This document shows positions 1 through 64,000 of a stretch of 64,000 nucleotides of DNA, in pieces. The notes beneath the pieces are model-generated. The model had not been told where the DNA came from and searched no databases. It saw only the letters and a list, made by a program, of their open reading frames with translations. This DNA comes from Candidatus Deferrimicrobiaceae bacterium (GTDB lineage: Bacteria > Desulfobacterota > Deferrimicrobia > Deferrimicrobiales > Deferrimicrobiaceae). The stretch is taken from contig DASXVV010000009.1 in NCBI GenBank assembly GCA_036504035.1, positions 434,001 to 498,000 on the forward strand, in the 5' to 3' direction. The position numbers and the translations under genes are program-made. Position 1 is the first letter of the stretch, and each line of letters starts with the position of its first letter.

Positions 1-81
1 CGCCTCGACCTTGCTCTTCCGGTCGAGCAGCGTCTTCGGGTCGTCGGCCGGTTTCACGGCCACCGCGGACAGCGGATCCAT
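1..81 (-). CDS. flgJ: FlgJ-like rod-binding protein, N-terminal fragment
   Basis: Only the first 27 codons are inside the window; the gene runs off the left edge. The visible peptide starts MDPLSAVAVKPADD and is hydrophilic with no signal peptide. That fits the cytoplasmic-style N-terminus of FlgJ rod-binding proteins, but the diagnostic domain lies outside the window. The call therefore rests mainly on position: it begins 9 bases after the flgI stop and is last in a flgF-G-A-H-I order, where a single-domain FlgJ (rod cap, often without the muramidase domain) is usual. Another small flagellar protein cannot be excluded. Confidence 0.6.
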   Translation of the reverse strand, partial: MDPLSAVAVKPADDPKTLLDRKSKVEA

Positions 82-90
82 GGCGTTCTC

Positions 91-1227
91 CTACATCAGG
101 GCGAGGTCGGCCTGAAGCGCCCCCGCCTCCTTGAGTGCCTGCATGATCGCAATGAGGTCGCGCGGGGTCACGCCCAGCTTGTTGAGCGCATCGACGAGGT
201 CGGAGATGGTCGCGCCCTTCTGGATCACCGCCAGCTTGACCTTCTCCTCGGTCGCCTTGACATCGCTTTTCGGGGTGACCACGGTCTGCCCCTTCGACAG
301 CGGGGCCGGCTGCGACACTTCCAGCTTCTCCCGGATGACGATGTTGAGCGCCCCGTGCGCCAGCGCCACGGTCGAGATGCGGACGTTCTGCCCGATCACG
401 ACGGTGCCGGTCTTCTCGTTGACGACGACGCGCGCCACCGAGTCGGGCGTCACCTCGCAATCGCCGATGCGAGCCATGAAATCGACCAGGTTGGCCCGGT
501 CCTTGGCCGGGACGCGCACCAGCACCTCGCTGCCGTCCGCGGGCTGCGCGACCGGCTCTCCCAGCCGCTCGTTGATGGCGGCCGCCGCCCGGGATGCCGT
601 GGCGAAATCGGGGGCGTTCAGGAGCACCCGGATGTTCTCGCCCCCCTCGGCGAGCGCGATTTCCCGCTCGATCACCGCGCCGCCGGGGATACGGCCGACC
701 GTCGGGTGGTTCTTCTGGACCCCGGAGCCCGAGGCGCCCGAGACGGCGAAGCCGCCCACCAGCACCGGCCCCTGCGCCACGGCGAATACCTCGCCGTTTC
801 CCGCCATCAGCGGCGTCATCAGGAGCGTCCCGCCCTCGAGGCTCGTGGCGTCGCCCATGGACGAAATCATCACGTCCATGCGCCACCCCTGCTTCGAGAC
901 CGCGGGCAGATCCCCCGTGATCATGACCGCCGCGACGTTCTTCGTCTTGATCTTCGAAAGCGGCACCGAGACCCCGAATTTCGCCAGCATGCTCATGATG
1001 CTCTGCATCGTGAAGGTCGACGTGTCGGTGTCGCCCGTGCCGTTGAGCCCTACGACGAGGCCGTAGCCGATGACGGGGTTCGCGCGGGTTCCGCCGATGT
1101 TGGCGATATCCTTCAGGCGCGCGGCGGAGGCCTGCGGCGCCGGCGTGACCATCGGAGCCGTGACGAGCAGCAGCGCGATCAGCGCCGCCCATGCTTTCGG
1201 AAACATCCCTTCGGTCTTCATCGACAT
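91..1227 (-). CDS. flgI: Flagellar P-ring protein FlgI
   Basis: FlgI forms the periplasmic P-ring bushing around the rod in the peptidoglycan layer. The 378-residue product has the family length. It opens with a Sec signal peptide (hydrophobic run at about residues 11-28, Ala-X-Ala site near APQASA), then the hallmark RLKDIANIGGTR and NPVIGYGLVVGLNGTGD, and ends in the family-type GVTPRDLIAIMQALKEAGAL. Two start codons lie 6 bases apart (1227 and 1221). A GGAAGG element favours neither strongly, and both keep the signal peptide intact. It lies between flgH and the flgJ-like gene with short gaps, so it is one transcript with flgF-G-A-H. Confidence 0.96.
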   Translation of the reverse strand: MSMKTEGMFPKAWAALIALLLVTAPMVTPAPQASAARLKDIANIGGTRANPVIGYGLVVGLNGTGDTDTSTFTMQSIMSMLAKFGVSVPLSKIKTKNVAAVMITGDLPAVSKQGWRMDVMISSMGDATSLEGGTLLMTPLMAGNGEVFAVAQGPVLVGGFAVSGASGSGVQKNHPTVGRIPGGAVIEREIALAEGGENIRVLLNAPDFATASRAAAAINERLGEPVAQPADGSEVLVRVPAKDRANLVDFMARIGDCEVTPDSVARVVVNEKTGTVVIGQNVRISTVALAHGALNIVIREKLEVSQPAPLSKGQTVVTPKSDVKATEEKVKLAVIQKGATISDLVDALNKLGVTPRDLIAIMQALKEAGALQADLALM

Positions 1228-1261
1228 CCCGCCTTCCCGTGTTCGACCGGTCGCCCCATGG

Positions 1262-1954
1262 CTAGAAGGGCCACAGGTGATCGATGATCTTGTGCATCCA
1301 GCCGGGGTTCTGCTTTTCGCTGATGACGCCTTCCCCGTAATATTCGATGCGCGCCTGGGCCACCCGAGACGAGGCGACGCTGTTCATGCCGTCGACGTCC
1401 TCGGGACGGATCACGCCGTGCAGCACCATCACCTGGTTCTCGTTGTTGACGCTGACCGTGCGCTTCGCCTCCAGCTCCATGTTGCCGTTGGGCAGGATCG
1501 TCTTGACGATCGCGGTGACCGTCGTGGTCAGCGATTCCTCGCGCGACGTCTTCCCGGAGCCGTCGAACCCGGTGCTGGTGTTGGACTGGATCAGCGACGA
1601 GGGGTTGAGGCGGCTGTTGGCGCCCGCGACCGACTTGTCGAGGCCGAAGAAGGCCGAGATGCCGAGCTGGCTGGACGAATCGCGCGCGAGCGAAGTGCCC
1701 GCCGCCTTGGAGGCCTTGGCCGATTCGTCGACGACAATCGTCACGACGTCGTTGACCTTGCGCGCGCGCCGGTCGGCGAAGAATGCCCCCCCGCGGTCGT
1801 CCCAGAGCGAAGTGCCGTTGACCGCCGCGACGCGAACCGGGGCCTCCGGCCAGGTCGTCACCTTGTACTCCGCCTTGCGGTCCCAGGCCGGGGCGCAACC
1901 CGCGCTCGCCAGAATCAGCAGCGCCGCGGGCAATCTGGAGTAGAGACGTCTCAT
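1262..1954 (-). CDS. flgH: Flagellar L-ring lipoprotein FlgH
   Basis: FlgH forms the outer-membrane L-ring. The chosen start gives MRRLYSRLPAALLILASAGC, a lipoprotein signal peptide with lipobox ASAGC. A GGGAGG sequence lies about 9 bases upstream. A longer reading to 2002 would put 16 hydrophilic residues before the signal peptide and overlap flgA, so it is rejected. Family features include GGAFFADRRARKVNDVVTI near residue 60 and the C-terminal HGVIRPEDVDGMNSV stretch typical of FlgH. Its start lies 28 bases downstream of flgA. Confidence 0.95.
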   Translation of the reverse strand: MRRLYSRLPAALLILASAGCAPAWDRKAEYKVTTWPEAPVRVAAVNGTSLWDDRGGAFFADRRARKVNDVVTIVVDESAKASKAAGTSLARDSSSQLGISAFFGLDKSVAGANSRLNPSSLIQSNTSTGFDGSGKTSREESLTTTVTAIVKTILPNGNMELEAKRTVSVNNENQVMVLHGVIRPEDVDGMNSVASSRVAQARIEYYGEGVISEKQNPGWMHKIIDHLWPF

Positions 1955-1982
1955 CCGATCGATCCTCCCTCGTGCATCTTGG

Positions 1983-2696
1983 CTAATCGACCCGGACGAC
2001 ATGCCCGGGGGCGAGCCGGCCGGCCATTTCCTTGCCGGAAAGCTGGCTTCGCACCAGGACCGTCTCGCCGATCCTTCCGGACTGGAGCGCCACGCCCTTG
2101 CCCGTGATGTGGACCATCCCGGTCTCGGCCTCGATGAGGACCGAATCGCCGCGCTTGAGCGCCTCGGGGTCCTCGAGGTATTCCCGGCGGACGGGCACGC
2201 CGCCGGAAAGCTGCCAGCGGACGCGTTTTCCGATCGCCTCGGACGGATCGTGGATCATCGCCTCGCCGGAGGCGGAGTATTCCCGCCGCCGAAGCTGGAG
2301 ATCGTCGGCTACGAGCACCGAACCGGTGGACACGTTGCGCGCGGAGACGACGACGGGGACCTGGATCGAGACGTCGGCCGAGGCGCGAAGCTCGCACACG
2401 TCGCCGTTCGAGAGCCGGACGAACATCGCGAACTGGATCCCGCGGCCGGAACGGACCGGCCCTTCGAGCGACACGCGGACGATCTCCTTGCCCCCCGCCG
2501 CGCGCGACGCGTCCTGGAAGCGGATGCCGGACACGAACACCTCGACCCCCGGGACGGCCGTCTGCTCGACGATCACGCTCGTCAGCGCATCTCGCGCCGA
2601 AAGCGCCAGTGAATCGTCTGGCTTCGCCGGTGCGGCAAGGCATGCCGCAGGAACGACGGCCAACAGGAAAAACAGGATCGCGGATATCCGTCGCAT
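1983..2696 (-). CDS. flgA: Flagella basal body P-ring formation protein FlgA
   Basis: FlgA is a periplasmic chaperone for P-ring assembly. The 237-residue protein has a Sec signal peptide (MRRISAILFFLLAVVPAACLAA) and a C-terminal SAF-like domain. Recognisable segments are VLVADDLQLRRREYS, IGKRVRWQLSGGVPVRREYLE and GKGVALQSGRIGETVLVRSQLSGKEM-type sequence, ending in VVRVD. It sits between flgG (17-base gap) and flgH. The ring genes directly follow the rod genes, matching the order of assembly. Confidence 0.94.
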   Translation of the reverse strand: MRRISAILFFLLAVVPAACLAAPAKPDDSLALSARDALTSVIVEQTAVPGVEVFVSGIRFQDASRAAGGKEIVRVSLEGPVRSGRGIQFAMFVRLSNGDVCELRASADVSIQVPVVVSARNVSTGSVLVADDLQLRRREYSASGEAMIHDPSEAIGKRVRWQLSGGVPVRREYLEDPEALKRGDSVLIEAETGMVHITGKGVALQSGRIGETVLVRSQLSGKEMAGRLAPGHVVRVD

Positions 2697-2712
2697 CTTC
2701 TTTCGCGCCCCC

Positions 2713-3498
2713 CTAGCGGATGTTCGTCGCCGTGCGCAGCATCTGGTCGACGGTCTGGATCACCTTTGAATTGATTTCATAGGCCCGCTGCCCGACGATC
2801 ATGTTCACCATCTCCTCGACGATATTGACGTTCGAGGCTTCGATGAAGCCCTGCATGATGGTTCCAAGGCCGTTCGATCCGGGGTTGCCGATCGTCGCGT
2901 TGCCGGACGAGGGCGTCGCCGCGAACAGGTTCTTGCCGAGGCTGCTCAGGCCCGACTGGTTGGTGAAGCGCGCCAGCTGCATCGTGCCGAGCACGGTGGG
3001 GGTGATCGAGCCCTGGAGCAGCGCCGAGACGGTGCCGTCGGGGGCGATCGTGACATGGGTCGAATTGTCGGGAATCGTGATCGGCGGATCGATCGCGTAG
3101 CCGTTGGGATTGACGAGCTTGCCCTGGACGTTCTTCTTGAGGGCGCCGTCGCGGGTGTAGGCCCGCTCGCCGGTCGGCAGCAGGACCGGGATGAAGCCCT
3201 CGCCCTCGATCGTGATGTCGAGATCGTTGCCGGTCTGCTTGAACTCGCCCTGGGTGAAGATCTTGCTGACCGAGACGACGCGGGCGCCCAGGCCGTATTC
3301 GAGGCCGACCGGCGCCTCGGTGCTCGACGAGGAGGGCGCGCCCGCCGGCGTGATGTTCTGGTAGAGCAAGTCCTGGAAATCGCCGCGGCTGCGCTTGAAG
3401 CCGTTGGTGTTCACGTTGGCGAGATTGTTGGAGATGATGTCCATGTTGGTCTGCTGGACCTCCATCCCCGACGAGGCGATCATCAATGAACGGATCAT
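2713..3498 (-). CDS. flgG: Flagellar distal rod protein FlgG
   Basis: FlgG is the distal rod subunit, exported by the flagellar type III apparatus without a cleaved signal. The 261 residues match the family. The N-terminal rod signature (SNNLANVNTNGFKRSR, residues about 24-39) and the C-terminal EEMVNMIVGQRAYEINSKVI heptad region are both present; these pair as terminal helices in the rod. The internal EGEGFIPVLLPTGERAYTRDG block is the Flg_bb domain. The start ATG is preceded by AGGGAGG. The gene lies 16 bases downstream of flgF. Confidence 0.97.
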   Translation of the reverse strand: MIRSLMIASSGMEVQQTNMDIISNNLANVNTNGFKRSRGDFQDLLYQNITPAGAPSSSSTEAPVGLEYGLGARVVSVSKIFTQGEFKQTGNDLDITIEGEGFIPVLLPTGERAYTRDGALKKNVQGKLVNPNGYAIDPPITIPDNSTHVTIAPDGTVSALLQGSITPTVLGTMQLARFTNQSGLSSLGKNLFAATPSSGNATIGNPGSNGLGTIMQGFIEASNVNIVEEMVNMIVGQRAYEINSKVIQTVDQMLRTATNIR

Positions 3499-3514
3499 TT
3501 GGTTTCTGTCCTCC

Positions 3515-4270
3515 CTACACCCGGCCGAGGTCGTTCGAGGCCTTCGAATTGAGATCGCTGATCGTGGACATCATCTTCATGTAGGCGTCGAACATCCGCG
3601 AGGCCTCGACCATCTCGGTCATCCCGGTGATCGCCGAGACGTTGGCCTCCTCGACGCTTCCCTGCTCGATGCGGGCGCCGGCGCCGGCCGGAGACAGCGC
3701 CGTTCCCGGGGGCACGAGGAACAGGGAGTGCCCCTCTTTCTTGAGAACCGTCGGATCGGGGACCTTCTGGACGAGGAGCGTGCCGACGACGTTGCCGTCG
3801 ACGGCAACCTGGCCGTCGGAAGTCACCGCGGGAACCCCGTCGCCGATATGGATCGGCCCGCCCGCCCCCAGCACCTTCCCGCCGTCGACCGTGGCGAGAT
3901 CGCCCGCGGCGTCGATCCGGAAGTTGCCGGCGCGCGTCAACCGGTCGCCATCCTTCGTGCGGACGGTGAAGAATCCTTCGCCCTCGATGGCCAGATCGGT
4001 CGGCTTGCCCGTCGTCCGGAGCGGTCCCGCATTCATGTCGACGTACTGCATCGCGGGCGTCGAGTAGAGCAGCTGCCCACCGGGCATCGCGCCGGACGCC
4101 GCCGACGGGTCGATGCCCGCGAGCGAGGCGGCGGGAACGACACCGGAATCGATCGATTTATCCTGCTTGTAGCCCACGGAAGAGATGTTGGCCAGGTTGT
4201 TGGCGACCTGCTCCAGCCTTTTCTCTGCGGCCCGGGCCCCGGTATAGGCAATGTACATTCCCGCTTGCAC
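3515..4270 (-). CDS. flgF: Flagellar proximal rod protein FlgF
   Basis: FlgF is a rod subunit and paralogue of FlgG. A GTG start at 4270 is chosen over the longer reading to 4315. It gives the family N-terminus VQAGMYIAYTGARAAEKRLE, has GGAGG 7 bases upstream, and lies just downstream of a sigma-54 promoter that would otherwise fall inside the gene. The rod signature VANNLANISSVGYKQD follows. The C-terminus carries the helix ITGMTEMVEASRMFDAYMKM. The product is 251 residues, the usual size. First gene of the flgF-G-A-H-I-J transcript. Confidence 0.94.
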   Translation of the reverse strand: MQAGMYIAYTGARAAEKRLEQVANNLANISSVGYKQDKSIDSGVVPAASLAGIDPSAASGAMPGGQLLYSTPAMQYVDMNAGPLRTTGKPTDLAIEGEGFFTVRTKDGDRLTRAGNFRIDAAGDLATVDGGKVLGAGGPIHIGDGVPAVTSDGQVAVDGNVVGTLLVQKVPDPTVLKKEGHSLFLVPPGTALSPAGAGARIEQGSVEEANVSAITGMTEMVEASRMFDAYMKMMSTISDLNSKASNDLGRV

Positions 4271-4310
4271 GGCGTAGCCTCCACGAGATTTTGACACCAA
4301 CCGTAGTGGT

Positions 4311-4326
4311 AGCAATCCGCGTGCCC
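4311..4326 (-). promoter_or_regulatory. Sigma-54 (-24/-12) promoter of the flgF operon
   Basis: On the minus strand the sequence is GGGCACGCGGATTGCT. This matches the RpoN consensus TGGCACG-N4-TTGCW at all positions but the first, with the essential GG and GC at correct spacing. The predicted start is near 4300, giving a leader of about 30 bases with the flgF ribosome site. A perfect dyad TGACG-N10-CGTCA at 4386-4405 is centred near -96, where an activator site would be expected. Confidence 0.85.
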
Positions 4327-4385
4327 GTTCTCAGGATCTTATAATCGGTTAACATATCGGGGTATTAGCGTGCGATGAGGACGGC

Positions 4386-4405
4386 TGACGCCTGAGCGAC
4401 CGTCA
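4386..4405. promoter_or_regulatory. Candidate enhancer dyad for the flgF promoter
   Basis: Perfect inverted repeat TGACG-N10-CGTCA about 96 bases upstream of the predicted flgF start. NtrC-type activators bind such dyads upstream of sigma-54 promoters, and two are encoded nearby. Binding is inferred from symmetry and position only. Confidence 0.4.
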
Positions 4406-4420
4406 AAAGACCGGCAGTTT

Positions 4421-4729
4421 TTACGCGTCGGCCGTCGGGGAGGCGGAACTTTTTTCCTGGAAATCTCTTCGGGACCGGATCAGGAAGGCGTAGACCTCGG
4501 CCACCGCCATGTAGAGCTCGGACGGGATCGGGTCACCCTCGGGAAAACGGTAGAGCGCATCGGCCAGGAGCTGATCGTTTTCGACGGGAATGCCGTTTTC
4601 GTGCGCCAGGCGCAGGATGACGTCGCTCAACGCGCCCTCGCCCTTGGCCGACACCCGGGGCGCCGCCTCCTTTCCGCGGTCGTAGGAGAGCGCCACGGCC
4701 CTTCTTTTCGGGTCGTCCGGCCGCGTCAT
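4421..4729 (-). CDS. FhlB-like protein (FlhB cytoplasmic-domain homologue)
   Basis: This 102-residue protein resembles the cytoplasmic C-terminal domain of the export switch FlhB without its membrane part. It has AVALSYDRGKEAAPRVSAKGEG, then NGIPVENDQLLADALYRFPEGDPIPSELYMAVAEVYAFL, parallel to the end of FlhB. It lacks the autocleaving Asn-Pro-Thr-His site, as FhlB/YlqH-type paralogues do. It overlaps the FliK-like gene by 4 bases, suggesting coupled translation. A role in export or hook-length switching is inferred from homology. Confidence 0.85.
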   Translation of the reverse strand: MTRPDDPKRRAVALSYDRGKEAAPRVSAKGEGALSDVILRLAHENGIPVENDQLLADALYRFPEGDPIPSELYMAVAEVYAFLIRSRRDFQEKSSASPTADA

Positions 4730-5733
4730 GCGCGCTCCTCGAGCAGCGTCAGGCCGGTATCGCGCGACAGCATCGCGCCGAATTCGGACTCGAGGGCGCC
4801 GCGCCGGACGCGGGTGACGGCCGCATCCCGCAACGAGAATCCGTGCGCGCGCAGCGACTCCGAGAAATCCGGGAGGCCCGCCTCGATCAGGTCGGCCATC
4901 TGCGGATGCTCGACCTCGAACAGGATGGACCAGGTCCCGCCGCCCGGGCGGAAGCGGACGGAGACGGAACCAGCGTCGGGCAGCCGGAAGAAGAGCCCGT
5001 AGGTGGCTTCCGGTTCCCCGCGTTCCCGTTTCCGATATCCCGGAAACAGGAGCGGCGCCTTCTCGCCGGGAAACGGCACGAAGAACCAGAACGGGACATC
5101 CGCCGTCGGCGGCGTCGCGGCGGCGAGCGCCTCCCGCGCGTCCGGCGTCTCGACTTCGGGGGACGCTGCGCCCTCGGGGCGGACCGGGGGTTCGGCTTGC
5201 GACCCGGCGGCGTTCGGCGCAGGTTTGGATATTCGGGCCATCGATGGCTTCCCTCCCGGCAAGTCGACCAAGGTCGACGCGAGGAACCGGGAGAGGAGGA
5301 TCGCCTCCTGCATGAATCGTGGGGACGGCGCCGCTCCGGAAGCGGCCGCGTCCGACAACCGGGCATTGAACTGTGCGAGCGCGCCGGGAGAAATGCCGTC
5401 TCCGCGAACCGGCTCTCGCCCAAGCAGGACGGGCATACGGGAGCCGGTGGAAGGAGGGGGCGGAGTGAGGGAAACGATCCGGATCCGGAGCGGCTGGCCG
5501 GGGTCAAGGACGACGGCTATCCCGCTGCTCCCGGGCGCCAAAGGCTTTTGCGCGGAGGCGGGCAGCTCCTCGCCGTTGATCCGGATGCGCAACCCGCCTT
5601 CCCTCCCGGGAGAGAGCACCTGGAAACGGACGGTCTGGCCGGCCTGCAGAAGGACGCTCTGCGGAGATTCGACGAGACGCTGAAGCGCCGGTCCCCGGAT
5701 TGCGCCCGGCCCGGGGCCGGCCGGCGAGGTCAT
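4726..5733 (-). CDS. FliK-like hook-length control protein (second copy)
   Basis: The 335-residue, Pro- and Ala-rich protein is disordered in the middle. It ends in a FliK-type C-terminal domain (about residues 230-330: FRLPDAGSVSVRFRPGGG, then HPQMADLIEAGLPDFSESLRAHG and a closing VTRVRR segment). The N-terminal part (VLLQAGQTVRFQVLS) resembles the beta-rich start of FliK-like proteins found beside FhlB genes. A full-size fliK lies at 24570, so this is a divergent partner rather than the main ruler. It overlaps its neighbours by 4 bases on each side. Confidence 0.7.
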   Translation of the reverse strand: MTSPAGPGPGAIRGPALQRLVESPQSVLLQAGQTVRFQVLSPGREGGLRIRINGEELPASAQKPLAPGSSGIAVVLDPGQPLRIRIVSLTPPPPSTGSRMPVLLGREPVRGDGISPGALAQFNARLSDAAASGAAPSPRFMQEAILLSRFLASTLVDLPGGKPSMARISKPAPNAAGSQAEPPVRPEGAASPEVETPDAREALAAATPPTADVPFWFFVPFPGEKAPLLFPGYRKRERGEPEATYGLFFRLPDAGSVSVRFRPGGGTWSILFEVEHPQMADLIEAGLPDFSESLRAHGFSLRDAAVTRVRRGALESEFGAMLSRDTGLTLLEERA

Positions 5734-5921
5734 GCCAGGATGTCGACCTTGCCCGGGCCCGGGGCCGGCGGCTGCTCTTCCCCTTCCGGGGGCGAGGGCG
5801 GCTCCCGGTGCGGCGCCTTCCGGGGCCGGTCGCGGTGCGCGTGTTCGTCGACGATGGAAACGTGAGGGGTGCGCCCCACTTCCTTGACCTCCCCGGAAAT
5901 CGCCCCGAGGCTATTCGACAC
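5730..5921 (-). CDS. Small uncharacterised protein in the cyclase-FliK2 operon
   Basis: A 63-residue reading frame starting GTG at 5921 (VSNSLGAISGEVKEVGRTP). It overlaps the end of the PilZ gene by 11 bases and the FliK-like gene by 4 bases; an AGAGG sequence lies about 6 bases upstream. The second half is very Pro/Glu-rich. No family is recognised. The overlapping, gap-free arrangement supports a real gene. An ATG at 5963 is possible but would lie deep inside the PilZ gene. Confidence 0.5.
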   Translation of the reverse strand: MSNSLGAISGEVKEVGRTPHVSIVDEHAHRDRPRKAPHREPPSPPEGEEQPPAPGPGKVDILA

Positions 5922-6522
5922 CCTTGACCTCTTCCCGGCGCTCGGCGCCGGCCCGGATGGCATCGCGCTGGCGCGTGAAGATGTAGCGAATGATCCGGTC
6001 GCGGTCCTCTTCCTCGATGAGCCGGTACTGCAACGCCACCTCGGTGCCGGGCTCGTCCTTGCGGGAGGAGGGCACGGCGCGGATCACGCGGCCGAGGATC
6101 GGCACCGGCGCCCCCTCGAAATCGGGAAGCTGCAGCCGGATCTCGACGTAGTCGCCCTCGGCGACGGGATCGGACACGATGATGCGCATGCCGGAGCCGC
6201 CCAGGTCGATCCAGCGCGGCGTGAAGATCGCGAGGGAGCGCCGGTCGCCGCTGCCGAGGAAGCGGACGATCGCGTCGATCTTGCTGTCCATTCCGACCAT
6301 CACCTTGAGGATCTCGCGCTCGACTTCGGCGAACTCGGACCGGTCGTCGCGCTGCGTGAAGAAATTGCCGGCCGACAGCCGGGTGGGGACCTTGCGGTTG
6401 GCCCTTTTCCGGTAGGCATCGAAGATGCCCTTTTCTTCCCCCCGCCGGATGACGGATTCCACGCAGAGGAAATCGTTGATCCGGACATATTCGCGCTCTT
6501 TCCCGCTATGTTTGTTCGGCAC
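5911..6522 (-). CDS. PilZ-domain protein (probable c-di-GMP receptor)
   Basis: The GTG start at 6522 has AGGAGGAGG about 7 bases upstream and gives 203 residues. It overlaps the upstream cyclase stop by 17 bases. The C-terminal half looks like PilZ: PTRLSAGNFF near residue 42, then IFTPRWIDLGGSGMRI with an Asp-X-Gly/Ser-X-X-Gly motif, and DYVEIRLQLPDFEGAPVPILGRVIRA. A basic RKRANRK stretch could act as the arginine-rich binding region. PilZ proteins in flagellar loci (YcgR type) can slow the motor in response to c-di-GMP; that role here is inferred. Confidence 0.75.
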   Translation of the reverse strand: MPNKHSGKEREYVRINDFLCVESVIRRGEEKGIFDAYRKRANRKVPTRLSAGNFFTQRDDRSEFAEVEREILKVMVGMDSKIDAIVRFLGSGDRRSLAIFTPRWIDLGGSGMRIIVSDPVAEGDYVEIRLQLPDFEGAPVPILGRVIRAVPSSRKDEPGTEVALQYRLIEEEDRDRIIRYIFTRQRDAIRAGAERREEVKGVE

Positions 6523-8530
6523 CGCGAACCTCCTCCTTGGCATGCCCGGCGCCCACGGCCGCATCGGCGACCTGGATCCGGTCGCGCCCACGCGACTTGG
6601 CCTGGTAGAGCGCGCCGTCGGCCCGCTTGAGCAATTCTTCCTGTTCGCGGGAGACCAGGACGGTGCAATCGGCGATGCCGATGCTGACCGACAGCTGGAA
6701 TTCGTACGGGGAAACACCCTGCAACCGGGTGCGGACCCCGGTGCGGACGCGCTGCGCAAAGATCTCGGCCTGCCGAAGGCCGGCGTCGGGCATCAGGACG
6801 ACGAACTCGTCGCCGCCGTAACGGAACGCATAGTCGGTCTTGCGCAGGTTCTGCAAGAGGATCTCGGCCACGCCCCGGAGCATCTGGTCGCCCACCTGGT
6901 GCCCGAACGTGTCGTTGATCCCCTTGAAATGGTCGATGTCGATCATGAGGACCGCGAGGTTGCGCTCGCGCCGCAGGAACCATTCGAACTCCCGGTCGAA
7001 GCGGTCTTGGAAGGAGCGGTAGTTGAACAGCCCGGTCAGGCCGTCGTTGCTGGCCATGACGCGCACCTTCTCGCGCTCGGCGAAGTTGTGGAGGAACAGG
7101 GACAACTGGGCCGTCACCGACCGGAGCACCCGCTCGCGCGCCCGTTCCTGGGAAACATGGGGAACGAGGTGGACCGCGAGCGACCCGAGGACGCTCTCGC
7201 CGAACGTCAACGGAGCCGTCCACCGGTGGATTCCGGCGGGTGCGGAGCCGGCCGCCTCCCCGTAGGGGAATTCCTTGACCACGAGCGACTCGCCTGCCTC
7301 CGTCCCGGACGCGGGAGGCATCTGTTTCCGCCACTGGCGGGCCAGGGCGGCGGCGATCTTTCTATCCCGTACCCCGGCGCTCCCGACGCCGCAGGTCCGG
7401 ACCTCAGGCCTCCCGAGCATCGACAGGAACTCGATGCCGGCGTAGGGGACGAATCGGCCGAGCTCGCGGCACAGCCACTCGAAGACGGCATCGAGGTCGA
7501 GATCTTCGTTCAGCGCCGACGCGAACCGGAACAGGAAGTCGAGCTCGTCCTTGGCATGCCCCAGCCGATCCCGCTCGGTCGCGACCTGCTCGCGCAGCAC
7601 GATATTTTCGCAGAAGGCGCCCACCTGGACGCCGACCGCCTCGAGAAGCCGGAGGGTGTCGGCCGACGGGGCGGGAACCTCGCCGCCCCAGAAGATGCCG
7701 TAGCCCAGGAAGCGCCGCTTGATCCGGACCGGCAACGCCACGCCGGAATCGCTGCCGGGCGTCTCGGGCGCCGGCGACATGGTCAGCCCCCCGCTCTCGG
7801 AGACGGCGATGCGCTCCGCGCGCCGGAACAGGGCGGCAGCGCGCGGGAACGTGGACGCCTCGATCGGGGCAGATTCGCCGCCGCACACGATCCAGCGCCC
7901 CTTCTCGGGGTTGACGAGGAAGACGCCGCGCGCCGCGCCGACGAACGCGGCCAACGGCGCCAGCACTTCGGACAGCCCTTCCTCGAGCGTTCTGGCCCGC
8001 CCGAGCCACTCGGCCACGCGGCGCATGAGCGACACCTCGGACGCCTTCCGACGCAGCTTGATGCGCTCGGCCGAGAGCGCGACGGTCTTCTTCTCGAGGA
8101 CGGAGCGGCTGCGCCGGAGCGAGACGTTCATGTTGACGATCTGCTGCATGGCCCGGCGGGTGGATAGGGCCCGGTTCACTGCGGCGGAAAGCCGCTGGCT
8201 GTCGGCAACGTCGGAGATGACCGAGAAGACGCCGATCTCCATCAGGAGAACGGCCGTGGGAACGTCGATATCGGGGGCGATGGTGATGATGACCGGGCGC
8301 ATCGGCAGCGCGTCGGTCAGGTGGAGCAGGTCACGGGACCTTTCGAACGGCGGGGCATCCTCGATGCACAGGACGTCGTGGGATTCGCGCTTGAGCCGCG
8401 CGAGCATGGCCGGCGGGTCGGGCTCGTGCGCCAGCGTCACGGAGAACGACAGAGGAACGCCGTCGAACAGCGATTTCCCGGGCCGGATGCAGCCGTCGAT
8501 CACCCATGCCAGAACACCTTCGGACCTCAT
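6506..8530 (-). CDS. Diguanylate cyclase (GGDEF) with pseudo-receiver and GAF-like regions
   Basis: The 674-residue protein makes c-di-GMP from GTP if active. The GGDEF domain fills about residues 500-655; its active site GGDEF is at 572-576 and an inhibitory-site RxxD (RKTD) lies five residues before it. The first 120 residues resemble a receiver fold (DVLCIEDAPPF) but lack the Lys-Pro motif, so phosphorylation is doubtful. A coiled coil and two GAF-like stretches follow. No membrane segments are seen. The start ATG follows GGAGGAAGAGG. A sigma-54-like promoter lies 35-50 bases upstream, and the gene overlaps the PilZ gene. Confidence 0.9.
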   Translation of the reverse strand: MRSEGVLAWVIDGCIRPGKSLFDGVPLSFSVTLAHEPDPPAMLARLKRESHDVLCIEDAPPFERSRDLLHLTDALPMRPVIITIAPDIDVPTAVLLMEIGVFSVISDVADSQRLSAAVNRALSTRRAMQQIVNMNVSLRRSRSVLEKKTVALSAERIKLRRKASEVSLMRRVAEWLGRARTLEEGLSEVLAPLAAFVGAARGVFLVNPEKGRWIVCGGESAPIEASTFPRAAALFRRAERIAVSESGGLTMSPAPETPGSDSGVALPVRIKRRFLGYGIFWGGEVPAPSADTLRLLEAVGVQVGAFCENIVLREQVATERDRLGHAKDELDFLFRFASALNEDLDLDAVFEWLCRELGRFVPYAGIEFLSMLGRPEVRTCGVGSAGVRDRKIAAALARQWRKQMPPASGTEAGESLVVKEFPYGEAAGSAPAGIHRWTAPLTFGESVLGSLAVHLVPHVSQERARERVLRSVTAQLSLFLHNFAEREKVRVMASNDGLTGLFNYRSFQDRFDREFEWFLRRERNLAVLMIDIDHFKGINDTFGHQVGDQMLRGVAEILLQNLRKTDYAFRYGGDEFVVLMPDAGLRQAEIFAQRVRTGVRTRLQGVSPYEFQLSVSIGIADCTVLVSREQEELLKRADGALYQAKSRGRDRIQVADAAVGAGHAKEEVRGAEQT

Positions 8531-8564
8531 CCTCTTCCTCCGGGTGGATCACGACGACAAGAAA

Positions 8565-8580
8565 AGCAGATTCCGTGCCC
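8565..8580 (-). promoter_or_regulatory. Sigma-54-like promoter of the cyclase-PilZ operon
   Basis: The minus strand reads GGGCACGGAATCTGCT, matching TGGCACG-N4-TTGCW except for the first base and one T in the -12 box; GG and GC are at the right spacing. The expected start near 8553 leaves a leader of about 23 bases before the ATG at 8530. A CGTCAGG word lies near -118. Confidence 0.65.
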
Positions 8581-8701
8581 ACGCCCGATGCGGCGCTCGT
8601 CGGGAGAATATACCATCATATTCGGCAGTTTAGGCGCAAGAACTTTAGGGTTGGGATGGGGGCCGGGCGTCAGGAATACGTCGGTGAGGGCGGACCGGGC
8701 G

Positions 8702-9313
8702 TCAGGGCCCCCGACGGATCTTGAGGTCGGCCACCTCGGCGTAGCCGCCGAATCCCGCAGGGCTGCGGGGCGCAACCGCGCGGATCGAAGAGGAGGTGCC
8801 CATCTCGTCGAAACGGATCGTGGGTCCGGGAGGCGTCGGCGCGGACTTTTCGAGGCGCAGCGTCAACTCACGGACCTTGTCGAGCAGCGCCCGGTTCTGC
8901 TTGCCGAGCAACAGCCGCTCGAGCGCGTTGCGGACGGAGATCTCGATCTCGCCGAGCTTGAACGGCTTGACGATGTAGTCGAACGCACCGAGTTTGATGG
9001 CATCGAGCGCCGTATCGAGCGACGCAAAGCCGGTGATGACGATGACCTCGGTGTCGAGATGGTGCGAGTGGATGTATTTCTGGACCTCCTGGCCGGAGAT
9101 GTCCTGCAGCCGGAGATCGAGGATCGTGACCTCGGGAGGCTTTGCCTTGAGCGCCTCGATGGCGCCGCGCCCCGTATGGACGACCTTGATGCGATAACCT
9201 TTGGGGCGAAGATAGGTGGCGAGCACTTCGCAGACGGCCTCGTCGTCGTCGACGATGAGGACATACGGGGGCTCGTCGCTGGTGCCCAGGAGGGTGTCGA
9301 GGTTGGCGGCCAT
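8702..9313 (-). CDS. CheY-like response regulator with a short tail
   Basis: The 203-residue protein has a receiver domain at about 15-130: acidic pair in VLIVDDDE, phospho-acceptor Asp in VTILDLRLQD, Thr in VIVITGFAS, and Lys in DYIVKPFK. A coiled-coil-like stretch (ERLLLGKQNRALLDKVREL) follows. There is no DNA-binding or enzymatic output domain, so it probably acts by protein contact. It starts 6 bases after the small upstream gene, so both are probably transcribed from the sigma-28-like promoter at 9561. Confidence 0.85.
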   Translation of the reverse strand: MAANLDTLLGTSDEPPYVLIVDDDEAVCEVLATYLRPKGYRIKVVHTGRGAIEALKAKPPEVTILDLRLQDISGQEVQKYIHSHHLDTEVIVITGFASLDTALDAIKLGAFDYIVKPFKLGEIEISVRNALERLLLGKQNRALLDKVRELTLRLEKSAPTPPGPTIRFDEMGTSSSIRAVAPRSPAGFGGYAEVADLKIRRGP

Positions 9314-9319
9314 GCGGAT

Positions 9320-9526
9320 TTACCGGCGAGTCGGTTCGTTGCCCGTTTCGGGCTCCTTCTGCGACTTCCCTTCCAGCTTGCTCCTCCCTTCCCGGGAAAT
9401 ATCGACGCGGTCCTGGGTCCCCGATGATTCTTCCCGGGCGCCCAAAATAGCTTTGACCTTCTCTTCGCGCACCTGGGTCTGGTACGTCCGGAGTACGTTT
9501 TGCATCTGTGAAATCGAGAGGTTCAT
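9320..9526 (-). CDS. Small FlgM-associated-type protein
   Basis: A 68-residue, charged protein: MNLSISQMQNVLRTYQTQV near the start and DRVDISREGRSKLEG in the middle. The NVLRTYQ plus VDIS-(E/A)-(G/A)-R pattern resembles short proteins found beside flgM in sulfate- and metal-reducing bacteria (the DVU0524-type family), judged from memory. The VDIS word is also reminiscent of FlgM itself, but the C-terminal sigma-binding helices of FlgM are not visible. A GGAG lies upstream of the start. It is preceded by a sigma-28-like promoter. Confidence 0.6.
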   Translation of the reverse strand: MNLSISQMQNVLRTYQTQVREEKVKAILGAREESSGTQDRVDISREGRSKLEGKSQKEPETGNEPTRR

Positions 9527-9560
9527 CCCTGACTCTCCAATTCCGATCCTTCTGTACTCC

Positions 9561-9588
9561 TTATCGGAAGGACCGCGGAGAAACTTCA
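9561..9588 (-). promoter_or_regulatory. Sigma-28 (FliA) promoter for the small protein/CheY-like pair
   Basis: The minus strand reads TGAAGTTT-N12-TCCGATAA, 14 of 16 matches to the flagellar sigma-28 consensus TAAAGTTT/GCCGATAA. The spacer is one longer than the E. coli ideal and equals that of the motA site. It lies 35 bases before the start at 9526. Confidence 0.75.
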
Positions 9589-9680
9589 GGGAAAAATGCA
9601 GCCGGCACGGTCAACCCGCCCCGGAACGACCGAATGCAACATATCCGTAGCGGAGCCTAGGATCGGCGGGCATTCGGCCA

Positions 9681-10448
9681 TTATGGTTCCGTCATCGAGA
9701 GGCGGTTCTTCAGCACGATGATATCGACCTTCCGGTTGGAGGCTCTCCCCTGCTCGGTCCCGTTGGTCGCCGTCGGCCGGTATTCGGCGTACCCGGCGGC
9801 GCAGAGTCGCTCGGGGGGGAAACGGACCTTGTCGACCAGGAAGCGGACGATCCGGGCGGCGCGCGCCGAGGACAGCTCCCAGTTCGAGGGGAAGACGCCG
9901 CCGCGCAGCGGGGTGTTGTCGGTGTGCCCCTCGACGCGGACGAAGTTGGGCAGGTCGACCAGCGACAACCCGATATCGGCCAGCATCGCCTGGGCCTTGG
10001 GGTTGATGTCGGCCGCGCCGGGATGGAAGAGGTCTGCGTCGTCGATCGAGATGATGAGCCCCCGATCGGAGATGACGACCTTGACCTTTCCCTCGTCGAT
10101 CCCGCGGACCAGGTATTGCTCGACCCGCTCCTGGATGACCTTGAGCACCTGTTCCTCGGTGACCCGGCCGATGTTCAGGCTGACCGGGCTGGCGGGGTCG
10201 GACTGGAACTGGGCCGAGAACGGGACCTTGCCCGACTCGGGCGTGACGGGCTTGAGCGCCGCGGCCGTCTGAGCGCCGCCGAACGCGCCCGCCATCGACT
10301 TCATCAGTTTCTGCAGCTTCTCGGTGTCGGCGTTGGAGATCGCATACATCGCGGTGAAGAAGGCGAACAACAGCGTCATGAAGTCGGCGTAGGAGACGAG
10401 CCACCGCTCGCTGTTGGAATGTTCCGGGGGCTTTTTCTTTCGTGCCAT
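9681..10448 (-). CDS. motB: Flagellar motor stator protein MotB
   Basis: MotB pairs with MotA to form the proton-conducting stator and anchors it to peptidoglycan. The 255-residue protein has a short cytoplasmic start, one membrane helix with the proton-binding Asp (D22 in WLVSYADFMTLLFAFF), and a C-terminal OmpA-like domain with VEGHTDNTPL and NWELSSARAARIVRFL. Asp rather than a polar substitute, with YADFM, fits a proton-type channel. It lies 22 bases downstream of motA. Confidence 0.96.
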   Translation of the reverse strand: MARKKKPPEHSNSERWLVSYADFMTLLFAFFTAMYAISNADTEKLQKLMKSMAGAFGGAQTAAALKPVTPESGKVPFSAQFQSDPASPVSLNIGRVTEEQVLKVIQERVEQYLVRGIDEGKVKVVISDRGLIISIDDADLFHPGAADINPKAQAMLADIGLSLVDLPNFVRVEGHTDNTPLRGGVFPSNWELSSARAARIVRFLVDKVRFPPERLCAAGYAEYRPTATNGTEQGRASNRKVDIIVLKNRLSMTEP

Positions 10449-10470
10449 GCGGCGGTCGCTCCCGGGCCCC

Positions 10471-11232
10471 TTACTTCTTTTTCGGTTCGGCCATGTTGAT
10501 GTAGGCCTTGAGCCGCTCCTCGATGATCTGGGGATGCTCGCCCGCCTGCATCGCGAGCACGCCCTCGAGGATCATGGCTTTGATGGTCATCTCTTCCTTG
10601 TGGCGGATCTTCAGCTTGCCGGCCCAGGGGAACATGAAGATGTTCGCGGCGACCAGGCCGTAGACGGTGGCGACGAAGGCGACCGCGATCCCCTCGCCCA
10701 GCTTCGAGGGATCGTTGAGATTCTGCATGACCTGGATGAGTCCGAGCACGGCACCGATGATGCCGATCGTCGGCAGGTAGCCGCCGAAGGCTTCGAAGAA
10801 CTTGACCGGGATCTCGCCCTCTTCTTCCAGCTTGTTCAGCTCGGTCTCCATGATGCCCTGCAACACCTTGGGATCGACCCCGTCGACGACGAAGCGGAGC
10901 GCCTTCTGGAGAAAGGGGTCCTTGGCCACCTTGATGTCGGCCTCGAGCGAGATGATGCCGTTCTTGCGCGCCTTGGCCGCATAGCGGATGATTTCCTGGA
11001 CGTACTCGGGGCCCTTGTCGGCGCCGGAGAAAAACACCTTGCGCAGGGCGCCCAGCGCCATCTTCGCAGCGGACAGCGGGAAGCTGGCCAATGTCGCCCC
11101 CAACGCCCCCCCGATGACGATGATGAACGCCGTCGGCTGGATCAGCGACTTGATGCTGCCGCCCTCGAGCGCTTGGCCCAGGAGGATCGCGCCGACGCCG
11201 CAGATGATTCCGATGATTGCTGAAAGGTCCAA
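10471..11232 (-). CDS. motA: Flagellar motor stator protein MotA
   Basis: The 253-residue inner-membrane protein has four membrane segments (about 3-22, 31-50, 150-170 and 180-205). The conserved PTIGIIGAVLGLIQVMQNL and AVAFVATVYGLVAANIFMFP contain the Pro and channel-lining residues of MotA. The large cytoplasmic loop between helices 2 and 3 carries charged residues that contact FliG. It is the first gene of motA-motB and is transcribed divergently from an NtrC-type regulator. A sigma-28-like promoter lies 49-76 bases upstream. Confidence 0.96.
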   Translation of the reverse strand: MDLSAIIGIICGVGAILLGQALEGGSIKSLIQPTAFIIVIGGALGATLASFPLSAAKMALGALRKVFFSGADKGPEYVQEIIRYAAKARKNGIISLEADIKVAKDPFLQKALRFVVDGVDPKVLQGIMETELNKLEEEGEIPVKFFEAFGGYLPTIGIIGAVLGLIQVMQNLNDPSKLGEGIAVAFVATVYGLVAANIFMFPWAGKLKIRHKEEMTIKAMILEGVLAMQAGEHPQIIEERLKAYINMAEPKKK

Positions 11233-11280
11233 CGCGGCCCTCCGTGGCCGGACAATGATTTCTCGTAAATTACGCTTTCT

Positions 11281-11308
11281 TCTTCGGCACAGGAATGGTT
11301 AAACTTTA
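11281..11308 (-). promoter_or_regulatory. Sigma-28 (FliA) promoter of motAB
   Basis: The minus strand has TAAAGTTT-N12-GCCGAAGA: a perfect -35 element and 6 of 8 matches at -10. Motor genes are classic FliA targets and fliA is encoded at 39788. The -35 box lies inside the 15-base palindrome at 11297-11311, just before the divergent regulator gene. Confidence 0.75.
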
Positions 11309-11311
11309 ACC
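11297..11311. promoter_or_regulatory. Perfect 15-base palindrome between motA and the NtrC-type gene
   Basis: GGTTAAA-C-TTTAACC is a perfect dyad ending one base before the ATG at 11313 and covering the -35 box of the motA promoter. It could be an operator linking both genes. The plus-strand gene has no evident ribosome site, so its start is essentially leader-poor. Function is inferred from symmetry and position. Confidence 0.4.
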
Positions 11312-11312
11312 G

Positions 11313-12686
<1,374 letters not shown>

Positions 12687-12740
12687 TCCGTCATCTTAGC
12701 TCCCCGGTTTCTGGTACGCGCAAAGGCGGATGCCAGCAAA

Positions 12741-12866
12741 CCCTCGCCAGGCGGGAGGGGGCCGTTCGCTCCGTAGGCAGCCGCAACCCTCCTATCCACC
12801 GGCATTGCGCTCAGACCCCCAACCCCGCCTTTGCTACGGGAGCGAGGCATCCGGTGGGCGCGCGCG
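12741..12866 (+). repeat. Dispersed intergenic repeat, copy A
   Basis: Shares a core with copies at 29356 and 29667. The best words are GGGGGCCGTTCGCTCCGTAG, CAGCCGCAAC and CTATCCACCGGCATTGCG, followed by CAGACCCCC. Similarity decays outward but traces remain over about 125 bases. It encodes no protein shared between copies. Confidence 0.7.
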
Positions 12867-12976
12867 TCAACGATCCGACGGTTTGACGAGCCCGTTGACT
12901 GTCGGCGACGCGGCCCCGGGGATTCGGCCACAAACAAAACCATTCAATAACAGCATGTTTTGCCCGTTCATTTTAT

Positions 12977-12992
12977 TGGCACCGGTTTTGCT
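12977..12992 (+). promoter_or_regulatory. Sigma-54 promoter of the repeat protein/kinase/regulator operon
   Basis: TGGCACCGGTTTTGCT matches TGGCAC-N5-TTGCW perfectly. The predicted start lies near 13003, only about 5 bases before the ATG at 13008, so the transcript would be nearly leaderless unless translation begins further in. Confidence 0.85.
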
Positions 12993-13007
12993 CAATGTTG
13001 GCCTGCC

Positions 13008-14900
13008 ATGAAAACGTCCCCTTCCGGATATCGTCGCACCCTTCCGCTGGCGCTGCTTTTGTGCCTGCTCGCAATCCTGTCTTCGGCCCGTGCGGAATCG
13101 GCTGCCGTCCGACTGCCGCCGGTCCCGGAGGCGCCCGAGCTGGGGTGGGTGCGCCGGCCTTTTTTCGAGGCGCTGCCCCCCTGGGATCTCGATCCGGTCC
13201 TCTTCCCCGCCGCCTCGCGCGCGATCCCGGCCAAGCCCTCGGGTCCCGCCGAAACCGCCTGGACACTGCTCCGCGAGGCAGACGAAAAAGGGAAGTCCGC
13301 GCGGAATAAAGAGAGCGCGTCCCGCCCGCTCGATGATGCCGCCCGGCTCTACCTGCGCGCGTATGCGGCCGACAAGAACGGGGCCATCGGCTTCCTCGGG
13401 CTGCGCATGGCGGCGCGAAGCTATTTCCAAGGCGGCCGCTACGCCGAGGCGGCCGGCGTCGCCACGACGCTCATCCGCCGATCGGGCGGCCGGGGCGCCG
13501 ACCTTCCGTACTACCTGCTCAAGGGCGAGGCGCTCTACCAGAAACGCGACCTGCTGGCAGCCCGGGAATGTTTCCGCCGGGCGCAGGCCGGCAAGTTCGA
13601 TCCCTACACCCGCATGCGCATCGATCGCCGGATCGCCGATGCCAGCCTCGAGCTGGGCAACACCGCCTACGCCGAGCCCGCTTATCGGAAGACGCTTCGC
13701 GACCCGGCCGTCCAGCGGAAACAACCCTGGCCCTCGATCCGCTACGGCGAGTCGCTTCTCGGCGCGGGCCGGTTCGAGGAGGCGGCGACGCTGTTCCGGA
13801 ACCTCGACACGGACCAAGTGCCACCGCCCGTTCGGGCCGCCGCCCTCCTCGGTGCGGGGGACGCCGCCCTGCTCGGGGGGAACCTTCCCGGCGCCGGGCT
13901 CAGCTACCGGCGCGCCGGCGGAACCGGAGATTTCCCCGAGACACGCGACTGGGTGCGGCTGCGCCTGGCCGATCTCGCCTTTGCCGGCGGGAATCGCGCC
14001 GAAGCGCTCAAGGGCTATTCCGCACTGTCCTGCGCGTCCGGCAGGTCCGTCGCGCGCGAGGCGGGCTACAAGAAGGCCGTGGCGCTGTATCTGCTCGGCG
14101 ACAACGCCGCCGTCGTCAAGGCCTCCGAGGACTGGCTCGCGCGCAATGCGGGCCGGGCCGGCGACAAGGAGATACGGGCCCTCGCGGCAAAGGCGGGCGC
14201 CGATTTCGTCCGTGCGGCCGCGAAGACCAACCCGTCCGGCGGGTGGCCCGCCCTTTCCGCGATGCTGTTCGCGATCGGCCGTACGAAAGAGCTGCCCGCG
14301 CTTCTGGGCGACATCGGCAAGGAATGGGAGGACGCGAGGATATGGGGCGGCGCGGCCGACCTCTACAATGCCGCCGGCGACGCCGGCCGCAGCGCCGACA
14401 TGAAGCGGATCGCCGCCGCAGAGGCCGCGTACTGGCGGGGGGATTTCCCCGGCGTTCTCCGGGAACTCGACTGGCGGGATCCCTCCCGGGAGCATACCGC
14501 CGGCGCCCTCTGGCTCGCGGCAAAGACGTTGTTCCGGCAGGGGCGCTACGCGGAAGCGGACGCCGCCCTCCGTCGCCTCGAATCGGTGCGGGCCGACGCC
14601 CCCGTCGTCAGCGACGGCACCCCCTTCCCGCCCGCCCGCGAGCTGTCCGCGTTCAGCCGCGCGCTGCCCGGGCGCTGGGCCGGGATGGGCGACGAATTCA
14701 GGGGCGCCCCCTCGCAGGGGCCGGTACCGGGGCTGTCGATGCTGAAGGCGATGGCCGAGCCGAAAAAAGAGAAACCGCCTGCGGGCAAGAGGCCGGCCAA
14801 GCCCGCCCGAAGCACGCCGGGGGCCGATTTGTATGCCGACTACCATCGGATCCGGGAGCGCGTCGGACGGATCAACGCGGAGGAGGGAACAACGCCATGA
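13008..14900 (+). CDS. Secreted TPR-like repeat protein upstream of the flagellar two-component pair
   Basis: Starting at 13008 gives a 630-residue protein with a Sec signal peptide (hydrophobic stretch TLPLALLLCLLAILSSARA). A mainly alpha-helical body of TPR-like repeats follows, with recurring Ala/Gly/Tyr patterns such as YFQGGRYAEAAGVA, YQKRDLLAARECFRRA and LFRQGRYAEADAALRRL. It is probably periplasmic. An upstream TTG at 12960 is less likely because it precedes the sigma-54 promoter. The gene ends in an ATGA overlap with the kinase, so it may feed assembly status to it; that is inference. No specific family is recognised. Confidence 0.75.
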   Translation: MKTSPSGYRRTLPLALLLCLLAILSSARAESAAVRLPPVPEAPELGWVRRPFFEALPPWDLDPVLFPAASRAIPAKPSGPAETAWTLLREADEKGKSARNKESASRPLDDAARLYLRAYAADKNGAIGFLGLRMAARSYFQGGRYAEAAGVATTLIRRSGGRGADLPYYLLKGEALYQKRDLLAARECFRRAQAGKFDPYTRMRIDRRIADASLELGNTAYAEPAYRKTLRDPAVQRKQPWPSIRYGESLLGAGRFEEAATLFRNLDTDQVPPPVRAAALLGAGDAALLGGNLPGAGLSYRRAGGTGDFPETRDWVRLRLADLAFAGGNRAEALKGYSALSCASGRSVAREAGYKKAVALYLLGDNAAVVKASEDWLARNAGRAGDKEIRALAAKAGADFVRAAAKTNPSGGWPALSAMLFAIGRTKELPALLGDIGKEWEDARIWGGAADLYNAAGDAGRSADMKRIAAAEAAYWRGDFPGVLRELDWRDPSREHTAGALWLAAKTLFRQGRYAEADAALRRLESVRADAPVVSDGTPFPPARELSAFSRALPGRWAGMGDEFRGAPSQGPVPGLSMLKAMAEPKKEKPPAGKRPAKPARSTPGADLYADYHRIRERVGRINAEEGTTP

Positions 14901-16152
14901 CCGCCGAAGCGGCAGGAACGGCGCTTCCGCAGGCCGAGCTTGTCCACGCGTTCCGGCTGTTCGAGGAAGCGTCCGCCTCGCTCCAGTCCGAATACGCCGG
15001 GCTGCGCGGGGAAGTCGCCCGCCTGCGGGCCGAGGTCGAGGAAAAGAATGCCCTGCTCGCCGCCGAGATGGAGGAACAACGCCGCTGGCGCCTCTTCCTG
15101 ACGGAGCTGCTCGAGCGGATTCCCGGCGGCATCCTGGTCACGAACCCTTCTGGCGAGCTGGTCGCGAGCAACGGCCAGGCCGAACGGCTGCTGGCGCTTC
15201 CCGAATCTCCCCTTCCCGGCGTGATGCTGTCTTCGCTCGGCGAGGCGGGCAAACGCATCGCCGAGGCGGCGCGCCAGGACGGCAGCCGGACGATCGCGCT
15301 CGAATTCGGATCGGGCGAAACGGTGCGGGTCGAGATGACGCGCTCCGAACTGCCCGGCTGCGCCGGCGGAACGGCCGGCTACCTGCTGCTGCTGACGGAC
15401 GTCACGGATGCCCGCCTTCGCAGCGATCAGACCGAGCGCGCCGCGCGTCTCGCCTCGATGGGCGAGATGGCCGCGAAGATCGCCCACGAGGTCCGCAACC
15501 CGCTCACCGCCTGCCGCCTGTTCCTCGAAATGGCGATCCAGGATGCGCGGCAAGGGCTCCCCGACGAGACGCTCCAGAATTTGGGCAAGCTCGAAGGGGT
15601 CATCGGCGCCATCGAGTGCACGGTCTCCAACATGCTCGGCTTTATTCGCGATCACCGCCCCGCCGCCGTCCCGATCGATCCCGGCGCGATCGCCCGGGAA
15701 AGCGTCGATTACGTCCGGGCGCTGCTGGACGATCGCGCCATCGAGGCGCGCGTCGTCGATGCGATCGCCGGTGGCGAAGCGGTCTCCGACCCGGGCCTGT
15801 TGCGCCAGCTCTTCCTCAACCTCCTGCTCAACGCGATCCAGGCCATCCCCGCGGCCCCGGGCGGGCGGATCGACATCGCGCTGTCCGAGCGCCTCGTCCA
15901 GGACGCCGACGGCGAGCGGCCCTATCTCCGATTTACCGTCCGCGACAACGGATGCGGGATCCCGGAGCCGCTGGTTTCGCGAATCTTCGACCCCTTTTTC
16001 ACGACGCGCGGCGAGGGAACCGGGCTGGGCCTGACCGTCGTCCAGTCGATCCTGACCGCGCTCGGCGGATTTGCCGAGGTCAACAGCCGTCCCGGCCGGG
16101 GAACCGCCTTTTCCGTGCTGATCCCGCGGATGCCGCGAACCGGGGGCGCATC

Positions 16153-16156
<4 letters not shown>
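14897..16156 (+). CDS. PAS-domain histidine kinase (FlrB/FleS-like)
   Basis: The 419-residue cytosolic kinase has an N-terminal coiled coil (about 22-70), a PAS-like domain (about 72-172, ILVTNPSGELVASNGQAERL), and the phospho-acceptor H197 in IAHEVRNPLTACRLFLE. Its ATPase domain shows N box NLLLNAIQAI, G1 DNGCGIPE, F box FDPFFTT and G2 GTGLGL. No membrane helix is seen, as in FlrB and FleS. Its start overlaps the repeat-protein stop, and its end overlaps the regulator start (GTGA), so the three are translated together. It probably phosphorylates the regulator at 16153. Confidence 0.92.
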
Positions 16157-17532
<1,376 letters not shown>

Positions 17533-17629
17533 CCATTCCTTCGTCCTTCGCCCATCGACCCGCCGCCGGAAAGAATTGCCGGAGGGCGTCAGGAAACCGG
17601 CAGTTCATGCCCGAGGGGTGGCAGGAGCA

Positions 17630-17645
17630 TGACGGACCGCTGACG
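17630..17645 (+). promoter_or_regulatory. Tandem TGACGG words upstream of flgB
   Basis: Two TGACGG words 11 bases apart lie about 95-105 bases before the predicted flgB start. Similar words occur upstream of the other sigma-54 sites in this window. They are candidate activator half-sites, but the words are short and could recur by chance. Confidence 0.35.
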
Positions 17646-17707
17646 GGCCGCACAATGATTCCCTTGCATATCAGTCACTTACATACGAAATTTCCAACGT
17701 GACCGAT

Positions 17708-17723
17708 CGGCACGCTTCTTGTT
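17708..17723 (+). promoter_or_regulatory. Sigma-54-like promoter of the flgB-flgE operon
   Basis: CGGCACGCTTCTTGTT matches TGGCACG-N4-TTGCW at 14 of 16 positions; the -12 pair is GT instead of GC, a tolerated variant. The predicted start near 17735 lies just before the AGGAGG ribosome site of flgB. Confidence 0.7.
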
Positions 17724-17748
17724 AGAACAGGGGCAGGAGGATGAAGCG

Positions 17749-18159
17749 ATGAACTTTCTGTTCGACCCGACTGTCCGGTTTCTGGAAAAGGCCGCGAGCT
17801 TCCGCATGGCGCGCCAGGAAGTCGTCGCCTCCAACCTCGCCAACGCCGACACCCCCGGGTACATCGCCAAGGACGTGCCGTTCGACGCATTCCTCGCGCG
17901 GGCAAACGCTCCCGAGACCACCGGCGCGCCCGTCGCCACCAACCCGCGCCACATCGGCGCGATGCCCGGATCGTACGCGCCTCCCCCGCCGGTCGAGGAA
18001 GAGTCCGACCCGACCCGCGTCGACGGGAACAACGTCGTGCTCGAAAAGGAAATGACCAAAATGGCCGAGAACACCGTGGGTTACCTCACCGAAGTGACGC
18101 TCGTCTCGCGCAAGCTGCGGATGATCCGCGCCGCGATCGACGACGCCTCCCGCGTGTAA
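17749..18159 (+). CDS. flgB: Flagellar proximal rod protein FlgB
   Basis: The 136-residue rod subunit starts at the ATG 8 bases after AGGAGG; a longer reading to 17719 would overlap the promoter. The N-terminal signature VVASNLANADTPGYIAKDV (about residues 27-45) identifies FlgB. The C-terminal helix (MTKMAENTVGYLTEVTLVSR) completes the terminal helix pair. First gene of the long flgB-to-flgE transcript. Confidence 0.96.
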   Translation: MNFLFDPTVRFLEKAASFRMARQEVVASNLANADTPGYIAKDVPFDAFLARANAPETTGAPVATNPRHIGAMPGSYAPPPPVEEESDPTRVDGNNVVLEKEMTKMAENTVGYLTEVTLVSRKLRMIRAAIDDASRV

Positions 18160-18183
18160 CGGCCCGGGCGAAGGAGCACCGCA

Positions 18184-18606
18184 ATGGACATCTTCAAATC
18201 GCTGAAAGTGAGCGCCTCGGGCCTTTCGGCGCAGCGCAAGTGGATGGATACGATCGCTTCCAACCTGGCCAACGCCAAGGCGACGCGCACCCCCGAAGGC
18301 GGCCCCTACAAGCGGCGCGACCCGATCTTCATGGCCGAGGACGTCGAGGAGCCGGGCGCCGCCCCCGAAGCTTCCCGCGTGGGCGTCAAGGTGCCGCAGA
18401 TCGCGCTCGACCAGTCGCAACCCAACATGGTGTTCGAGCCGGGCAGCCCCGACGCCAACGCCGAGGGGTATGTGGCCTACCCCAACGTCAGCGTCGTCGA
18501 GGAGATGGCGAACATGGTCACCGCCAGCCGCTCCTACGAGGCCAACCTCCAGGCATTCAACGCGTTCAAGTCGATGGCGACGAAGACGCTCGACATGTTC
18601 CGGTAA
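18184..18606 (+). CDS. flgC: Flagellar proximal rod protein FlgC
   Basis: The 140-residue rod subunit has IFKSLKVSASGLSAQRKWMD then IASNLANAKATRTPEGGPYK at the start and NVSVVEEMANMVTASRSYEA with FNAFKSMATKTLDM at the end, all typical of FlgC. It lies 24 bases after flgB and 15 before fliE, with GGAG upstream. Confidence 0.97.
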   Translation: MDIFKSLKVSASGLSAQRKWMDTIASNLANAKATRTPEGGPYKRRDPIFMAEDVEEPGAAPEASRVGVKVPQIALDQSQPNMVFEPGSPDANAEGYVAYPNVSVVEEMANMVTASRSYEANLQAFNAFKSMATKTLDMFR

Positions 18607-18621
18607 AGGGAGAAGAAGAAG

Positions 18622-18921
18622 ATGTCGCAGATCAGCATCATCCCAGGAATTTCCTCCCCCGCCATGACGCCGCGCGTCGCCCCGTCCGGCGGCAAGGGCG
18701 ACGGCTCGCTCTTCCTCGACTCGCTCAAGGAAGCGATGTCAGACGTCAACGACACCCAGAAGGCGATGAACACGTCGATCGTCGACCTTCAGGCCGGCAA
18801 GGGCGCCCTTCACGAGACGATGATCCAGGTCGAGAAGGCCGACCTCTCCTTCAAGATGCTCATGCAGGTCCGCAACAAAGTGCTCGAGGCTTACAAGGAA
18901 ATCATGCGGATGAGCGTCTAG
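18622..18921 (+). CDS. fliE: Flagellar hook-basal body complex protein FliE
   Basis: FliE links the MS-ring to the rod and is an early export substrate. The 99-residue product ends in the family motif (QVEKADLSFKMLMQVRNKVL, then EIMRMSV) and has a variable Gly/Pro-rich start. Position between flgC and fliF is the standard one. Confidence 0.95.
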   Translation: MSQISIIPGISSPAMTPRVAPSGGKGDGSLFLDSLKEAMSDVNDTQKAMNTSIVDLQAGKGALHETMIQVEKADLSFKMLMQVRNKVLEAYKEIMRMSV

Positions 18922-18952
18922 CCCCGCGAAAGAGTCGAACAAGGAGCCCTTT

Positions 18953-20587
18953 ATGGCCGACGTCAACCAGGCCGCTTTACAGGTCAAGAATGTCTTCGCG
19001 AGCATGCCCCCCGCCAAGCGGTGGACCGCCCTCGGCGTGGGCGGCGCGACGCTCGTGGCGATGATCGCCCTCATCCTGTGGAGCCAGAAGCCCGATTTCC
19101 AGGTTCTCTTCTCGGGCCTCTCGTCCGAGGACGCCGGGAAGATCGTCGAAAAGCTGAAGGGGTCCAAGGTCCCGTACAAGCTAGACGCGGGCGGCGCGAC
19201 AATCCTCGTCCCCGGCGAGCGGGTCTACGAGACGCGTCTCCAGATGGCCGGCGAAGGAATGCTCCAGGGCGGCGCCATCGGCTTCGAGATCTTCGACACG
19301 CCCAAGCTGGGCATGACCGACTTCGTCCAGAAGCTCAACTACCAGCGCGCCATCCAGGGCGAGCTTTCGCGCACGATCCAGTCTTTGGCCAGCGTCGAGA
19401 AAGCGCGAGTCCACATCGTCATCGCCAAGAAGTCGATCTTCTCCGAGCAGGAGGAGAACCCGTCGGCCTCCGTCGTGCTCAAGCTGCGCTCCGGGCGCAC
19501 GCTCACCGAGAACCAGGTCACCGCCATCGCGCAACTGGTCAGCAGCTCCGTCCCCGGCCTGGGGACCGAGCGCGTCAGCGTCATCGATTCGGCGGGCACC
19601 CTCCTGTCCAAGATACGGCCCACCGGCGACAGCGCCGGCTCGACCGAGGCCATGGGCGTCCAGCGCGGCCTCGAGTCGTCGCTCGAGGACCGGGCGCGCG
19701 CGATCCTCGAGAAAACGGTCGGCGCCGGACGTGTCGTGGTGCAGGTCGCCAGCGACATCGAGCAGAAGAAGGTCGAGAGCACCGAGGAGAAATACGATCC
19801 CGACTCGGTCGTCGTCCGCAGCGAACAGCGCTCCGCCGAAAAAAACAGCGGCTCCGCCGGCAGTTCCGGCGGCATCCCCGGAACCCCCTCGAACGTCCCG
19901 AACTCGCAGGGGCAGCCCTCGGCCACGGCGACTTCGTCCGGCGGAGGCGCGTCGAACAGCTCCTCGCGCAGCAACGAGACGATCAACTACGAAGTGAGCC
20001 GCACGGTCAGCAAGAGCTCCGCCCCGATCCTGGCCGTCAAGCGGCTGACGATCGCGGTGCTTGTCGACGGCAACTACAAGTCGGTGAAGGATGCCAAGGG
20101 CGTCGAGACCGCCACCTACGTCCCGCGGACGGCCGAGGAGCTGGCCTCCTACGAAAGGCTGGTCAAGAACGCGGTCGGCTTCAACCAGGATCGCGGCGAC
20201 ACCTTCGAGATCGTCACCGCCCCGTTCCAGACCGAGGACAACCTCCCCGCGTCGGTCCAGGCGAAGTCGCTTCCGGCGATCCCGACCTCTTACGTCAGCG
20301 TGGCGAAATACCTCGCCTCGGTCCTGCTTCTGCTCGTCCTCGTTCTGCTCGTAGTCCGCCCGCTCATCCAGTGGATCTCGACGCCTGCCCCGCTGGCGCC
20401 CCCGACCGGCGACATGTACGCCTACGCGGTTCCCGGCGCTCCCGCGGGCGCTTCGGCCGAGGGGGAGCTGCCCGCCGGCGGGCGCCCTCCCGCCCTGTCT
20501 TCCGGCAAGGACGACATCGCGGCGCTCGCCCAGCGCGAGCCGCAACGCGCAGCCCAGGCCGTCAAGATGTGGCTGGTCCAGGGATAG
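18953..20587 (+). CDS. fliF: Flagellar MS-ring protein FliF
   Basis: The 544-residue inner-membrane protein builds the MS-ring, on which export and rotor parts assemble. Membrane helices lie at about 25-45 (ALGVGGATLVAMIALILW) and 445-465 (YLASVLLLLVLVLLVVRPLI). Between them are the ring-building motifs (EIFDTPKLGMTDFVQKLNYQ, GELSRTIQSL, ARVHIVIAKKS) and a low-complexity Gly/Ser-rich loop around residue 300. The C-terminus (PQRAAQAVKMWL) is the FliG-binding tail. AAGGAG sits 6 bases before the ATG. Confidence 0.97.
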   Translation: MADVNQAALQVKNVFASMPPAKRWTALGVGGATLVAMIALILWSQKPDFQVLFSGLSSEDAGKIVEKLKGSKVPYKLDAGGATILVPGERVYETRLQMAGEGMLQGGAIGFEIFDTPKLGMTDFVQKLNYQRAIQGELSRTIQSLASVEKARVHIVIAKKSIFSEQEENPSASVVLKLRSGRTLTENQVTAIAQLVSSSVPGLGTERVSVIDSAGTLLSKIRPTGDSAGSTEAMGVQRGLESSLEDRARAILEKTVGAGRVVVQVASDIEQKKVESTEEKYDPDSVVVRSEQRSAEKNSGSAGSSGGIPGTPSNVPNSQGQPSATATSSGGGASNSSSRSNETINYEVSRTVSKSSAPILAVKRLTIAVLVDGNYKSVKDAKGVETATYVPRTAEELASYERLVKNAVGFNQDRGDTFEIVTAPFQTEDNLPASVQAKSLPAIPTSYVSVAKYLASVLLLLVLVLLVVRPLIQWISTPAPLAPPTGDMYAYAVPGAPAGASAEGELPAGGRPPALSSGKDDIAALAQREPQRAAQAVKMWLVQG

Positions 20588-20590
20588 GGG

Positions 20591-21613
20591 ATGGCCATGG
20601 CGGGCGAACACCAGATCAGCGGCGCCGAGAAGGCGGCCATCCTGCTCCTCGCGCTCGGCGAGGATGCGGCGACCGACGTATTCAAGGGACTCGAGGAGTC
20701 CGAGATCCGGCTGGTCGGCCAGGCCATGGCGCGCATGCACGAGATCCCGACCGTCACGATCAACGCGGTCCTCAACGAGTTCCGCCGCGAGATGATCCAG
20801 CCGCGCGGCCAGGTCACCAACACGCGCAACTTCCTCAACAACACGCTCTCGAAGGCGCTCGACCCGTCGCGGGCGCGCGCCCTCGTCAACGAGCTGGTCA
20901 CTCCGCCCAAGGTCCGCGGGCTCAAGGCGCTCCAGCTTGCCGAGCCCAAAAACGTCTCTCGCCTGCTGGTCAACGAGCATCCGCAGATCTGCGCAGTGGT
21001 GCTGTCGACGCTGGAGCCCAAGAAGGTGGGCAAGATCCTCTCCTGCTTCCCGCCCGAGAAGCTGTCCGACATCCTCCTGCGCATGGGCAAGCTCGAAAAG
21101 ATCTCCCCCGACCTGCTTCGCGAGATTGAGGACGTCCTCAACCTGGCCCCGACCGAGACCGACGGCGAAGCGCCCATCGCCGCCGGCGGCGTCAAGCTGG
21201 TCGCGGCCGCGCTCAACACGATGAACAAGGAGCTCGAGAACCAGGCGATGGACGCCATGCAGTCCTCCGACGCGGACCTCGCCGACGTGATCCGCAAGGC
21301 GCAGTTCACCTTCGAGGATCTCCTGGCCGTCGACGACCGGAGCTTCCAGTCGGTCCTGCGCGAGGTCAACCGCGACATCCTGGTCGTGGCGCTCAAGGCC
21401 GCCAGTCCCGAGATGAAGGAAAAGGTGTTCATGAACGTTTCCGAGCGCGCGGCGTCGATGATGCGCGAGGACCTCGAGGCCATGGGCCCGGTCAAGGTCA
21501 CCGAGGTCGAGAACGCCCGCCAGGAGATCATCCGGATCGCCCGCAAGCTCGAGGAGGAAGGCAAGGTCACCCTGCGCTCGGGCGCCGGAGGGGGGGACGA
21601 CGATGTCGTCTGA
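20591..21613 (+). CDS. fliG: Flagellar motor switch protein FliG
   Basis: The 340-residue rotor protein connects FliF to FliM and takes torque from MotA. It has the N-terminal GAEKAAILLLALGEDAA, the middle-domain EHPQICAVVLSTLEPKKVG with PEKLSDILLRMGKL (EHPQ motif), and the charged C-terminal torque helix region (DDRSFQSVLREV, MREDLEAMGPVKVTEVENA). It starts three bases after the fliF stop, with a second in-frame ATG six bases in. It overlaps fliH by 11 bases. Confidence 0.97.
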   Translation: MAMAGEHQISGAEKAAILLLALGEDAATDVFKGLEESEIRLVGQAMARMHEIPTVTINAVLNEFRREMIQPRGQVTNTRNFLNNTLSKALDPSRARALVNELVTPPKVRGLKALQLAEPKNVSRLLVNEHPQICAVVLSTLEPKKVGKILSCFPPEKLSDILLRMGKLEKISPDLLREIEDVLNLAPTETDGEAPIAAGGVKLVAAALNTMNKELENQAMDAMQSSDADLADVIRKAQFTFEDLLAVDDRSFQSVLREVNRDILVVALKAASPEMKEKVFMNVSERAASMMREDLEAMGPVKVTEVENARQEIIRIARKLEEEGKVTLRSGAGGGDDDVV

Positions 21614-22277
21614 CCGCCTCGACGCGTTCGACTTCCCGCAGTTCTTCGGCGAGGACGCCGGCGCCCCTCATAAGGAACTTTTCGAATTGTTCGACACCGA
21701 GGGATGCGTGACCCCCGGAACCGTCTCCCCGGGACCGCAGGCCGAGGACGTGAACCAGCGGATCGCGCGCATCGAGCAGGAAGCCTACGAAAAAGCGTTC
21801 GTGCTGGGGGAGAAGGCGGGCCGCGAGATGGGCGAGGCCAGCGTCGCCCCCCTCGTCGAAAAGCTGCGCGTCGCGCTCGCCGAGGTTTCCACCCTGCGAG
21901 CCATGACGCTGAAAGAATCCGAGAAGGAGTTGGTCGAGCTCGCCTTTGCGATCGCCGGCGCCGTCATCGGCCGGGAAGTCTCCCAGGCGCCCACGATCCT
22001 GTTCGAAAATGTCCGCCGGGCGCTGCTTCTCGCGGGCGACGGCGGCCGTCTCACGCTCCGCGTGAACCCGGCCGATGCGGCCTCCATCTGGCGCGAGCGG
22101 GAGGCGCTGGCCCCTTTCCTCGAAGGCAAGGGCGAGCTGCGCGTAGAACCGCACGAGCAGATCGACCGGGGCGGCTGCGTCGCGGTCACCGACTTCACCG
22201 AGATCGACGCCTCGATCGCCGGCCAGTGCGACATCCTGCGCGAGACGTTTTCGGCGGTACGGGAGGGGACCGAATGA
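21603..22277 (+). CDS. fliH: Flagellar export ATPase regulator FliH
   Basis: The 224-residue protein binds and restrains the FliI ATPase. It has a variable N-terminus, a coiled-coil region with small-residue spacing (EKAFVLGEKAGREMG at about 60-74), and a C-terminal FliI-binding domain (ELVELAFAIAGAVIGREVSQ, LTLRVNPADAASIW, DRGGCVAVTDFTEIDASI). It overlaps fliG at one end and fliI by 4 bases (ATGA) at the other. Confidence 0.93.
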   Translation: MSSDRLDAFDFPQFFGEDAGAPHKELFELFDTEGCVTPGTVSPGPQAEDVNQRIARIEQEAYEKAFVLGEKAGREMGEASVAPLVEKLRVALAEVSTLRAMTLKESEKELVELAFAIAGAVIGREVSQAPTILFENVRRALLLAGDGGRLTLRVNPADAASIWREREALAPFLEGKGELRVEPHEQIDRGGCVAVTDFTEIDASIAGQCDILRETFSAVREGTE

Positions 22278-23587
22278 ACCTCCTGGCCCCCTATATCGCG
22301 GCGGTGCCCAAGACAAGACCGGTCCGCAAGTACGGCCGGATCACCGAGATCGTCGGCATCCTGGCCGAGGGCAAGGGCATCGCGTCGCGAATCGGCAGCA
22401 TCTGCGAGATCGTCGGGAGCGACGGAGCCCCTCCCCTTCCGGCCGAGGTGGTCGGCTTCCGCGAAGACAGCGTCCTGCTCATGCCCATCGGAGAGATCGG
22501 GGGGATCGCTCCGGGAAGCCGCATCCGGGAATGTTCCTCTTCCGCAGGCAACGTCCGGGTGGGCAACGCCCTGCTCGGCCGCGTCATCGACGGGCTCGGG
22601 AATCCGATCGACGGCAAGGGGCCGCTCGTCCTGGACATGGAGCGGCCGCTCCACGCCTCCGCGCCCCACCCGCTCAAGCGCGCACGCATCACGGAGCCGC
22701 TCGATCTCGGCGTCCGCGCGATCAACCTGTTCACCACGATCGGCAAGGGCCAGCGCGTCGGCATCTTCGCCGGTTCCGGCGTCGGCAAGAGCATGCTGCT
22801 CGGCATGATCGCGCGCCATACCTCCGCGCAGGTCAACGTGCTGGCGCTGATCGGCGAACGCGGCCGCGAAGTGCGGGAGTTCATCGAGAAAGACCTTGGA
22901 GAAGAGGCGCTCGCCCACTCCGTCATCATCGTCTCGACCTCCGACCAGTCGGCGGTCCAACGGATCCGGGGCGCACAGCTCGCGACCGCGGTTTCCGAGC
23001 ATTTCCGCGACCAGGGCAACGACGTGCTCCTGATGATGGATTCCCTGACCCGCTTCGCCATGGCGCTGCGCGAGGTCGGCCTCGCCGCCGGCGAGCCGCC
23101 CGCCAGCAAGGGGTACACCCCTTCGGTCTTCGCCGCATTGCCCAAGTTGCTGGAGCGCGCGGGGATGTCCGACCACGGGAGCATCACCGGGATCTACACC
23201 GTCCTGGTCGAGGGCGACGACATGAACGAGCCGATCGCGGACGCCGCGCGGTCGATCCTCGACGGCCACATCACGCTCACGCGCGCGCTGGCCTCCCGGA
23301 ACCACTACCCGGCCATCGACGTGCTCCAGAGCGCGAGCCGCGTCATGCGCGACATCATGCCCCCCGACAGCGTGTCGCTCCAGGGGAAGGCGCGCGAGGT
23401 GATCGCCAACTACCGCGATGCGGAGGACATGGTCCACATCGGCGCTTACGTCAAGGGATCCGATCCCAAGATCGATTACGCGCTCGACCGGATCGACCCG
23501 GTCAACGGGGTGCTGCGCCAGACGCCCGAGGAGCGCGGCGGGATCGAGGAATCCGTCGAGATGCTCGCGCAGGCGCTTCAGGAATAG
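22274..23587 (+). CDS. fliI: Flagellum-specific export ATPase FliI
   Basis: The 437-residue protein is an F1-beta-like ATPase that unloads export substrates. It has Walker A GIFAGSGVGKSMLLG near residue 165, ALIGERGREVREFIE, Walker B VLLMMDSLTRFAMALREVGL, and the type III-specific EPPASKGYTPSVFAALPKLL. The ATG at 22274 overlaps the fliH stop; the longer open frame upstream belongs to another frame inside fliH. Usual length and start. Confidence 0.97.
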   Translation: MNLLAPYIAAVPKTRPVRKYGRITEIVGILAEGKGIASRIGSICEIVGSDGAPPLPAEVVGFREDSVLLMPIGEIGGIAPGSRIRECSSSAGNVRVGNALLGRVIDGLGNPIDGKGPLVLDMERPLHASAPHPLKRARITEPLDLGVRAINLFTTIGKGQRVGIFAGSGVGKSMLLGMIARHTSAQVNVLALIGERGREVREFIEKDLGEEALAHSVIIVSTSDQSAVQRIRGAQLATAVSEHFRDQGNDVLLMMDSLTRFAMALREVGLAAGEPPASKGYTPSVFAALPKLLERAGMSDHGSITGIYTVLVEGDDMNEPIADAARSILDGHITLTRALASRNHYPAIDVLQSASRVMRDIMPPDSVSLQGKAREVIANYRDAEDMVHIGAYVKGSDPKIDYALDRIDPVNGVLRQTPEERGGIEESVEMLAQALQE

Positions 23588-23602
23588 GGAGAGGAACCCG
23601 GA

Positions 23603-24055
23603 ATGGCCGATCGGGCACAGCTCAAGCGCATCGCCAACGTCCGGCACCTGCGCGAGGTCCAGGAAAAGCAGGAGGCCAAGAAGGTCGCGCTCGCCGTCGC
23701 AGCAGTCACCGAGGCCGAGCGCCTCATCGAGATGCTCGACGCCGAAAGCGAGCGGTTCCGCAAGGAGCTGGACGAGGCCATGAAAGACGGGATGCCGCCC
23801 GAGGACGTCGCGATGTCGCACGCCGCCTGGCTGGACTTGCGCGAGAAACGGAAGCTGATCGTGCTGGAGCTCGGCCGGCGGCGCGAACGGCTGCTGGCGG
23901 CGGACGCCGTCTACCGCCAGGCCCGCATCGCCCGCCGCCAGATGGATAAGTGGGAAGAGAAGGTGGGCGAGACGCTCCGGATCGAGGATGACCGGAAGAT
24001 GGCCTCGATGGTCGACGAGATCGCGGTCCAGCGTTACGGGTGGAGGCGGGCATGA
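23603..24055 (+). CDS. fliJ: Flagellar export chaperone FliJ
   Basis: The 150-residue, highly charged, fully coiled-coil protein has the size and position of FliJ, the stalk-like partner of FliI. Sequence is weakly conserved in this family, so the call rests on position after fliI, the antiparallel coiled-coil look (EVQEKQEAKKVALAVAAVTE, RQARIARRQMDKWEEKVGE), and length. It overlaps motE by 4 bases. Confidence 0.88.
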   Translation: MADRAQLKRIANVRHLREVQEKQEAKKVALAVAAVTEAERLIEMLDAESERFRKELDEAMKDGMPPEDVAMSHAAWLDLREKRKLIVLELGRRRERLLAADAVYRQARIARRQMDKWEEKVGETLRIEDDRKMASMVDEIAVQRYGWRRA

Positions 24056-24570
24056 AGGGACAGCGGGTGCTGGCGATCGGAACGCTTCTCCTGACGCTGC
24101 TGGGCGGCGCGATCGCGTGGACGGCAGGCGCCGAGAAGGGAGCAACCTCCTCGGTCCCCGGCTTCAGCGCGAAATCGCCCGGCGCCGATCTCTATGCCCT
24201 GACCGAGGCGGTCGCCCGCCGGGCGAAGGAACTCGACCTGGCCGACCTCCGGATCCAGGAGGAACGCAGGCTGCTCGAAAAGATGAAGGAAGAGATCCGG
24301 AAGGATCTCGCCTCGCTGGACACGAAGCTGGCAACGGTGGAACAGCACAGCGGCGAGCGCGCCGCCGAACGGAAGGCGAACCGGCTGTACATCTCGAAGA
24401 TGTTCAAGGCGATGGACGCGACCGAGGCGTCGAAGCGGCTGACGCTCCTCGGGGACCAGAAAGCCGCCATCCTGCTCCGGGAGCTGAAAGAGAAGGATGC
24501 GGCAAAGATCATGACCGCGATGGACCCGGCATTTTCCGTGTCGGTCACCAAATGGATGGAGAAACAGTGA
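24052..24570 (+). CDS. motE: MotE-family periplasmic coiled-coil protein
   Basis: The start at 24052 (ATGA overlap with fliJ) gives 172 residues: an N-terminal membrane or signal segment (VLAIGTLLLTLLGGAIAW), a coiled coil (about 65-110), and a C-terminal MgtE-N/FliG-like helical unit (LYISKMFKAMDATEASKRL, AAILLRELKEKDAAKIMTAM). This layout is that of MotE, a chaperone for a stator-associated scaffold in some bacteria, and of proteins routinely found between fliJ and fliK. The periplasmic location is inferred. Confidence 0.85.
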   Translation: MKGQRVLAIGTLLLTLLGGAIAWTAGAEKGATSSVPGFSAKSPGADLYALTEAVARRAKELDLADLRIQEERRLLEKMKEEIRKDLASLDTKLATVEQHSGERAAERKANRLYISKMFKAMDATEASKRLTLLGDQKAAILLRELKEKDAAKIMTAMDPAFSVSVTKWMEKQ

Positions 24571-26567
24571 TGGCCGAAGAGCTGCTCCAGTTCGCCGATC
24601 TGGTCAAGCCCGCCGCGGGACGGAGTGCGCAGGGGAAGAAGACGGGACGCAAGGCGACCGTGATATCCGGCGGGTTCGCCGATGCGCTGGACACGCTTTC
24701 TGCCTCCGCGGCGACCCGACGGGCGAAGAGCGGGACCAAGTCCGCCCTTCCGTCGAAAACGCAGCCCGAGTCCGGAACCGCCCACCGTGCGAAGACCGCC
24801 GTTCGCAAAACACCGAATGAGGTCCCGGTAGAAAAACCGAAGGTCGCCCCGGCTCTCGCCTTCGCGACCGCTCAGACCGCCCCGACCGTCGAATCCGCCG
24901 TCCGGATCGCGACCGTTCCTCACCCGCCCGTCGCACCGGAAAGCGGGATCGTTGCCGAACAAAAAGAACGGACGTCGAAGAACTGGAAAACCGGCGAGCT
25001 GCCCGTCGAACCCGCCACACAGAAGGCGGAGGGCCGGACTGCGCACGCGAAACGGAAATCTGCCCGCGACGAACGCCCTGAAATAAAACCGGAAGCGCTT
25101 TCGGAAAGCGGGAAGACGACGGTCCCCGCACCTGCGACGCAGTCTGCGCAAGCGGGCCAGGTCGCGGCCGGCATCGTCGCCGCTGCCGAGACGATCGCCG
25201 CATCGCCTGTTCCGGCAAGCGTTCCGACCGCCGTCCCGTCGGACCCGACGCCGACGCACCGATCCGCAGGCAAGGTCGATATGAAAGCGGCCACCGATAC
25301 CGTTCGACCGGGCACCCGATCCGTCGGCGATGATTCGGGCGATTCGGCTGCCGCGACCGCCCGGGGGAGCCGCCCGACCGTTGGGAACCGCGCGTCCGAA
25401 ATCGGCACGACCCCGGTTGCAACCCGCATCCCGTTCCATCAGGCGGGAAAGGCGCCGGAAGCGGCCACCGATTCCGCGTCTGCCCCTTCTCCCACGCCCC
25501 AACGGAAGGCGCAATCCACCGACGGGAAAACGCCTACGACGCCGGTTAGCGCGCACGCTGCGACGTTCCCCCGATCCGCGGCCATCGACACCTCCCCGGC
25601 CACATCAGAAGCGCCGCTCTATCCGGCCGCATCCCCGGCCGACGCGCCCCGGACGACCCGCACAGCCCAGGATAAACCCTCCCCCATGGCGGACACCTTC
25701 GCTGCCGCGCCCGGAACTCCGTCCCGCATTCATGCCGATGCAGGATCGACGCCCGGGACCGAGGCCCCTCGTGTCGCAGCGCACGCCGCGCAGGCACCGT
25801 CGGTCGCGCCCTCCGCTCCCGCCGGAAGCTCTCATGTGGAAGCGGCGGCCGTCGCGGCCGTCGGCGCAGATCCGGCCTCAGCGACTTCAAAACCCGCCCA
25901 CCGGGAAACCTCGACACGTCAAGCCGGCGCCGAATCGCTCGCAGGACGCGAAGCCGCCACCGGCGTCACCCCGCTTCCCAATTCCTCCGGCAGCTCGTCC
26001 GGGGAGCGTGGAGAAGCGCGGCCGGATACCGCCCCCAATCCGTTCTTCGCCCAGGCGGCGCCCGCGACGAAAGCCGCCGAAACCGTCTCCTTCGGGTTGG
26101 TTGCCGAAACCGCCGCGCCGCCGGCCCCCGACCCGCTTCCGGTGCACGAGCAGGTCAGCATGCGACTCTCCACCCTGCCGGACGGCCTCCACGAGGTGAC
26201 GCTTCGGCTATCCCCGGAACAGCTGGGCGACCTGCGGATCGATCTCAAGCTGAACGGAGGACGGATGGACGCGGTCGTCCGCGCCGAAAGCCAGGATGCC
26301 CGCGAGGCGCTGCTTCGCGACGTTCCCGCGCTGCGCGAGGCGCTCGCCTCGAACGGCATCACCCTGTCGTCCTTCGACGTCTCGCTGTCGAGCGGCGGAC
26401 AGACGGCCGACCAAAACGCCCCCCGGCAAATGGGGGGATGGGAAACGGGACAGGGACATCGCCCGCAGCGCGAATCCGAGCCGGATGCCGGGTCGGGCGG
26501 CTTCCGGCCCGTACGCCCCTCCGTGGGCGAAAACCTCGGTGGAACCCCCGGGCACTGGATCGCATAG
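24570..26567 (+). CDS. fliK: Flagellar hook-length control protein FliK
   Basis: FliK is the secreted molecular ruler that sets hook length and flips FlhB specificity. The 665-residue protein is Ala/Pro/Thr/Ser-rich and repetitive for about 510 residues, as expected of an unfolded ruler. It then has a compact C-terminal domain: VSMRLSTLPDGLHEVTLRLS, PEQLGDLRIDLKLNGGRMDA and LREALASNGITLSSFDVSL. It is longer than the E. coli protein (405), which could fit a longer hook. The ATG at 24570 overlaps the motE stop by one base; an in-frame GTG just upstream is an alternative. Confidence 0.92.
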   Translation: MAEELLQFADLVKPAAGRSAQGKKTGRKATVISGGFADALDTLSASAATRRAKSGTKSALPSKTQPESGTAHRAKTAVRKTPNEVPVEKPKVAPALAFATAQTAPTVESAVRIATVPHPPVAPESGIVAEQKERTSKNWKTGELPVEPATQKAEGRTAHAKRKSARDERPEIKPEALSESGKTTVPAPATQSAQAGQVAAGIVAAAETIAASPVPASVPTAVPSDPTPTHRSAGKVDMKAATDTVRPGTRSVGDDSGDSAAATARGSRPTVGNRASEIGTTPVATRIPFHQAGKAPEAATDSASAPSPTPQRKAQSTDGKTPTTPVSAHAATFPRSAAIDTSPATSEAPLYPAASPADAPRTTRTAQDKPSPMADTFAAAPGTPSRIHADAGSTPGTEAPRVAAHAAQAPSVAPSAPAGSSHVEAAAVAAVGADPASATSKPAHRETSTRQAGAESLAGREAATGVTPLPNSSGSSSGERGEARPDTAPNPFFAQAAPATKAAETVSFGLVAETAAPPAPDPLPVHEQVSMRLSTLPDGLHEVTLRLSPEQLGDLRIDLKLNGGRMDAVVRAESQDAREALLRDVPALREALASNGITLSSFDVSLSSGGQTADQNAPRQMGGWETGQGHRPQRESEPDAGSGGFRPVRPSVGENLGGTPGHWIA

Positions 26568-26601
26568 GCAACCGGAAGAAGAAAGAGAAGGAGAGCAAAC
26601 C

Positions 26602-27279
26602 ATGGCAACCGTATCCCCGACGACCTCGAACTTCGCGAACTACGTGGATACCACCACGACCAAGAAGACAACCGGCACCTCGTCGATGGGCAAGGACGAT
26701 TTCCTGAAGCTGCTCTTCACGCAGCTCAAGAATCAGGATCCGCAGAACCCGCTCGACGACCGGGAGATGGCCGCGCAACTCGCGCAGTTCTCCAGCCTGG
26801 AGCAGATGCAGAACCTCAACACCAGCTTCACCGACCTCAAGACGACCATGGAAAACCAGGGCAAGTACAGCTACCTGGCGGCGGTCGGCAAGACGGCCCG
26901 CGTGGAGGGCGACGCCTTGATCGTCGATTCGGCCGGCGCGCAAAACGGGGTGTTCAAGACCGACGCCAATGCGGCCAATATCAACGTCCTGATCAGCAGT
27001 TCCGACGGCACCATCGTGCGAACGCTGCCGCTGGGCGAGGCGGCGGCCGGGGAATACGCCTTCCAGTGGGACGGCAAGCTCGCGAACGGCAGCAAGGCAC
27101 CGAGCGATCAATACCACTTCAGCATCCAGGCGGTCGACGCCGCGGGCAAGGACGTCGCATCCACAAGCTACGTCGAGGGAACGATCACGGGCATCTCCCT
27201 CAACGATACCCCGCCGAAAGCCTACATCGGCGACTACGCGGTCGCGTTCGACAAAATCCAGCTCGTCAAGGGGGGGTGA
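26602..27279 (+). CDS. flgD: Flagellar hook scaffolding protein FlgD
   Basis: FlgD caps the growing hook. The 225-residue protein has the family N-terminus (SMGKDDFLKLLFTQLKNQDP, NPLDDREMAAQLAQFSSLEQ) and a C-terminal beta-sandwich (VLISSSDGTIVRTLPLG, YAFQWDGKLANGSKAPSDQY). The ATG at 26602 follows AAGGAGAG. It lies 34 bases downstream of fliK. Confidence 0.96.
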   Translation: MATVSPTTSNFANYVDTTTTKKTTGTSSMGKDDFLKLLFTQLKNQDPQNPLDDREMAAQLAQFSSLEQMQNLNTSFTDLKTTMENQGKYSYLAAVGKTARVEGDALIVDSAGAQNGVFKTDANAANINVLISSSDGTIVRTLPLGEAAAGEYAFQWDGKLANGSKAPSDQYHFSIQAVDAAGKDVASTSYVEGTITGISLNDTPPKAYIGDYAVAFDKIQLVKGG

Positions 27280-27284
27280 GACAC

Positions 27285-27683
27285 ATGAACCAACCGATCG
27301 ACTACCGGCTGATCAGGCCGCCGGGCGTCGGGACGGTCACCGGGATCGGCGCAACCCAGCCGCCAGGCGCGCCGAAACCGCAGGGCAGCGGCGGATTCGC
27401 CGACGCGCTGGCGAAAGCGGAAGGAAAACGCGACGTGACTTTTTCGGCGCACGCCGCGGAACGGCTCTCGCGGAGAGGGATCCAGCTCTCCGAAAACGAC
27501 CGGCAGCGGCTCACCGAAGCGGTGACGGCCGTCGAAGGCAAGGGAGGGAAAAACTCCCTGGTGATGCTCGGCAACACGGCGCTGATCGTCAACGTCCCCA
27601 GCAGAACGGTCGTGACGGCGATGGGCGCGGGAATGGCCAGCGAGCGGGTCATCACCAACATCGACAGTGCCGTGATCGCGTAA
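27285..27683 (+). CDS. TIGR02530-type flagellar operon protein
   Basis: The 132-residue protein matches the small flagellar-operon family known between flgD and flgE in Firmicutes and Deltaproteobacteria: VTFSAHAAERLSRRGIQLSE, an LTEAVTAVEGKGGKNSLVML middle and TALIVNVPSRTVVTAM near the end. Its role in hook assembly is not established. It starts 5 bases after flgD, so it is translationally linked. The start chosen is the ATG after GGTGAG. Confidence 0.9.
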   Translation: MNQPIDYRLIRPPGVGTVTGIGATQPPGAPKPQGSGGFADALAKAEGKRDVTFSAHAAERLSRRGIQLSENDRQRLTEAVTAVEGKGGKNSLVMLGNTALIVNVPSRTVVTAMGAGMASERVITNIDSAVIA

Positions 27684-27726
27684 GGGAAACGTGAAAAAGG
27701 AAATGACAGGCAACCAACAACGCAAC

Positions 27727-27781
27727 GGGCTGGACCTCCAGTAGAGGAAAGCCCCGCGGGGCCCGACCGAAAGACGGCCCC
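27727..27781 (+). other. Structured leader with two hairpins before flgE
   Basis: The 126-base gap before flgE holds two stem-loops. GGGCT (27727) pairs with AGCCC (27750-27754), with an inner CCTC/GAGG stem. GGGGCC (27758) pairs with GGCCCC (27776-27781). No T-run follows, so simple termination is unlikely. No known riboswitch core was recognised. Processing, stability or attenuation roles are possible. Confidence 0.45.
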
Positions 27782-27809
27782 GCAACGACCGAACCCCAGG
27801 AGGGTCACC

Positions 27810-29264
27810 ATGAGTCTTCTCAGTTCTCTGTTCGCAGGCGTCACCGGCATGACCGCTTACGGCAACGCGATGTCGATCATCGGCAACAACATCGCCAACG
27901 TCAACACTTCGGGCTTCAAGGCCGGCCGCCCGATCTTCGGCGACATCCTCTCCCAGAGCCTGGGCGCTTCCTCCCAGATCGGCCGAGGCGTCGAGCTCGA
28001 AAAGGTCGACACGATGTTCCAGCAGGGATCCTTCTCGACGACGGAGAACATCACCGACATGGCAATCGACGGCACGGGCTTCTTCGTCGTCAAGAACCAG
28101 AACGGCACCTTCTTCTCCCGCGCCGGGAACTTCCACTTCGATTCCGCGGGCTACCTCGTCAACCCGGAAGGGCTGGTGCTCCAGGGTTCGCAGATCATCA
28201 ACGGCAACGTCACCGGCAGCGTCGGCGACATCCGGAACGAAAACCTGACCGGCACCCCCAAGATGACGGGCAACGGCACCAACGGCAACGGCGGCGTCCA
28301 GATCGCGGCCAACCTCGACTCCCGCGTCGACGCCATCCCCGCTCCGGGCTTCAATATCGAGGGCACGAGCGCGACGACGAACTTCTCGACCTCCATCTCG
28401 GTCTACGACTCGCTCGGCAACGGACACCTGGTCAACGTCTACTTCAACAAGACCGGCGTGAACAACTGGGAATACCACGTCACAGCCGATTCGTCCGACC
28501 TCGCCGGATGGCCCGGCACCCCGATCGGCGGCCAGACCTGGCCTCCCGCCACCGCCCAGAAGATCGAGGTCGGCCGCGGCACGCTCGAGTTCAACACCGA
28601 TGGCGCCCTGGAACGCGTCGGGGTCAGCGGGACGCCCACGACCTACCTCGCTCCGGTTGCCCCTGCGGTCGCCTACCAGCCGGTCTTCCCGTTGACTACA
28701 TACCCGGCGGCAGGAACCCCGATCCAGCTCAGCTTCAACTTCAGCGGCGGCGCCACGCCGAACCAGGCGATCGCATTCAACTTCGGCGACGCGCTGACCG
28801 CAGGCGCAGCGTCGGCCCCGGTCGCCAACGCCACCGGCAAGGGGGGCCTGACGCAGTACGGTTCGACCTCCGCCGTTTCCTACCAGAAGCAGGACGGCTA
28901 CACCGTCGGTTCGCTTCGCAACATCTCGATCAGCCAGAAAGGCACCATCACCGGTATCTACACCAACGGGCAGACGATCGACCTGTACCAGATCTTCCTT
29001 GCCGACTTCAAGAGCCCGTCCGACCTGCTCAAGCAAGGCAAGAACCTCTTCTCGCAGTCGAAGGATTCGGGCGAGCCGATCATCGGACCTCCGGGATCCT
29101 CCGGCAAGGGGACGGTCATCGCGAACTCGATCGAAATGAGCAACGTCGACCTCGCGGCCGAGTTCGTCAACATGATCACCACGCAGCGCGGCTTCACCGC
29201 CAACACCCGTGTCATCTCCACCTCCGACGCGATGCTGACGGAACTCGTCAACCTGAAGCGGTAA
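27810..29264 (+). CDS. flgE: Flagellar hook protein FlgE
   Basis: The 484-residue hook subunit has the N-terminal rod/hook signature (IIGNNIANVNTSGFKAGRPI, residues about 18-37), the FlgE-type DGTGFFVVKNQNGTFFSRAG block, central hook domains (STSISVYDSLGNGHLVNVYF) and the C-terminal helix (VDLAAEFVNMITTQRGFTAN). AGGAGG precedes the start. It is last in the flgB operon and is followed by a strong terminator. Confidence 0.97.
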   Translation: MSLLSSLFAGVTGMTAYGNAMSIIGNNIANVNTSGFKAGRPIFGDILSQSLGASSQIGRGVELEKVDTMFQQGSFSTTENITDMAIDGTGFFVVKNQNGTFFSRAGNFHFDSAGYLVNPEGLVLQGSQIINGNVTGSVGDIRNENLTGTPKMTGNGTNGNGGVQIAANLDSRVDAIPAPGFNIEGTSATTNFSTSISVYDSLGNGHLVNVYFNKTGVNNWEYHVTADSSDLAGWPGTPIGGQTWPPATAQKIEVGRGTLEFNTDGALERVGVSGTPTTYLAPVAPAVAYQPVFPLTTYPAAGTPIQLSFNFSGGATPNQAIAFNFGDALTAGAASAPVANATGKGGLTQYGSTSAVSYQKQDGYTVGSLRNISISQKGTITGIYTNGQTIDLYQIFLADFKSPSDLLKQGKNLFSQSKDSGEPIIGPPGSSGKGTVIANSIEMSNVDLAAEFVNMITTQRGFTANTRVISTSDAMLTELVNLKR

Positions 29265-29272
29265 GCACGTAA

Positions 29273-29310
29273 GCGGGGCGCCCCGGGCAACCGGGGCGCC
29301 CCGCGTTTTT
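29273..29310 (+). terminator. Rho-independent terminator after flgE
   Basis: A 14-base perfect stem (GCGGGGCGCCCCGG / CCGGGGCGCCCCGC) with a GCAA loop, followed by GTTTTT, starts 9 bases after the flgE stop. This is the strongest terminator in the window and ends the flgB-flgE transcript. Confidence 0.95.
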
Positions 29311-29355
29311 ATCCCCCCAACCCGGCCTTGCGATGGGCAGGGTTGCCGGGCTGGA

Positions 29356-29495
29356 TACCCTCGCTCCCTCGGCTGCGTCGGAGGGGGGCCGTTCACTCCA
29401 TAGGCAGCCGCAACGTTTCTATCCATCGGCATTGCGTTCAGACCCCCCTTCCCTCCTCGCTGTCGGACGCGAGGACGATTGCCCGGCAGTCGTAG
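29356..29495 (+). repeat. Dispersed intergenic repeat, copy B
   Basis: Contains GGGGGGCCGTTCACTCCATA, GGCAGCCGCAAC, CTATCCATCGGCATTGCG and CAGACCCCC, matching copy A (12741) in the same orientation and copy C in reverse. Flanks ACCCTCG-TCCCTCGG before and CTGTCGG later are shared with copy C. Confidence 0.75.
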
Positions 29496-29527
29496 CGTCG
29501 CAAGGCGTACCCGAGGTACAGCCGAGG

Positions 29528-29550
29528 GATCGAGGGTCCCCGCCCGCGGC
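29528..29550 (-). repeat. Short repeat fragment between copies B and C
   Basis: GAGGGATCGAGGGTCCCCGC at 29528 recurs exactly at 29794 at the edge of copy C. It looks like an isolated end of the same element. Confidence 0.55.
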
Positions 29551-29666
29551 CTCCGCTCCCTTCCGACGCCATCCATGGCGTCTCATCCTCGCTTTCTGCT
29601 CAGCGTTCGCTCCGGAGCTCGAATCTCCGATTCCAACCAATCCCGGACGAATTCCCGCTCCCCCTT

Positions 29667-29816
29667 ACCTCCTCGCCGCCGGGCGATAGACCTCGGTCCC
29701 GACAGCGGAGGAAGGGAGGGGGTCTTCGCGCAGTGCCGATGGATAGAAGTGTTGCGGCTGATTACGGAGCGAACGGCCCCCTCCGACGACGCCGAGGGAT
29801 CGAGGGTCCCCGCCCG
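29667..29816 (-). repeat. Dispersed intergenic repeat, copy C (inverted)
   Basis: Read on the minus strand it gives GACCCTCGATCCCTCGGC, then GGAGGGGGCCGTTCGCTCCG, CAGCCGCAAC, CTATCCATCGGCACTGCG and CTGTCGG, closely following copy B. B and C thus form an inverted pair about 170 bases apart. Confidence 0.75.
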
Positions 29817-29961
29817 GCCCCCTCGCCGGGGGTCAATCCGCCGACGCTCCCCGCATCTCCGCCGGTTTCTTGACGCAGCCGCCAGCCCCCTCGATTTGCT
29901 CCTCGACAATATAGTTTGCAATTCCGATTACTTAGACAAGCATTCCCTGCCGGACGCAAGA

Positions 29962-29977
29962 CGGCACGACCCTTGAA
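29962..29977 (+). promoter_or_regulatory. Sigma-54-like promoter of the fliL operon
   Basis: CGGCACGACCCTTGAA matches TGGCACG-N4-TTGCW except at three bases; the -12 pair is GA rather than GC, so strength is uncertain. Predicted start near 29989, about 33 bases before the fliL ATG. A TGACG word lies near -116. Confidence 0.55.
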
Positions 29978-30021
29978 TAAAACTTCCTCCGTCACGTGTC
30001 CCCTATTCAAGGAGAGCCAAG

Positions 30022-30585
30022 ATGGCGGAAAAAGACGAAAAGAAGGGCACACCGGACGGCGCAGCCACGCCTCCGCCCAAATCCAAGAAAAAACTGGTCA
30101 TCTTCGGCCTGGTCGGGCTGATCGCGATCGTGGCGATCGGCGGCGGCATCTTCTTTTTCTTCAACAAGGGGAAATCCGCCCCCAAGGACAACAACGCGGC
30201 GGTCGCGGCCCAGGCGCCGAAGGAAGAGGAAAAAAAAGCGGAAGGCGACAAGAAGAAGGAGGGTGAAAAGGGCAAGACGGGCAGCAACCTGCTGGTCACC
30301 CTCGAGCCGTTCATCCTCAACCTGGCCGACGTCGACACCAACCGCTACCTCAAGATCACGATCGTACTCGAATTCGGCGATGCCGCCGGGGCAAGCCTGG
30401 CCGAGGGGCGCATGCCGCAGATCCGCGACGCCCTGATCCTGCTGATGAGCAGCCTGACCTACGGCGACATCCATTCGGTCGAAGGAAAGCTGACGCTCCA
30501 GAGCGAGATCCTCAACCGGCTCAACAAGGTGATGGAAGGCGCGTCGATCCGGCGAATCTACTTTACCGACCTCGTCGTCCAGTAA
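30022..30585 (+). CDS. fliL: Flagellar basal body-associated protein FliL
   Basis: The 187-residue single-pass inner-membrane protein supports stator function at the basal body. It has a charged start (Lys-rich to residue 26), a membrane helix (LVIFGLVGLIAIVAIGGGIF, 27-46), a Lys/Glu linker, and the periplasmic domain with LVTLEPFILNLADVDTNRYL and YLKITIVLEFG. CAAGGAGAG precedes the ATG. First gene of the fliL-to-fliA run. Confidence 0.93.
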   Translation: MAEKDEKKGTPDGAATPPPKSKKKLVIFGLVGLIAIVAIGGGIFFFFNKGKSAPKDNNAAVAAQAPKEEEKKAEGDKKKEGEKGKTGSNLLVTLEPFILNLADVDTNRYLKITIVLEFGDAAGASLAEGRMPQIRDALILLMSSLTYGDIHSVEGKLTLQSEILNRLNKVMEGASIRRIYFTDLVVQ

Positions 30586-30605
30586 GCGGAACGGGAGCTT
30601 TCACC

Positions 30606-31556
30606 TTGCGCGAGATTCTTACACAGGAAGAGGTCGACGCCCTCCTCGAGGCCTACGACAGCGGCGAGATCGAGGGCGGGCAGCCGCCTTCGGCGGCCAG
30701 CACCCCCTTCGATTTCCTCTCGCACAAGCTGATCGGCGGCGTCCAGGAGACGCTGATCGAGCTGATCCAGAACAACGCGGCGAAGGGTTGCTCCGTCCAC
30801 CTGACCGGCGTCACCCGGCGCGAGATCAAGGTTTCCAACGCGTCGTCCTACACCGAGACGGCGGGCAATTTCCTCTCCAATTTCAAGGGCCGCTCCTGCA
30901 TCGGCGTCCTGTCCTCCGACCTGACTCCGGGACATATGTTCCTGGCGATGTCGCCCTTCCTGGCCTACGCGCTGGTCGACCTGATGCTGGGAGGAGACGG
31001 CCGGATCGCCGAGCCCGACGACCGCGACTTTTCCGTCCTCGAAGTGCGGATGGCGGGCAAGGTGATGGCCGGGCTTACGGCCGAGCTGTCCAAGGCGTGG
31101 AACGGCGTCTCGACGGGTCATTTCTCGTTGGTCAAGGTCGAGACCAATCCCAAGATGCTCCCGGCGGTCCCGGATCAGGACCCGATCTACGTGATGAACT
31201 TCCGCGTCGAATCCGATACGGGGTTGTCGCGCGACTTCACGGTCTCCCTCCCCTTCGGCCTCATCGAGTCGCTGAAGGGGCAGGCGGAGGAGCCGGAACC
31301 GGTCGATCCGATGGCGTCGGAATACGCGGCGCTTTTGCGGGAATCGGCCGAAGAGATCGTTCTGACCGTCGAAGTGATGCTGGGCGAAGTGAGTCTCCCG
31401 ATCCGGGAGATCCTCTCGCTTAAACCGGGAGACGTCATCACGACGGACCAGGAGATCGACGCGCCCGTCGCCGTCCTGGTCGAAGGCAAGCCGAAGCTTT
31501 CCGGGCGTCCCGGCATTTCCCGGGGCAACCGGGCCATCAAGATCACCGCTGGCTAA
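30606..31556 (+). CDS. fliM: Flagellar motor switch protein FliM
   Basis: The 316-residue C-ring protein starts with TTG at 30606 (GGGAG upstream). Its first residues REILTQEEVDALLEAYDSGE hold the CheY-P-binding motif. The CheC-like middle (NNAAKGCSVHLTGVTRREIK, YALVDLMLGGDGRIAEPDDR) and the FliN-like C-terminal domain (VTVEVMLGEVSLPIREILSL-type region, LKPGDVITTDQEID) are intact. It should bind FliG through the middle domain. Confidence 0.96.
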   Translation: MREILTQEEVDALLEAYDSGEIEGGQPPSAASTPFDFLSHKLIGGVQETLIELIQNNAAKGCSVHLTGVTRREIKVSNASSYTETAGNFLSNFKGRSCIGVLSSDLTPGHMFLAMSPFLAYALVDLMLGGDGRIAEPDDRDFSVLEVRMAGKVMAGLTAELSKAWNGVSTGHFSLVKVETNPKMLPAVPDQDPIYVMNFRVESDTGLSRDFTVSLPFGLIESLKGQAEEPEPVDPMASEYAALLRESAEEIVLTVEVMLGEVSLPIREILSLKPGDVITTDQEIDAPVAVLVEGKPKLSGRPGISRGNRAIKITAG

Positions 31557-31568
31557 AAGGAGATAGTC

Positions 31569-31877
31569 ATGTCCGACGCGATCGTCTACGAAAACGGGCA
31601 GGAAAAGAAGGAATACGCCCGCGACATCGACTTCCTGCTCGATATCCCGGTCAAGCTGATCGTCGAGCTGGGCAAGGCACAGGTGCAGCTGGGCGACCTG
31701 CTCCGGCTCGGCCGCGGGTCGGTGCTCGAGCTCGAGAAGTCGGCCGAGGAACCGCTCGACGTCCACATCAACGGCAAGCTTATCGGCCGTGGAGAGGTCG
31801 TCGTGGTCAACAACAAGTTCGGCATCAAGCTGACCGAGATCGCCCCCGCCAACGAGCGGGTCGAGCTGCTCAAATGA
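31569..31877 (+). CDS. fliN: Flagellar motor switch protein FliN
   Basis: The 102-residue C-ring subunit consists of the SpoA domain: DIDFLLDIPVKLIVELGKAQ, GDLLRLGRGSVLELEKSAEE, VHINGKLIGRGEVVVVNNKF. It lacks the CheC-like extension of FliY. It starts 12 bases after fliM with AAGGAG upstream, and overlaps fliO by 4 bases. Confidence 0.97.
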   Translation: MSDAIVYENGQEKKEYARDIDFLLDIPVKLIVELGKAQVQLGDLLRLGRGSVLELEKSAEEPLDVHINGKLIGRGEVVVVNNKFGIKLTEIAPANERVELLK

Positions 31878-32479
31878 TCCGGCGGGCCTTTCTTGCCGCT
31901 TTCCTGATGATGCTGGCGGCGTCGCTCGCGGCCGCCCCGTGCGCCTCGGCGAAAAGCGAGAAACGTCACGGAAAGGCGCGCCCGGCAAAGGCATCGGAAA
32001 CCTCCCCCGCCGCAGAGCCCGAGCCGGCGCCGAAGATCGCCTTCGACAACGCGGCGCCCGCCGCCGACAACGCGGCCCGCCTCGCCGTAGACAACGCCGC
32101 CGGCGCCTCGGCCCCGATCCGGGAGTCCGACGTCTCTGCCACCGTCGTCACGGGCAAGCCGCTCGCGCAACCGCCCGCCGCCCCGTCCGAGGGCCCCTCC
32201 TTCGCCTGGGCCGCCGTCAAGATGGTGATCGCCCTGGGCATCGTCCTCGCGATGCTGCTGGGCATCTCGCACTTCATGAAGAAGTACATGGACCGCTTCG
32301 GGGCCGGCGCGGCCGCCCCCGGGCGCGCGATCACGGTCACGGAAGCACGGTCGGTCGCACCCAAGACGCAGGTCATGGTCATCGAGGCGCTCGGCTCCCG
32401 TTATTTGGTCGGCGTCACCCCGACGCAGGTCACGCTCATCGACAAGGTGCCCGCAGGCGCCACCGGAAAGGTCGCATGA
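31874..32479 (+). CDS. fliO: Flagellar biosynthetic protein FliO
   Basis: FliO helps assemble the FliP ring. The 201-residue protein has an N-terminal signal-like segment (FLAAFLMMLAASLAAAPCAS), an Ala/Pro-rich linker, a membrane helix (FAWAAVKMVIALGIVLAMLL, about 112-131), and the FliO cytoplasmic domain (ITVTEARSVAPKTQVMVIEA, LGSRYLVGVTPTQVTLI). Overlaps of 4 bases link it to fliN and fliP. Confidence 0.9.
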   Translation: MIRRAFLAAFLMMLAASLAAAPCASAKSEKRHGKARPAKASETSPAAEPEPAPKIAFDNAAPAADNAARLAVDNAAGASAPIRESDVSATVVTGKPLAQPPAAPSEGPSFAWAAVKMVIALGIVLAMLLGISHFMKKYMDRFGAGAAAPGRAITVTEARSVAPKTQVMVIEALGSRYLVGVTPTQVTLIDKVPAGATGKVA

Positions 32480-33246
32480 CGATGGCAACCCGTCTCCTCG
32501 CCGCCCTCCTGCTGCTCGGGCTGCTCTGCGCCGCCGCCCCGCGCCCCGCGGCCGCCGCCATGCCGCTTCCGCTTCCCAAGGTCAGCATCGGGCTGGCCGA
32601 CGAGGGAAAGCCTGGAGACGTCGCCGCATCGGTCAAGGTGCTCATCCTCTTCACGATCCTGTCGCTCGCGCCGTCGATCCTGATCATGACCAGCTCGTTC
32701 ACCCGGCTGATCGTTGTGCTCTCGTTCCTGCGGCAGGCGCTGGGCACGCAGCAGACGCCGCCCAACCAGGTGATCGTCGGGCTCGCGCTGTTCCTCACCT
32801 TCTTCATCATGTCGCCCGTCATCACCAAGGTGAACACCGATGCCTTCCAGCCGTTCATGGCCGGCAAGATCACCCAGGACGAGGCGTGGGAGAAAGGCAC
32901 CGCCCCGCTCAAGACGTTCATGCTGGCCAACACGCGGGAAAAGGACCTCGCCCTCATGGTCAACCTCTCGAAGGCCCCCCGCCCGAAGAACCAGGCCGAC
33001 CTCGGTATCACGGTGCTGACGCCCGCCTTCGTCCTGTCCGAGCTGCGCGTCGCCTTCCAGATGGGGTTCCTGATCTACATCCCGTTCCTGGTCATCGACA
33101 TGGTCGTCGCCTCGGTGCTCATGTCCATGGGCATGATGATGCTGCCCCCGGTCATGATCTCCCTCCCCTTCAAGCTCATGCTCTTCGTCCTGGTCGACGG
33201 CTGGAACCTGATCGTCGGCTCGCTGATGAAGAGCTTCGTGATGTGA
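32476..33246 (+). CDS. fliP: Flagellar export gate protein FliP
   Basis: FliP is a core of the type III export gate. The 256-residue protein has a cleavable signal (LLAALLLLGLLCAAAPRPAA) and the family segments LFTILSLAPSILIMTSSFTR, FLRQALGTQQTPPNQVIVGL, FLTFFIMSPVI and FQMGFLIYIPFLVIDMVVAS. Start by ATGA overlap with fliO; an ATG two codons in is possible. Confidence 0.96.
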   Translation: MTMATRLLAALLLLGLLCAAAPRPAAAAMPLPLPKVSIGLADEGKPGDVAASVKVLILFTILSLAPSILIMTSSFTRLIVVLSFLRQALGTQQTPPNQVIVGLALFLTFFIMSPVITKVNTDAFQPFMAGKITQDEAWEKGTAPLKTFMLANTREKDLALMVNLSKAPRPKNQADLGITVLTPAFVLSELRVAFQMGFLIYIPFLVIDMVVASVLMSMGMMMLPPVMISLPFKLMLFVLVDGWNLIVGSLMKSFVM

Positions 33247-33256
33247 GGCCGACGAC

Positions 33257-33526
33257 ATGACGCAGGAATTCGTCGCCGAAGTCATCCGGAAGGCGCTCCT
33301 CATGGTGCTGATGTGCGCGGCGCCCATGATGCTCGCGGCGCTCGTGGTCGGCATCCTGGTCTCGGTCTTCCAGGCGGTCACCTCGATCTCCGAGATGACG
33401 CTGGTCTTCATCCCGAAGATCATCGTCGTCTTCCTCGCGCTCGTGATCTTCTTCCCCTGGATCACCAACACGTTCCTCGATTTCGCCCGCTGGATCTTCG
33501 AGGGGCTTCCAACGATGGTCCACTGA
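33257..33526 (+). CDS. fliQ: Flagellar export gate protein FliQ
   Basis: The 89-residue protein has two membrane helices (about 16-38 and 48-72) and family sequence: VAEVIRKALLMVLMCAAPMM, GILVSVFQAVTSISEMTLVF with FIPKIIVVFLALVIFFPWI. Located between fliP and fliR, as usual. Confidence 0.96.
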   Translation: MTQEFVAEVIRKALLMVLMCAAPMMLAALVVGILVSVFQAVTSISEMTLVFIPKIIVVFLALVIFFPWITNTFLDFARWIFEGLPTMVH

Positions 33527-33528
33527 CG

Positions 33529-34302
33529 GTGGACCTCCATCCTCCCTCTCCCGAGCTGATCGGCACCTTCCTGCTCGCCTTCGTGCGCGTGTCGGGGCTG
33601 CTCTTCGCGACGCCGGTGCTCGGGAACCGCAACGTCCCCGCCCAGGTGCGGATCCTTCTCTCCCTGCTCTTCACGATGGCCATCCTCCCGCTCGTGCCCG
33701 TTTCCCGGATTGCACCCGAATCCGAGGGCTTCATCCCGGCGATGGTCTCCGAAGTGCTGCTGGGCGGATTTCTGGGGCTGGTCGGGTCGCTGCTGTTCGC
33801 CGCGGCCGAATTCGGCGGCCACATGGCCGGCCTCCAGATGGGATTCGCGATCGCCAATATCCTCAATCCCGAGAGCGAGTCGCAGACCTCGGTCTTCGCG
33901 ACGCTCACCTCGCTCACCGCCCTCCTGACGTTCGTCATGAGCGACGGCCACCACCTGTTCATCACCGCGCTGGTCCGCAGCTTCCAGTCGCTCCCGCTCG
34001 GCACCTTTTTCATCGACGCCGCGCGGGCCGGCACGCTTCTGCGCATGAGCACCGGCATCTTCGCCTACGGGCTCGCGCTGGCGGCCCCCGTCCTCGCGAT
34101 CACGCTGTTCGTCACCGTCGCCCTCGGCATCCTGTCCCGGTCCATGCCGCAGATCGACGTCTTCTTCATGAGCTTCGCGATCAACATCAGCGTCGGGATG
34201 TTCGTCTTCATCCTCTCGATCCCCTTCTTCCTGGCCGGCGTCCAGAAGCTGATCGGGATCTGCGAGCACGAGTTGCTCTTCGTGCTCGACATCGCCCGGT
34301 AG
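33529..34302 (+). CDS. fliR: Flagellar export gate protein FliR
   Basis: The GTG start at 33529, three bases after fliQ, gives 257 residues with about six membrane helices. Family segments include FLLAFVRVSGLLFATPVLGN, VPAQVRILLSLLFTMAILPL, MAGLQMGFAIANILNPESES and AAPVLAITLFVTVALGILSR. Upstream sequence in the same open frame overlaps fliQ and has no FliR features, so it is not used. Confidence 0.95.
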   Translation: MDLHPPSPELIGTFLLAFVRVSGLLFATPVLGNRNVPAQVRILLSLLFTMAILPLVPVSRIAPESEGFIPAMVSEVLLGGFLGLVGSLLFAAAEFGGHMAGLQMGFAIANILNPESESQTSVFATLTSLTALLTFVMSDGHHLFITALVRSFQSLPLGTFFIDAARAGTLLRMSTGIFAYGLALAAPVLAITLFVTVALGILSRSMPQIDVFFMSFAINISVGMFVFILSIPFFLAGVQKLIGICEHELLFVLDIAR

Positions 34303-34311
34303 CCCTCAGAC

Positions 34312-35379
34312 ATGGCCGATCCCTCCCGCACGGAGTCCGCGACCCCCAAGCGCCGCGACGAGATGCGGGAAAAGGGGAACGTTCCCAAGAGCCGCGAAGT
34401 CTCCTCCGCCGTCATCCTGCTGGGCTCCCTCGCCGCACTCCATTTCTCCGCCGGCCACATGATGAAGGGGCTCACGGACGTGCTGCGCGATTTCTTCAGC
34501 GCGAAGCCGACCCAGCTCGAGACCGTCGCCGGCATGCATGCGATGCTGATCGACCTCGTTTTGCGCTGCGGGCTGATCCTGGCGCCCGTGATGGGGTTCA
34601 CGATGCTCTGCGCCTACGTCGCGAACGTGGCGCAGGTCGGCTTCCTGTTCACCATGCAGCCGCTGACCCCCAACTTTGAAAAACTCAACCCGATCTCCGG
34701 ATTCTCCCGGCTCTTCTCGATGACCGCGATCGGGGAGCTCTTCAAGTCGCTCATCAAGTTCTCGCTGGTGGGATTGCTCGCGTGGCGGATCATCCGGGCC
34801 GAGATCCCGGTTCTTCCCGGCATCATCGACCGCACGACGCCCGAGATGGCCGTCTATTTCTCGTCGATCGTCTCCCGGCTCATCATCCATTGCGGCCTCG
34901 CGATGCTCGTCCTGGCCGCGGCGGACTACCTGTTCCAGCGCTGGAACTTCGAAAAATCCATAAAAATGACCAAGGACGAGGTCCGGCAGGAGGGCAAGGA
35001 CGCCGAAGGCGACCCGGCGGTCAAGGGGCGCATCCGCTCGCTCCAACGCGAGATGTCGCGGCGCCGGATCATGAAGGAGGTTCCCAAGGCCGACGTGATC
35101 ATCACGAACCCCACCCACTTCGCCATCGCCCTGAAATACGAACGGGGCCGCGGCATGACCGCTCCCAAGGTCGTGGCCAAGGGCGCCGACGTGATGGCGC
35201 GCCGGATTCGCGAGATCGCCACCGAACACGGAGTGCCGATTGTCGAGCGACCGCCGTTGGCACGGGCCTTGTATGCCAATGTAGACGAGGGGCAGGAAAT
35301 CCCCGAAGAATTCTACCGCGCGGTCGCCGAAGTGCTCGCTTATGTCTACAAACTTCGTAACCCGCGGATCGCCGTCTAG
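34312..35379 (+). CDS. flhB: Flagellar export switch protein FlhB
   Basis: The 355-residue export-switch protein has four membrane helices (about 30-210) and a cytoplasmic domain with the autocleavage site NPTH at 266-269 (VIITNPTHFAIALKYERG). Ends in GQEIPEEFYRAVAEVLAYVY. The N-terminal SRTESATPKRRDEMREKGNV matches the family. An FhlB-like paralogue of its C-terminal domain lies at 4421. Confidence 0.97.
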   Translation: MADPSRTESATPKRRDEMREKGNVPKSREVSSAVILLGSLAALHFSAGHMMKGLTDVLRDFFSAKPTQLETVAGMHAMLIDLVLRCGLILAPVMGFTMLCAYVANVAQVGFLFTMQPLTPNFEKLNPISGFSRLFSMTAIGELFKSLIKFSLVGLLAWRIIRAEIPVLPGIIDRTTPEMAVYFSSIVSRLIIHCGLAMLVLAAADYLFQRWNFEKSIKMTKDEVRQEGKDAEGDPAVKGRIRSLQREMSRRRIMKEVPKADVIITNPTHFAIALKYERGRGMTAPKVVAKGADVMARRIREIATEHGVPIVERPPLARALYANVDEGQEIPEEFYRAVAEVLAYVYKLRNPRIAV

Positions 35380-35390
35380 GAGGCAATACC

Positions 35391-37487
35391 GTGGCCGCAT
35401 CGCCGAACGCTACCTCTCTGCCAGCCATGCAGGGGGGACTCACAGCCCGCGAACTGATGGTTCCGCTGGCCATCGTGGGGATCATCTTCCTCATGATCGT
35501 CCCGGTGCCGCCCTTCCTCCTGGACCTGTTTCTGGCGCTTTCAATCACGCTTTCCCTTGTTGTTCTGCTGGTTTCCGTCTATCTCATCAAGCCGCTCGAA
35601 TTCTCCGTGTTCCCTTCCGTCCTCCTCCTGTCCACGCTGTTCCGGCTTTCGCTCAACGTCGCCTCGGCCCGCCTAATCCTGCTGCGCGGCAACGAGGGAA
35701 CCGACGCCGCCGGGGCGGTCATCAAGGCGTTCGGGCAGTTCGTCGTCGGCGGCAACTACGCCGTCGGCATCGTCATTTTTTTGATCCTCGTCGTCATTAA
35801 TTTTGTCGTTATCACCAAGGGCGCGGGCCGGATCGCCGAAGTCGCCGCCCGGTTCACCCTCGACGCGATGCCCGGCAAGCAGATGAGCATCGACGCCGAC
35901 CTCAACGCCGGTTTCATCGAAGAAAAGGAAGCGCGTCGCCGACGCCGCGAGATCGAGCGCGAGGCCGACTTCTGCGGCGCGATGGACGGCGCCAGCAAGT
36001 TCATCCGCGGCGAGGCGGTCGCGGGCATCATCATCATCGTCATCGACGTCCTCGGCGGCTTCTTCATCGGCGTCTTCCAGCTCGGGCTCGACATGAAGAC
36101 CGCCGCGGAGACCTACACCATCCTGACGATCGGCGACGGGCTGATCGCCCAGATCCCGGCGCTTCTCGTCAGCACCGCCGCCGGCATCATGGTCTCCCGG
36201 GCCGCCGCCGAAACCAACCTCGGCGAAGAACTCGGCAAGCAGCTCTTCATGAAGCCCAAGGCGCTCGCCACAGCCTCCGGTGTCCTCGCCGTTCTCGGCC
36301 TGGTGCCGGGACTGCCCCATGTCGCCTTCCTGTTGCTTTCGTTGATCGCCGGCACGGGCGCTTATTTCATCGGGCAGATCGCCGACGTCGAGGAGGCGCC
36401 CGCGGCCGCCCCCGTCGCCCCCGAGCTCACCTCCGAGGAAAAGATCGAAAAGTGCCTCGCGATGGACCTGATGGAGCTCGAGATCGGGTACGGGCTTATT
36501 CCGCTGGTCGACCCCGAACAGGGCGGCGACCTTCTCGAACGGATCCGGGCCGTCCGCCGCCAGATGGCCCAGGAACGCGGCTTCATCGTCCCGTCCATCC
36601 ACATCCGGGACAACCTGGAGATCAAGCCGCAGGAATACGCGATCCGCATCAAGGGCGTCGAGATCGCCCGCGGCGAAGTACGCCCCGGCAGCCTGCTCGC
36701 CCTCAATCCGGGGCAGGCGGTCACCGAGATCCCCGGCATCCCCACCACCGAGCCGGCCTTCGGCCTTCCGGCCAAGTGGATCGAGGAGCGCGACCGCGAG
36801 ACGGCGCAGATGGCGGGCTTCACGGTCGTCGACCCGACCACCGTCGTCGCCACGCACATCACCGAGATCATCAAGCGGCATGCCCACGAGATCATCACCC
36901 GGCAGGACGTCCAGAAGTTGCTCGACGGGCTCAAGGAGCATTACCCCAAGGTCGTCGAAGAGGTCGTCCCCGCGATGCTCCCGCTCGGGACCCTGCTGCG
37001 CGTCCTGCAGAACCTGCTCCACGAGCAGGTCTCGGTCAAGGACCTGCTCACCATCATGGAGACGCTGGGCAACGTCGGCCCCATGGTCAAGGATCCCGAC
37101 ATGCTCACCGAATACGTCCGCCAGGCGCTGTCGCGCTCGATCACCCAGCATTTCAAGACGGCCGACAACAAGATCTACGTCGTCTCGCTCGAGAAGCCGC
37201 TCGAGGACATGCTCGAACAGGCCATCCAGCGCACCGAGATGGGCAACTACCTCGCGCTCGAGCCCAACATCGCCCGGATGATCCTGCAGCGGCTGGCCGA
37301 CGGCGTCCGAAAGTGCGTCGAGAACGGCTGCGAACCGATCATCCTCTGCTCTCCCGCGGTTCGTCCCTATCTCAAGCGGCTGACCGAGCGGGCGCACCCC
37401 GAGCTGGTCGTCCTGTCGTTCCAGGAAGTCACGCCGACCGTCACCATCCATTCCCTCGGCACCGTGGGGTTGAGCTATGCAAATTAA
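35391..37487 (+). CDS. flhA: Flagellar export gate protein FlhA
   Basis: The 698-residue protein starts GTG at 35391, with TAGGAGG upstream. About eight membrane helices fill residues 20-330. The cytoplasmic FHIPEP-like stretch appears as GFIEEKEARRRRREIEREAD with FCGAMDGASKFIRGEAVAGI. A C-terminal nonamer-forming domain follows (LGNVGPMVKDPDMLTEYVRQ, LVVLSFQEVTP). It overlaps flhF by 11 bases, so the pair is probably coupled. Confidence 0.97.
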   Translation: MAASPNATSLPAMQGGLTARELMVPLAIVGIIFLMIVPVPPFLLDLFLALSITLSLVVLLVSVYLIKPLEFSVFPSVLLLSTLFRLSLNVASARLILLRGNEGTDAAGAVIKAFGQFVVGGNYAVGIVIFLILVVINFVVITKGAGRIAEVAARFTLDAMPGKQMSIDADLNAGFIEEKEARRRRREIEREADFCGAMDGASKFIRGEAVAGIIIIVIDVLGGFFIGVFQLGLDMKTAAETYTILTIGDGLIAQIPALLVSTAAGIMVSRAAAETNLGEELGKQLFMKPKALATASGVLAVLGLVPGLPHVAFLLLSLIAGTGAYFIGQIADVEEAPAAAPVAPELTSEEKIEKCLAMDLMELEIGYGLIPLVDPEQGGDLLERIRAVRRQMAQERGFIVPSIHIRDNLEIKPQEYAIRIKGVEIARGEVRPGSLLALNPGQAVTEIPGIPTTEPAFGLPAKWIEERDRETAQMAGFTVVDPTTVVATHITEIIKRHAHEIITRQDVQKLLDGLKEHYPKVVEEVVPAMLPLGTLLRVLQNLLHEQVSVKDLLTIMETLGNVGPMVKDPDMLTEYVRQALSRSITQHFKTADNKIYVVSLEKPLEDMLEQAIQRTEMGNYLALEPNIARMILQRLADGVRKCVENGCEPIILCSPAVRPYLKRLTERAHPELVVLSFQEVTPTVTIHSLGTVGLSYAN

Positions 37488-38919
37488 GCAGTTCGAAGGC
37501 ACGTCGATGGAGGAGATCCTGGCGCGCGTCAAGAAGACGCTGGGCGACGACGCCGTGATCCTGTCGACCCGCAAGCAGGCGAAGAAGCGGATGGGCGCCT
37601 TCACGACGGCCGTCTACGAGGTGAGCGCCGCCGTCGACGCCCCGCCTGCCCCCCTCCAGGGGATCCGCACCCGGGGCCGGGTGCTCGACACCGTAGTCCC
37701 GATCGGCGCGACCCCGGCGACCTACCCGCATTACACGCCCAAGGCGCAGGCTGCGCCGCAGCGCCCGTCGCTCGCCGTAATCGGCGATGAACCGGCCGCG
37801 CCCGCGACCGACCAGTCCAATCGCCCCTCGGCCCCCCCGCCTCCGGAACACGGGAAACCGGCCCCCTTCGAGGCGTTCCTTTCTCTCGAAAAGGAGCTGG
37901 CGCCTCTGAAGGAAGAGATCGCGGGGCTCAAGGGGTTTCTCGAACTGGTGCTCCGGGAGCGCGACGCCGCGCCCGCGGCCGAGAGCAATGCGCGGCTGGA
38001 CCGCCTCGTCGACGAGATCCACGCCCTCAAGACGCAACTCGGGGAGTCCGCGGCCGCGATCCCGGCGAACGCTCCGGCGGAGCCCGCGAAGGAAGCCCCG
38101 TCCGGCGAGACCGACTTGTCCGACGACGACTGGCTGGTCCGTCGCCTGGTGGCCCAGGGCTTCAGCGCCCCGGCCGGGCGCCGAATCCGGCAAGCGGTCG
38201 GCACGCGTTGCGCCGTCCCCGGCGCCGTGACCGACGCCGACCTGCGGCGCGAAGCGGGCGCCTACCTCGCCTCGATGGTCCGTGTCGCCGAACTTCCCCC
38301 TGTCCGGCCGAACGGTCCCCGCATCCTCGCCTTCGTCGGCCCCGCGGGCGCCGGCAAGACCTCGACCGTCGCACGGGTGGGCAAGATGCTTGCGAAGCGC
38401 GGCTTCCGCTGCGCCGCCATAGCCGTCGGCGAGCCCGACAAAGGCGCCGGCTTCCTGCTCCGGGAGTTGCAGCTCCCGCACGGCATCCCGGTGCTGTGCG
38501 CGCGAAACGCCGAGGAACTTTCACGGGCCGTCGCGGTCTGTTATGGTGCCCAATACCTGTTGATCGACGTCGAAGGCGATGCGTGCGGACGCGAGGCGGC
38601 CGCCCGCATGACGTCGGTTTTCCGCGGCCACGCCGACATCGATTTCTGCCTGACGCTGCCGGCCGACTACGACCTGACGCCCGCGGACCGGCTCGTCGCT
38701 TCGCTCTCGCCGCTGCCGGTCGGCTACATGGCCTTCACGGGCATCGACCGCTCGAAGCAGCACGGCAACATGGTCAAGGCGGCCGCGGTCGCGTCGCGGC
38801 CGGTTCTCTTCCTCACCGCCGGCGACGACGAGGCAGGCACCGTGTTCCCCGCGCGCGCCTACATGTTTTCCCGGCTCCTGCTCGACACCAAGGCCACCGA
38901 AACGAGGATGTCCCGATGA
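37477..38919 (+). CDS. flhF: FlhF-like SRP-family protein with degenerate GTPase motifs
   Basis: FlhF proteins set flagellar pole position and number. The N-terminus is typical (MQIKQFEGTSMEEILARVKK, LGDDAVILSTRKQAKKRMG), followed by a Pro/Ala linker, coiled coil and N domain. The P-loop GPAGAGKT is intact at 288-295. The usual DTYRIGA segment reads AVGEPDKGA (316-324), DTAGR reads DVEGD (364-368) and TKLDE reads TGIDRS (421-426). The core Asp residues of G3 and G4 remain but most contacts differ. The fold is kept; GTP hydrolysis is doubtful. It lies in the normal flhA-flhF-flhG order. Confidence 0.88.
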   Translation: MQIKQFEGTSMEEILARVKKTLGDDAVILSTRKQAKKRMGAFTTAVYEVSAAVDAPPAPLQGIRTRGRVLDTVVPIGATPATYPHYTPKAQAAPQRPSLAVIGDEPAAPATDQSNRPSAPPPPEHGKPAPFEAFLSLEKELAPLKEEIAGLKGFLELVLRERDAAPAAESNARLDRLVDEIHALKTQLGESAAAIPANAPAEPAKEAPSGETDLSDDDWLVRRLVAQGFSAPAGRRIRQAVGTRCAVPGAVTDADLRREAGAYLASMVRVAELPPVRPNGPRILAFVGPAGAGKTSTVARVGKMLAKRGFRCAAIAVGEPDKGAGFLLRELQLPHGIPVLCARNAEELSRAVAVCYGAQYLLIDVEGDACGREAAARMTSVFRGHADIDFCLTLPADYDLTPADRLVASLSPLPVGYMAFTGIDRSKQHGNMVKAAAVASRPVLFLTAGDDEAGTVFPARAYMFSRLLLDTKATETRMSR

Positions 38920-39791
38920 CCCAGATCACGTCCGGCCCCAACCCGACCGGCACGCGCGCCAGGCTGCGCGTCTTCTCGATCACCAGCGGCAAGGGGGGGG
39001 TCGGCAAGACCAGCATCGTGACGAATCTCGCCGTCAGCTTCGCGAAGCTCGGCCGAAAGGTTCTCATCATCGATGCCGATCTCGGGCTTGCCAACGTAGA
39101 CCTCATGCTGGGGCTGACCCCCAAGGGGAACATCCATACGCTGCTTTCCGGCGAACACACGCTCGACGAAGTGCTGGTCGAGGGACCGGCCGGCATCAAG
39201 GTCCTGCCGGCTTCCTCCGGCATCTACGAGGTGACCCACCTCTCGTCCGAGCAGCGGATCGCGCTGCTTTCGCAACTCGACACGCTCGAGGACGTCTTCG
39301 ACACCGTGCTGATCGATACCGGCGCCGGGATCGCCTCGAACGTGATGTATTTCAACGCGGCCGCCCAGGAGATCATCGTCGTCGTGACGCCCGACAACAC
39401 ATCGGTCGCCGACGCCTATGCGCTCATCAAGGTGCTCACCCAGAATTTCGGCGAAAAATATTTTCACATCCTCCTGAACATGGTCCAAAATGAGTTCGAA
39501 GCCATCAACACGTTCAAGAAGATCGAACGCGCCGCGGCGAAGTTTCTCAATATATCGCTCGATTACGCCGGTTTTGTCGTTCGGGACGACCACATTCGCA
39601 AGGCAGCCAACGCCCAGAAGCCGATGGTCGAGCTCACGCCTGCAGCCCCCGCCGCCCGGTCGATCCGGTACGTGGCCGAGAGCCTCCTGTCCGCGTACGG
39701 GCGCAGCAGCATGAAGGGCACGCCGCAATTCTTCTGGAAGCGTCTCCTCGTCGAGGAGCAGTCGAACGGCTTCCAGGAGGCGCCAGGGTGA
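38916..39791 (+). CDS. flhG: FlhG/FleN MinD-like ATPase
   Basis: The 291-residue ParA/MinD-type ATPase controls flagellar number, usually with FlhF. It has the deviant Walker A FSITSGKGGVGKTSIVTNLA (about 20-39), KVLIIDADLGLANVDLMLGL and Walker B TVLIDTGAGI. The C-terminus ends in a basic amphipathic-like stretch (FFWKRLLVEEQ). The N-terminal DQAxxL motif that stimulates FlhF in some species is not visible. Overlaps of 4 bases join it to flhF and fliA. Confidence 0.93.
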   Translation: MTQITSGPNPTGTRARLRVFSITSGKGGVGKTSIVTNLAVSFAKLGRKVLIIDADLGLANVDLMLGLTPKGNIHTLLSGEHTLDEVLVEGPAGIKVLPASSGIYEVTHLSSEQRIALLSQLDTLEDVFDTVLIDTGAGIASNVMYFNAAAQEIIVVVTPDNTSVADAYALIKVLTQNFGEKYFHILLNMVQNEFEAINTFKKIERAAAKFLNISLDYAGFVVRDDHIRKAANAQKPMVELTPAAPAARSIRYVAESLLSAYGRSSMKGTPQFFWKRLLVEEQSNGFQEAPG

Positions 39792-40579
39792 CCATGAAGA
39801 GAAACGGCAAAACGGCCTACGAACAGATGGCGCTGCCACCCGGACCATCCCCGCGTGTCGCCGCAACCAAGACGCCCGAAGAGCGCGACGCCCTCGTGCG
39901 CGAATTCGTTCCGTTGGTCAAGTACCATGCCGGGATGCTGAAGCTCCGCCTTCCCCCCCACATCGAGCTCGACGACCTGATCAGCTCGGGCATCGTCGGG
40001 CTGCTCGACGCCCTCGACCGGTTCGACGATTCCCGCGGGATCAAATTCAAGACCTATGCCGAGTTCCGGATCCGCGGCGCCATGCTCGATTACCTGCGGG
40101 AGATGGACTGGTTCCCCCGGTCGGTCCGCCAGCGCGCGACCAACCTGCAGAACGTCTATGCCCAGCTCGAGGTGCTGTTCGGCCGCCCCCCCGAAGAGGA
40201 GGAAGTCGCCAAGCACCTCAAGATCTCCCTCGAAGATCTGCACAAGGAGCTTTCGCTCACCACGGGGCTGACCATCTTCTCGCTCGACGCCCCCGTCGAC
40301 GACGAGGTCGACGCCGGCATCCAGAGGGCGATCGCCGAGGCCGCGATGGACGAGAACAAGGAAGAAGAGATTTTGCGCGATCTCAAGGAAGTGCTCGGCA
40401 AGGCGATCGATCTGCTGCCCGAGAAGGAAAAGCACCTGATCGCTCTCTACTACTACGAAGAGCTGACGATGAAGGAGATCGGTTCCCTGCTCTCCCTGGG
40501 CGAGCCGCGCATCTGCCAGCTGCACAACCAGGCGGTCCTCCGCCTCCGCGGCAAGCTGCGCCAGCAGCTCCAGCGTTAA
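39788..40579 (+). CDS. fliA: Flagellar sigma factor FliA (sigma-28)
   Basis: The 263-residue sigma factor has region 2 (LVKYHAGMLKLRLPPHIELD, DLISSGIVGLLDALDRFDDS, FKTYAEFRIRGAMLDYLREM with DWFPRSVRQ), region 3 (EVLFGRPPEEEEVAKHLKIS) and region 4 (LPEKEKHLIALYYYEELTMK, EIGSLLSLGEPRICQLHNQA). It should read the sigma-28-like sites before motA and before the small gene at 9526. GTG start in a GTGA overlap with flhG, or an ATG two codons in. No flgM is seen nearby. Confidence 0.96.
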   Translation: MTMKRNGKTAYEQMALPPGPSPRVAATKTPEERDALVREFVPLVKYHAGMLKLRLPPHIELDDLISSGIVGLLDALDRFDDSRGIKFKTYAEFRIRGAMLDYLREMDWFPRSVRQRATNLQNVYAQLEVLFGRPPEEEEVAKHLKISLEDLHKELSLTTGLTIFSLDAPVDDEVDAGIQRAIAEAAMDENKEEEILRDLKEVLGKAIDLLPEKEKHLIALYYYEELTMKEIGSLLSLGEPRICQLHNQAVLRLRGKLRQQLQR

Positions 40580-41755
40580 GTGGCCTCCCCTCAGGACCAG
40601 ATGCAGAAGATGGAGGCGCTCGGGCGGCTGACCGGCGGCATCGCGCACGACTTCAACAACCTGTTGACCGGGATCCTCGGCTACGCCTCGTTGCTCAAGA
40701 ACACCCTCGATCGCGACACCGAGCAATTCGAGGCCGCCGAATACATCGAACGGGCGGCGAAACGCGCATCCCACCTCACACGCCAGCTACTCGCCTATTC
40801 GCGCAAGGAGACGGCCGCGCTGCAACGCCCGACCGACGTCCACCGAATCATCGGCGAGGCGGTCGAGATCCTCTCCCGCGCCGAGAACAAGGACATCCGG
40901 ATCCTGCCGCGCCTGGACGCCCGGCAGACCGTGGTCGACGCCGATCCCACCGGCCTCATCCAGATCCTGCTCAACCTGGGCGTCAACGCCGGCGACGCGA
41001 TGCCCGACCGTGGCGTCCTCTCGATCACGACCGAGAACCTGCAGACCGAAGCCGGCACCGAGATCGAGGGCACCCGCATTCCCGACGGCGAGTGGATCGC
41101 CCTCCGGGTCGCGGACACGGGCCCGGGCATCCCGCCCGAGATCCGCGACATGATCTTCGCCCCGTTCTTCACGACGAAAGGCGAGGGAAAGGGAACCGGC
41201 CTCGGGTTGTCCACGGCCTACAATTGCGTGAAGGCGCACAACGGGTTCATCTTCCTCGAAGGCAACCGGGAAGGAGGCGCCTCCTTCCTGATCCTGCTCC
41301 CCCTGTCCGCCGACGAGTCCGAGGCCGCCGAACCGCCGGCATCGACGGGCGCCCTGCGCGATCTTCCCCGAGGCAGCGGAACCATCCTGGTCATCGACGA
41401 CGAGGAGATCCCGAGGCAGCTGGCGTCCGACATGCTGCGGGCGCTGGGCTACAAGACCTGCGAGGCGGCGTCGGGCCTCGCTGGACTCGAGCTGCTCTCC
41501 GAGGCGGAGGGCGGGATCGACCTCGTCCTGCTCGACAAGATCATGCCCGGGATGGACGGCTCCGAGACGCGCCGGCGCATCGGGGAAATCGATCCGACCC
41601 TCCCGGTCGTCCTCTGCTCGGGGTACATCGACGATGTCGGCACGAACCCGGGCATCCTCAAGCAGTTCAGCGCATTCCTGCCGAAGCCGTACAAGCTCGA
41701 AGAGCTGGCCGAGGCAATCCGGGGCGTCCTGGCCAATCGAAGGAAGACCGTTTGA
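40580..41755 (+). CDS. Sensor-less hybrid histidine kinase with C-terminal receiver
   Basis: The GTG start directly abuts the fliA stop, so translation is probably coupled. The 391-residue protein begins at once with the dimerisation helix ([13 protein letters not shown]23 in [11 protein letters not shown]). It has an ATPase domain (N box [13 protein letters not shown]1 [20 protein letters not shown]2 GTGLGL) and a receiver with D319 in [11 protein letters not shown] and Lys in FLPKPYK. No PAS, GAF or membrane sensor precedes the catalytic core, unlike most relatives. Input may come from a partner protein. Its target is unknown; flagellar placement suggests a role in motility. Confidence 0.88.
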
Positions 41756-41764
41756 GGGATTGCG

Positions 41765-42592
41765 ATGCCGCTGGTTGATATCGAGGACTTCTACCCCTAT
41801 TCCTTTCTTCCGCAGCACAGGTACGGTTACGACAAACCGCCCCACGTGCTGCTGGACCGGATGTTCGCCAAGGGACTCGACGAATATCAGGCCTTGGTGC
41901 AGGAATTCGCGGGATATGCCGATGACCTTCGGAAGATTTCCCGCCAGCCGTCGATCTCCGATCCCAGCATGCCGTGCTGGGACAACGGTTGGTTCCCGGC
42001 GATGGACGGGATCGCATTGTTCGGATTGATTTCCTACCTCAAGCCGGCCAGGTACTTCGAAGTCGGCTCGGGGAACTCGACCAAGTACGCGGCGCTGGCA
42101 AAACGAACGAATAGCCCTTCGACCCTGATCGTTTCCATCGACCCGGCCCCGCGGGCGGAAATCGAGTCCCTTTGCGATTTCATCATTCGCGAGCCGTTCC
42201 AGAACGTCTCCGCCGAATTCATGGCCCGGTTGATGCCCGGAGACATTCTCTTCATCGACGGATCCCATCGGGTCCTTCAAAACTCGGATGTGTCGGTCTT
42301 CTACATGGAGGTTCTGCCGCTGCTGAAGCCGGGCGTCCTGATCGGTCAGCACGACATCGTGCTTCCGTACGATTACCACGCCGACTGGGGGAAGCGGATG
42401 TACTCCGAGCAATACATGCTCGCTTCCGTCCTCCTGGCGGCGGAAGAGAAATTCGACATCATCTTTCCGACCTTCTATTTGTCCGAACTGCATCCGGAAC
42501 GGTTGCGCCCTGTGATGGACGCGGTCTGGTCCTCGCCGAACCTCCGCGGAATCCCTCCTTTCGGAAGCTCGTTCTGGATGATGAAAAAGTAA
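41765..42592 (+). CDS. Class I SAM-dependent methyltransferase, flagellar-operon-linked
   Basis: The 275-residue protein has the motif I glycine loop YFEVGSGNSTKYAALAK (about 98-114), then LIVSIDPAPRAE and the acidic ILFIDGSHRVLQ. This is the Methyltransf_24-like layout. GAGG overlapping the kinase stop serves as its ribosome site, so it belongs to the fliA transcript end. Its stop is only 4 bases from the stop of the convergent giant glycosyltransferase. Substrate is unknown; a sugar or flagellin modification role is inferred from the neighbours. Confidence 0.82.
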   Translation: MPLVDIEDFYPYSFLPQHRYGYDKPPHVLLDRMFAKGLDEYQALVQEFAGYADDLRKISRQPSISDPSMPCWDNGWFPAMDGIALFGLISYLKPARYFEVGSGNSTKYAALAKRTNSPSTLIVSIDPAPRAEIESLCDFIIREPFQNVSAEFMARLMPGDILFIDGSHRVLQNSDVSVFYMEVLPLLKPGVLIGQHDIVLPYDYHADWGKRMYSEQYMLASVLLAAEEKFDIIFPTFYLSELHPERLRPVMDAVWSSPNLRGIPPFGSSFWMMKK

Positions 42593-42596
42593 CGGG

Positions 42597-45500
42597 CTAG
42601 CGGCCCTCGGGCACGCTTTCCGCGATCACCAAGCCCCGCAGCTCCTCCGCTCCGTCGTATCCCGGCGACACGAAGTCTAGTCGGTCCAGCAGGTCGATCG
42701 CGCGATCGCCCTTCCCCTGCTTCCAGAGGATTCCCGCCGCCGTGAACAGCATGTTCGGGTCGGAGGGGTGCATATCGAGATGACGGCCGAGCGCCGTCTC
42801 GGCCCGCCCGAGATCTCCGGATTCGACGCTCGCGCGCACGAGCTGGTCCAGCGCCGTGCTGTTTTCCGGGTCGATCTCGAGGGATCGCGTGAACAGGTCG
42901 AACGCCTCGCCCAGGCGCCCTTCCGAGACGCGGACCATCCCGAGGCCGCAGACCGCGGCGGCATCGTCCCGGTTCGCGGCGATGGCCTCCGAAAAAAGGA
43001 GGCCGGCACGGGCGGCGTCCCCGGCCATCAGTGCCAGCACGCCGAGACCCGTCATGCACCGGGATTCGCCGGGACAGGCCCGTCGGCCTTCCTCGTACAC
43101 GTCACGCGCCTCGTCCATCCTTCCAAGGGCGGCCAGGCAGTCTCCGATGTCCGGCAGCACCGACGCATCGCCCGCCTTCATCAGCCCCAGGAGCGTGACC
43201 AGTGCATCGCCCGGTTTCCCGTCCCGTTTCGACTTCAGAGCCGCTTCCCGGGCGGGGTACTTGCCGGAAGCCGCGCGTGCGGCCCCCGCCGCGGCGTCTT
43301 CCGCCGCCATTTGCCTGACGGCTCGGAGCGCGTCCGTCGACAGCAGCTCCAGCCGCGTGGCCTGCGGATCGTAGAGCCGGAGCACTGCAGGATCGGCCAG
43401 GAAGCTTTGCCCTTTCTCGATGCCGTCGTACTGGACGTGCCAGCCGGCCGAACGCTCGGCCGCATTGAACCGGCCTTTCCGCTCCCGGAACACTTTCCGC
43501 TCCCCGTGCTGCTGGCTGCGGACCGGGTAGTGGCGGAGAATGAATTTCACGGGGAAAACCTTGCGCCCTTCGAACGCGATGTCGTGCCCCCCGCTCTCGA
43601 CGATCCGGACCGGGGCGGCGGTTTTCTTCCAGGCCTTGATCTGACGCGTGTTGAACGACTCCGCGCGCTCGTAATACCGCAGCGCGTCCCGGACATCGGT
43701 GCCGGGAACGAACCGGTCGTCGGTCGGGCGGAAATTGAACAGCTCGAAGTCGATCGCGTTGCAGCCGAGGCGATCGACGTAGCGGATCGCCTCCGAAAGC
43801 GACAGCCCCTCCCAGGGAGATTCCCGGAATTCGTCGGCGTCGTGGTGGATGAACCAGTCGGCTTCCAGCGATGCCGCAAGCTGCTCCTTCCGGCGGAGGA
43901 TGTGGCTCCATATGTATTCGCGCCGGTTCTCCTCGGGAAAGCCGGCGTCGCCCGGGAATTTCTCGATGTGCAGCAGCCCCCGGCCGAGCCACTTCGACGC
44001 CTTTTCGACCGTGTCGTCGGTCGACACGTGGTCGATAAGGTAGACTCCCACGCCTTGCCCGACCAGGTACCCGATGACGGGATCGATGATGTCGCCCTCG
44101 TTGTGGGCCGACAAGATCGCGACGACCCGGAAGCTGTTTCCTTTTTCCAATGGTTCCTCCCGCAAGCTGGATTCGTTCGAAGCATCTCCGGCGGACAGCG
44201 CCGAGGAAAGCCGGCGGCCGATCTCATCCATTGCCATCGAGACGCCTTCCGGCATCGCGAAGTCCCTTCCGGTCTTTCCGGTCCGGACGAGCAGGTCCCA
44301 CTGCGCGGTTACCGCGCCCCAGGAAAAGCAGGCGCGCCAGTGGCCGTTTCCCGCGGCTCCAAGCTCCCGGCAGAGGCCGGGTTGCGCAGCGAGCGCCTCG
44401 ATGACCGTCGGGAAGAGCGGCAGCGAAGCGATGACGCCACCCGCAAACTCGGAGGCGGCGCCGCATTCCGGCGTGGCGAGCCAAGGCGTCCCGTGGCTCA
44501 TCGCCTCGATGAGCGTGACCGGGGACACCTCCCCCTTCGAGGGGAGCAGGAGGAGGTCGGCCGCCTTCATCGCCGACGCCGCCTCAGCCCGAGGGAGCCC
44601 CGGCAGCAGCGTCACCCGGGGATCGGAAGCCACGGCTTGGAGCACCTCGTCCACGAACGCGCGCTCCGGAGTCGGGTGCCCCACCAGGAATAGTCGCCAG
44701 TCGCCCGGCATCGATCTCAACGTTTTCAGCAACCCGGCCTGGTTCTTCACCGGCCACAGGTTGCCCACATGGACCATGAGGAACGTATCGCTCGGCACGT
44801 CGTACCGGTTCCGGAAATCCTGCATCCTCGACTCGGGCGTCGTCGCATTGGGCAGGTAGACCGTCCGGATACCTTCCTCGGCAAATAACCTGCAAGGAAT
44901 TCCGCCCCGGGACAGCGATACCACCGCATCGGCCCGCCGGAGGAGATCGGCGAGGCGGCGGCGGAATTCCGCGTTGTCCCGCCACGTGCCGTACCCCTCT
45001 TCGTTGATGAGCGGCTGGATGATGATGCGCGTCTTTTTCGGGACACGCGTCCCTTCGAGTCCCCAAAGCACCCACGTCGTCGGATCGCCGAGCAGGATGC
45101 AGCCGTCGTACCCGCCCTCCTCGATCAGGCGGGACAGCCCCTCCGTCGCGGTCCAGCGCTGCTTGTCGGCATCGAAGGTTCGCGGGAGCGACAGGATGCG
45201 CATCCCGCGCAGCGTGTCGCTCGTCCGATTCGGAAGCGCGCCGGTGGCCACGTCGACGGAATGCCCGAGCCCGACGAGGTGCGCGCCGAGATCTTCCGCG
45301 ATCACCTCGAGCCCGCCGACCATGGGCCAGAAGTAGTCGCAGGCGATCAGAAGGCGCAGGCCCGCCCGGTCCGCACCCTCGGGGGGTAGCGGGGCCCCCA
45401 CCCCGTCGAGGATCTTCCGGGCGGACGAAACCGTTTCCGCGCCGTAGAGCTGCGGGTGGAGGACGACCATCTGCGCGAGAAGCCGTGGCCTCCGGTCGTT

Positions 45501-48401
45501 GTCCTCGAGCAGCCGCCCGCCGCCGTGCTTCCGGTACAGGAACAGCGGCTCGGGAACGAGCTGCCCTTTCCAGCCCTTGAGGCTCGCGTCGAGCCAGAAG
45601 TGCCAATCCTCGTACCCCACGTCGCTTCGGTAGCCGCCGACCTTTTCCCACAGCCGTTTCCGGAAGAGGGCGCAATACGGAAGGACGTTGTCGCCCGCCA
45701 GCACGTTCGTGTCGAAGGCGCCGCTCGGGTAGACGTCGTCCCGGTCGCCGAAGTGGCGAATGTGCGTATATGCCACTCCGATCTCGGGGTGGGCATCCAG
45801 CACGGCCACCGTCTTCCCGAGATAATCGGGCGCGATCCGGTCGTCCGCGTCCAGCGGGAGAATGTATTCGCCGCGCGCCACGCCGATTCCCCGGTTCCGC
45901 GCGCGTGCCGGGTGCCCCGAATTGGGCTGCTCGACCAGGCGGATCGACCGGTCTGGATTCTCCGCGATCAGCTCCCGGGCGACCGTCCGGCTCTCGTCGG
46001 TGCTCCCGTCGTCGACGATGACGATCTCCCACGACCGGTATGCCTGGGCGACGACGCTCTCGACGGCGCTGCGCAGGAAGCGGGCGTAGTTGTAGCAGGG
46101 GATGACGACGGAGACGCGGGGAATCCCGGCGGGTTCCCCGGTCGCGCACGACGCCCGGTCGGCGCGAGCCATGATCGCCTCCCGAAAAACGCCTTCGTAC
46201 CCTTCCGCGGTCCGTTTCCAGGAGAAGCGCTCCGGCATAGAGCGGGCGGCGGCTCGGCCGGCTTTCTCGACCCAAGCCGGCGCCGAGAGGAGGGCATCGA
46301 GCGCGTGCGCCAGCGTCTCCTCATCGTTCGGCCGGTAGACGACGCCGGTCTCCCCGTCGATCACGGTCTCGGGGGCGCCACCGACGTCGGCGACGAGCGG
46401 GACGCACCCGCACGCCTGCGCCTCCAGGGAGACGAGGCTGAACGACTCGAACCGGGACGGGATCACGCAGATCGACGCGCGGGAATATTCCTCGGCGAGC
46501 GTCTCGGGAGATAGGATCCCGGTGAATTCGATTCGGGGGCACGCCGCCAGGATCGCCTCCCGATTTAAATATTCGGATGCACCCCACAGCGCAGCACCGC
46601 CGCACAGTCGAAGGGTCGCGAGAGGATGCCGGTCGGCCAGTCGGAGAAACGCACGGATCAGCAGGTCCGGGTTCTTGTCGGGAACGAGGGCGCCGACGAA
46701 CAGGATGCGGCCGGGATCGCGGGGAATCTCGCGGGGGAAGAAAACCGTCTCGTCCACCCCGTTGTGGACCGTCCGCAGCTTGGCCGCGGGAACGCCGGCT
46801 TCGCGCAGGTTGTCGCGGACCGCCTCCGATACGCACACGACCCGGTCCGCCTCTTGCGCGAGCAGCGCACGCGCATCGGTTCCCGTCAGGAAGCCGATCT
46901 TCTGGTGGTGGAAGAGGACGACGCGGGCCGTCCGGGGAGGGACGTGCCGGTAGCTGCCGAGGTCGGGACCGGAGCAGAACGCGAGGATGTCGCACTCCTC
47001 GGAAAACTCGGGATAATCGCCGCGCGCCCAGGCGTCGTAAGGGAGATAGGCCACCCCGTCCCGATCGATCCGGCCCGAGCCGCCGGTGGCGCCGGCGATC
47101 GACACGCGGTGCCCGCGCACAGCCATGGCCCTGGCGGAGGCGCGGACCGCAGACTCGAGCCCTCCGCAGCTTCCCTCGGGGGGAATCGGCCCCGAGCTGG
47201 CGACGAACGTGACCGACAGCCGGTCGCTCCCCGGGGTGGTCGCAGGATCGTGGAAGGCACCTTCCTTCGCGCGGCCGCCGGCCGGCCGGGAAAGCGCTTT
47301 TTGCGCGGGCAGGAAGGGAAGCGGATACCAGAGGTGATCCTCCGTGATGCTTCCCCCCGCCAGGACCGTCTCCTGCAAGCGGTCGATCTTGCCGGTGACG
47401 AGGGCGTGCTTCCGGGCATGCGCCAGGAAAGTGTGCGCGCTGTCCGGCGCGCCTTTCAGGCAGGCCGCGACGGCCAGGCCGTACAGCGCCTCGACGCAGG
47501 CGGAATCCTCCTCGAGCGCCCAGGAGAAGCATTCGATTGCGAGGGGAAGATCCGTCTCTGCCCGCCCGCCCCACCAGGGAGGATAGTAGGCCAGCGCGCG
47601 CATTCCGAGGTCGGCGAGGCACGCTGCCCCCATCCGCGCCGAATCGATCGGGAGGACACCCCCGTAGATCGAGAGGACCGCTTCCTTCGAACGATATCGT
47701 TCGGAAAGGATCTTGTTCTCGCCGGCCATGACGTTATCCCGGGAGGAGATGGCGCCGGCATGCTCCAGGTAAAGTCCCAACGTTTCCGGCAAGTGGAACG
47801 CCTTCAGTCCCGCCCGGGCGAACTTCAGGTTGAAGTCGAAATCGCCGGCCGCCTTCAGGGAGCCGTCGAATAGTCCGATCGTCTCGTGGACCGAGCTCCG
47901 CCAGACCGACTGGGGGCCGAACTGGTAGTGAAGCAGGGATGCCGGCGGAAAGTAATCCGGGTAGAGAAAGAGCCTGGTTCCCGGATTCTGCTCGAAGGTC
48001 TCGTTCGGGATTTCGGATACGAGGCAATCGCCATAGACGAGGTCGAGGTCCGGCCTGTTTTCGAGAATATCGGCCAGCTTTTCGAGCGCATCGGGCCGAT
48101 GCCGGTCGTCCGAGTTCGCATTGGAAAGATACCGGCCCGAAGCCAGGCCGATCGCCCGGTTCCACGCGGCATACAGCGTCTCCCGCTCGGTCCGGACATA
48201 GGTGATGTTCGCGTGACGTTCCTGCGCCTCCCGGACGATCCGCGCCTCGTCCTGCTCGGAGCCGCTGTCGACGATGACGATCTCCATCAGCCCTTTCCTG
48301 AAAAGGGTTTGCCGGGTCAGGTCCTCGATGCAGCCGATGATGAATTTCTCCGAGTTGTAGAGGGAGACGAGCGCCGAGAGGAGAAAACGGTGTCCGGCCA
48401 A
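42597..48401 (-). CDS. Giant five-module glycosyltransferase with TPR tail
   Basis: A 1,934-residue cytosolic protein with five catalytic modules in one chain. GT2 spans 1-240 (VDSGSEQ, NSDD). GT4 spans 395-740 (FVGALVPDKNPDLL, E-x7-E in FESFSLVSLE). GT2 spans 760-990 (VDDGSTDES, DADD). GT4 spans 1015-1370 (HVGNLWPVKN, E-x7-E in GEVSPVTLIE). A GT92/GT2-like module spans 1425-1660 (IDHVSTDDT, HHDADEF). TPR-like repeats lie at about 285-335 and 1720-1920. All five keep recognisable catalytic motifs. The TTG start at 48401 follows AAAGGA; it overlaps nothing and begins 3 bases after the previous gene. Last of four giant genes; probably assembles a glycan. Substrate unknown. Confidence 0.88.
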   Translation of the reverse strand: MAGHRFLLSALVSLYNSEKFIIGCIEDLTRQTLFRKGLMEIVIVDSGSEQDEARIVREAQERHANITYVRTERETLYAAWNRAIGLASGRYLSNANSDDRHRPDALEKLADILENRPDLDLVYGDCLVSEIPNETFEQNPGTRLFLYPDYFPPASLLHYQFGPQSVWRSSVHETIGLFDGSLKAAGDFDFNLKFARAGLKAFHLPETLGLYLEHAGAISSRDNVMAGENKILSERYRSKEAVLSIYGGVLPIDSARMGAACLADLGMRALAYYPPWWGGRAETDLPLAIECFSWALEEDSACVEALYGLAVAACLKGAPDSAHTFLAHARKHALVTGKIDRLQETVLAGGSITEDHLWYPLPFLPAQKALSRPAGGRAKEGAFHDPATTPGSDRLSVTFVASSGPIPPEGSCGGLESAVRASARAMAVRGHRVSIAGATGGSGRIDRDGVAYLPYDAWARGDYPEFSEECDILAFCSGPDLGSYRHVPPRTARVVLFHHQKIGFLTGTDARALLAQEADRVVCVSEAVRDNLREAGVPAAKLRTVHNGVDETVFFPREIPRDPGRILFVGALVPDKNPDLLIRAFLRLADRHPLATLRLCGGAALWGASEYLNREAILAACPRIEFTGILSPETLAEEYSRASICVIPSRFESFSLVSLEAQACGCVPLVADVGGAPETVIDGETGVVYRPNDEETLAHALDALLSAPAWVEKAGRAAARSMPERFSWKRTAEGYEGVFREAIMARADRASCATGEPAGIPRVSVVIPCYNYARFLRSAVESVVAQAYRSWEIVIVDDGSTDESRTVARELIAENPDRSIRLVEQPNSGHPARARNRGIGVARGEYILPLDADDRIAPDYLGKTVAVLDAHPEIGVAYTHIRHFGDRDDVYPSGAFDTNVLAGDNVLPYCALFRKRLWEKVGGYRSDVGYEDWHFWLDASLKGWKGQLVPEPLFLYRKHGGGRLLEDNDRRPRLLAQMVVLHPQLYGAETVSSARKILDGVGAPLPPEGADRAGLRLLIACDYFWPMVGGLEVIAEDLGAHLVGLGHSVDVATGALPNRTSDTLRGMRILSLPRTFDADKQRWTATEGLSRLIEEGGYDGCILLGDPTTWVLWGLEGTRVPKKTRIIIQPLINEEGYGTWRDNAEFRRRLADLLRRADAVVSLSRGGIPCRLFAEEGIRTVYLPNATTPESRMQDFRNRYDVPSDTFLMVHVGNLWPVKNQAGLLKTLRSMPGDWRLFLVGHPTPERAFVDEVLQAVASDPRVTLLPGLPRAEAASAMKAADLLLLPSKGEVSPVTLIEAMSHGTPWLATPECGAASEFAGGVIASLPLFPTVIEALAAQPGLCRELGAAGNGHWRACFSWGAVTAQWDLLVRTGKTGRDFAMPEGVSMAMDEIGRRLSSALSAGDASNESSLREEPLEKGNSFRVVAILSAHNEGDIIDPVIGYLVGQGVGVYLIDHVSTDDTVEKASKWLGRGLLHIEKFPGDAGFPEENRREYIWSHILRRKEQLAASLEADWFIHHDADEFRESPWEGLSLSEAIRYVDRLGCNAIDFELFNFRPTDDRFVPGTDVRDALRYYERAESFNTRQIKAWKKTAAPVRIVESGGHDIAFEGRKVFPVKFILRHYPVRSQQHGERKVFRERKGRFNAAERSAGWHVQYDGIEKGQSFLADPAVLRLYDPQATRLELLSTDALRAVRQMAAEDAAAGAARAASGKYPAREAALKSKRDGKPGDALVTLLGLMKAGDASVLPDIGDCLAALGRMDEARDVYEEGRRACPGESRCMTGLGVLALMAGDAARAGLLFSEAIAANRDDAAAVCGLGMVRVSEGRLGEAFDLFTRSLEIDPENSTALDQLVRASVESGDLGRAETALGRHLDMHPSDPNMLFTAAGILWKQGKGDRAIDLLDRLDFVSPGYDGAEELRGLVIAESVPEGR

Positions 48402-48403
48402 GA

Positions 48404-51400
48404 TCAGGTCCTTTCCTTTTTACCGAAGCAGGCCCAGTGCCACCGGCCATGCCCCGGAATCGTCACGCTTTCGATGGCATGGCGGAAGAGCCCGGTGTCC
48501 CGGATAAGCTCCTCTATCTCCGCCACGCTCCAACGGACCGAAGGCTCATACTTCCTGAGGTCCGCGTCGTGTGTCCCGTAATCGAGATCCGCGAACTGGC
48601 AGACGAAGAGTCCCCGGTCCGACAGTTTGCGTCCGAGGCCGGCGACGTAATCCTTCACGAGGTCCCGCGTGAGATGCTGGAACACGATGACGCTGAACGC
48701 GAAATCGATTCCGTCCGGGATCGCCTGCTTCCATTCGTCGGCCAGGACCGGCACGAAATTGCGGACATCGTGTTCCGACAGGAACTTCTCCGCTTTCCGC
48801 AGGATTCCGGGCGTGACGTCGATGCCATAGACGCGCTTGACCCGGGGGGCGATGGCCAGGGTATCCCGGCCGTATCCGCAACCGATGACCACGGCGGTCA
48901 TCTCCCGGTCGAGATCGAGGAAAGGCGAGATCATCAGGTCCTCTCCGCCCGTTTCGACCAGCCCTCCGTAGCACGCGTGCCTCTCGAAATAATCGTCGTC
49001 CTGGATCGACTTCCAGTATTCCAGGTTGGACCGGATCGGCGCGGGAGATGCTTCCTGCGATGCATCGGAGCGATACCGGATCGGCGAGGGGGCCGGGAGA
49101 AGCGTCTTGTCCTTCGCGTGGATGAAAAGCTCCTGCTCGAATTCGAGCACGATCCCGGCCTCCTCGTGATACTTCTCGAGGTATTGCGCCGTCTTTTGTC
49201 CGGGGTGCTGGCGATAGCTCCCGAGAAGAGCATCGGCCGTGTGCAGTTGCGCGTGCCTGAAAAAACGCGTCCACAATTCGAGATCGCCGGCGTACTGCAT
49301 GTCTCCCCGCAGGAAGCCGCCTGCCTCCTCCCACAGGGATCTACGCCAGAACGTCCCTTCCTGCTGGATGTAGGGATCGCGATATTGTTTCGCCAGGTAT
49401 TTCCCCCGGCTCCAGGCGGGCAGGTGATCGTAGACCCAGGCCTGCCGCCCCTCCGCGTCGATCCCGTTCGGCCTGCCCATCAGCCAGCGCACCTCGGGGT
49501 GCTCGAGAAACGCAAGCGCCACGAACGCGAAGGCCCCCGGGCAGAGCCGGTCGTCGGAGTTGATCCAGGTCATGATCTCGCCGGTCGCCCGCTGGAGCCC
49601 CTCGTTGATCGCCCGGTACTGACCGCCGTCCTGAAGGCTTTGCCAGTGCGCCAGAAAAGCTCCATAACGCCGGATGATGTCGACGGAGCCGTCGGTGCTC
49701 CCGCCGTCCATGACGATGTACTCGAGGTTCGGATAGCGCTGGCCGAGGACGGACTCCAGCGTCTCCGCCAGGAAGGGGGCCTGGTTGAACGACGGGCTCA
49801 CCACTGAGATCCGTGGATAGCGCGCGTCAAGCGCGACACGAAACCGCTTGTAGTGCTCCCAGCGCATCGACGGGTCGCGCGGAGCCCCCTCGGCCCCCTT
49901 TCTCCAGAAGAGGTTGCATGAGGAGGGCATGCCGTCGTCGTATTTCCATTCCACGGCAGGGGGCTTCCAGTAGTCTTCGAAGAACCTTCGGGAGATCACG
50001 TAGCGTTCCGGGTCCCGGGCCATCTCCTCGAGCGTGGTTCCCGGTGGATCCGCCATGCAGTTGGCGGCCATGAATTCCATGAACTCGTGCCCCCAGTTCC
50101 GGCCGCTCGAAAGCATGATGTCGAAGCAGTGCAGCGAGAATCCGCCGGGCTTGAGCACCCGGTCGATGTCGATGCAGATGTTTTTGTAAAGCTCCCGGTT
50201 CGCCTCGAGACCCGACGGGACATGCTCGAGCGTGGAAATGCTGAACACGAAATCGAAATATTCCTCGGGAAGCTCCGCGTTGAAATTCCCGATGTAGTCG
50301 GACACCAGCCGATAGCCGGAGGCTTCGACCGTCCGCGGGCCGTTGCCGACCCCCTCGAGCTTGTCGAGGTTCCAGCACTCGTACGCGTCCTTGAAATGGC
50401 GGAGGATGCGCGAGTTCCCGCCGCCGATGTCGAGGATCCTGGAACCCGGGGGGACATGCTCCTTGATGAAGGAGAACACCAGCAGATCCTGGTAGGCCTT
50501 CAGGTCGCAGTAGTCGGGATCGACCCGTTCTCCGAACAGCGCCAGGTCGGCCCCCCCGAAGCGGTCGAAGTGGCGCTGTTTCGCGTAATGGTAATCCCGG
50601 AATCCGCCGGGTTCCAGCCCGGCAGGAATGGCGTCCCGCAATGGGTGCGCGATCAATGCGGGCGCGACGGCGTCGAGCGCTGGATTATCGGAAGGAATCG
50701 TCCGGTCCCGTTCGATCGCCCGTTCGCACTCCGCCAGGTAATCGCCAACGAGCGCCTGCGAGCGCTGTCCCGCCCCGTACATCCGGAACCCGGCAATCCT
50801 CGCATCGACCGTGTGGAGGGGGGCGTGTCGCGTGAACCGGAGCCACAGCTCGTAGTCGCCGGCCTGCTTCCATGCGATGTCGAGGGCTCCCCCCGCCTTC
50901 TCCCATAGCCATCGGCGCCAGTAGGTCGCCTCCTGCATGACGAACAGGTGACGCCGCACGGTCGCCGGGTCGAGAAGGAGGGACCTGCTCCAGACCTGGG
51001 TCTCGAACCCGTATCCGCGAAGATTCCCCTCCGCGTCGAACCCCTCCCGCCGCCCGGTGAGAAAGGCGATGTCCGGACGGGCGGAAAAAACGTCCGCCAG
51101 GACCGACAGACCGCCGGGATGGTACTTGTCGTCCGAGTTCAGCCATCCCATGATTTCACCGCTGCTCCGCCGGAATCCTTCGTTCAGCGCCGCATAATGC
51201 CCACCGTCGGGACAGCTCTGCCAGTAGGCCAGGTGCCTGGCGTATTTCCTGATGATGTCGACCGAGCCGTCGGTGCTCCCGCCATCCATGATGATGTATT
51301 CGAGATTCGGGTAGCCCTGGCTCAGGATCGAGTCGATGCATTCCTCGAGGTATCCGGCCTGGTTGAAGGAGGGCGTGACGATCGAGATCCGCGGAAGCGT

Positions 51401-52702
51401 CCCCGCAGGCGAAGACCTCCGTACGGACCCGCCCGGTTGACGCCCCGGTTTATCGCCTTCCGGCTCGGCATAGATCGTCAGGTAGGCGGCGGCTTGAATC
51501 TCCGGAGCGCAGAAACGTTCCGCCTGCCTCCGGCAGGAGGCCGCCATCGCGCGCCCCTCGTTGCCCGAAAGCGTATCGAGAATCGCCCTCGCAAGGCAGG
51601 GGGCGTCTCCGGCGGTCGCCAGAAAGCCGGTCTCCCCCGGGACGACAAGGTCGGGAATGCCGCCGACCGCAAAACCGGCGACGGGAACGCCGCACGCCAG
51701 CGCCTCGGCCATCGTGTTCGGGAGGTTGTCCTCGAGCGAGGGCAGGACAAACGCATCCGCGAGGTTGTACACCTTGGCCAGCGCTTCCTCGTCCCCGATC
51801 GTCCCGAAGGCCATCTTTCCGAACCCCTCGGGGATATCTCCCTCGGGCAACGGGCCGAAGGAAGCGAGGACGATCCCTTCCCGCGCGGGCCGGGGAAAGC
51901 GGGAAAGGGCTTCGAGAAGGAGGGAATAACCTTTCCGGTGCGCAATATAGTCCGCCCCGAACAGGAGCACCTTGGCCCCTTTTGGAATTCCCGCTTCCCG
52001 GCGGGCCGCCGGGGACGGCAACGGGCGAAACACGTCGAGAGGCAAACCGTTCGGGACGACCGAAACCGGAAAGTTCCCCAGGAGGGCGCTCTTCCGCGCA
52101 CAATCCGCCAGCCACCGACTGGGGGTCACGACATGGATGTCGAGATTCCGGTACCCTGCGGCTTTCGCCTCGAACACACGGCGGGAGAGATCCTGATCCC
52201 GATCCGACCCGAGCTGCGGGCAACAGCCGCATGACGTGCGATATCGCTCGCAGCCGCCCGAGTAATGGCACCCGCCGGTGAACGGGTTCATATCGTGCAA
52301 CGTCCAGATGACCTTTTTCCCCGTTAGCTCCTGCCCCGCCCGCGCGTAGTCCAGCGTTCCCGCAACCCAGTGGAGGTTGACGATGCCCGCATCGCGGATC
52401 GCCGCCACCCGATCCAGCCGGACGCCGGTTTGCGCATCGCTGAACAGCTCGAGGCCGGACGGCCGCGAGGGATAGGCGGACAACGCCTCCCCCCAGGTGC
52501 GATACATTTCCTCCCAACGCCCGTCCGGGAGCACGGGGGATACGGCTTCCGGAAGGAGCCGGACGCCTGGGTCCTCCGACTTCCGGCAGGCGACCAGCAT
52601 CTCCGAATCGGCTCCCGCTGACCGGAGCGCGGCATTGAGCCGGGCGGCCGCCTTCCCGGCGCCCCCGAAGTCCATGGTGGAAAGGTGGACGATCTTCGTC
52701 AT
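48404..52702 (-). CDS. Four-part glycosyltransferase/methyltransferase fusion protein
   Basis: The start at 52702 (ATGA overlap) gives 1,432 residues. GT4 spans 1-415 (LSTMDFGGAGKAAARL, LEDNLPNTMAEALACG). GT2 spans 437-690 (MDGGSTDGS, NSDD). Methyltransferase 1 spans 750-870 (ILDIGGGNSRILRHF, STLEHVPSGL). GT2 spans 963-1200 (MDGGSTDGS, NSDD). Methyltransferase 2 spans 1265-1425 (VVIGCGYGRDTLAI). The two GT2 modules are strikingly alike, as if duplicated. A longer reading to 52849 has no conserved sequence and overlaps the preceding gene. It probably extends and methylates a sugar chain. Confidence 0.88.
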   Translation of the reverse strand: MTKIVHLSTMDFGGAGKAAARLNAALRSAGADSEMLVACRKSEDPGVRLLPEAVSPVLPDGRWEEMYRTWGEALSAYPSRPSGLELFSDAQTGVRLDRVAAIRDAGIVNLHWVAGTLDYARAGQELTGKKVIWTLHDMNPFTGGCHYSGGCERYRTSCGCCPQLGSDRDQDLSRRVFEAKAAGYRNLDIHVVTPSRWLADCARKSALLGNFPVSVVPNGLPLDVFRPLPSPAARREAGIPKGAKVLLFGADYIAHRKGYSLLLEALSRFPRPAREGIVLASFGPLPEGDIPEGFGKMAFGTIGDEEALAKVYNLADAFVLPSLEDNLPNTMAEALACGVPVAGFAVGGIPDLVVPGETGFLATAGDAPCLARAILDTLSGNEGRAMAASCRRQAERFCAPEIQAAAYLTIYAEPEGDKPGRQPGGSVRRSSPAGTLPRISIVTPSFNQAGYLEECIDSILSQGYPNLEYIIMDGGSTDGSVDIIRKYARHLAYWQSCPDGGHYAALNEGFRRSSGEIMGWLNSDDKYHPGGLSVLADVFSARPDIAFLTGRREGFDAEGNLRGYGFETQVWSRSLLLDPATVRRHLFVMQEATYWRRWLWEKAGGALDIAWKQAGDYELWLRFTRHAPLHTVDARIAGFRMYGAGQRSQALVGDYLAECERAIERDRTIPSDNPALDAVAPALIAHPLRDAIPAGLEPGGFRDYHYAKQRHFDRFGGADLALFGERVDPDYCDLKAYQDLLVFSFIKEHVPPGSRILDIGGGNSRILRHFKDAYECWNLDKLEGVGNGPRTVEASGYRLVSDYIGNFNAELPEEYFDFVFSISTLEHVPSGLEANRELYKNICIDIDRVLKPGGFSLHCFDIMLSSGRNWGHEFMEFMAANCMADPPGTTLEEMARDPERYVISRRFFEDYWKPPAVEWKYDDGMPSSCNLFWRKGAEGAPRDPSMRWEHYKRFRVALDARYPRISVVSPSFNQAPFLAETLESVLGQRYPNLEYIVMDGGSTDGSVDIIRRYGAFLAHWQSLQDGGQYRAINEGLQRATGEIMTWINSDDRLCPGAFAFVALAFLEHPEVRWLMGRPNGIDAEGRQAWVYDHLPAWSRGKYLAKQYRDPYIQQEGTFWRRSLWEEAGGFLRGDMQYAGDLELWTRFFRHAQLHTADALLGSYRQHPGQKTAQYLEKYHEEAGIVLEFEQELFIHAKDKTLLPAPSPIRYRSDASQEASPAPIRSNLEYWKSIQDDDYFERHACYGGLVETGGEDLMISPFLDLDREMTAVVIGCGYGRDTLAIAPRVKRVYGIDVTPGILRKAEKFLSEHDVRNFVPVLADEWKQAIPDGIDFAFSVIVFQHLTRDLVKDYVAGLGRKLSDRGLFVCQFADLDYGTHDADLRKYEPSVRWSVAEIEELIRDTGLFRHAIESVTIPGHGRWHWACFGKKERT

Positions 52703-55700
52703 CGCCGAGGTTTCCGGTAGGCCCGTACCGTGGAGTACACGCCGGGGATGATCGGGAGATGGGCCTGCGTCTGGGTCGGATCCGCCGGGCATAGCAGCGG
52801 CAGGTCGATCGGTTTCAAACCGTATTGTTGTTCCATGACTTCCACGCACGCGCGCCGGATTCCGGGCTCGGTTCCACCGTGATGAAAGAAGATGGCTTCC
52901 CGATTTTCGTCATCGAGAGGAGGAAGGAAGTCGTGGAAAAGAAGGAGCCCGTCCGCTGCGAGCAGCGGGTAATAGTCGAGAATGTCCCGCCTGACCCCTT
53001 CGTAGCCGTGGTCGCCATCGATAAAGATAAACTCGGGGAAGTTGCCGTCCTGCTCGAAAAGCTTCCGAAGCTCCGGAGCGGCGTCGAAGGAAAAGCAGGG
53101 GAGGTGCGTCACCTCGGACCCGATTTTCCGGAGCACTTCGGCAAGTTGCGGCCGCCCGCCCGGCTCCACACAAAAGCCCTGGAGCCCCTGCGAAACGCGC
53201 TTGAGTGCCTTGTAGGCCAGGAGCAGCGAGCCGCCCGCATACGACCCCACCTCCACGAAGCGCAAGGGATACGACTTCCTCGGCAACAGTTCGGTGGCGG
53301 CGTAATAAAGCTGGAATCGCTCGTTCCTGGACATTTGCCCTTCGATTCCCTTCGGGATCGGATCGTCCTCCAGGAAACGATGGACCAGCGTTTTCTGCAA
53401 CACCGGGTTCACTTCGAAGCTGTTCGGTTTCACGAGCCAGATTCCCGTATCGTCGATGGGGTTGACCTCGAAAGTGTAGCCGCGGGCCGCTTCGAATTCG
53501 TGGAACGCCTTGCGGCACCCTTCCCAATATCCGTAGTCGTCAACCTGGAGCAACCCGCCGTCGACGATGCGATCATACAGGTTCGCCAGGATCGCCCGCG
53601 TCGATTCGTACCAGTCGCCGTCAAGGTGGAGCAGGGCAATCATTCCCACGCGGTCCCGAAATACAGGAAGCGTTTCCTCGAAGAAACCCTTGACGGTCCG
53701 GACAACGTCGCCTGCGCCCACCCGGGCGCAGACCTCCCGAACGCTCTCCTCCGGGGCGGAACAGGTGCCGGTTCCCCAACCGGTCTGGTCGGCGTCGACT
53801 CCGCCGTGCCGATCTTCCTCCGTGGGACTCGGCATCCCTGAAAAGGAATCGAACGAATAAAGGAAGCGCGGGATCCTGGAGTAGCGCTTGATGACATAGG
53901 CCAGCAGCGCGGAAGAGCCTCCGGCGGCGACACCGCACTCCACGAAGTTGCCCGGCAGATTCTTCTCGCAAACTTCCTTGGCCATGCGGAACAGGTTCCA
54001 TAGACGCTCGACGCTCAACATCGTGTATGGGCGGATCACCCCGAGCAGTTCCCGGAACTCGCCTTCCCCCGCAATCGGTGAAACCGCCTCGGGGTGGCTT
54101 TTGAGCAGGGAGTCCAGATCGCCCTTCGCATCGAGGTTGTCGGGAAAATGGCGCAGCTCTTCGAGCAGCGCGTCGCGCGCCTCCCCCGTCCGGTTCATCC
54201 GGGTGAAGACGATGGCCCGGAGCTGGTCGAGACCCATGACCGGCTGGCGCAACGACTTGGCATGGATAAGGAGATCGAACGCCTTTGCGAGGTCGCCCTC
54301 CTCGATCGATTCGATCGCGTCCTGCATCATCCGGATCACGGGCAGGACGGCGGGTTCCGGCGCGGACGACCGCGCTTCCAGATGCTTCCGAACGATGGCG
54401 TCAAGGACCGCTGCGCGTGCCTCGATGCCGTATTCCCGAAGGCATCGTTCCTGCCCGCGACGCGCGATCGCCTCGCGCTCCTCCGGGTGGGCGAGGTAAT
54501 AGCGAATTTTCTCGACGAGCTCCTTTCCGTCGCGGAACGTCTCGACCTCGACCCCCGGGGTGAAATAGGCGGAAAGGTTGTCGAAGTGTTCCGTCAGCAG
54601 GAAGACCCCTGCACCCGTCGCCTCGAAAATGCGCATGTTCGCAGTTTCCCGCCGGGCGAGATCGACCGTATTGCCGGAATTGTCGCGCGTTTCGAGGATG
54701 CCCCGGGCATCGATGACGATCTTCCCGGACCGCAGCGCCTGATGCATCGATACGCCGAATCGTCCTCCCAGGTTGAAGCGTGCGACATCCGGAGTGATGG
54801 TCTCGACCTGCCCGCTCAGGTAATAGCCGAGAGTGAAAGGCTTCCGCGGATCCGACGCAGCTTTCGCCACTTCCTGCAGGTAACGGTTCCGACCCGGATG
54901 CTGGTCGAGCGTCCACATGCCGCTGAATACAACGTCGAATTCGGGGCGTGAACCGGATATTTTCCCGTTGACCCACCCGGGGTATCCCGGAAAAAAGTGC
55001 TCGGCGGCCCGGGCCCCGATCTTCAGCGCCGTCTCCCGCAGTGCGGCGAGACTGGAAAGCATGACGTCGAACCCGGTCCAGTCGGTATCGGCAGGAATGT
55101 TGGCCGCCCGCCAACCGAGCACCAGAGAAGGCTTCCACGAAAGCGTCCGAAGGAAACGTCCATCGAACGTGATGGGGTCGGAAAGATAGAGCACGTCCGG
55201 CCTCAGCGTGTCGATCTGGTGCCGGACCACGTCGTGCACCCAGTCTTGCATGTCGGCGAGCGTGATCCGGTTCTCGTTGAGCCACTGCTGCTGAGACCAC
55301 GGATTGTTTGCCACGATCAGTTCTGCGTCATACCCCAGATTGCCCATATAGGGCGCGAACATGTGGATCCCGCTGAAGCCGTCGGCGACCAACCGATCCA
55401 TCTGCACCCGAAACGAGGCCTGGGCCAGATGCGGCTCGGATTCGTATAGCGCCTTGAGGTATTCGAGATAGAAGGTGTGGATCTGGAGAAACCTGAGGTT
55501 CGCCCCCCCGAGGGCCGGCGTCGCCGAAGGCGGAGGGGTTGCGGCGACGCCATCGGGCGTGTCGCCAAGCGCCAGGAGCGCCTCGGCGAGGTTCGCCGCT
55601 GCGGCCCGATTCCCGGGTTCGAACGCACACGCCTCGGACAGCGCCTCCTTCGCCTCGGCGTATCTTTCCCGCCGGTAGAGGATGGCTCCAAGCAGGTTCA

Positions 55701-56781
55701 GGACGTCGGCGCTCTTCCCGAACCGCTCGAGCATGAGGCGGCAGATCCGCTCGGAGTCATCGACGCGTTCCCCCTCGAAGAGCCACTCGGCCAGATCGAG
55801 GAGCGACTCGGACGACTTCCGGGGGCTTGCGAGCCAGGCGTCGATCCGCGCGGCGGCCGCTTCCGCGGAGACGGGTGCCGCCGCTTCGGCGTCGGCCCGG
55901 GCCGGTTCCGGCGCGGCTGCTGGAACGAAGATGGATGTCGGCCGCCCGAAGCGCCGGACCTCGTAGGCGAATTCCCCCTCCCACAGGAACATCGTGTTGA
56001 CGACGGGCGCCTTGAGGTAGATCAGCGCCGAGAACGCCTTCTCGCGGTCGGTCTGCGGGGCGCCGTGCATCAGCTGGAGGATGTCGCACTGGAACGCCTC
56101 GACCTCGTCCTGGGTATACGGCGTGAAGATCAGCCTCCCGTCGAAAGACGCGACGTCCCATGCGTGGTTGGAGATCTGTGCGCTGTCGAGGAAGATGTCC
56201 TTCCCTTTCGTGGGCGTTTCGATGTAGCCGCGACGGGCTACCCGCATCAGCTCACGACACGCTTTTCCGGGATCGGAGGCGTGCTCCAGCACGTGGGAGC
56301 AGTAGACGAAGTCGAATTCCTTGTCGGCAAAGGGGATGTCTTCCACGCCGAACTCGTAGACCGGCTTCCCATCGACGTGCTTGAAAGGCGCCCCGGCCCG
56401 GCCGAATGCGTGGTCTTTCAGCGTCACGTCGGAGAGGTGCGTGGCGAGCGGAAAGGGAATGTGGCCGCTGCCGACGTCGAGGACCTTGTCGCCCGGGAGG
56501 ATCCCGAAGTCGAAGGTCCGGGCCTGATACAGGTGGTAGCGGTCCCGTTGGGGTAGTTCCTTGTAACGGTCGTAAAGCTCCGCGAGGACGGAAACCGACC
56601 GGGGAGGAAAAGATGCCGCAAGCTGTTCGTACAGGTCGAACGCTTCGAGGAATGCACCTTCACGGAACTTCTGCTTCGCTAGAGAAAGGCCCGAAACCAG
56701 ATCGGGATTCGCCATGCGGTATTTCGTGCGTCGACCGAAAGGGGAGCTGCCCATGCCGGTTCCTTTTTCCTGGTGTGACAT
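52699..56781 (-). CDS. Methyltransferase/CgeB-like glycosyltransferase/TylF-like fusion protein
   Basis: The start at 56781 has AGAGG just upstream and gives 1,360 residues. A TPR-like helix leads. Methyltransferase 1 spans about 85-260 (VLDVGSGHIPFPLA, SHVLEHASDPGKA). TPR repeats span 315-405. A CgeB-like glycosyltransferase spans 425-800 (FDVVFSGMWTLDQHPGRNRY, FEATGAGVFLLTEHFDNL). A TPR-like linker follows. A TylF/macrocin O-methyltransferase-like domain spans 920-1115 (FVECGVAAGGSSALLAYVIK, LHLDGDWYESTRAIL, DDYGYWEGCRKA). A last methyltransferase spans 1170-1300 (FVEVGSYAGGSLLLAY, FIFIDGDHGYEG). It follows the radical-SAM gene by 8 bases. Confidence 0.87.
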   Translation of the reverse strand: MSHQEKGTGMGSSPFGRRTKYRMANPDLVSGLSLAKQKFREGAFLEAFDLYEQLAASFPPRSVSVLAELYDRYKELPQRDRYHLYQARTFDFGILPGDKVLDVGSGHIPFPLATHLSDVTLKDHAFGRAGAPFKHVDGKPVYEFGVEDIPFADKEFDFVYCSHVLEHASDPGKACRELMRVARRGYIETPTKGKDIFLDSAQISNHAWDVASFDGRLIFTPYTQDEVEAFQCDILQLMHGAPQTDREKAFSALIYLKAPVVNTMFLWEGEFAYEVRRFGRPTSIFVPAAAPEPARADAEAAAPVSAEAAAARIDAWLASPRKSSESLLDLAEWLFEGERVDDSERICRLMLERFGKSADVLNLLGAILYRRERYAEAKEALSEACAFEPGNRAAAANLAEALLALGDTPDGVAATPPPSATPALGGANLRFLQIHTFYLEYLKALYESEPHLAQASFRVQMDRLVADGFSGIHMFAPYMGNLGYDAELIVANNPWSQQQWLNENRITLADMQDWVHDVVRHQIDTLRPDVLYLSDPITFDGRFLRTLSWKPSLVLGWRAANIPADTDWTGFDVMLSSLAALRETALKIGARAAEHFFPGYPGWVNGKISGSRPEFDVVFSGMWTLDQHPGRNRYLQEVAKAASDPRKPFTLGYYLSGQVETITPDVARFNLGGRFGVSMHQALRSGKIVIDARGILETRDNSGNTVDLARRETANMRIFEATGAGVFLLTEHFDNLSAYFTPGVEVETFRDGKELVEKIRYYLAHPEEREAIARRGQERCLREYGIEARAAVLDAIVRKHLEARSSAPEPAVLPVIRMMQDAIESIEEGDLAKAFDLLIHAKSLRQPVMGLDQLRAIVFTRMNRTGEARDALLEELRHFPDNLDAKGDLDSLLKSHPEAVSPIAGEGEFRELLGVIRPYTMLSVERLWNLFRMAKEVCEKNLPGNFVECGVAAGGSSALLAYVIKRYSRIPRFLYSFDSFSGMPSPTEEDRHGGVDADQTGWGTGTCSAPEESVREVCARVGAGDVVRTVKGFFEETLPVFRDRVGMIALLHLDGDWYESTRAILANLYDRIVDGGLLQVDDYGYWEGCRKAFHEFEAARGYTFEVNPIDDTGIWLVKPNSFEVNPVLQKTLVHRFLEDDPIPKGIEGQMSRNERFQLYYAATELLPRKSYPLRFVEVGSYAGGSLLLAYKALKRVSQGLQGFCVEPGGRPQLAEVLRKIGSEVTHLPCFSFDAAPELRKLFEQDGNFPEFIFIDGDHGYEGVRRDILDYYPLLAADGLLLFHDFLPPLDDENREAIFFHHGGTEPGIRRACVEVMEQQYGLKPIDLPLLCPADPTQTQAHLPIIPGVYSTVRAYRKPRR

Positions 56782-56789
56782 CTTGACCT

Positions 56790-59700
56790 CTAGCTCAGGC
56801 AGACCAGCCGCGCTTCGGGCAGCAGCCGCTGCAACAAGGCGTCGGCGGTGAATTTGACCCCCCAGTTGGGGATCGCGTAAGGGCAATAGCCCGAACCGAT
56901 CGGCCATGCCCCCGGCAACCCCCCGAGACGGTTTGCGTCATCCGGTGCGGTCATGTACTGCATCCGCTTGAGGTCGTCGATCAGCAACTCCGAGGCGTGG
57001 GCATGGGGGGATGATTCGTCCCGCCGGGCGCCACCGCGGAGGAACCACGCCAGCTGGGCATTCCCAGTGACGCACGACCACGCATCGGCCGAGCGCCAGT
57101 CCCTGTCGAAGGTTGCGGGCATCGTGACGAAACGCGATTTCCCCGCGGCCCGTTTCGCGTCGAGGTAGAAGCCGGCGATCCCGTCCGCCGCGTTCCGGAG
57201 CAACGTCCCGATCCGGTCATGATCGACGTCGGCATTGCCTAGCCGGAGGATTTCCTGGAGCCCGACCAACACGTAACCGATCAGGTGGGTCCACGGCTTC
57301 CCGGGCTCGGAAAGGCTGTTGGCGTCGACCCAGCCGTTGTCCCGCGACTGCGACAGGACCCATCGGACCGCGCGCTCCGCAGATATCCGATATCGGTCGT
57401 CGCCCGTCACCGCAAACAGTTCGAGAAGCGCCCAGGCCACGCGGCTCTTGTACGCGCGCGGTCCCTTGTAGGTGGAGCGGGTCCACTTGCCGTCGGGATC
57501 CTGGCAGGCGACGATCCAGTCGGCGGCGCGAAGCGCAGCGGTCAGGTATCGATCGTCCTGCGTCTCTTTGTATAGGGCGATCCATCCGAGCAGGACCTGT
57601 CCGGTATTGAAAACCCGCGGGCGCAGGCCGTAGACGCCCACCGGCTCGCCCGCACCGCCCTCGGGAGACTGGATCGCAACCTCCCAGTCGCCCATCGCGA
57701 TCGCCCGCTTGAGGGCTTCGGCGCTGCCGGTCAGGTGATGGAAAGCGAGAAACGTCGGGATGATGTAGCCGGTGGTTTCGGGATAATCGACATCCCAGTG
57801 AAGGCTGTCCATGGAATAGACCGCCGAAACGCCGCCGCGCCCGTTGGCGTCCTGGGCGAGAGAAAGCCACCGGATGCAGGCGTCGAGATGCTCGCGATCG
57901 CCCAGGGCCTGCCCCGGTTCGCAGCCGAGCCGTTCGAGCGCTTTCCGCCGGGAAGGTAGCGGAGCCGTCTTGGCGGCATTCCCGGTGCGCTGTTGCTCGA
58001 GCGCCTCCGCCAACGCCTCGGACACTTCCTGATCGCCGGGTCTTGCCTGAAGGAACGCGGAAAGCAACGCGACCAGATCGTCGATCCGGCCCGCGTCGAG
58101 CAGGATGCCGGCGCACCTGGCCATCGATTCGCGATCTCCGGGGTCGATCGACAGCGCATTGAGAAGCTGTTGCCAGCCGCGTTCCGCATCGTCGCCGGCA
58201 AGGTAGCTTTCCGCCAGCCGCCGGGCAACGGCGGCCGCGTCATCGGATCCGGCCGTGCGTGCGCCCAGGGGCAGGTTGCCGCGGATCTCGCGGAGCAGCG
58301 ACTCCGTCTCCGATAGCATGCCGGGGAGCAAGGGGGTTCCCTTGACCGCCTCGAGATAGAACATCTGCTCGGGGCGGTTGTCGATCGACTCGATGCCCGG
58401 GATCCGGCTTTCGAGGTACGACTTCTTCTCGATCCGCGCAAAACCGGCCTTCCGGAAGAGCACGGCCAGCGCGGGAAAATCGTAGACGTATTTGCAGTGG
58501 TTGTCGCCGGCCCGAAAGCCGTAGAAAAATTCGTTGAACTTGTCGGCGACGGTTTCGCCGGGGAAGCGGTCCCTCCCGTCGGGAAGCTTCTCGAAATAGA
58601 AGCCGCGGTCTTCGGACAGGTATCGCTCGGCGAGGACGTGCAGGTCCTGCGTCCCGAAGCGGGCGACGCCCCCGGGCCTGAGCACCCGGAACACGTCGTC
58701 GACGATCCGCTGCCCGCGCTCCCGCGTAAAATAGTTGATCGACGACATGCAGACGAGCGTGTCGACCTGCCCGTCATCGAACGGGAGAAGCTCCTTTTCC
58801 AGGTCCAGCACGACCTCGGAACCCGGGAACGCATCGATGTTGACGTAGCCATCCAGCCGGTAAGATCCGCTGCAAAGGTTGACCTTGATCGGGGGATTGC
58901 CGGGCACGGGGGCGTCGAGGAAGTAGCTCATGCAGTTCTCGACGCAGAAAGCGGGCGCATTCCCTGAAAGGACCGCCTCGCGAAAGCGCAGGTAGGCCGG
59001 GCTGTTCCAGATCTCCATCACGTCTTGCTCGAAGAGGTTGCCGAATCGGGTCCCTTTCCCGTAGTCGTGGCAGCAGGCGACCACCGACCCGTCGAGCAGC
59101 ATCGTGAAAACGTTGCGGGCGTTTCCGCAATCGCGCATCGCGTTCCGAAGCGAGGGAAAGTCAGGGTAGCGGGGGCGCGTAAATTCGGGCAAGCCGGAAC
59201 AGGCGAAATCCGAATCGCTCCGCCGGATGTACGGCGCCTTGAAGAACGGCGCGAGGCCCAACCCTTCACAGGTGCGGGCGAAGGCGTCCATTTCATGCCG
59301 GTTGTGGCGAAACACGATGAACTGCGGGTGCAGGCGAACCTTCCCTCCGTGCCTCTCGTTGGATGCGGCCAGCATCTCGAGCGCGCCCAGCGCTTTGCGG
59401 ACATCGCCACCGACACGATAGCGCTCGTAGATTTCCTGCGATACGCCGTCGATGGAGACAAGAATCTCGGAGACGCCCGAACGGATCAGGTCGTCCGCCA
59501 TCGTCGGCGTCATCGTCTGGCCGTTGGTGCTGATGTTGGTGGGAACGAAGGCCGAGGCGTAGCGCGTCATCTCGAGGATGGCCGGGTTCAGCATCGGCTC
59601 GCCCCACAGATGCAGGTACAAGAATTCCGCATAGGGCCGGATCTTGTCCGCGACGATCTTGAATCGCTCGAAGGAGAGGAACCCCTTCTTCCGGTCGATC

Positions 59701-59897
59701 ATCCCGCCGCCGATGGCGCATTCCGGGCACTTCAGGTTGCACGCGAGAGAGGTTTCGAGGGCGAAGATCGCGGGCTTCAAGGGATCAAACCGATCGTTGG
59801 TCGATGCGATGTCCTTTCCTCCTCCCGCCTGCCATTCATGTGCCCCCCGGTTGACCTCTAATGTCCGCCCCTTTGGCAAATACAAGATCCGTGCCAC
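56790..59897 (-). CDS. Radical-SAM/methyltransferase/TPR/alpha-toroid fusion protein
   Basis: First of the four giant genes. Numbering from the frame's first GTG (59897): radical-SAM core at about 45-340 with C53, C57, C60 (CNLKCPEC) and a SPASM-like cysteine set (CCHDYGKG, CVENC); methyltransferase at 345-520 (SSINYFTRERGQRIVDDVFR, VLRPGGVARFG); TPR at 560-650; an alpha/alpha-toroid-like domain at 680-1030 (ETTGYIIPTFLAFHHLTG). The GTG at 59897 lies inside the sigma-54 promoter, so the true start is further in. GGAGGAGG at about 59816-59825 points to a start near 59810, though only ATC is there in frame; TTG at 59780 is another choice. Confidence 0.82.
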   Translation of the reverse strand: MARILYLPKGRTLEVNRGAHEWQAGGGKDIASTNDRFDPLKPAIFALETSLACNLKCPECAIGGGMIDRKKGFLSFERFKIVADKIRPYAEFLYLHLWGEPMLNPAILEMTRYASAFVPTNISTNGQTMTPTMADDLIRSGVSEILVSIDGVSQEIYERYRVGGDVRKALGALEMLAASNERHGGKVRLHPQFIVFRHNRHEMDAFARTCEGLGLAPFFKAPYIRRSDSDFACSGLPEFTRPRYPDFPSLRNAMRDCGNARNVFTMLLDGSVVACCHDYGKGTRFGNLFEQDVMEIWNSPAYLRFREAVLSGNAPAFCVENCMSYFLDAPVPGNPPIKVNLCSGSYRLDGYVNIDAFPGSEVVLDLEKELLPFDDGQVDTLVCMSSINYFTRERGQRIVDDVFRVLRPGGVARFGTQDLHVLAERYLSEDRGFYFEKLPDGRDRFPGETVADKFNEFFYGFRAGDNHCKYVYDFPALAVLFRKAGFARIEKKSYLESRIPGIESIDNRPEQMFYLEAVKGTPLLPGMLSETESLLREIRGNLPLGARTAGSDDAAAVARRLAESYLAGDDAERGWQQLLNALSIDPGDRESMARCAGILLDAGRIDDLVALLSAFLQARPGDQEVSEALAEALEQQRTGNAAKTAPLPSRRKALERLGCEPGQALGDREHLDACIRWLSLAQDANGRGGVSAVYSMDSLHWDVDYPETTGYIIPTFLAFHHLTGSAEALKRAIAMGDWEVAIQSPEGGAGEPVGVYGLRPRVFNTGQVLLGWIALYKETQDDRYLTAALRAADWIVACQDPDGKWTRSTYKGPRAYKSRVAWALLELFAVTGDDRYRISAERAVRWVLSQSRDNGWVDANSLSEPGKPWTHLIGYVLVGLQEILRLGNADVDHDRIGTLLRNAADGIAGFYLDAKRAAGKSRFVTMPATFDRDWRSADAWSCVTGNAQLAWFLRGGARRDESSPHAHASELLIDDLKRMQYMTAPDDANRLGGLPGAWPIGSGYCPYAIPNWGVKFTADALLQRLLPEARLVCLS
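59881..59896 (-). promoter_or_regulatory. Sigma-54 promoter of the giant glycosylation operon
   Basis: The minus strand reads TGGCACGGATCTTGTA, matching TGGCACG-N4-TTGCW at all but one base (GT for GC at -12). The expected start lies near 59870. It overlaps the first codons of the widest reading of the radical-SAM gene. This links the modification genes to the flagellar sigma-54 regulon. Confidence 0.8.
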
Positions 59898-59965
59898 ACA
59901 ACATAATAAAGATACTGCCCTGATTACGGGTAGTTATAGAAAACCGCCCGTCAATCGGACTTCTA

Positions 59966-59983
59966 ATGTCAAACAAATGACAT
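59966..59983. promoter_or_regulatory. Candidate enhancer dyad for the glycosylation operon
   Basis: ATGTCA-N6-TGACAT is a perfect 6+6 inverted repeat centred about 105 bases upstream of the predicted start, a typical activator distance for sigma-54 promoters. A second weaker dyad (CATGG-N6-CCATG) lies at 59986-60001. Confidence 0.45.
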
Positions 59984-60099
59984 CCCATGGATATTCCCAT
60001 GCAGGGGAGACAGGAAGGAGGACTACCTGGCGGCATCCAATCCCTATGAGAGCGAAATGAAGTCGGGCCCGCGAGAAGCCTGATTGGGATCATCAAGTT

Positions 60100-61023
60100 C
60101 TAGGACTCCCCCCGGAGCAGCGCCTCCGCCCATGCGGGTAACGGGAATAGTCCGTCGAGCGAGAGCCGGTTCAAATTGCCCAGCACCAGCTTCGCGTCCC
60201 CCAACTTGTTATTGTTGTAATAGGAAACCGCAAGCGCCAGATTCTCGTCGAAAAGTTCTCTTGCGCTGATTTTCTTGGTAAGGACCGCATAATATTCCGC
60301 ATGCCATTCCTGCTCGCTGCGAGGAAGGCTATTGAAAATAATCTCGTTCCTCGCCGCCTGCTCCCGGATTCCGGCAACGTTCTCCGGCGTCCTCTGGATT
60401 TTATTGTAGACAAAGTGCAGATATTCCTTGACCTCGCAAGACTGGATGCCCGCCAAGTCGTCGACAATTCCGAAGCGCTCCGTTTTCAACAGGAACCTGA
60501 GGAGAGCGGGGGTGTAGGCGTTGATGTGTCCGTAAGAATAAAGGTGTTGCCATGCGCGGTCGGCATCGGCGATGGAATCCAGTGGAATCTCAATGACCTG
60601 AAACCGGGACACCCGCTTGATCTCCCGGAGAAGGATCCGTTCGAACTCGACATGTTCCAGGACATGGGAAAGGACCACCAGGTCGAAAGCGTCGTCGTCA
60701 TACGGGAGGGCATACCCGTCAAATAGCGAAACCTTCCGGACCGACGCCAGATTCAAACTCTTGATGACATCGACGCCGGAAGGATCCACCTCCAGGGCAT
60801 GGGCCTCTTCGCTGAACTTGAACGCGTCGAGCCATTTCAGGATGGCCCCGTCCCCGGCCCCCACCTCCAGGATCTTCCGGTGGGGAACGTTGTTCCTCTG
60901 GCTTAATAAAATGATATTCGCGGCCTTGGTCTTGGCCCCCAGAAGACGCCATTCCGTCGGGGCCTGATACATGTTTTCCTCGATCCGCGTTCTTGCATTG
61001 ACGGATACCTCCCTTGTCAACAT
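60100..61023 (-). CDS. Class I SAM-dependent methyltransferase of lower GC content
   Basis: The 307-residue protein has motif I ILEVGAGDGAILKWL (about 51-65), AHALEVDPSG, FDLVVLSHVLEHVEFERILL, all of the Methyltransf_11/23 type, and a charged C-terminal extension without recognised domain (SYYNNNKLGDAKLVLGNLNR, TPR-like). GGAGG lies 8 bases before the ATG. Codon use is visibly AT-richer than in neighbouring genes (many TTA, ATT, AAT-like codons), suggesting recent acquisition. It lies upstream of the giant operon on the same strand, separated by the 200-base promoter region. Confidence 0.85.
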   Translation of the reverse strand: MLTREVSVNARTRIEENMYQAPTEWRLLGAKTKAANIILLSQRNNVPHRKILEVGAGDGAILKWLDAFKFSEEAHALEVDPSGVDVIKSLNLASVRKVSLFDGYALPYDDDAFDLVVLSHVLEHVEFERILLREIKRVSRFQVIEIPLDSIADADRAWQHLYSYGHINAYTPALLRFLLKTERFGIVDDLAGIQSCEVKEYLHFVYNKIQRTPENVAGIREQAARNEIIFNSLPRSEQEWHAEYYAVLTKKISARELFDENLALAVSYYNNNKLGDAKLVLGNLNRLSLDGLFPLPAWAEALLRGES

Positions 61024-61087
61024 CGAACACCCCTCCGACGTGATTTGTCGCCAATACCGAACGTCGCCGCCCGCAGCGGCTTTTTTC

Positions 61088-61888
61088 TCAGGCGGAGATC
61101 GCGATCCCGGATCCGGAGCGCGGCGTCGCGTTCGCGCGAACGGCGAAGTGGAGGTAGACCAGGAGGATCAGGAAGTCGAAGACCGTGGACAATTGCGACG
61201 TGGCGTGGAACAGGTCGCGGAAAGCCGATGTCACGATAGCCGGCGTCGCCGCGAAGACCGTCAGCCGGAGCGCAGTCGTGTAATCGACCGGGGCGTGGAT
61301 CCGGCGGGCATAGAGCAGGGCGATCACCGCGAAGAGCAGGACCTGCAGCGCCCGGTAGGCGAACGAGAGCAGCGCGACGACGGGAAAGTAGATCACGGTC
61401 ATCCAGTTCCAGACCGCCGTGCGCCACCCGTCCAGCACCACCTCGTCGATGACGTTGTTGTCGAGCCCGCGCATCATGAAGACCTGCGTCTCTCGCGCAT
61501 CCTTGCGCAGGATCATCCGGTCGGACATCAGCAGCAGAGACGCCTTCGTGTTGTCGAGCGACGTGGTCTGCCCGGACGTATCGAGGATCAGGAACGGCGT
61601 ATTGTCGAGGGGATTGACGACGACGTGAGGCCCGGGGGGGTCGATATAGGCCCGCCCGCCCGAAATGCGCACGGGGGGAATCTGGCGGATGATGCCGGGC
61701 AGCTCGCTCCCGAAATAGTCGGAGATGACCTGGTAGCCGCCCACCATGCCGGGGATCGCGCACAGCGAGACCAGGAAGAACAGGTAGCCGAACCAGCTTC
61801 CGGTCAACTCGCGGCCCACTTCGCGGTAGAAGGGAGCGGAATAGAAAGACAGGTAGATCGGGCGCAGCGCGGCCCGCCACTTCGACAT
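61088..61888 (-). CDS. DUF1189-family membrane protein
   Basis: The 266-residue protein has the DUF1189 layout. The start IYLSFYSAPFYREVGRELTG leads to a first membrane helix (about 31-50), then a soluble loop with NPLDNTPFLILDTSGQTTSL and MSDRMILRK, then three to four membrane helices (about 155-255). The biochemical role of the family is unknown. It is divergently oriented to the oxidoreductase gene at 61987, and nothing links it to flagella. The start has AAGGAGAAAC just upstream. Confidence 0.85.
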   Translation of the reverse strand: MSKWRAALRPIYLSFYSAPFYREVGRELTGSWFGYLFFLVSLCAIPGMVGGYQVISDYFGSELPGIIRQIPPVRISGGRAYIDPPGPHVVVNPLDNTPFLILDTSGQTTSLDNTKASLLLMSDRMILRKDARETQVFMMRGLDNNVIDEVVLDGWRTAVWNWMTVIYFPVVALLSFAYRALQVLLFAVIALLYARRIHAPVDYTTALRLTVFAATPAIVTSAFRDLFHATSQLSTVFDFLILLVYLHFAVRANATPRSGSGIAISA

Positions 61889-61986
61889 CGTTTCTCCTTG
61901 GCCGGGGCAATCGTCCCGGTCTCCGACCGATTATACCGCAAGGGGTCGAATCGATCCGCCTAAAGGGCTGATACAATCAGGGACTT

Positions 61987-63723
61987 ATGGAACCGTTTCT
62001 CCTCCAGGGGCTTCACGTCGACCTCGCCCGGATGACGGCATCCGCCGAAGGATTGCCGGAGGGCGAATCCGCCCGCTGGCTCGGCGGGCGCGGGCTCGGC
62101 GTGCGCTTCCTCCTCCCGCATTCGACCCGGGCGTGGGACGACCCGGCGCTGCCGCTCGTCTTCGCGGTCGGCCCGTTGACCGCGGCCGGCCTGGCCGCCT
62201 GCGGCCGAACCTACGTTACCTCCCGGTCGCCGCTGACCGGCACCCTCTTCACCGAGGATGCCGGCGGCGATTTCGGTGCGCAGCTTCGCCGCTGCGGTCT
62301 ACTTTACCTGCGCATCACCGGCAGGTCGGCGACGCCGTGCCGCCTGACGATCGACGAGGGACGCGCCACGCTCGAGCCCGACGCGTGGCGCCCCGGGTCC
62401 GGCGACCCCGCCGAAGGGTGGGACGGCCGGGTGGCGTCGGTCGGCGCTGCCGCGATGTCCGGCGTCCGCTTTGCCTCGATCGTCTTCGATGCGCCCTGGG
62501 CCGCCGACCGAGGGGGGCTCGGCCTCGTCATGGCTTCGCGAAACCTGCTGCGCATCCGCGTGCGCGGAAGCGTTCCGCCAACGGTCGCCGATCCCGGGGG
62601 CCTGGCGCAGGCGCGCGAGCAGGCGCTGCGGCTGATCCACGCGGCCCCGGCGCTCTGCGGCCCCTGCGGCATCTCGCGGTACGGCACGGCCACCCTGTTC
62701 GACCTCGCCGCATCCCGCCGGATGCTCCCGACGCGCAACTTCCGGGCGACGGCGTTCGAGGGGGCCGGGGCGCTCTCCGCCACGGCGTTCGCGCACGGGA
62801 CCGGCGCCGCGTGCGACGGCTGCCCGGTCGCCTGCGGCAGGGTCGACCCCGCCGGGACGCCTTTCCCCTCCTTCTCCGCCCTGACCCACCTCGGCCCGCT
62901 CGTCGGGAACGGCGATCCCTCGACGGCTGTCGCGGCCAACGCCTTCTGTCGCGAGGCCGGGCTCGACCCGGTCACCGCCGGCGCCACGATCGCCGCTTTT
63001 TGCGAGATTCGCCGCGGCGATCTTGTCGAAGGGGAGCTTCAGGCGCTTCTACGATCGATCGTCGCGCGTGACGGCGCAAGCGACACGCTGGCGGAAGGAT
63101 CGCGCCGGGCGTCGGAGCGGCTCGGGATGCCGTCCGCATCGATGGCGGTCAAGGGGCTCGAGCTGCCCGGCTTCGACCCGCGCGGCGCGCTCGGCACGGC
63201 GCTGTCCTACGCCGTCTCGACGCGGGGCGGAGACGAGGCGCACGCCATGGCCTACGTCCACGAGGTGCTGCGCAAGCCGGTGGCGACCGACCGCTTCTCG
63301 CTCGACGGGAAAGCGCGCATCGTCAAGACTTCGGAAGACCTCTACGCGGCGGCCGATGCGCTCGGCATCTGCCGCTTCGCCTTCTTCGGCGCGTCGCTCG
63401 AGGAATATTCGGGGGCGTTCCGGTCGATCACCGGCCTCGCATCCGGCCAGTCGGCGCTGCTGGAAGCCGGCGAGCGGATCGCGGCCGCCGAGCGGCTTTT
63501 CAACGAGCAATCGGGATTCGCGTTCTCCGACGACGTGCTGCCCGCCCGCTTCCACGATGCGCCCGGCACTCCCGGCGACGGGATCTTTACCCCCCCGATC
63601 GACCGTGCGGCATTTTCGGAGGCGCTCGGGCACTATGCCGCCCTGCGCGGGATCGGCGTCGACGGACGTTTGCTTCCCGAGACGATCGCGCGACTCGGCC
63701 TGACGGAGGAGGCGCGACCATGA
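61987..63723 (+). CDS. Aldehyde:ferredoxin oxidoreductase-family protein
   Basis: The 578-residue protein belongs to the tungsten-pterin AOR family, which oxidises aldehydes with ferredoxin. It shows the N-terminal GGRGLGVRFLLP, SRSPLTGTLFTEDAGGDFGA, and the [4Fe-4S] ligands CDGCPVAC (about 277-284) with the late cysteine in DALGICRF (about 462-469). Length is slightly under the typical 600-620. The family also holds members with non-aldehyde substrates, so the substrate is open. AGGGACTT precedes the ATG. It overlaps the next gene by 4 bases. Confidence 0.88.
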   Translation: MEPFLLQGLHVDLARMTASAEGLPEGESARWLGGRGLGVRFLLPHSTRAWDDPALPLVFAVGPLTAAGLAACGRTYVTSRSPLTGTLFTEDAGGDFGAQLRRCGLLYLRITGRSATPCRLTIDEGRATLEPDAWRPGSGDPAEGWDGRVASVGAAAMSGVRFASIVFDAPWAADRGGLGLVMASRNLLRIRVRGSVPPTVADPGGLAQAREQALRLIHAAPALCGPCGISRYGTATLFDLAASRRMLPTRNFRATAFEGAGALSATAFAHGTGAACDGCPVACGRVDPAGTPFPSFSALTHLGPLVGNGDPSTAVAANAFCREAGLDPVTAGATIAAFCEIRRGDLVEGELQALLRSIVARDGASDTLAEGSRRASERLGMPSASMAVKGLELPGFDPRGALGTALSYAVSTRGGDEAHAMAYVHEVLRKPVATDRFSLDGKARIVKTSEDLYAAADALGICRFAFFGASLEEYSGAFRSITGLASGQSALLEAGERIAAAERLFNEQSGFAFSDDVLPARFHDAPGTPGDGIFTPPIDRAAFSEALGHYAALRGIGVDGRLLPETIARLGLTEEARP

Positions 63724-64000
63724 ACGGGACCGGGCAGATCGACGTTGTCCTCGACCGGCTGCTTCGCCACGGCCTGATCGCCAAAGCCGACGACGCCTCG
63801 CTCTACGTGGCCGACGAGGTCGTCCGCGGCTCCCAGGGGACGGCCAACCCTTGGGTCGTCTCTTTCCTCGGCAGCACGGGGCTCTCCGCGCTCGCGTTCG
63901 CACGCCCGGCGTCGCCCTTTCAGGACATCCTGCGGGAGCTGACGCGAAGCCGGCCTCCCGTCATCACCCCCGAGGACGGGGAGACCGTCCTCTTTCTGCA
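63720..64000 (+). CDS. Uncharacterised protein, cut by the right edge
   Basis: Starts ATG in an ATGA overlap with the oxidoreductase gene and runs off the window after 93 complete codons. The visible part (MNGTGQIDVVLDRLLRHGLI, then SLYVADEVVRGSQGTANPWV) has no motif I can assign. Tight coupling suggests a partner or accessory of the AOR-type enzyme. Confidence 0.7.
   Translation, partial: MNGTGQIDVVLDRLLRHGLIAKADDASLYVADEVVRGSQGTANPWVVSFLGSTGLSALAFARPASPFQDILRELTRSRPPVITPEDGETVLFL

Follow-up and report, generated by a model that had tools for sequence, protein, structure and literature searches.

Four giant, closely spaced genes in a Deferrimicrobiaceae genome probably constitute a flagellin glycosylation island: their enzymes, soluble and cytoplasmic, would build and methylate a complex glycan prior to export. 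As judged from sequence, the genes adjoin flagellar genes, encode glycosyltransferases together with sugar-modifying enzymes, and vary between close relatives. The earlier note had left the choice between flagellin and another surface target; flagellin emerged as the better-supported one owing to the flagellar edge of the operon, the orthologous locus of Ignavibacteriae IGN16 and the conserved site in the congener G002, while polysaccharide-type loci and carriers without flagellar matches weigh on the other side, together with the lack of a sigma-28 promoter upstream of gene 4 and of genes 3 and 4 in the sampled family members.

Organization of the four-gene operon

The window, that is, the whole stretch of 64,000 nucleotides analysed, corresponds to C9:434001-498000 of a 3.17 Mb genome. 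The four closely spaced open reading frames at 42597-59897 on its minus strand were recovered with coordinates and translations agreeing with those first described. From the likeliest starts, genes 4, 3, 2 and 1 comprise 1,035, 1,360, 1,432 and 1,934 codons, respectively, gene 4 having been put at about 1,000 codons in the earlier note. The spacings are +8 (gene 4/gene 3), -4 (gene 3/gene 2) and +2 bases (gene 2/gene 1), the last having been given as +1. Gene 4, the first of the operon, begins at a GTG that is a weak start, with no clear Shine-Dalgarno sequence ahead of it.

A Pfam profile search reproduced the module count of the earlier note: nine glycosyltransferase modules (five GT2-type, one of which is a weak Glyco_tranf_2_4/GT92-like match, three GT4 and one CgeB-like, PF13524), six methyltransferase modules, one radical SAM module with SPASM, one alpha/alpha-toroid-like module, and TPR segments. 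The four genes thus hold 17 catalytic modules, which are arranged as follows (percentages are identities to the relatives named).

42597..48401, minus strand: gene 1 (P0001, 1,934 aa), GT2 - GT4 - GT2 - GT4 - GT2/GT92-like - TPR (Pfam)
47412..48401, minus strand: gene 1 GT2 module a, PF00535; 78% in G002
46167..47231, minus strand: gene 1 GT4 module a, PF00534/PF13439; 80% in G002
45342..46136, minus strand: gene 1 GT2 module b, PF00535; only 49% in G002
44217..45335, minus strand: gene 1 GT4 module b, second PF00534 stretch; lacking in the G002 orthologue
43242..44126, minus strand: gene 1 GT2-like (Glyco_tranf_2_4/GT92-like) module, PF13704; 85% in G002
42600..43241, minus strand: gene 1 C-terminal TPR segment, PF13432/PF14559; 65-69% in G002; convergent with the fliA-kinase-P0009 genes
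48404..52702, minus strand: gene 2 (P0002, 1,432 aa, ATG at 52702), GT4 - GT2 - MT - GT2 - MT (Pfam)
51446..52702, minus strand: gene 2 GT4 module, belonging to the mobile 4-3-2 cassette; identities of 43-49% in IGN16, Desulfonema, Geobacter UBA4057 and STC_69
50645..51409, minus strand: gene 2 GT2 module a (Pfam), duplicate of GT2 module b
49850..50644, minus strand: gene 2 methyltransferase module a, PF13489; 81% in G002
49055..49834, minus strand: gene 2 GT2 module b, PF00535; 82% in G002
48407..49054, minus strand: gene 2 methyltransferase module b, PF08241; 86% in G002
52699..56781, minus strand: gene 3 (P0003, 1,360 aa, ATG at 56781), MT1 - TPR - CgeB-like GT - TPR-like - TylF-type MT - MT24
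55873..56781, minus strand: gene 3 MT1 methyltransferase module, PF08241; 39-68% in many loci, the most widely conserved part
55528..55860, minus strand: gene 3 TPR segment immediately preceding the GT-B module, PF13428/PF07719; helical repeats in the AF2 model
54328..55527, minus strand: gene 3 CgeB-like GT-B module, PF13524; orthologues at 44-61%
53413..54072, minus strand: gene 3 TylF/macrocin-type O-methyltransferase module, PF05711 (E 3e-43)
52702..53412, minus strand: gene 3 Methyltransf_24 module, PF13578
56790..59897, minus strand: gene 4 (P0004, at most 1,035 aa), radical SAM/SPASM - MT - TPR - alpha/alpha toroid (Pfam)
58908..59774, minus strand: gene 4 radical SAM/SPASM module, PF04055 and PF13186; CxxxCxxC at aa 53 and further SPASM cysteines
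58323..58901, minus strand: gene 4 methyltransferase module, partner of the toroid; 57-64% in cassettes; a gene of its own beside the toroid gene in loci L092 and L094
56793..57947, minus strand: gene 4 alpha/alpha-toroid module, invariant YPETTGYI motif; AF2 pLDDT 84

Inspection of the translations revealed SDD/DAD motifs in the GT2 modules, CxxxCxxC in the radical SAM module, and G-rich SAM motifs and HLDGD in the TylF domain. Among the NCBIfam models listed for the four proteins, none reached its cut-off. Gene 2 owes its pair of GT2 modules to a duplication, the copies being 48% identical at the amino acid level and 77% identical over 148 nt. Because orthologues in other families and phyla keep the module order at 43-70% identity, a chance arrangement was ruled out. 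None of the four proteins showed a clear membrane segment in a hydropathy scan, and a DUF1189 protein is the sole transmembrane protein nearby; soluble proteins of this kind match cytoplasmic glycosylation.

Flagellar setting

The sole fliC gene, encoding the only full-score flagellin, lies at C9:427730 on the same contig, about 5.8-6.7 kb ahead of the window start, and so out of view of the earlier note, and approximately 50 kb from the operon. Ahead of the window stand fliC, flaG, fliD, fliS, fliW, csrA, flgL and flgK, followed by flgI, flgH, flgG, motA/B, flgB-fliF-fliG, flgE, fliM, flhB, flhA, flhF and fliA; here the names FliC, FliA, kinase and methyltransferase were tested with Pfam, and the other flagellar names come from reading of the gene starts and BLAST agreement with relatives. 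This run terminates in a kinase gene and the Methyltransf_24 gene P0009, which is convergent with gene 1, the two stops being 5 bp apart. The genes flanking the operon are as follows.

39788..40579, plus strand: fliA (sigma-28 family), Pfam sigma-70 regions 2/3/4; gene order kept in G002; close to where the flagellar cluster ends
41765..42592, plus strand: P0009, stand-alone Methyltransf_24 gene, final gene of the flhA-flhF-fliA-kinase run; 82% in G002
60100..61023, minus strand: P0007, stand-alone methyltransferase gene upstream of gene 4, probably an accessory of the island

The fliC operon itself contains P0006, a CgeB-like glycosyltransferase (PF13524) that is conserved at 75% in the congener G001, likewise beside fliC, and at 37-54% in several family members; in G001 and G010, the P0006 relative is followed by a GT9 protein. 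The position of P0006 indicates that the genus has a flagellin-operon glycosyltransferase independent of the giant genes.

The GC contents of gene 3 (62.6%), P0009 (57.6%) and P0007 (55.5%) are below the 63-71% of sampled flagellar genes, and the value for gene 1, a gene the congener has kept, is 67%; this pattern fits a later arrival of the upstream half of the operon. A near-perfect sigma-28 promoter (score 11/12) precedes fliC. A flagellar-class promoter for the operon was rejected, since sigma-28 and sigma-54 scans upstream of gene 4 gave chance-level scores, and the scan for a sigma-70 promoter of the operon found nothing.

The absence of maf in the sequence first inspected extended to the whole genome, where a search for the Maf transferase (PF01973) returned no match, with control positives that were archaeal only and so leave the sensitivity for bacterial Maf undemonstrated; Maf-based flagellin glycosylation was dropped on this result. 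Sugar-biosynthesis genes, a hallmark of such islands but not a strict requirement, were likewise not found when the genes annotated in the island were checked.

Variation within the genus

In G002, one contig carries flhA-flhF-fliA-kinase-P0009 (P0009 at 82%) and terminates in the C-terminal part of gene 1, in the same convergent orientation as in the window. On a second contig, gene 1 is 69-77% identical but lacks its second GT4 module (an alignment gap after residue 998), and it is accompanied by a gene 2 whose C-terminal MT-GT2-MT half is 82% identical and whose N-terminal half is replaced. Upstream, genes 3 and 4 are replaced by a methyltransferase and a DegT-type aminotransferase (both recognized by eye) and a GT4 ending in a cupin-like tail, the GT4 part of which was confirmed by Pfam. 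We infer that these two unjoined contigs are continuous. The island of the present species thus differs from that of G002 by one GT4 module and the entire upstream half. At the cut-off used, the fragmented genomes of the congener G001 and the family member G012 gave no match to gene 1 or gene 2, and genes 3 and 4 were absent from the sampled family members.

Predicted structures

The AF2 model of the toroid (pLDDT 84) had cellobiose/GlcNAc 2-epimerases and unsaturated glucuronyl hydrolases as its nearest folds, making a sugar substrate likely for this module. Assignment of a single reaction was abandoned: the Pfam matches were mixed (GH127, squalene-hopene cyclase, GH88, pectate lyase and C5-epimerase) and the fold fits both the 2-epimerases and the glucuronyl hydrolases, and we therefore claim no reaction for the toroid. 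A weak profile match of the toroid to AprG, covering 40 residues, was set aside.

The model of the TPR-CgeB stretch of gene 3 (pLDDT 77) consists of helical repeats and a GT-B fold. Compared with the PDB, O-GlcNAc transferases ranked first, but the domain orientation differs (rmsd approximately 23). In the other gene 3 orthologues, no TPR precedes the glycosyltransferase in the aligned stretch.

The 4-3-2 cassette in other organisms

Genes 4 and 3, together with the GT4 module of gene 2, form a unit that recurs in Geobacter sp. UBA4057, Desulfonema magnum, Desulfuromonadaceae STC_69 and Ignavibacteriae IGN16, each module being 43-70% identical. The relatives sampled came mostly from one scan seeded with two MT1 motifs, and the sample is hence biased toward MT1. 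Orthologues of gene 4 share 43-64% per main module, and that of gene 3 in Geobacter sp. UBA4057 is 62% identical along its length.

As for flagellar surroundings, genes 4-3-2 of IGN16 run in a single direction into TPR and GT2-TPR genes and then FliC-(FliS-like)-FliC-FliD, both flagellins being also recovered independently by profile, and a 2,620-aa relative in Planctomycetota is located between flgK-flgL and fliD. By gene neighbourhood, these two loci are the strongest flagellar links beyond the genus. CgeB and MT1 genes lie approximately 10 kb from flgI in Mailhella, and an MT1-CgeB fusion lies approximately 22 kb from fliC in a Syntrophobacteraceae MAG. For Pelotalea, a link between the relative found there and flagellin was rejected, since the one flagellin-bearing contig examined differs in length from the contig carrying the relative. 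In Desulfovibrio sp. Ncb351, most cassette modules are separate neighbouring genes, which argues that the fused modules work together.

Other carriers offer different settings. The complete genome of Desulfonema magnum (cassette at 49-67% per module) yielded neither a flagellin nor a flagellar-rod match, and both were also absent from a Thiomargarita MAG carrying gene 3. In Geobacter sp. UBA4057, the cassette stands beside nucleotide-sugar dehydrogenase and cytidylyltransferase genes, with no flagellar genes on the 49-kb contig. Furthermore, in genomes that gave no flagellar-rod match, MT1, MT and the toroid occur as single genes, beside a Wzt-type ABC exporter in L092 and beside a flippase in L094, and in G046 a single-gene relative of the toroid belongs to a cluster resembling a polysaccharide locus. 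Relatives of the MT1-MT-toroid core are still separate genes in such surface-polysaccharide loci.

Judged by these contexts, the 4-3-2 cassette is not restricted to flagella, and its occurrence in non-flagellar settings suggests that the product can probably be attached to different carriers. At flagellar loci of relatives, where the earlier note had suggested looking for the same gene set, genes 4-3-2 were found in IGN16 and genes 1 and 2 at the G002 site; no such linkage was seen in Geobacter sp. UBA4057 or Desulfonema. The earlier note had named linkage to capsule or O-antigen loci instead of flagella as evidence against its proposal; relatives of the cassette do occur in polysaccharide-type loci, yet linkage to flagella exists as well.

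Proposed role and alternative explanations

In the proposed pathway, the first sugar would be put on flagellin either by a TPR-GT-B enzyme, for which gene 3 offers its CgeB-like module, or by P0006 of the fliC operon. The GT2 and GT4 modules could then lengthen the glycan, the TylF-type and other methyltransferases would cap or decorate its sugars, and the radical-SAM and toroid modules might perform a further sugar conversion such as epimerisation. The 4-3-2 cassette probably originated in surface-polysaccharide loci and was later fused and recruited to flagella.

Its settings elsewhere bear directly on the main competing explanation, in which the operon would serve to make a surface polysaccharide, whether lipid-linked or free (O-antigen, capsule or exopolysaccharide), its flagellar neighbourhood being coincidental. 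Relatives of the MT1-MT-toroid core beside the Wzt ABC exporter and the flippase, the polysaccharide-like cluster of G046 with its toroid relative, and the presence of the cassette in organisms without flagellar matches all speak for it. Nevertheless, the operon encodes no exporter, flippase, polymerase or initiating transferase, G002 swaps modules yet retains the site, and the IGN16 orthologues run into flagellin genes, so that we regard a polysaccharide product as unlikely, though deserving of serious weight. Glycosylation of some other surface protein, such as an S-layer protein, pilin or adhesin, or of several proteins, with flagellin not being the main target, would suit the TPR segments, and another acceptor is needed in Desulfonema, which has the cassette, and in the Thiomargarita MAG, which has gene 3, given their want of flagellin matches; since no candidate acceptor gene adjoins the operon and the flagellar linkage recurs across separate phyla, we give this only a slim chance. 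A glycosylated small molecule as the product is scarcely credible with nine glycosyltransferase modules in a flagellar context and no aglycone-building or efflux genes seen, even though TylF-type methyltransferases (here the PF05711 match) and radical-SAM/SPASM enzymes occur in antibiotic pathways too and the toroid has its short, weak profile match to AprG.

Within the preferred reading of a flagellin glycosylation island, we also considered a co-linear glycan synthase, in which the flagellin glycan would follow the fused modules, its sugars and methyl groups being dictated by them in order and number. This model appears quite improbable; the assembly-line idea is weakened because the modules are separate genes in the relatives L082, L092 and L094. 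If it held, loss or replacement of modules, as seen against G002, would rewrite the flagellar glycan in the manner of module exchange in polyketide synthases. The congener pair, with islands differing by defined modules at one site, could in any case reveal a rule relating module content to glycan structure. Moreover, the results tie to flagella a conserved MT-MT-toroid trio that occurs in surface-polysaccharide loci of genomes lacking flagellar matches, and they point to an uncharacterised radical-SAM and toroid step in glycan modification.

Comparison with known systems

Flagellin glycosylation islands are variable, and the GT41 enzymes they encode often contain methyltransferase domains (PMC4875605). 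The islands of Enterobacteriaceae and Geobacillus resemble the present one in placing variable glycosyltransferase and methyltransferase blocks at flagellar loci, with many GT41 enzymes and one GT2 themselves having methyltransferase domains (PMC4875605, PMC5109656). They are composed of separate genes, including sugar-biosynthesis genes, and the Enterobacteriaceae islands lie between fliC and fliA (PMC4875605, PMC5109656), whereas the operon described here has four genes at the fliA end, radical-SAM/SPASM and toroid modules, and no sugar-nucleotide biosynthesis gene.

FlmG of Caulobacter, a TPR-GT-B enzyme that binds and glycosylates flagellin (PMC7591256), has a soluble TPR and GT-B layout like that predicted for the TPR-CgeB stretch of gene 3, a likeness judged by architecture; it differs in being a 596-residue enzyme that transfers pseudaminic acid (PMC7591256). 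The GT2 enzyme CDR20291_0242 of type B flagellin in C. difficile combines GT2 and Methyltransf_11 in one protein, which extends the flagellin glycan and has been proposed to methylate it as well (PMC5207246), but it has one glycosyltransferase and one methyltransferase domain as against the five modules of gene 2. WsaE, of the S-layer glycan of Geobacillus stearothermophilus, is similarly a soluble protein with one methyltransferase and two glycosyltransferase domains (PMC2943079); its chain, however, is exported by Wzm/Wzt and then moved to the S-layer protein (PMC2943079), and the present operon lacks such export genes. Literature searches found no giant fused flagellin enzymes. Fused glycosyltransferase-methyltransferase flagellin enzymes are already known as such; the scale of the fusions, their radical-SAM and toroid parts, and the swapping of modules within a genus look new.

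Genes at the edges of the island

The island of four fusion genes is flanked by two stand-alone methyltransferase genes, and a further gene was located immediately past it:

window 41765-42592, stand-alone methyltransferase gene at one flank, GC 57.6%
window 60100-61023, stand-alone methyltransferase gene at the other flank, GC 55.5%
window 61987-63723, strand opposite to the island, aldehyde:ferredoxin oxidoreductase-family gene

The GC contents of both methyltransferase genes were clearly below those of the neighbouring genes, and this compositional difference suggested that the two are recent arrivals.

Modules and their relatives

In gene 2, a GT2 module has been duplicated (both copies within window 49055-51409); the copies share 48% amino acid identity and, at the nucleotide level, 77% identity across one 148-nt stretch. 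The following genes were found in other loci:

L003:6406-8223 (window -11594 to -9777), minus strand, P0006, CgeB-like glycosyltransferase (605 aa) within the fliC operon
L032:10478-14968, minus strand, gene 4 orthologue of Geobacter sp. UBA4057
L092:4311-6935, relatives of MT1 (gene 3) and of the MT and toroid (gene 4) as three neighbouring single genes, polysaccharide-type locus
L094:9896-12401, the same three relatives as neighbouring single genes, polysaccharide-type locus

In the congener G001, the P0006 counterpart (75%) again adjoined fliC and was followed by a GT9 protein. The two genomes holding L092 and L094, one of them from Brennerbacteria (CPR), gave no flagellar-rod matches. The UBA4057 orthologue carried approximately 500 additional N-terminal residues, a region with no Pfam name, and the N-terminal end was also longer in the gene 4 orthologues of STC_69 (Desulfuromonadaceae) and Desulfonema.
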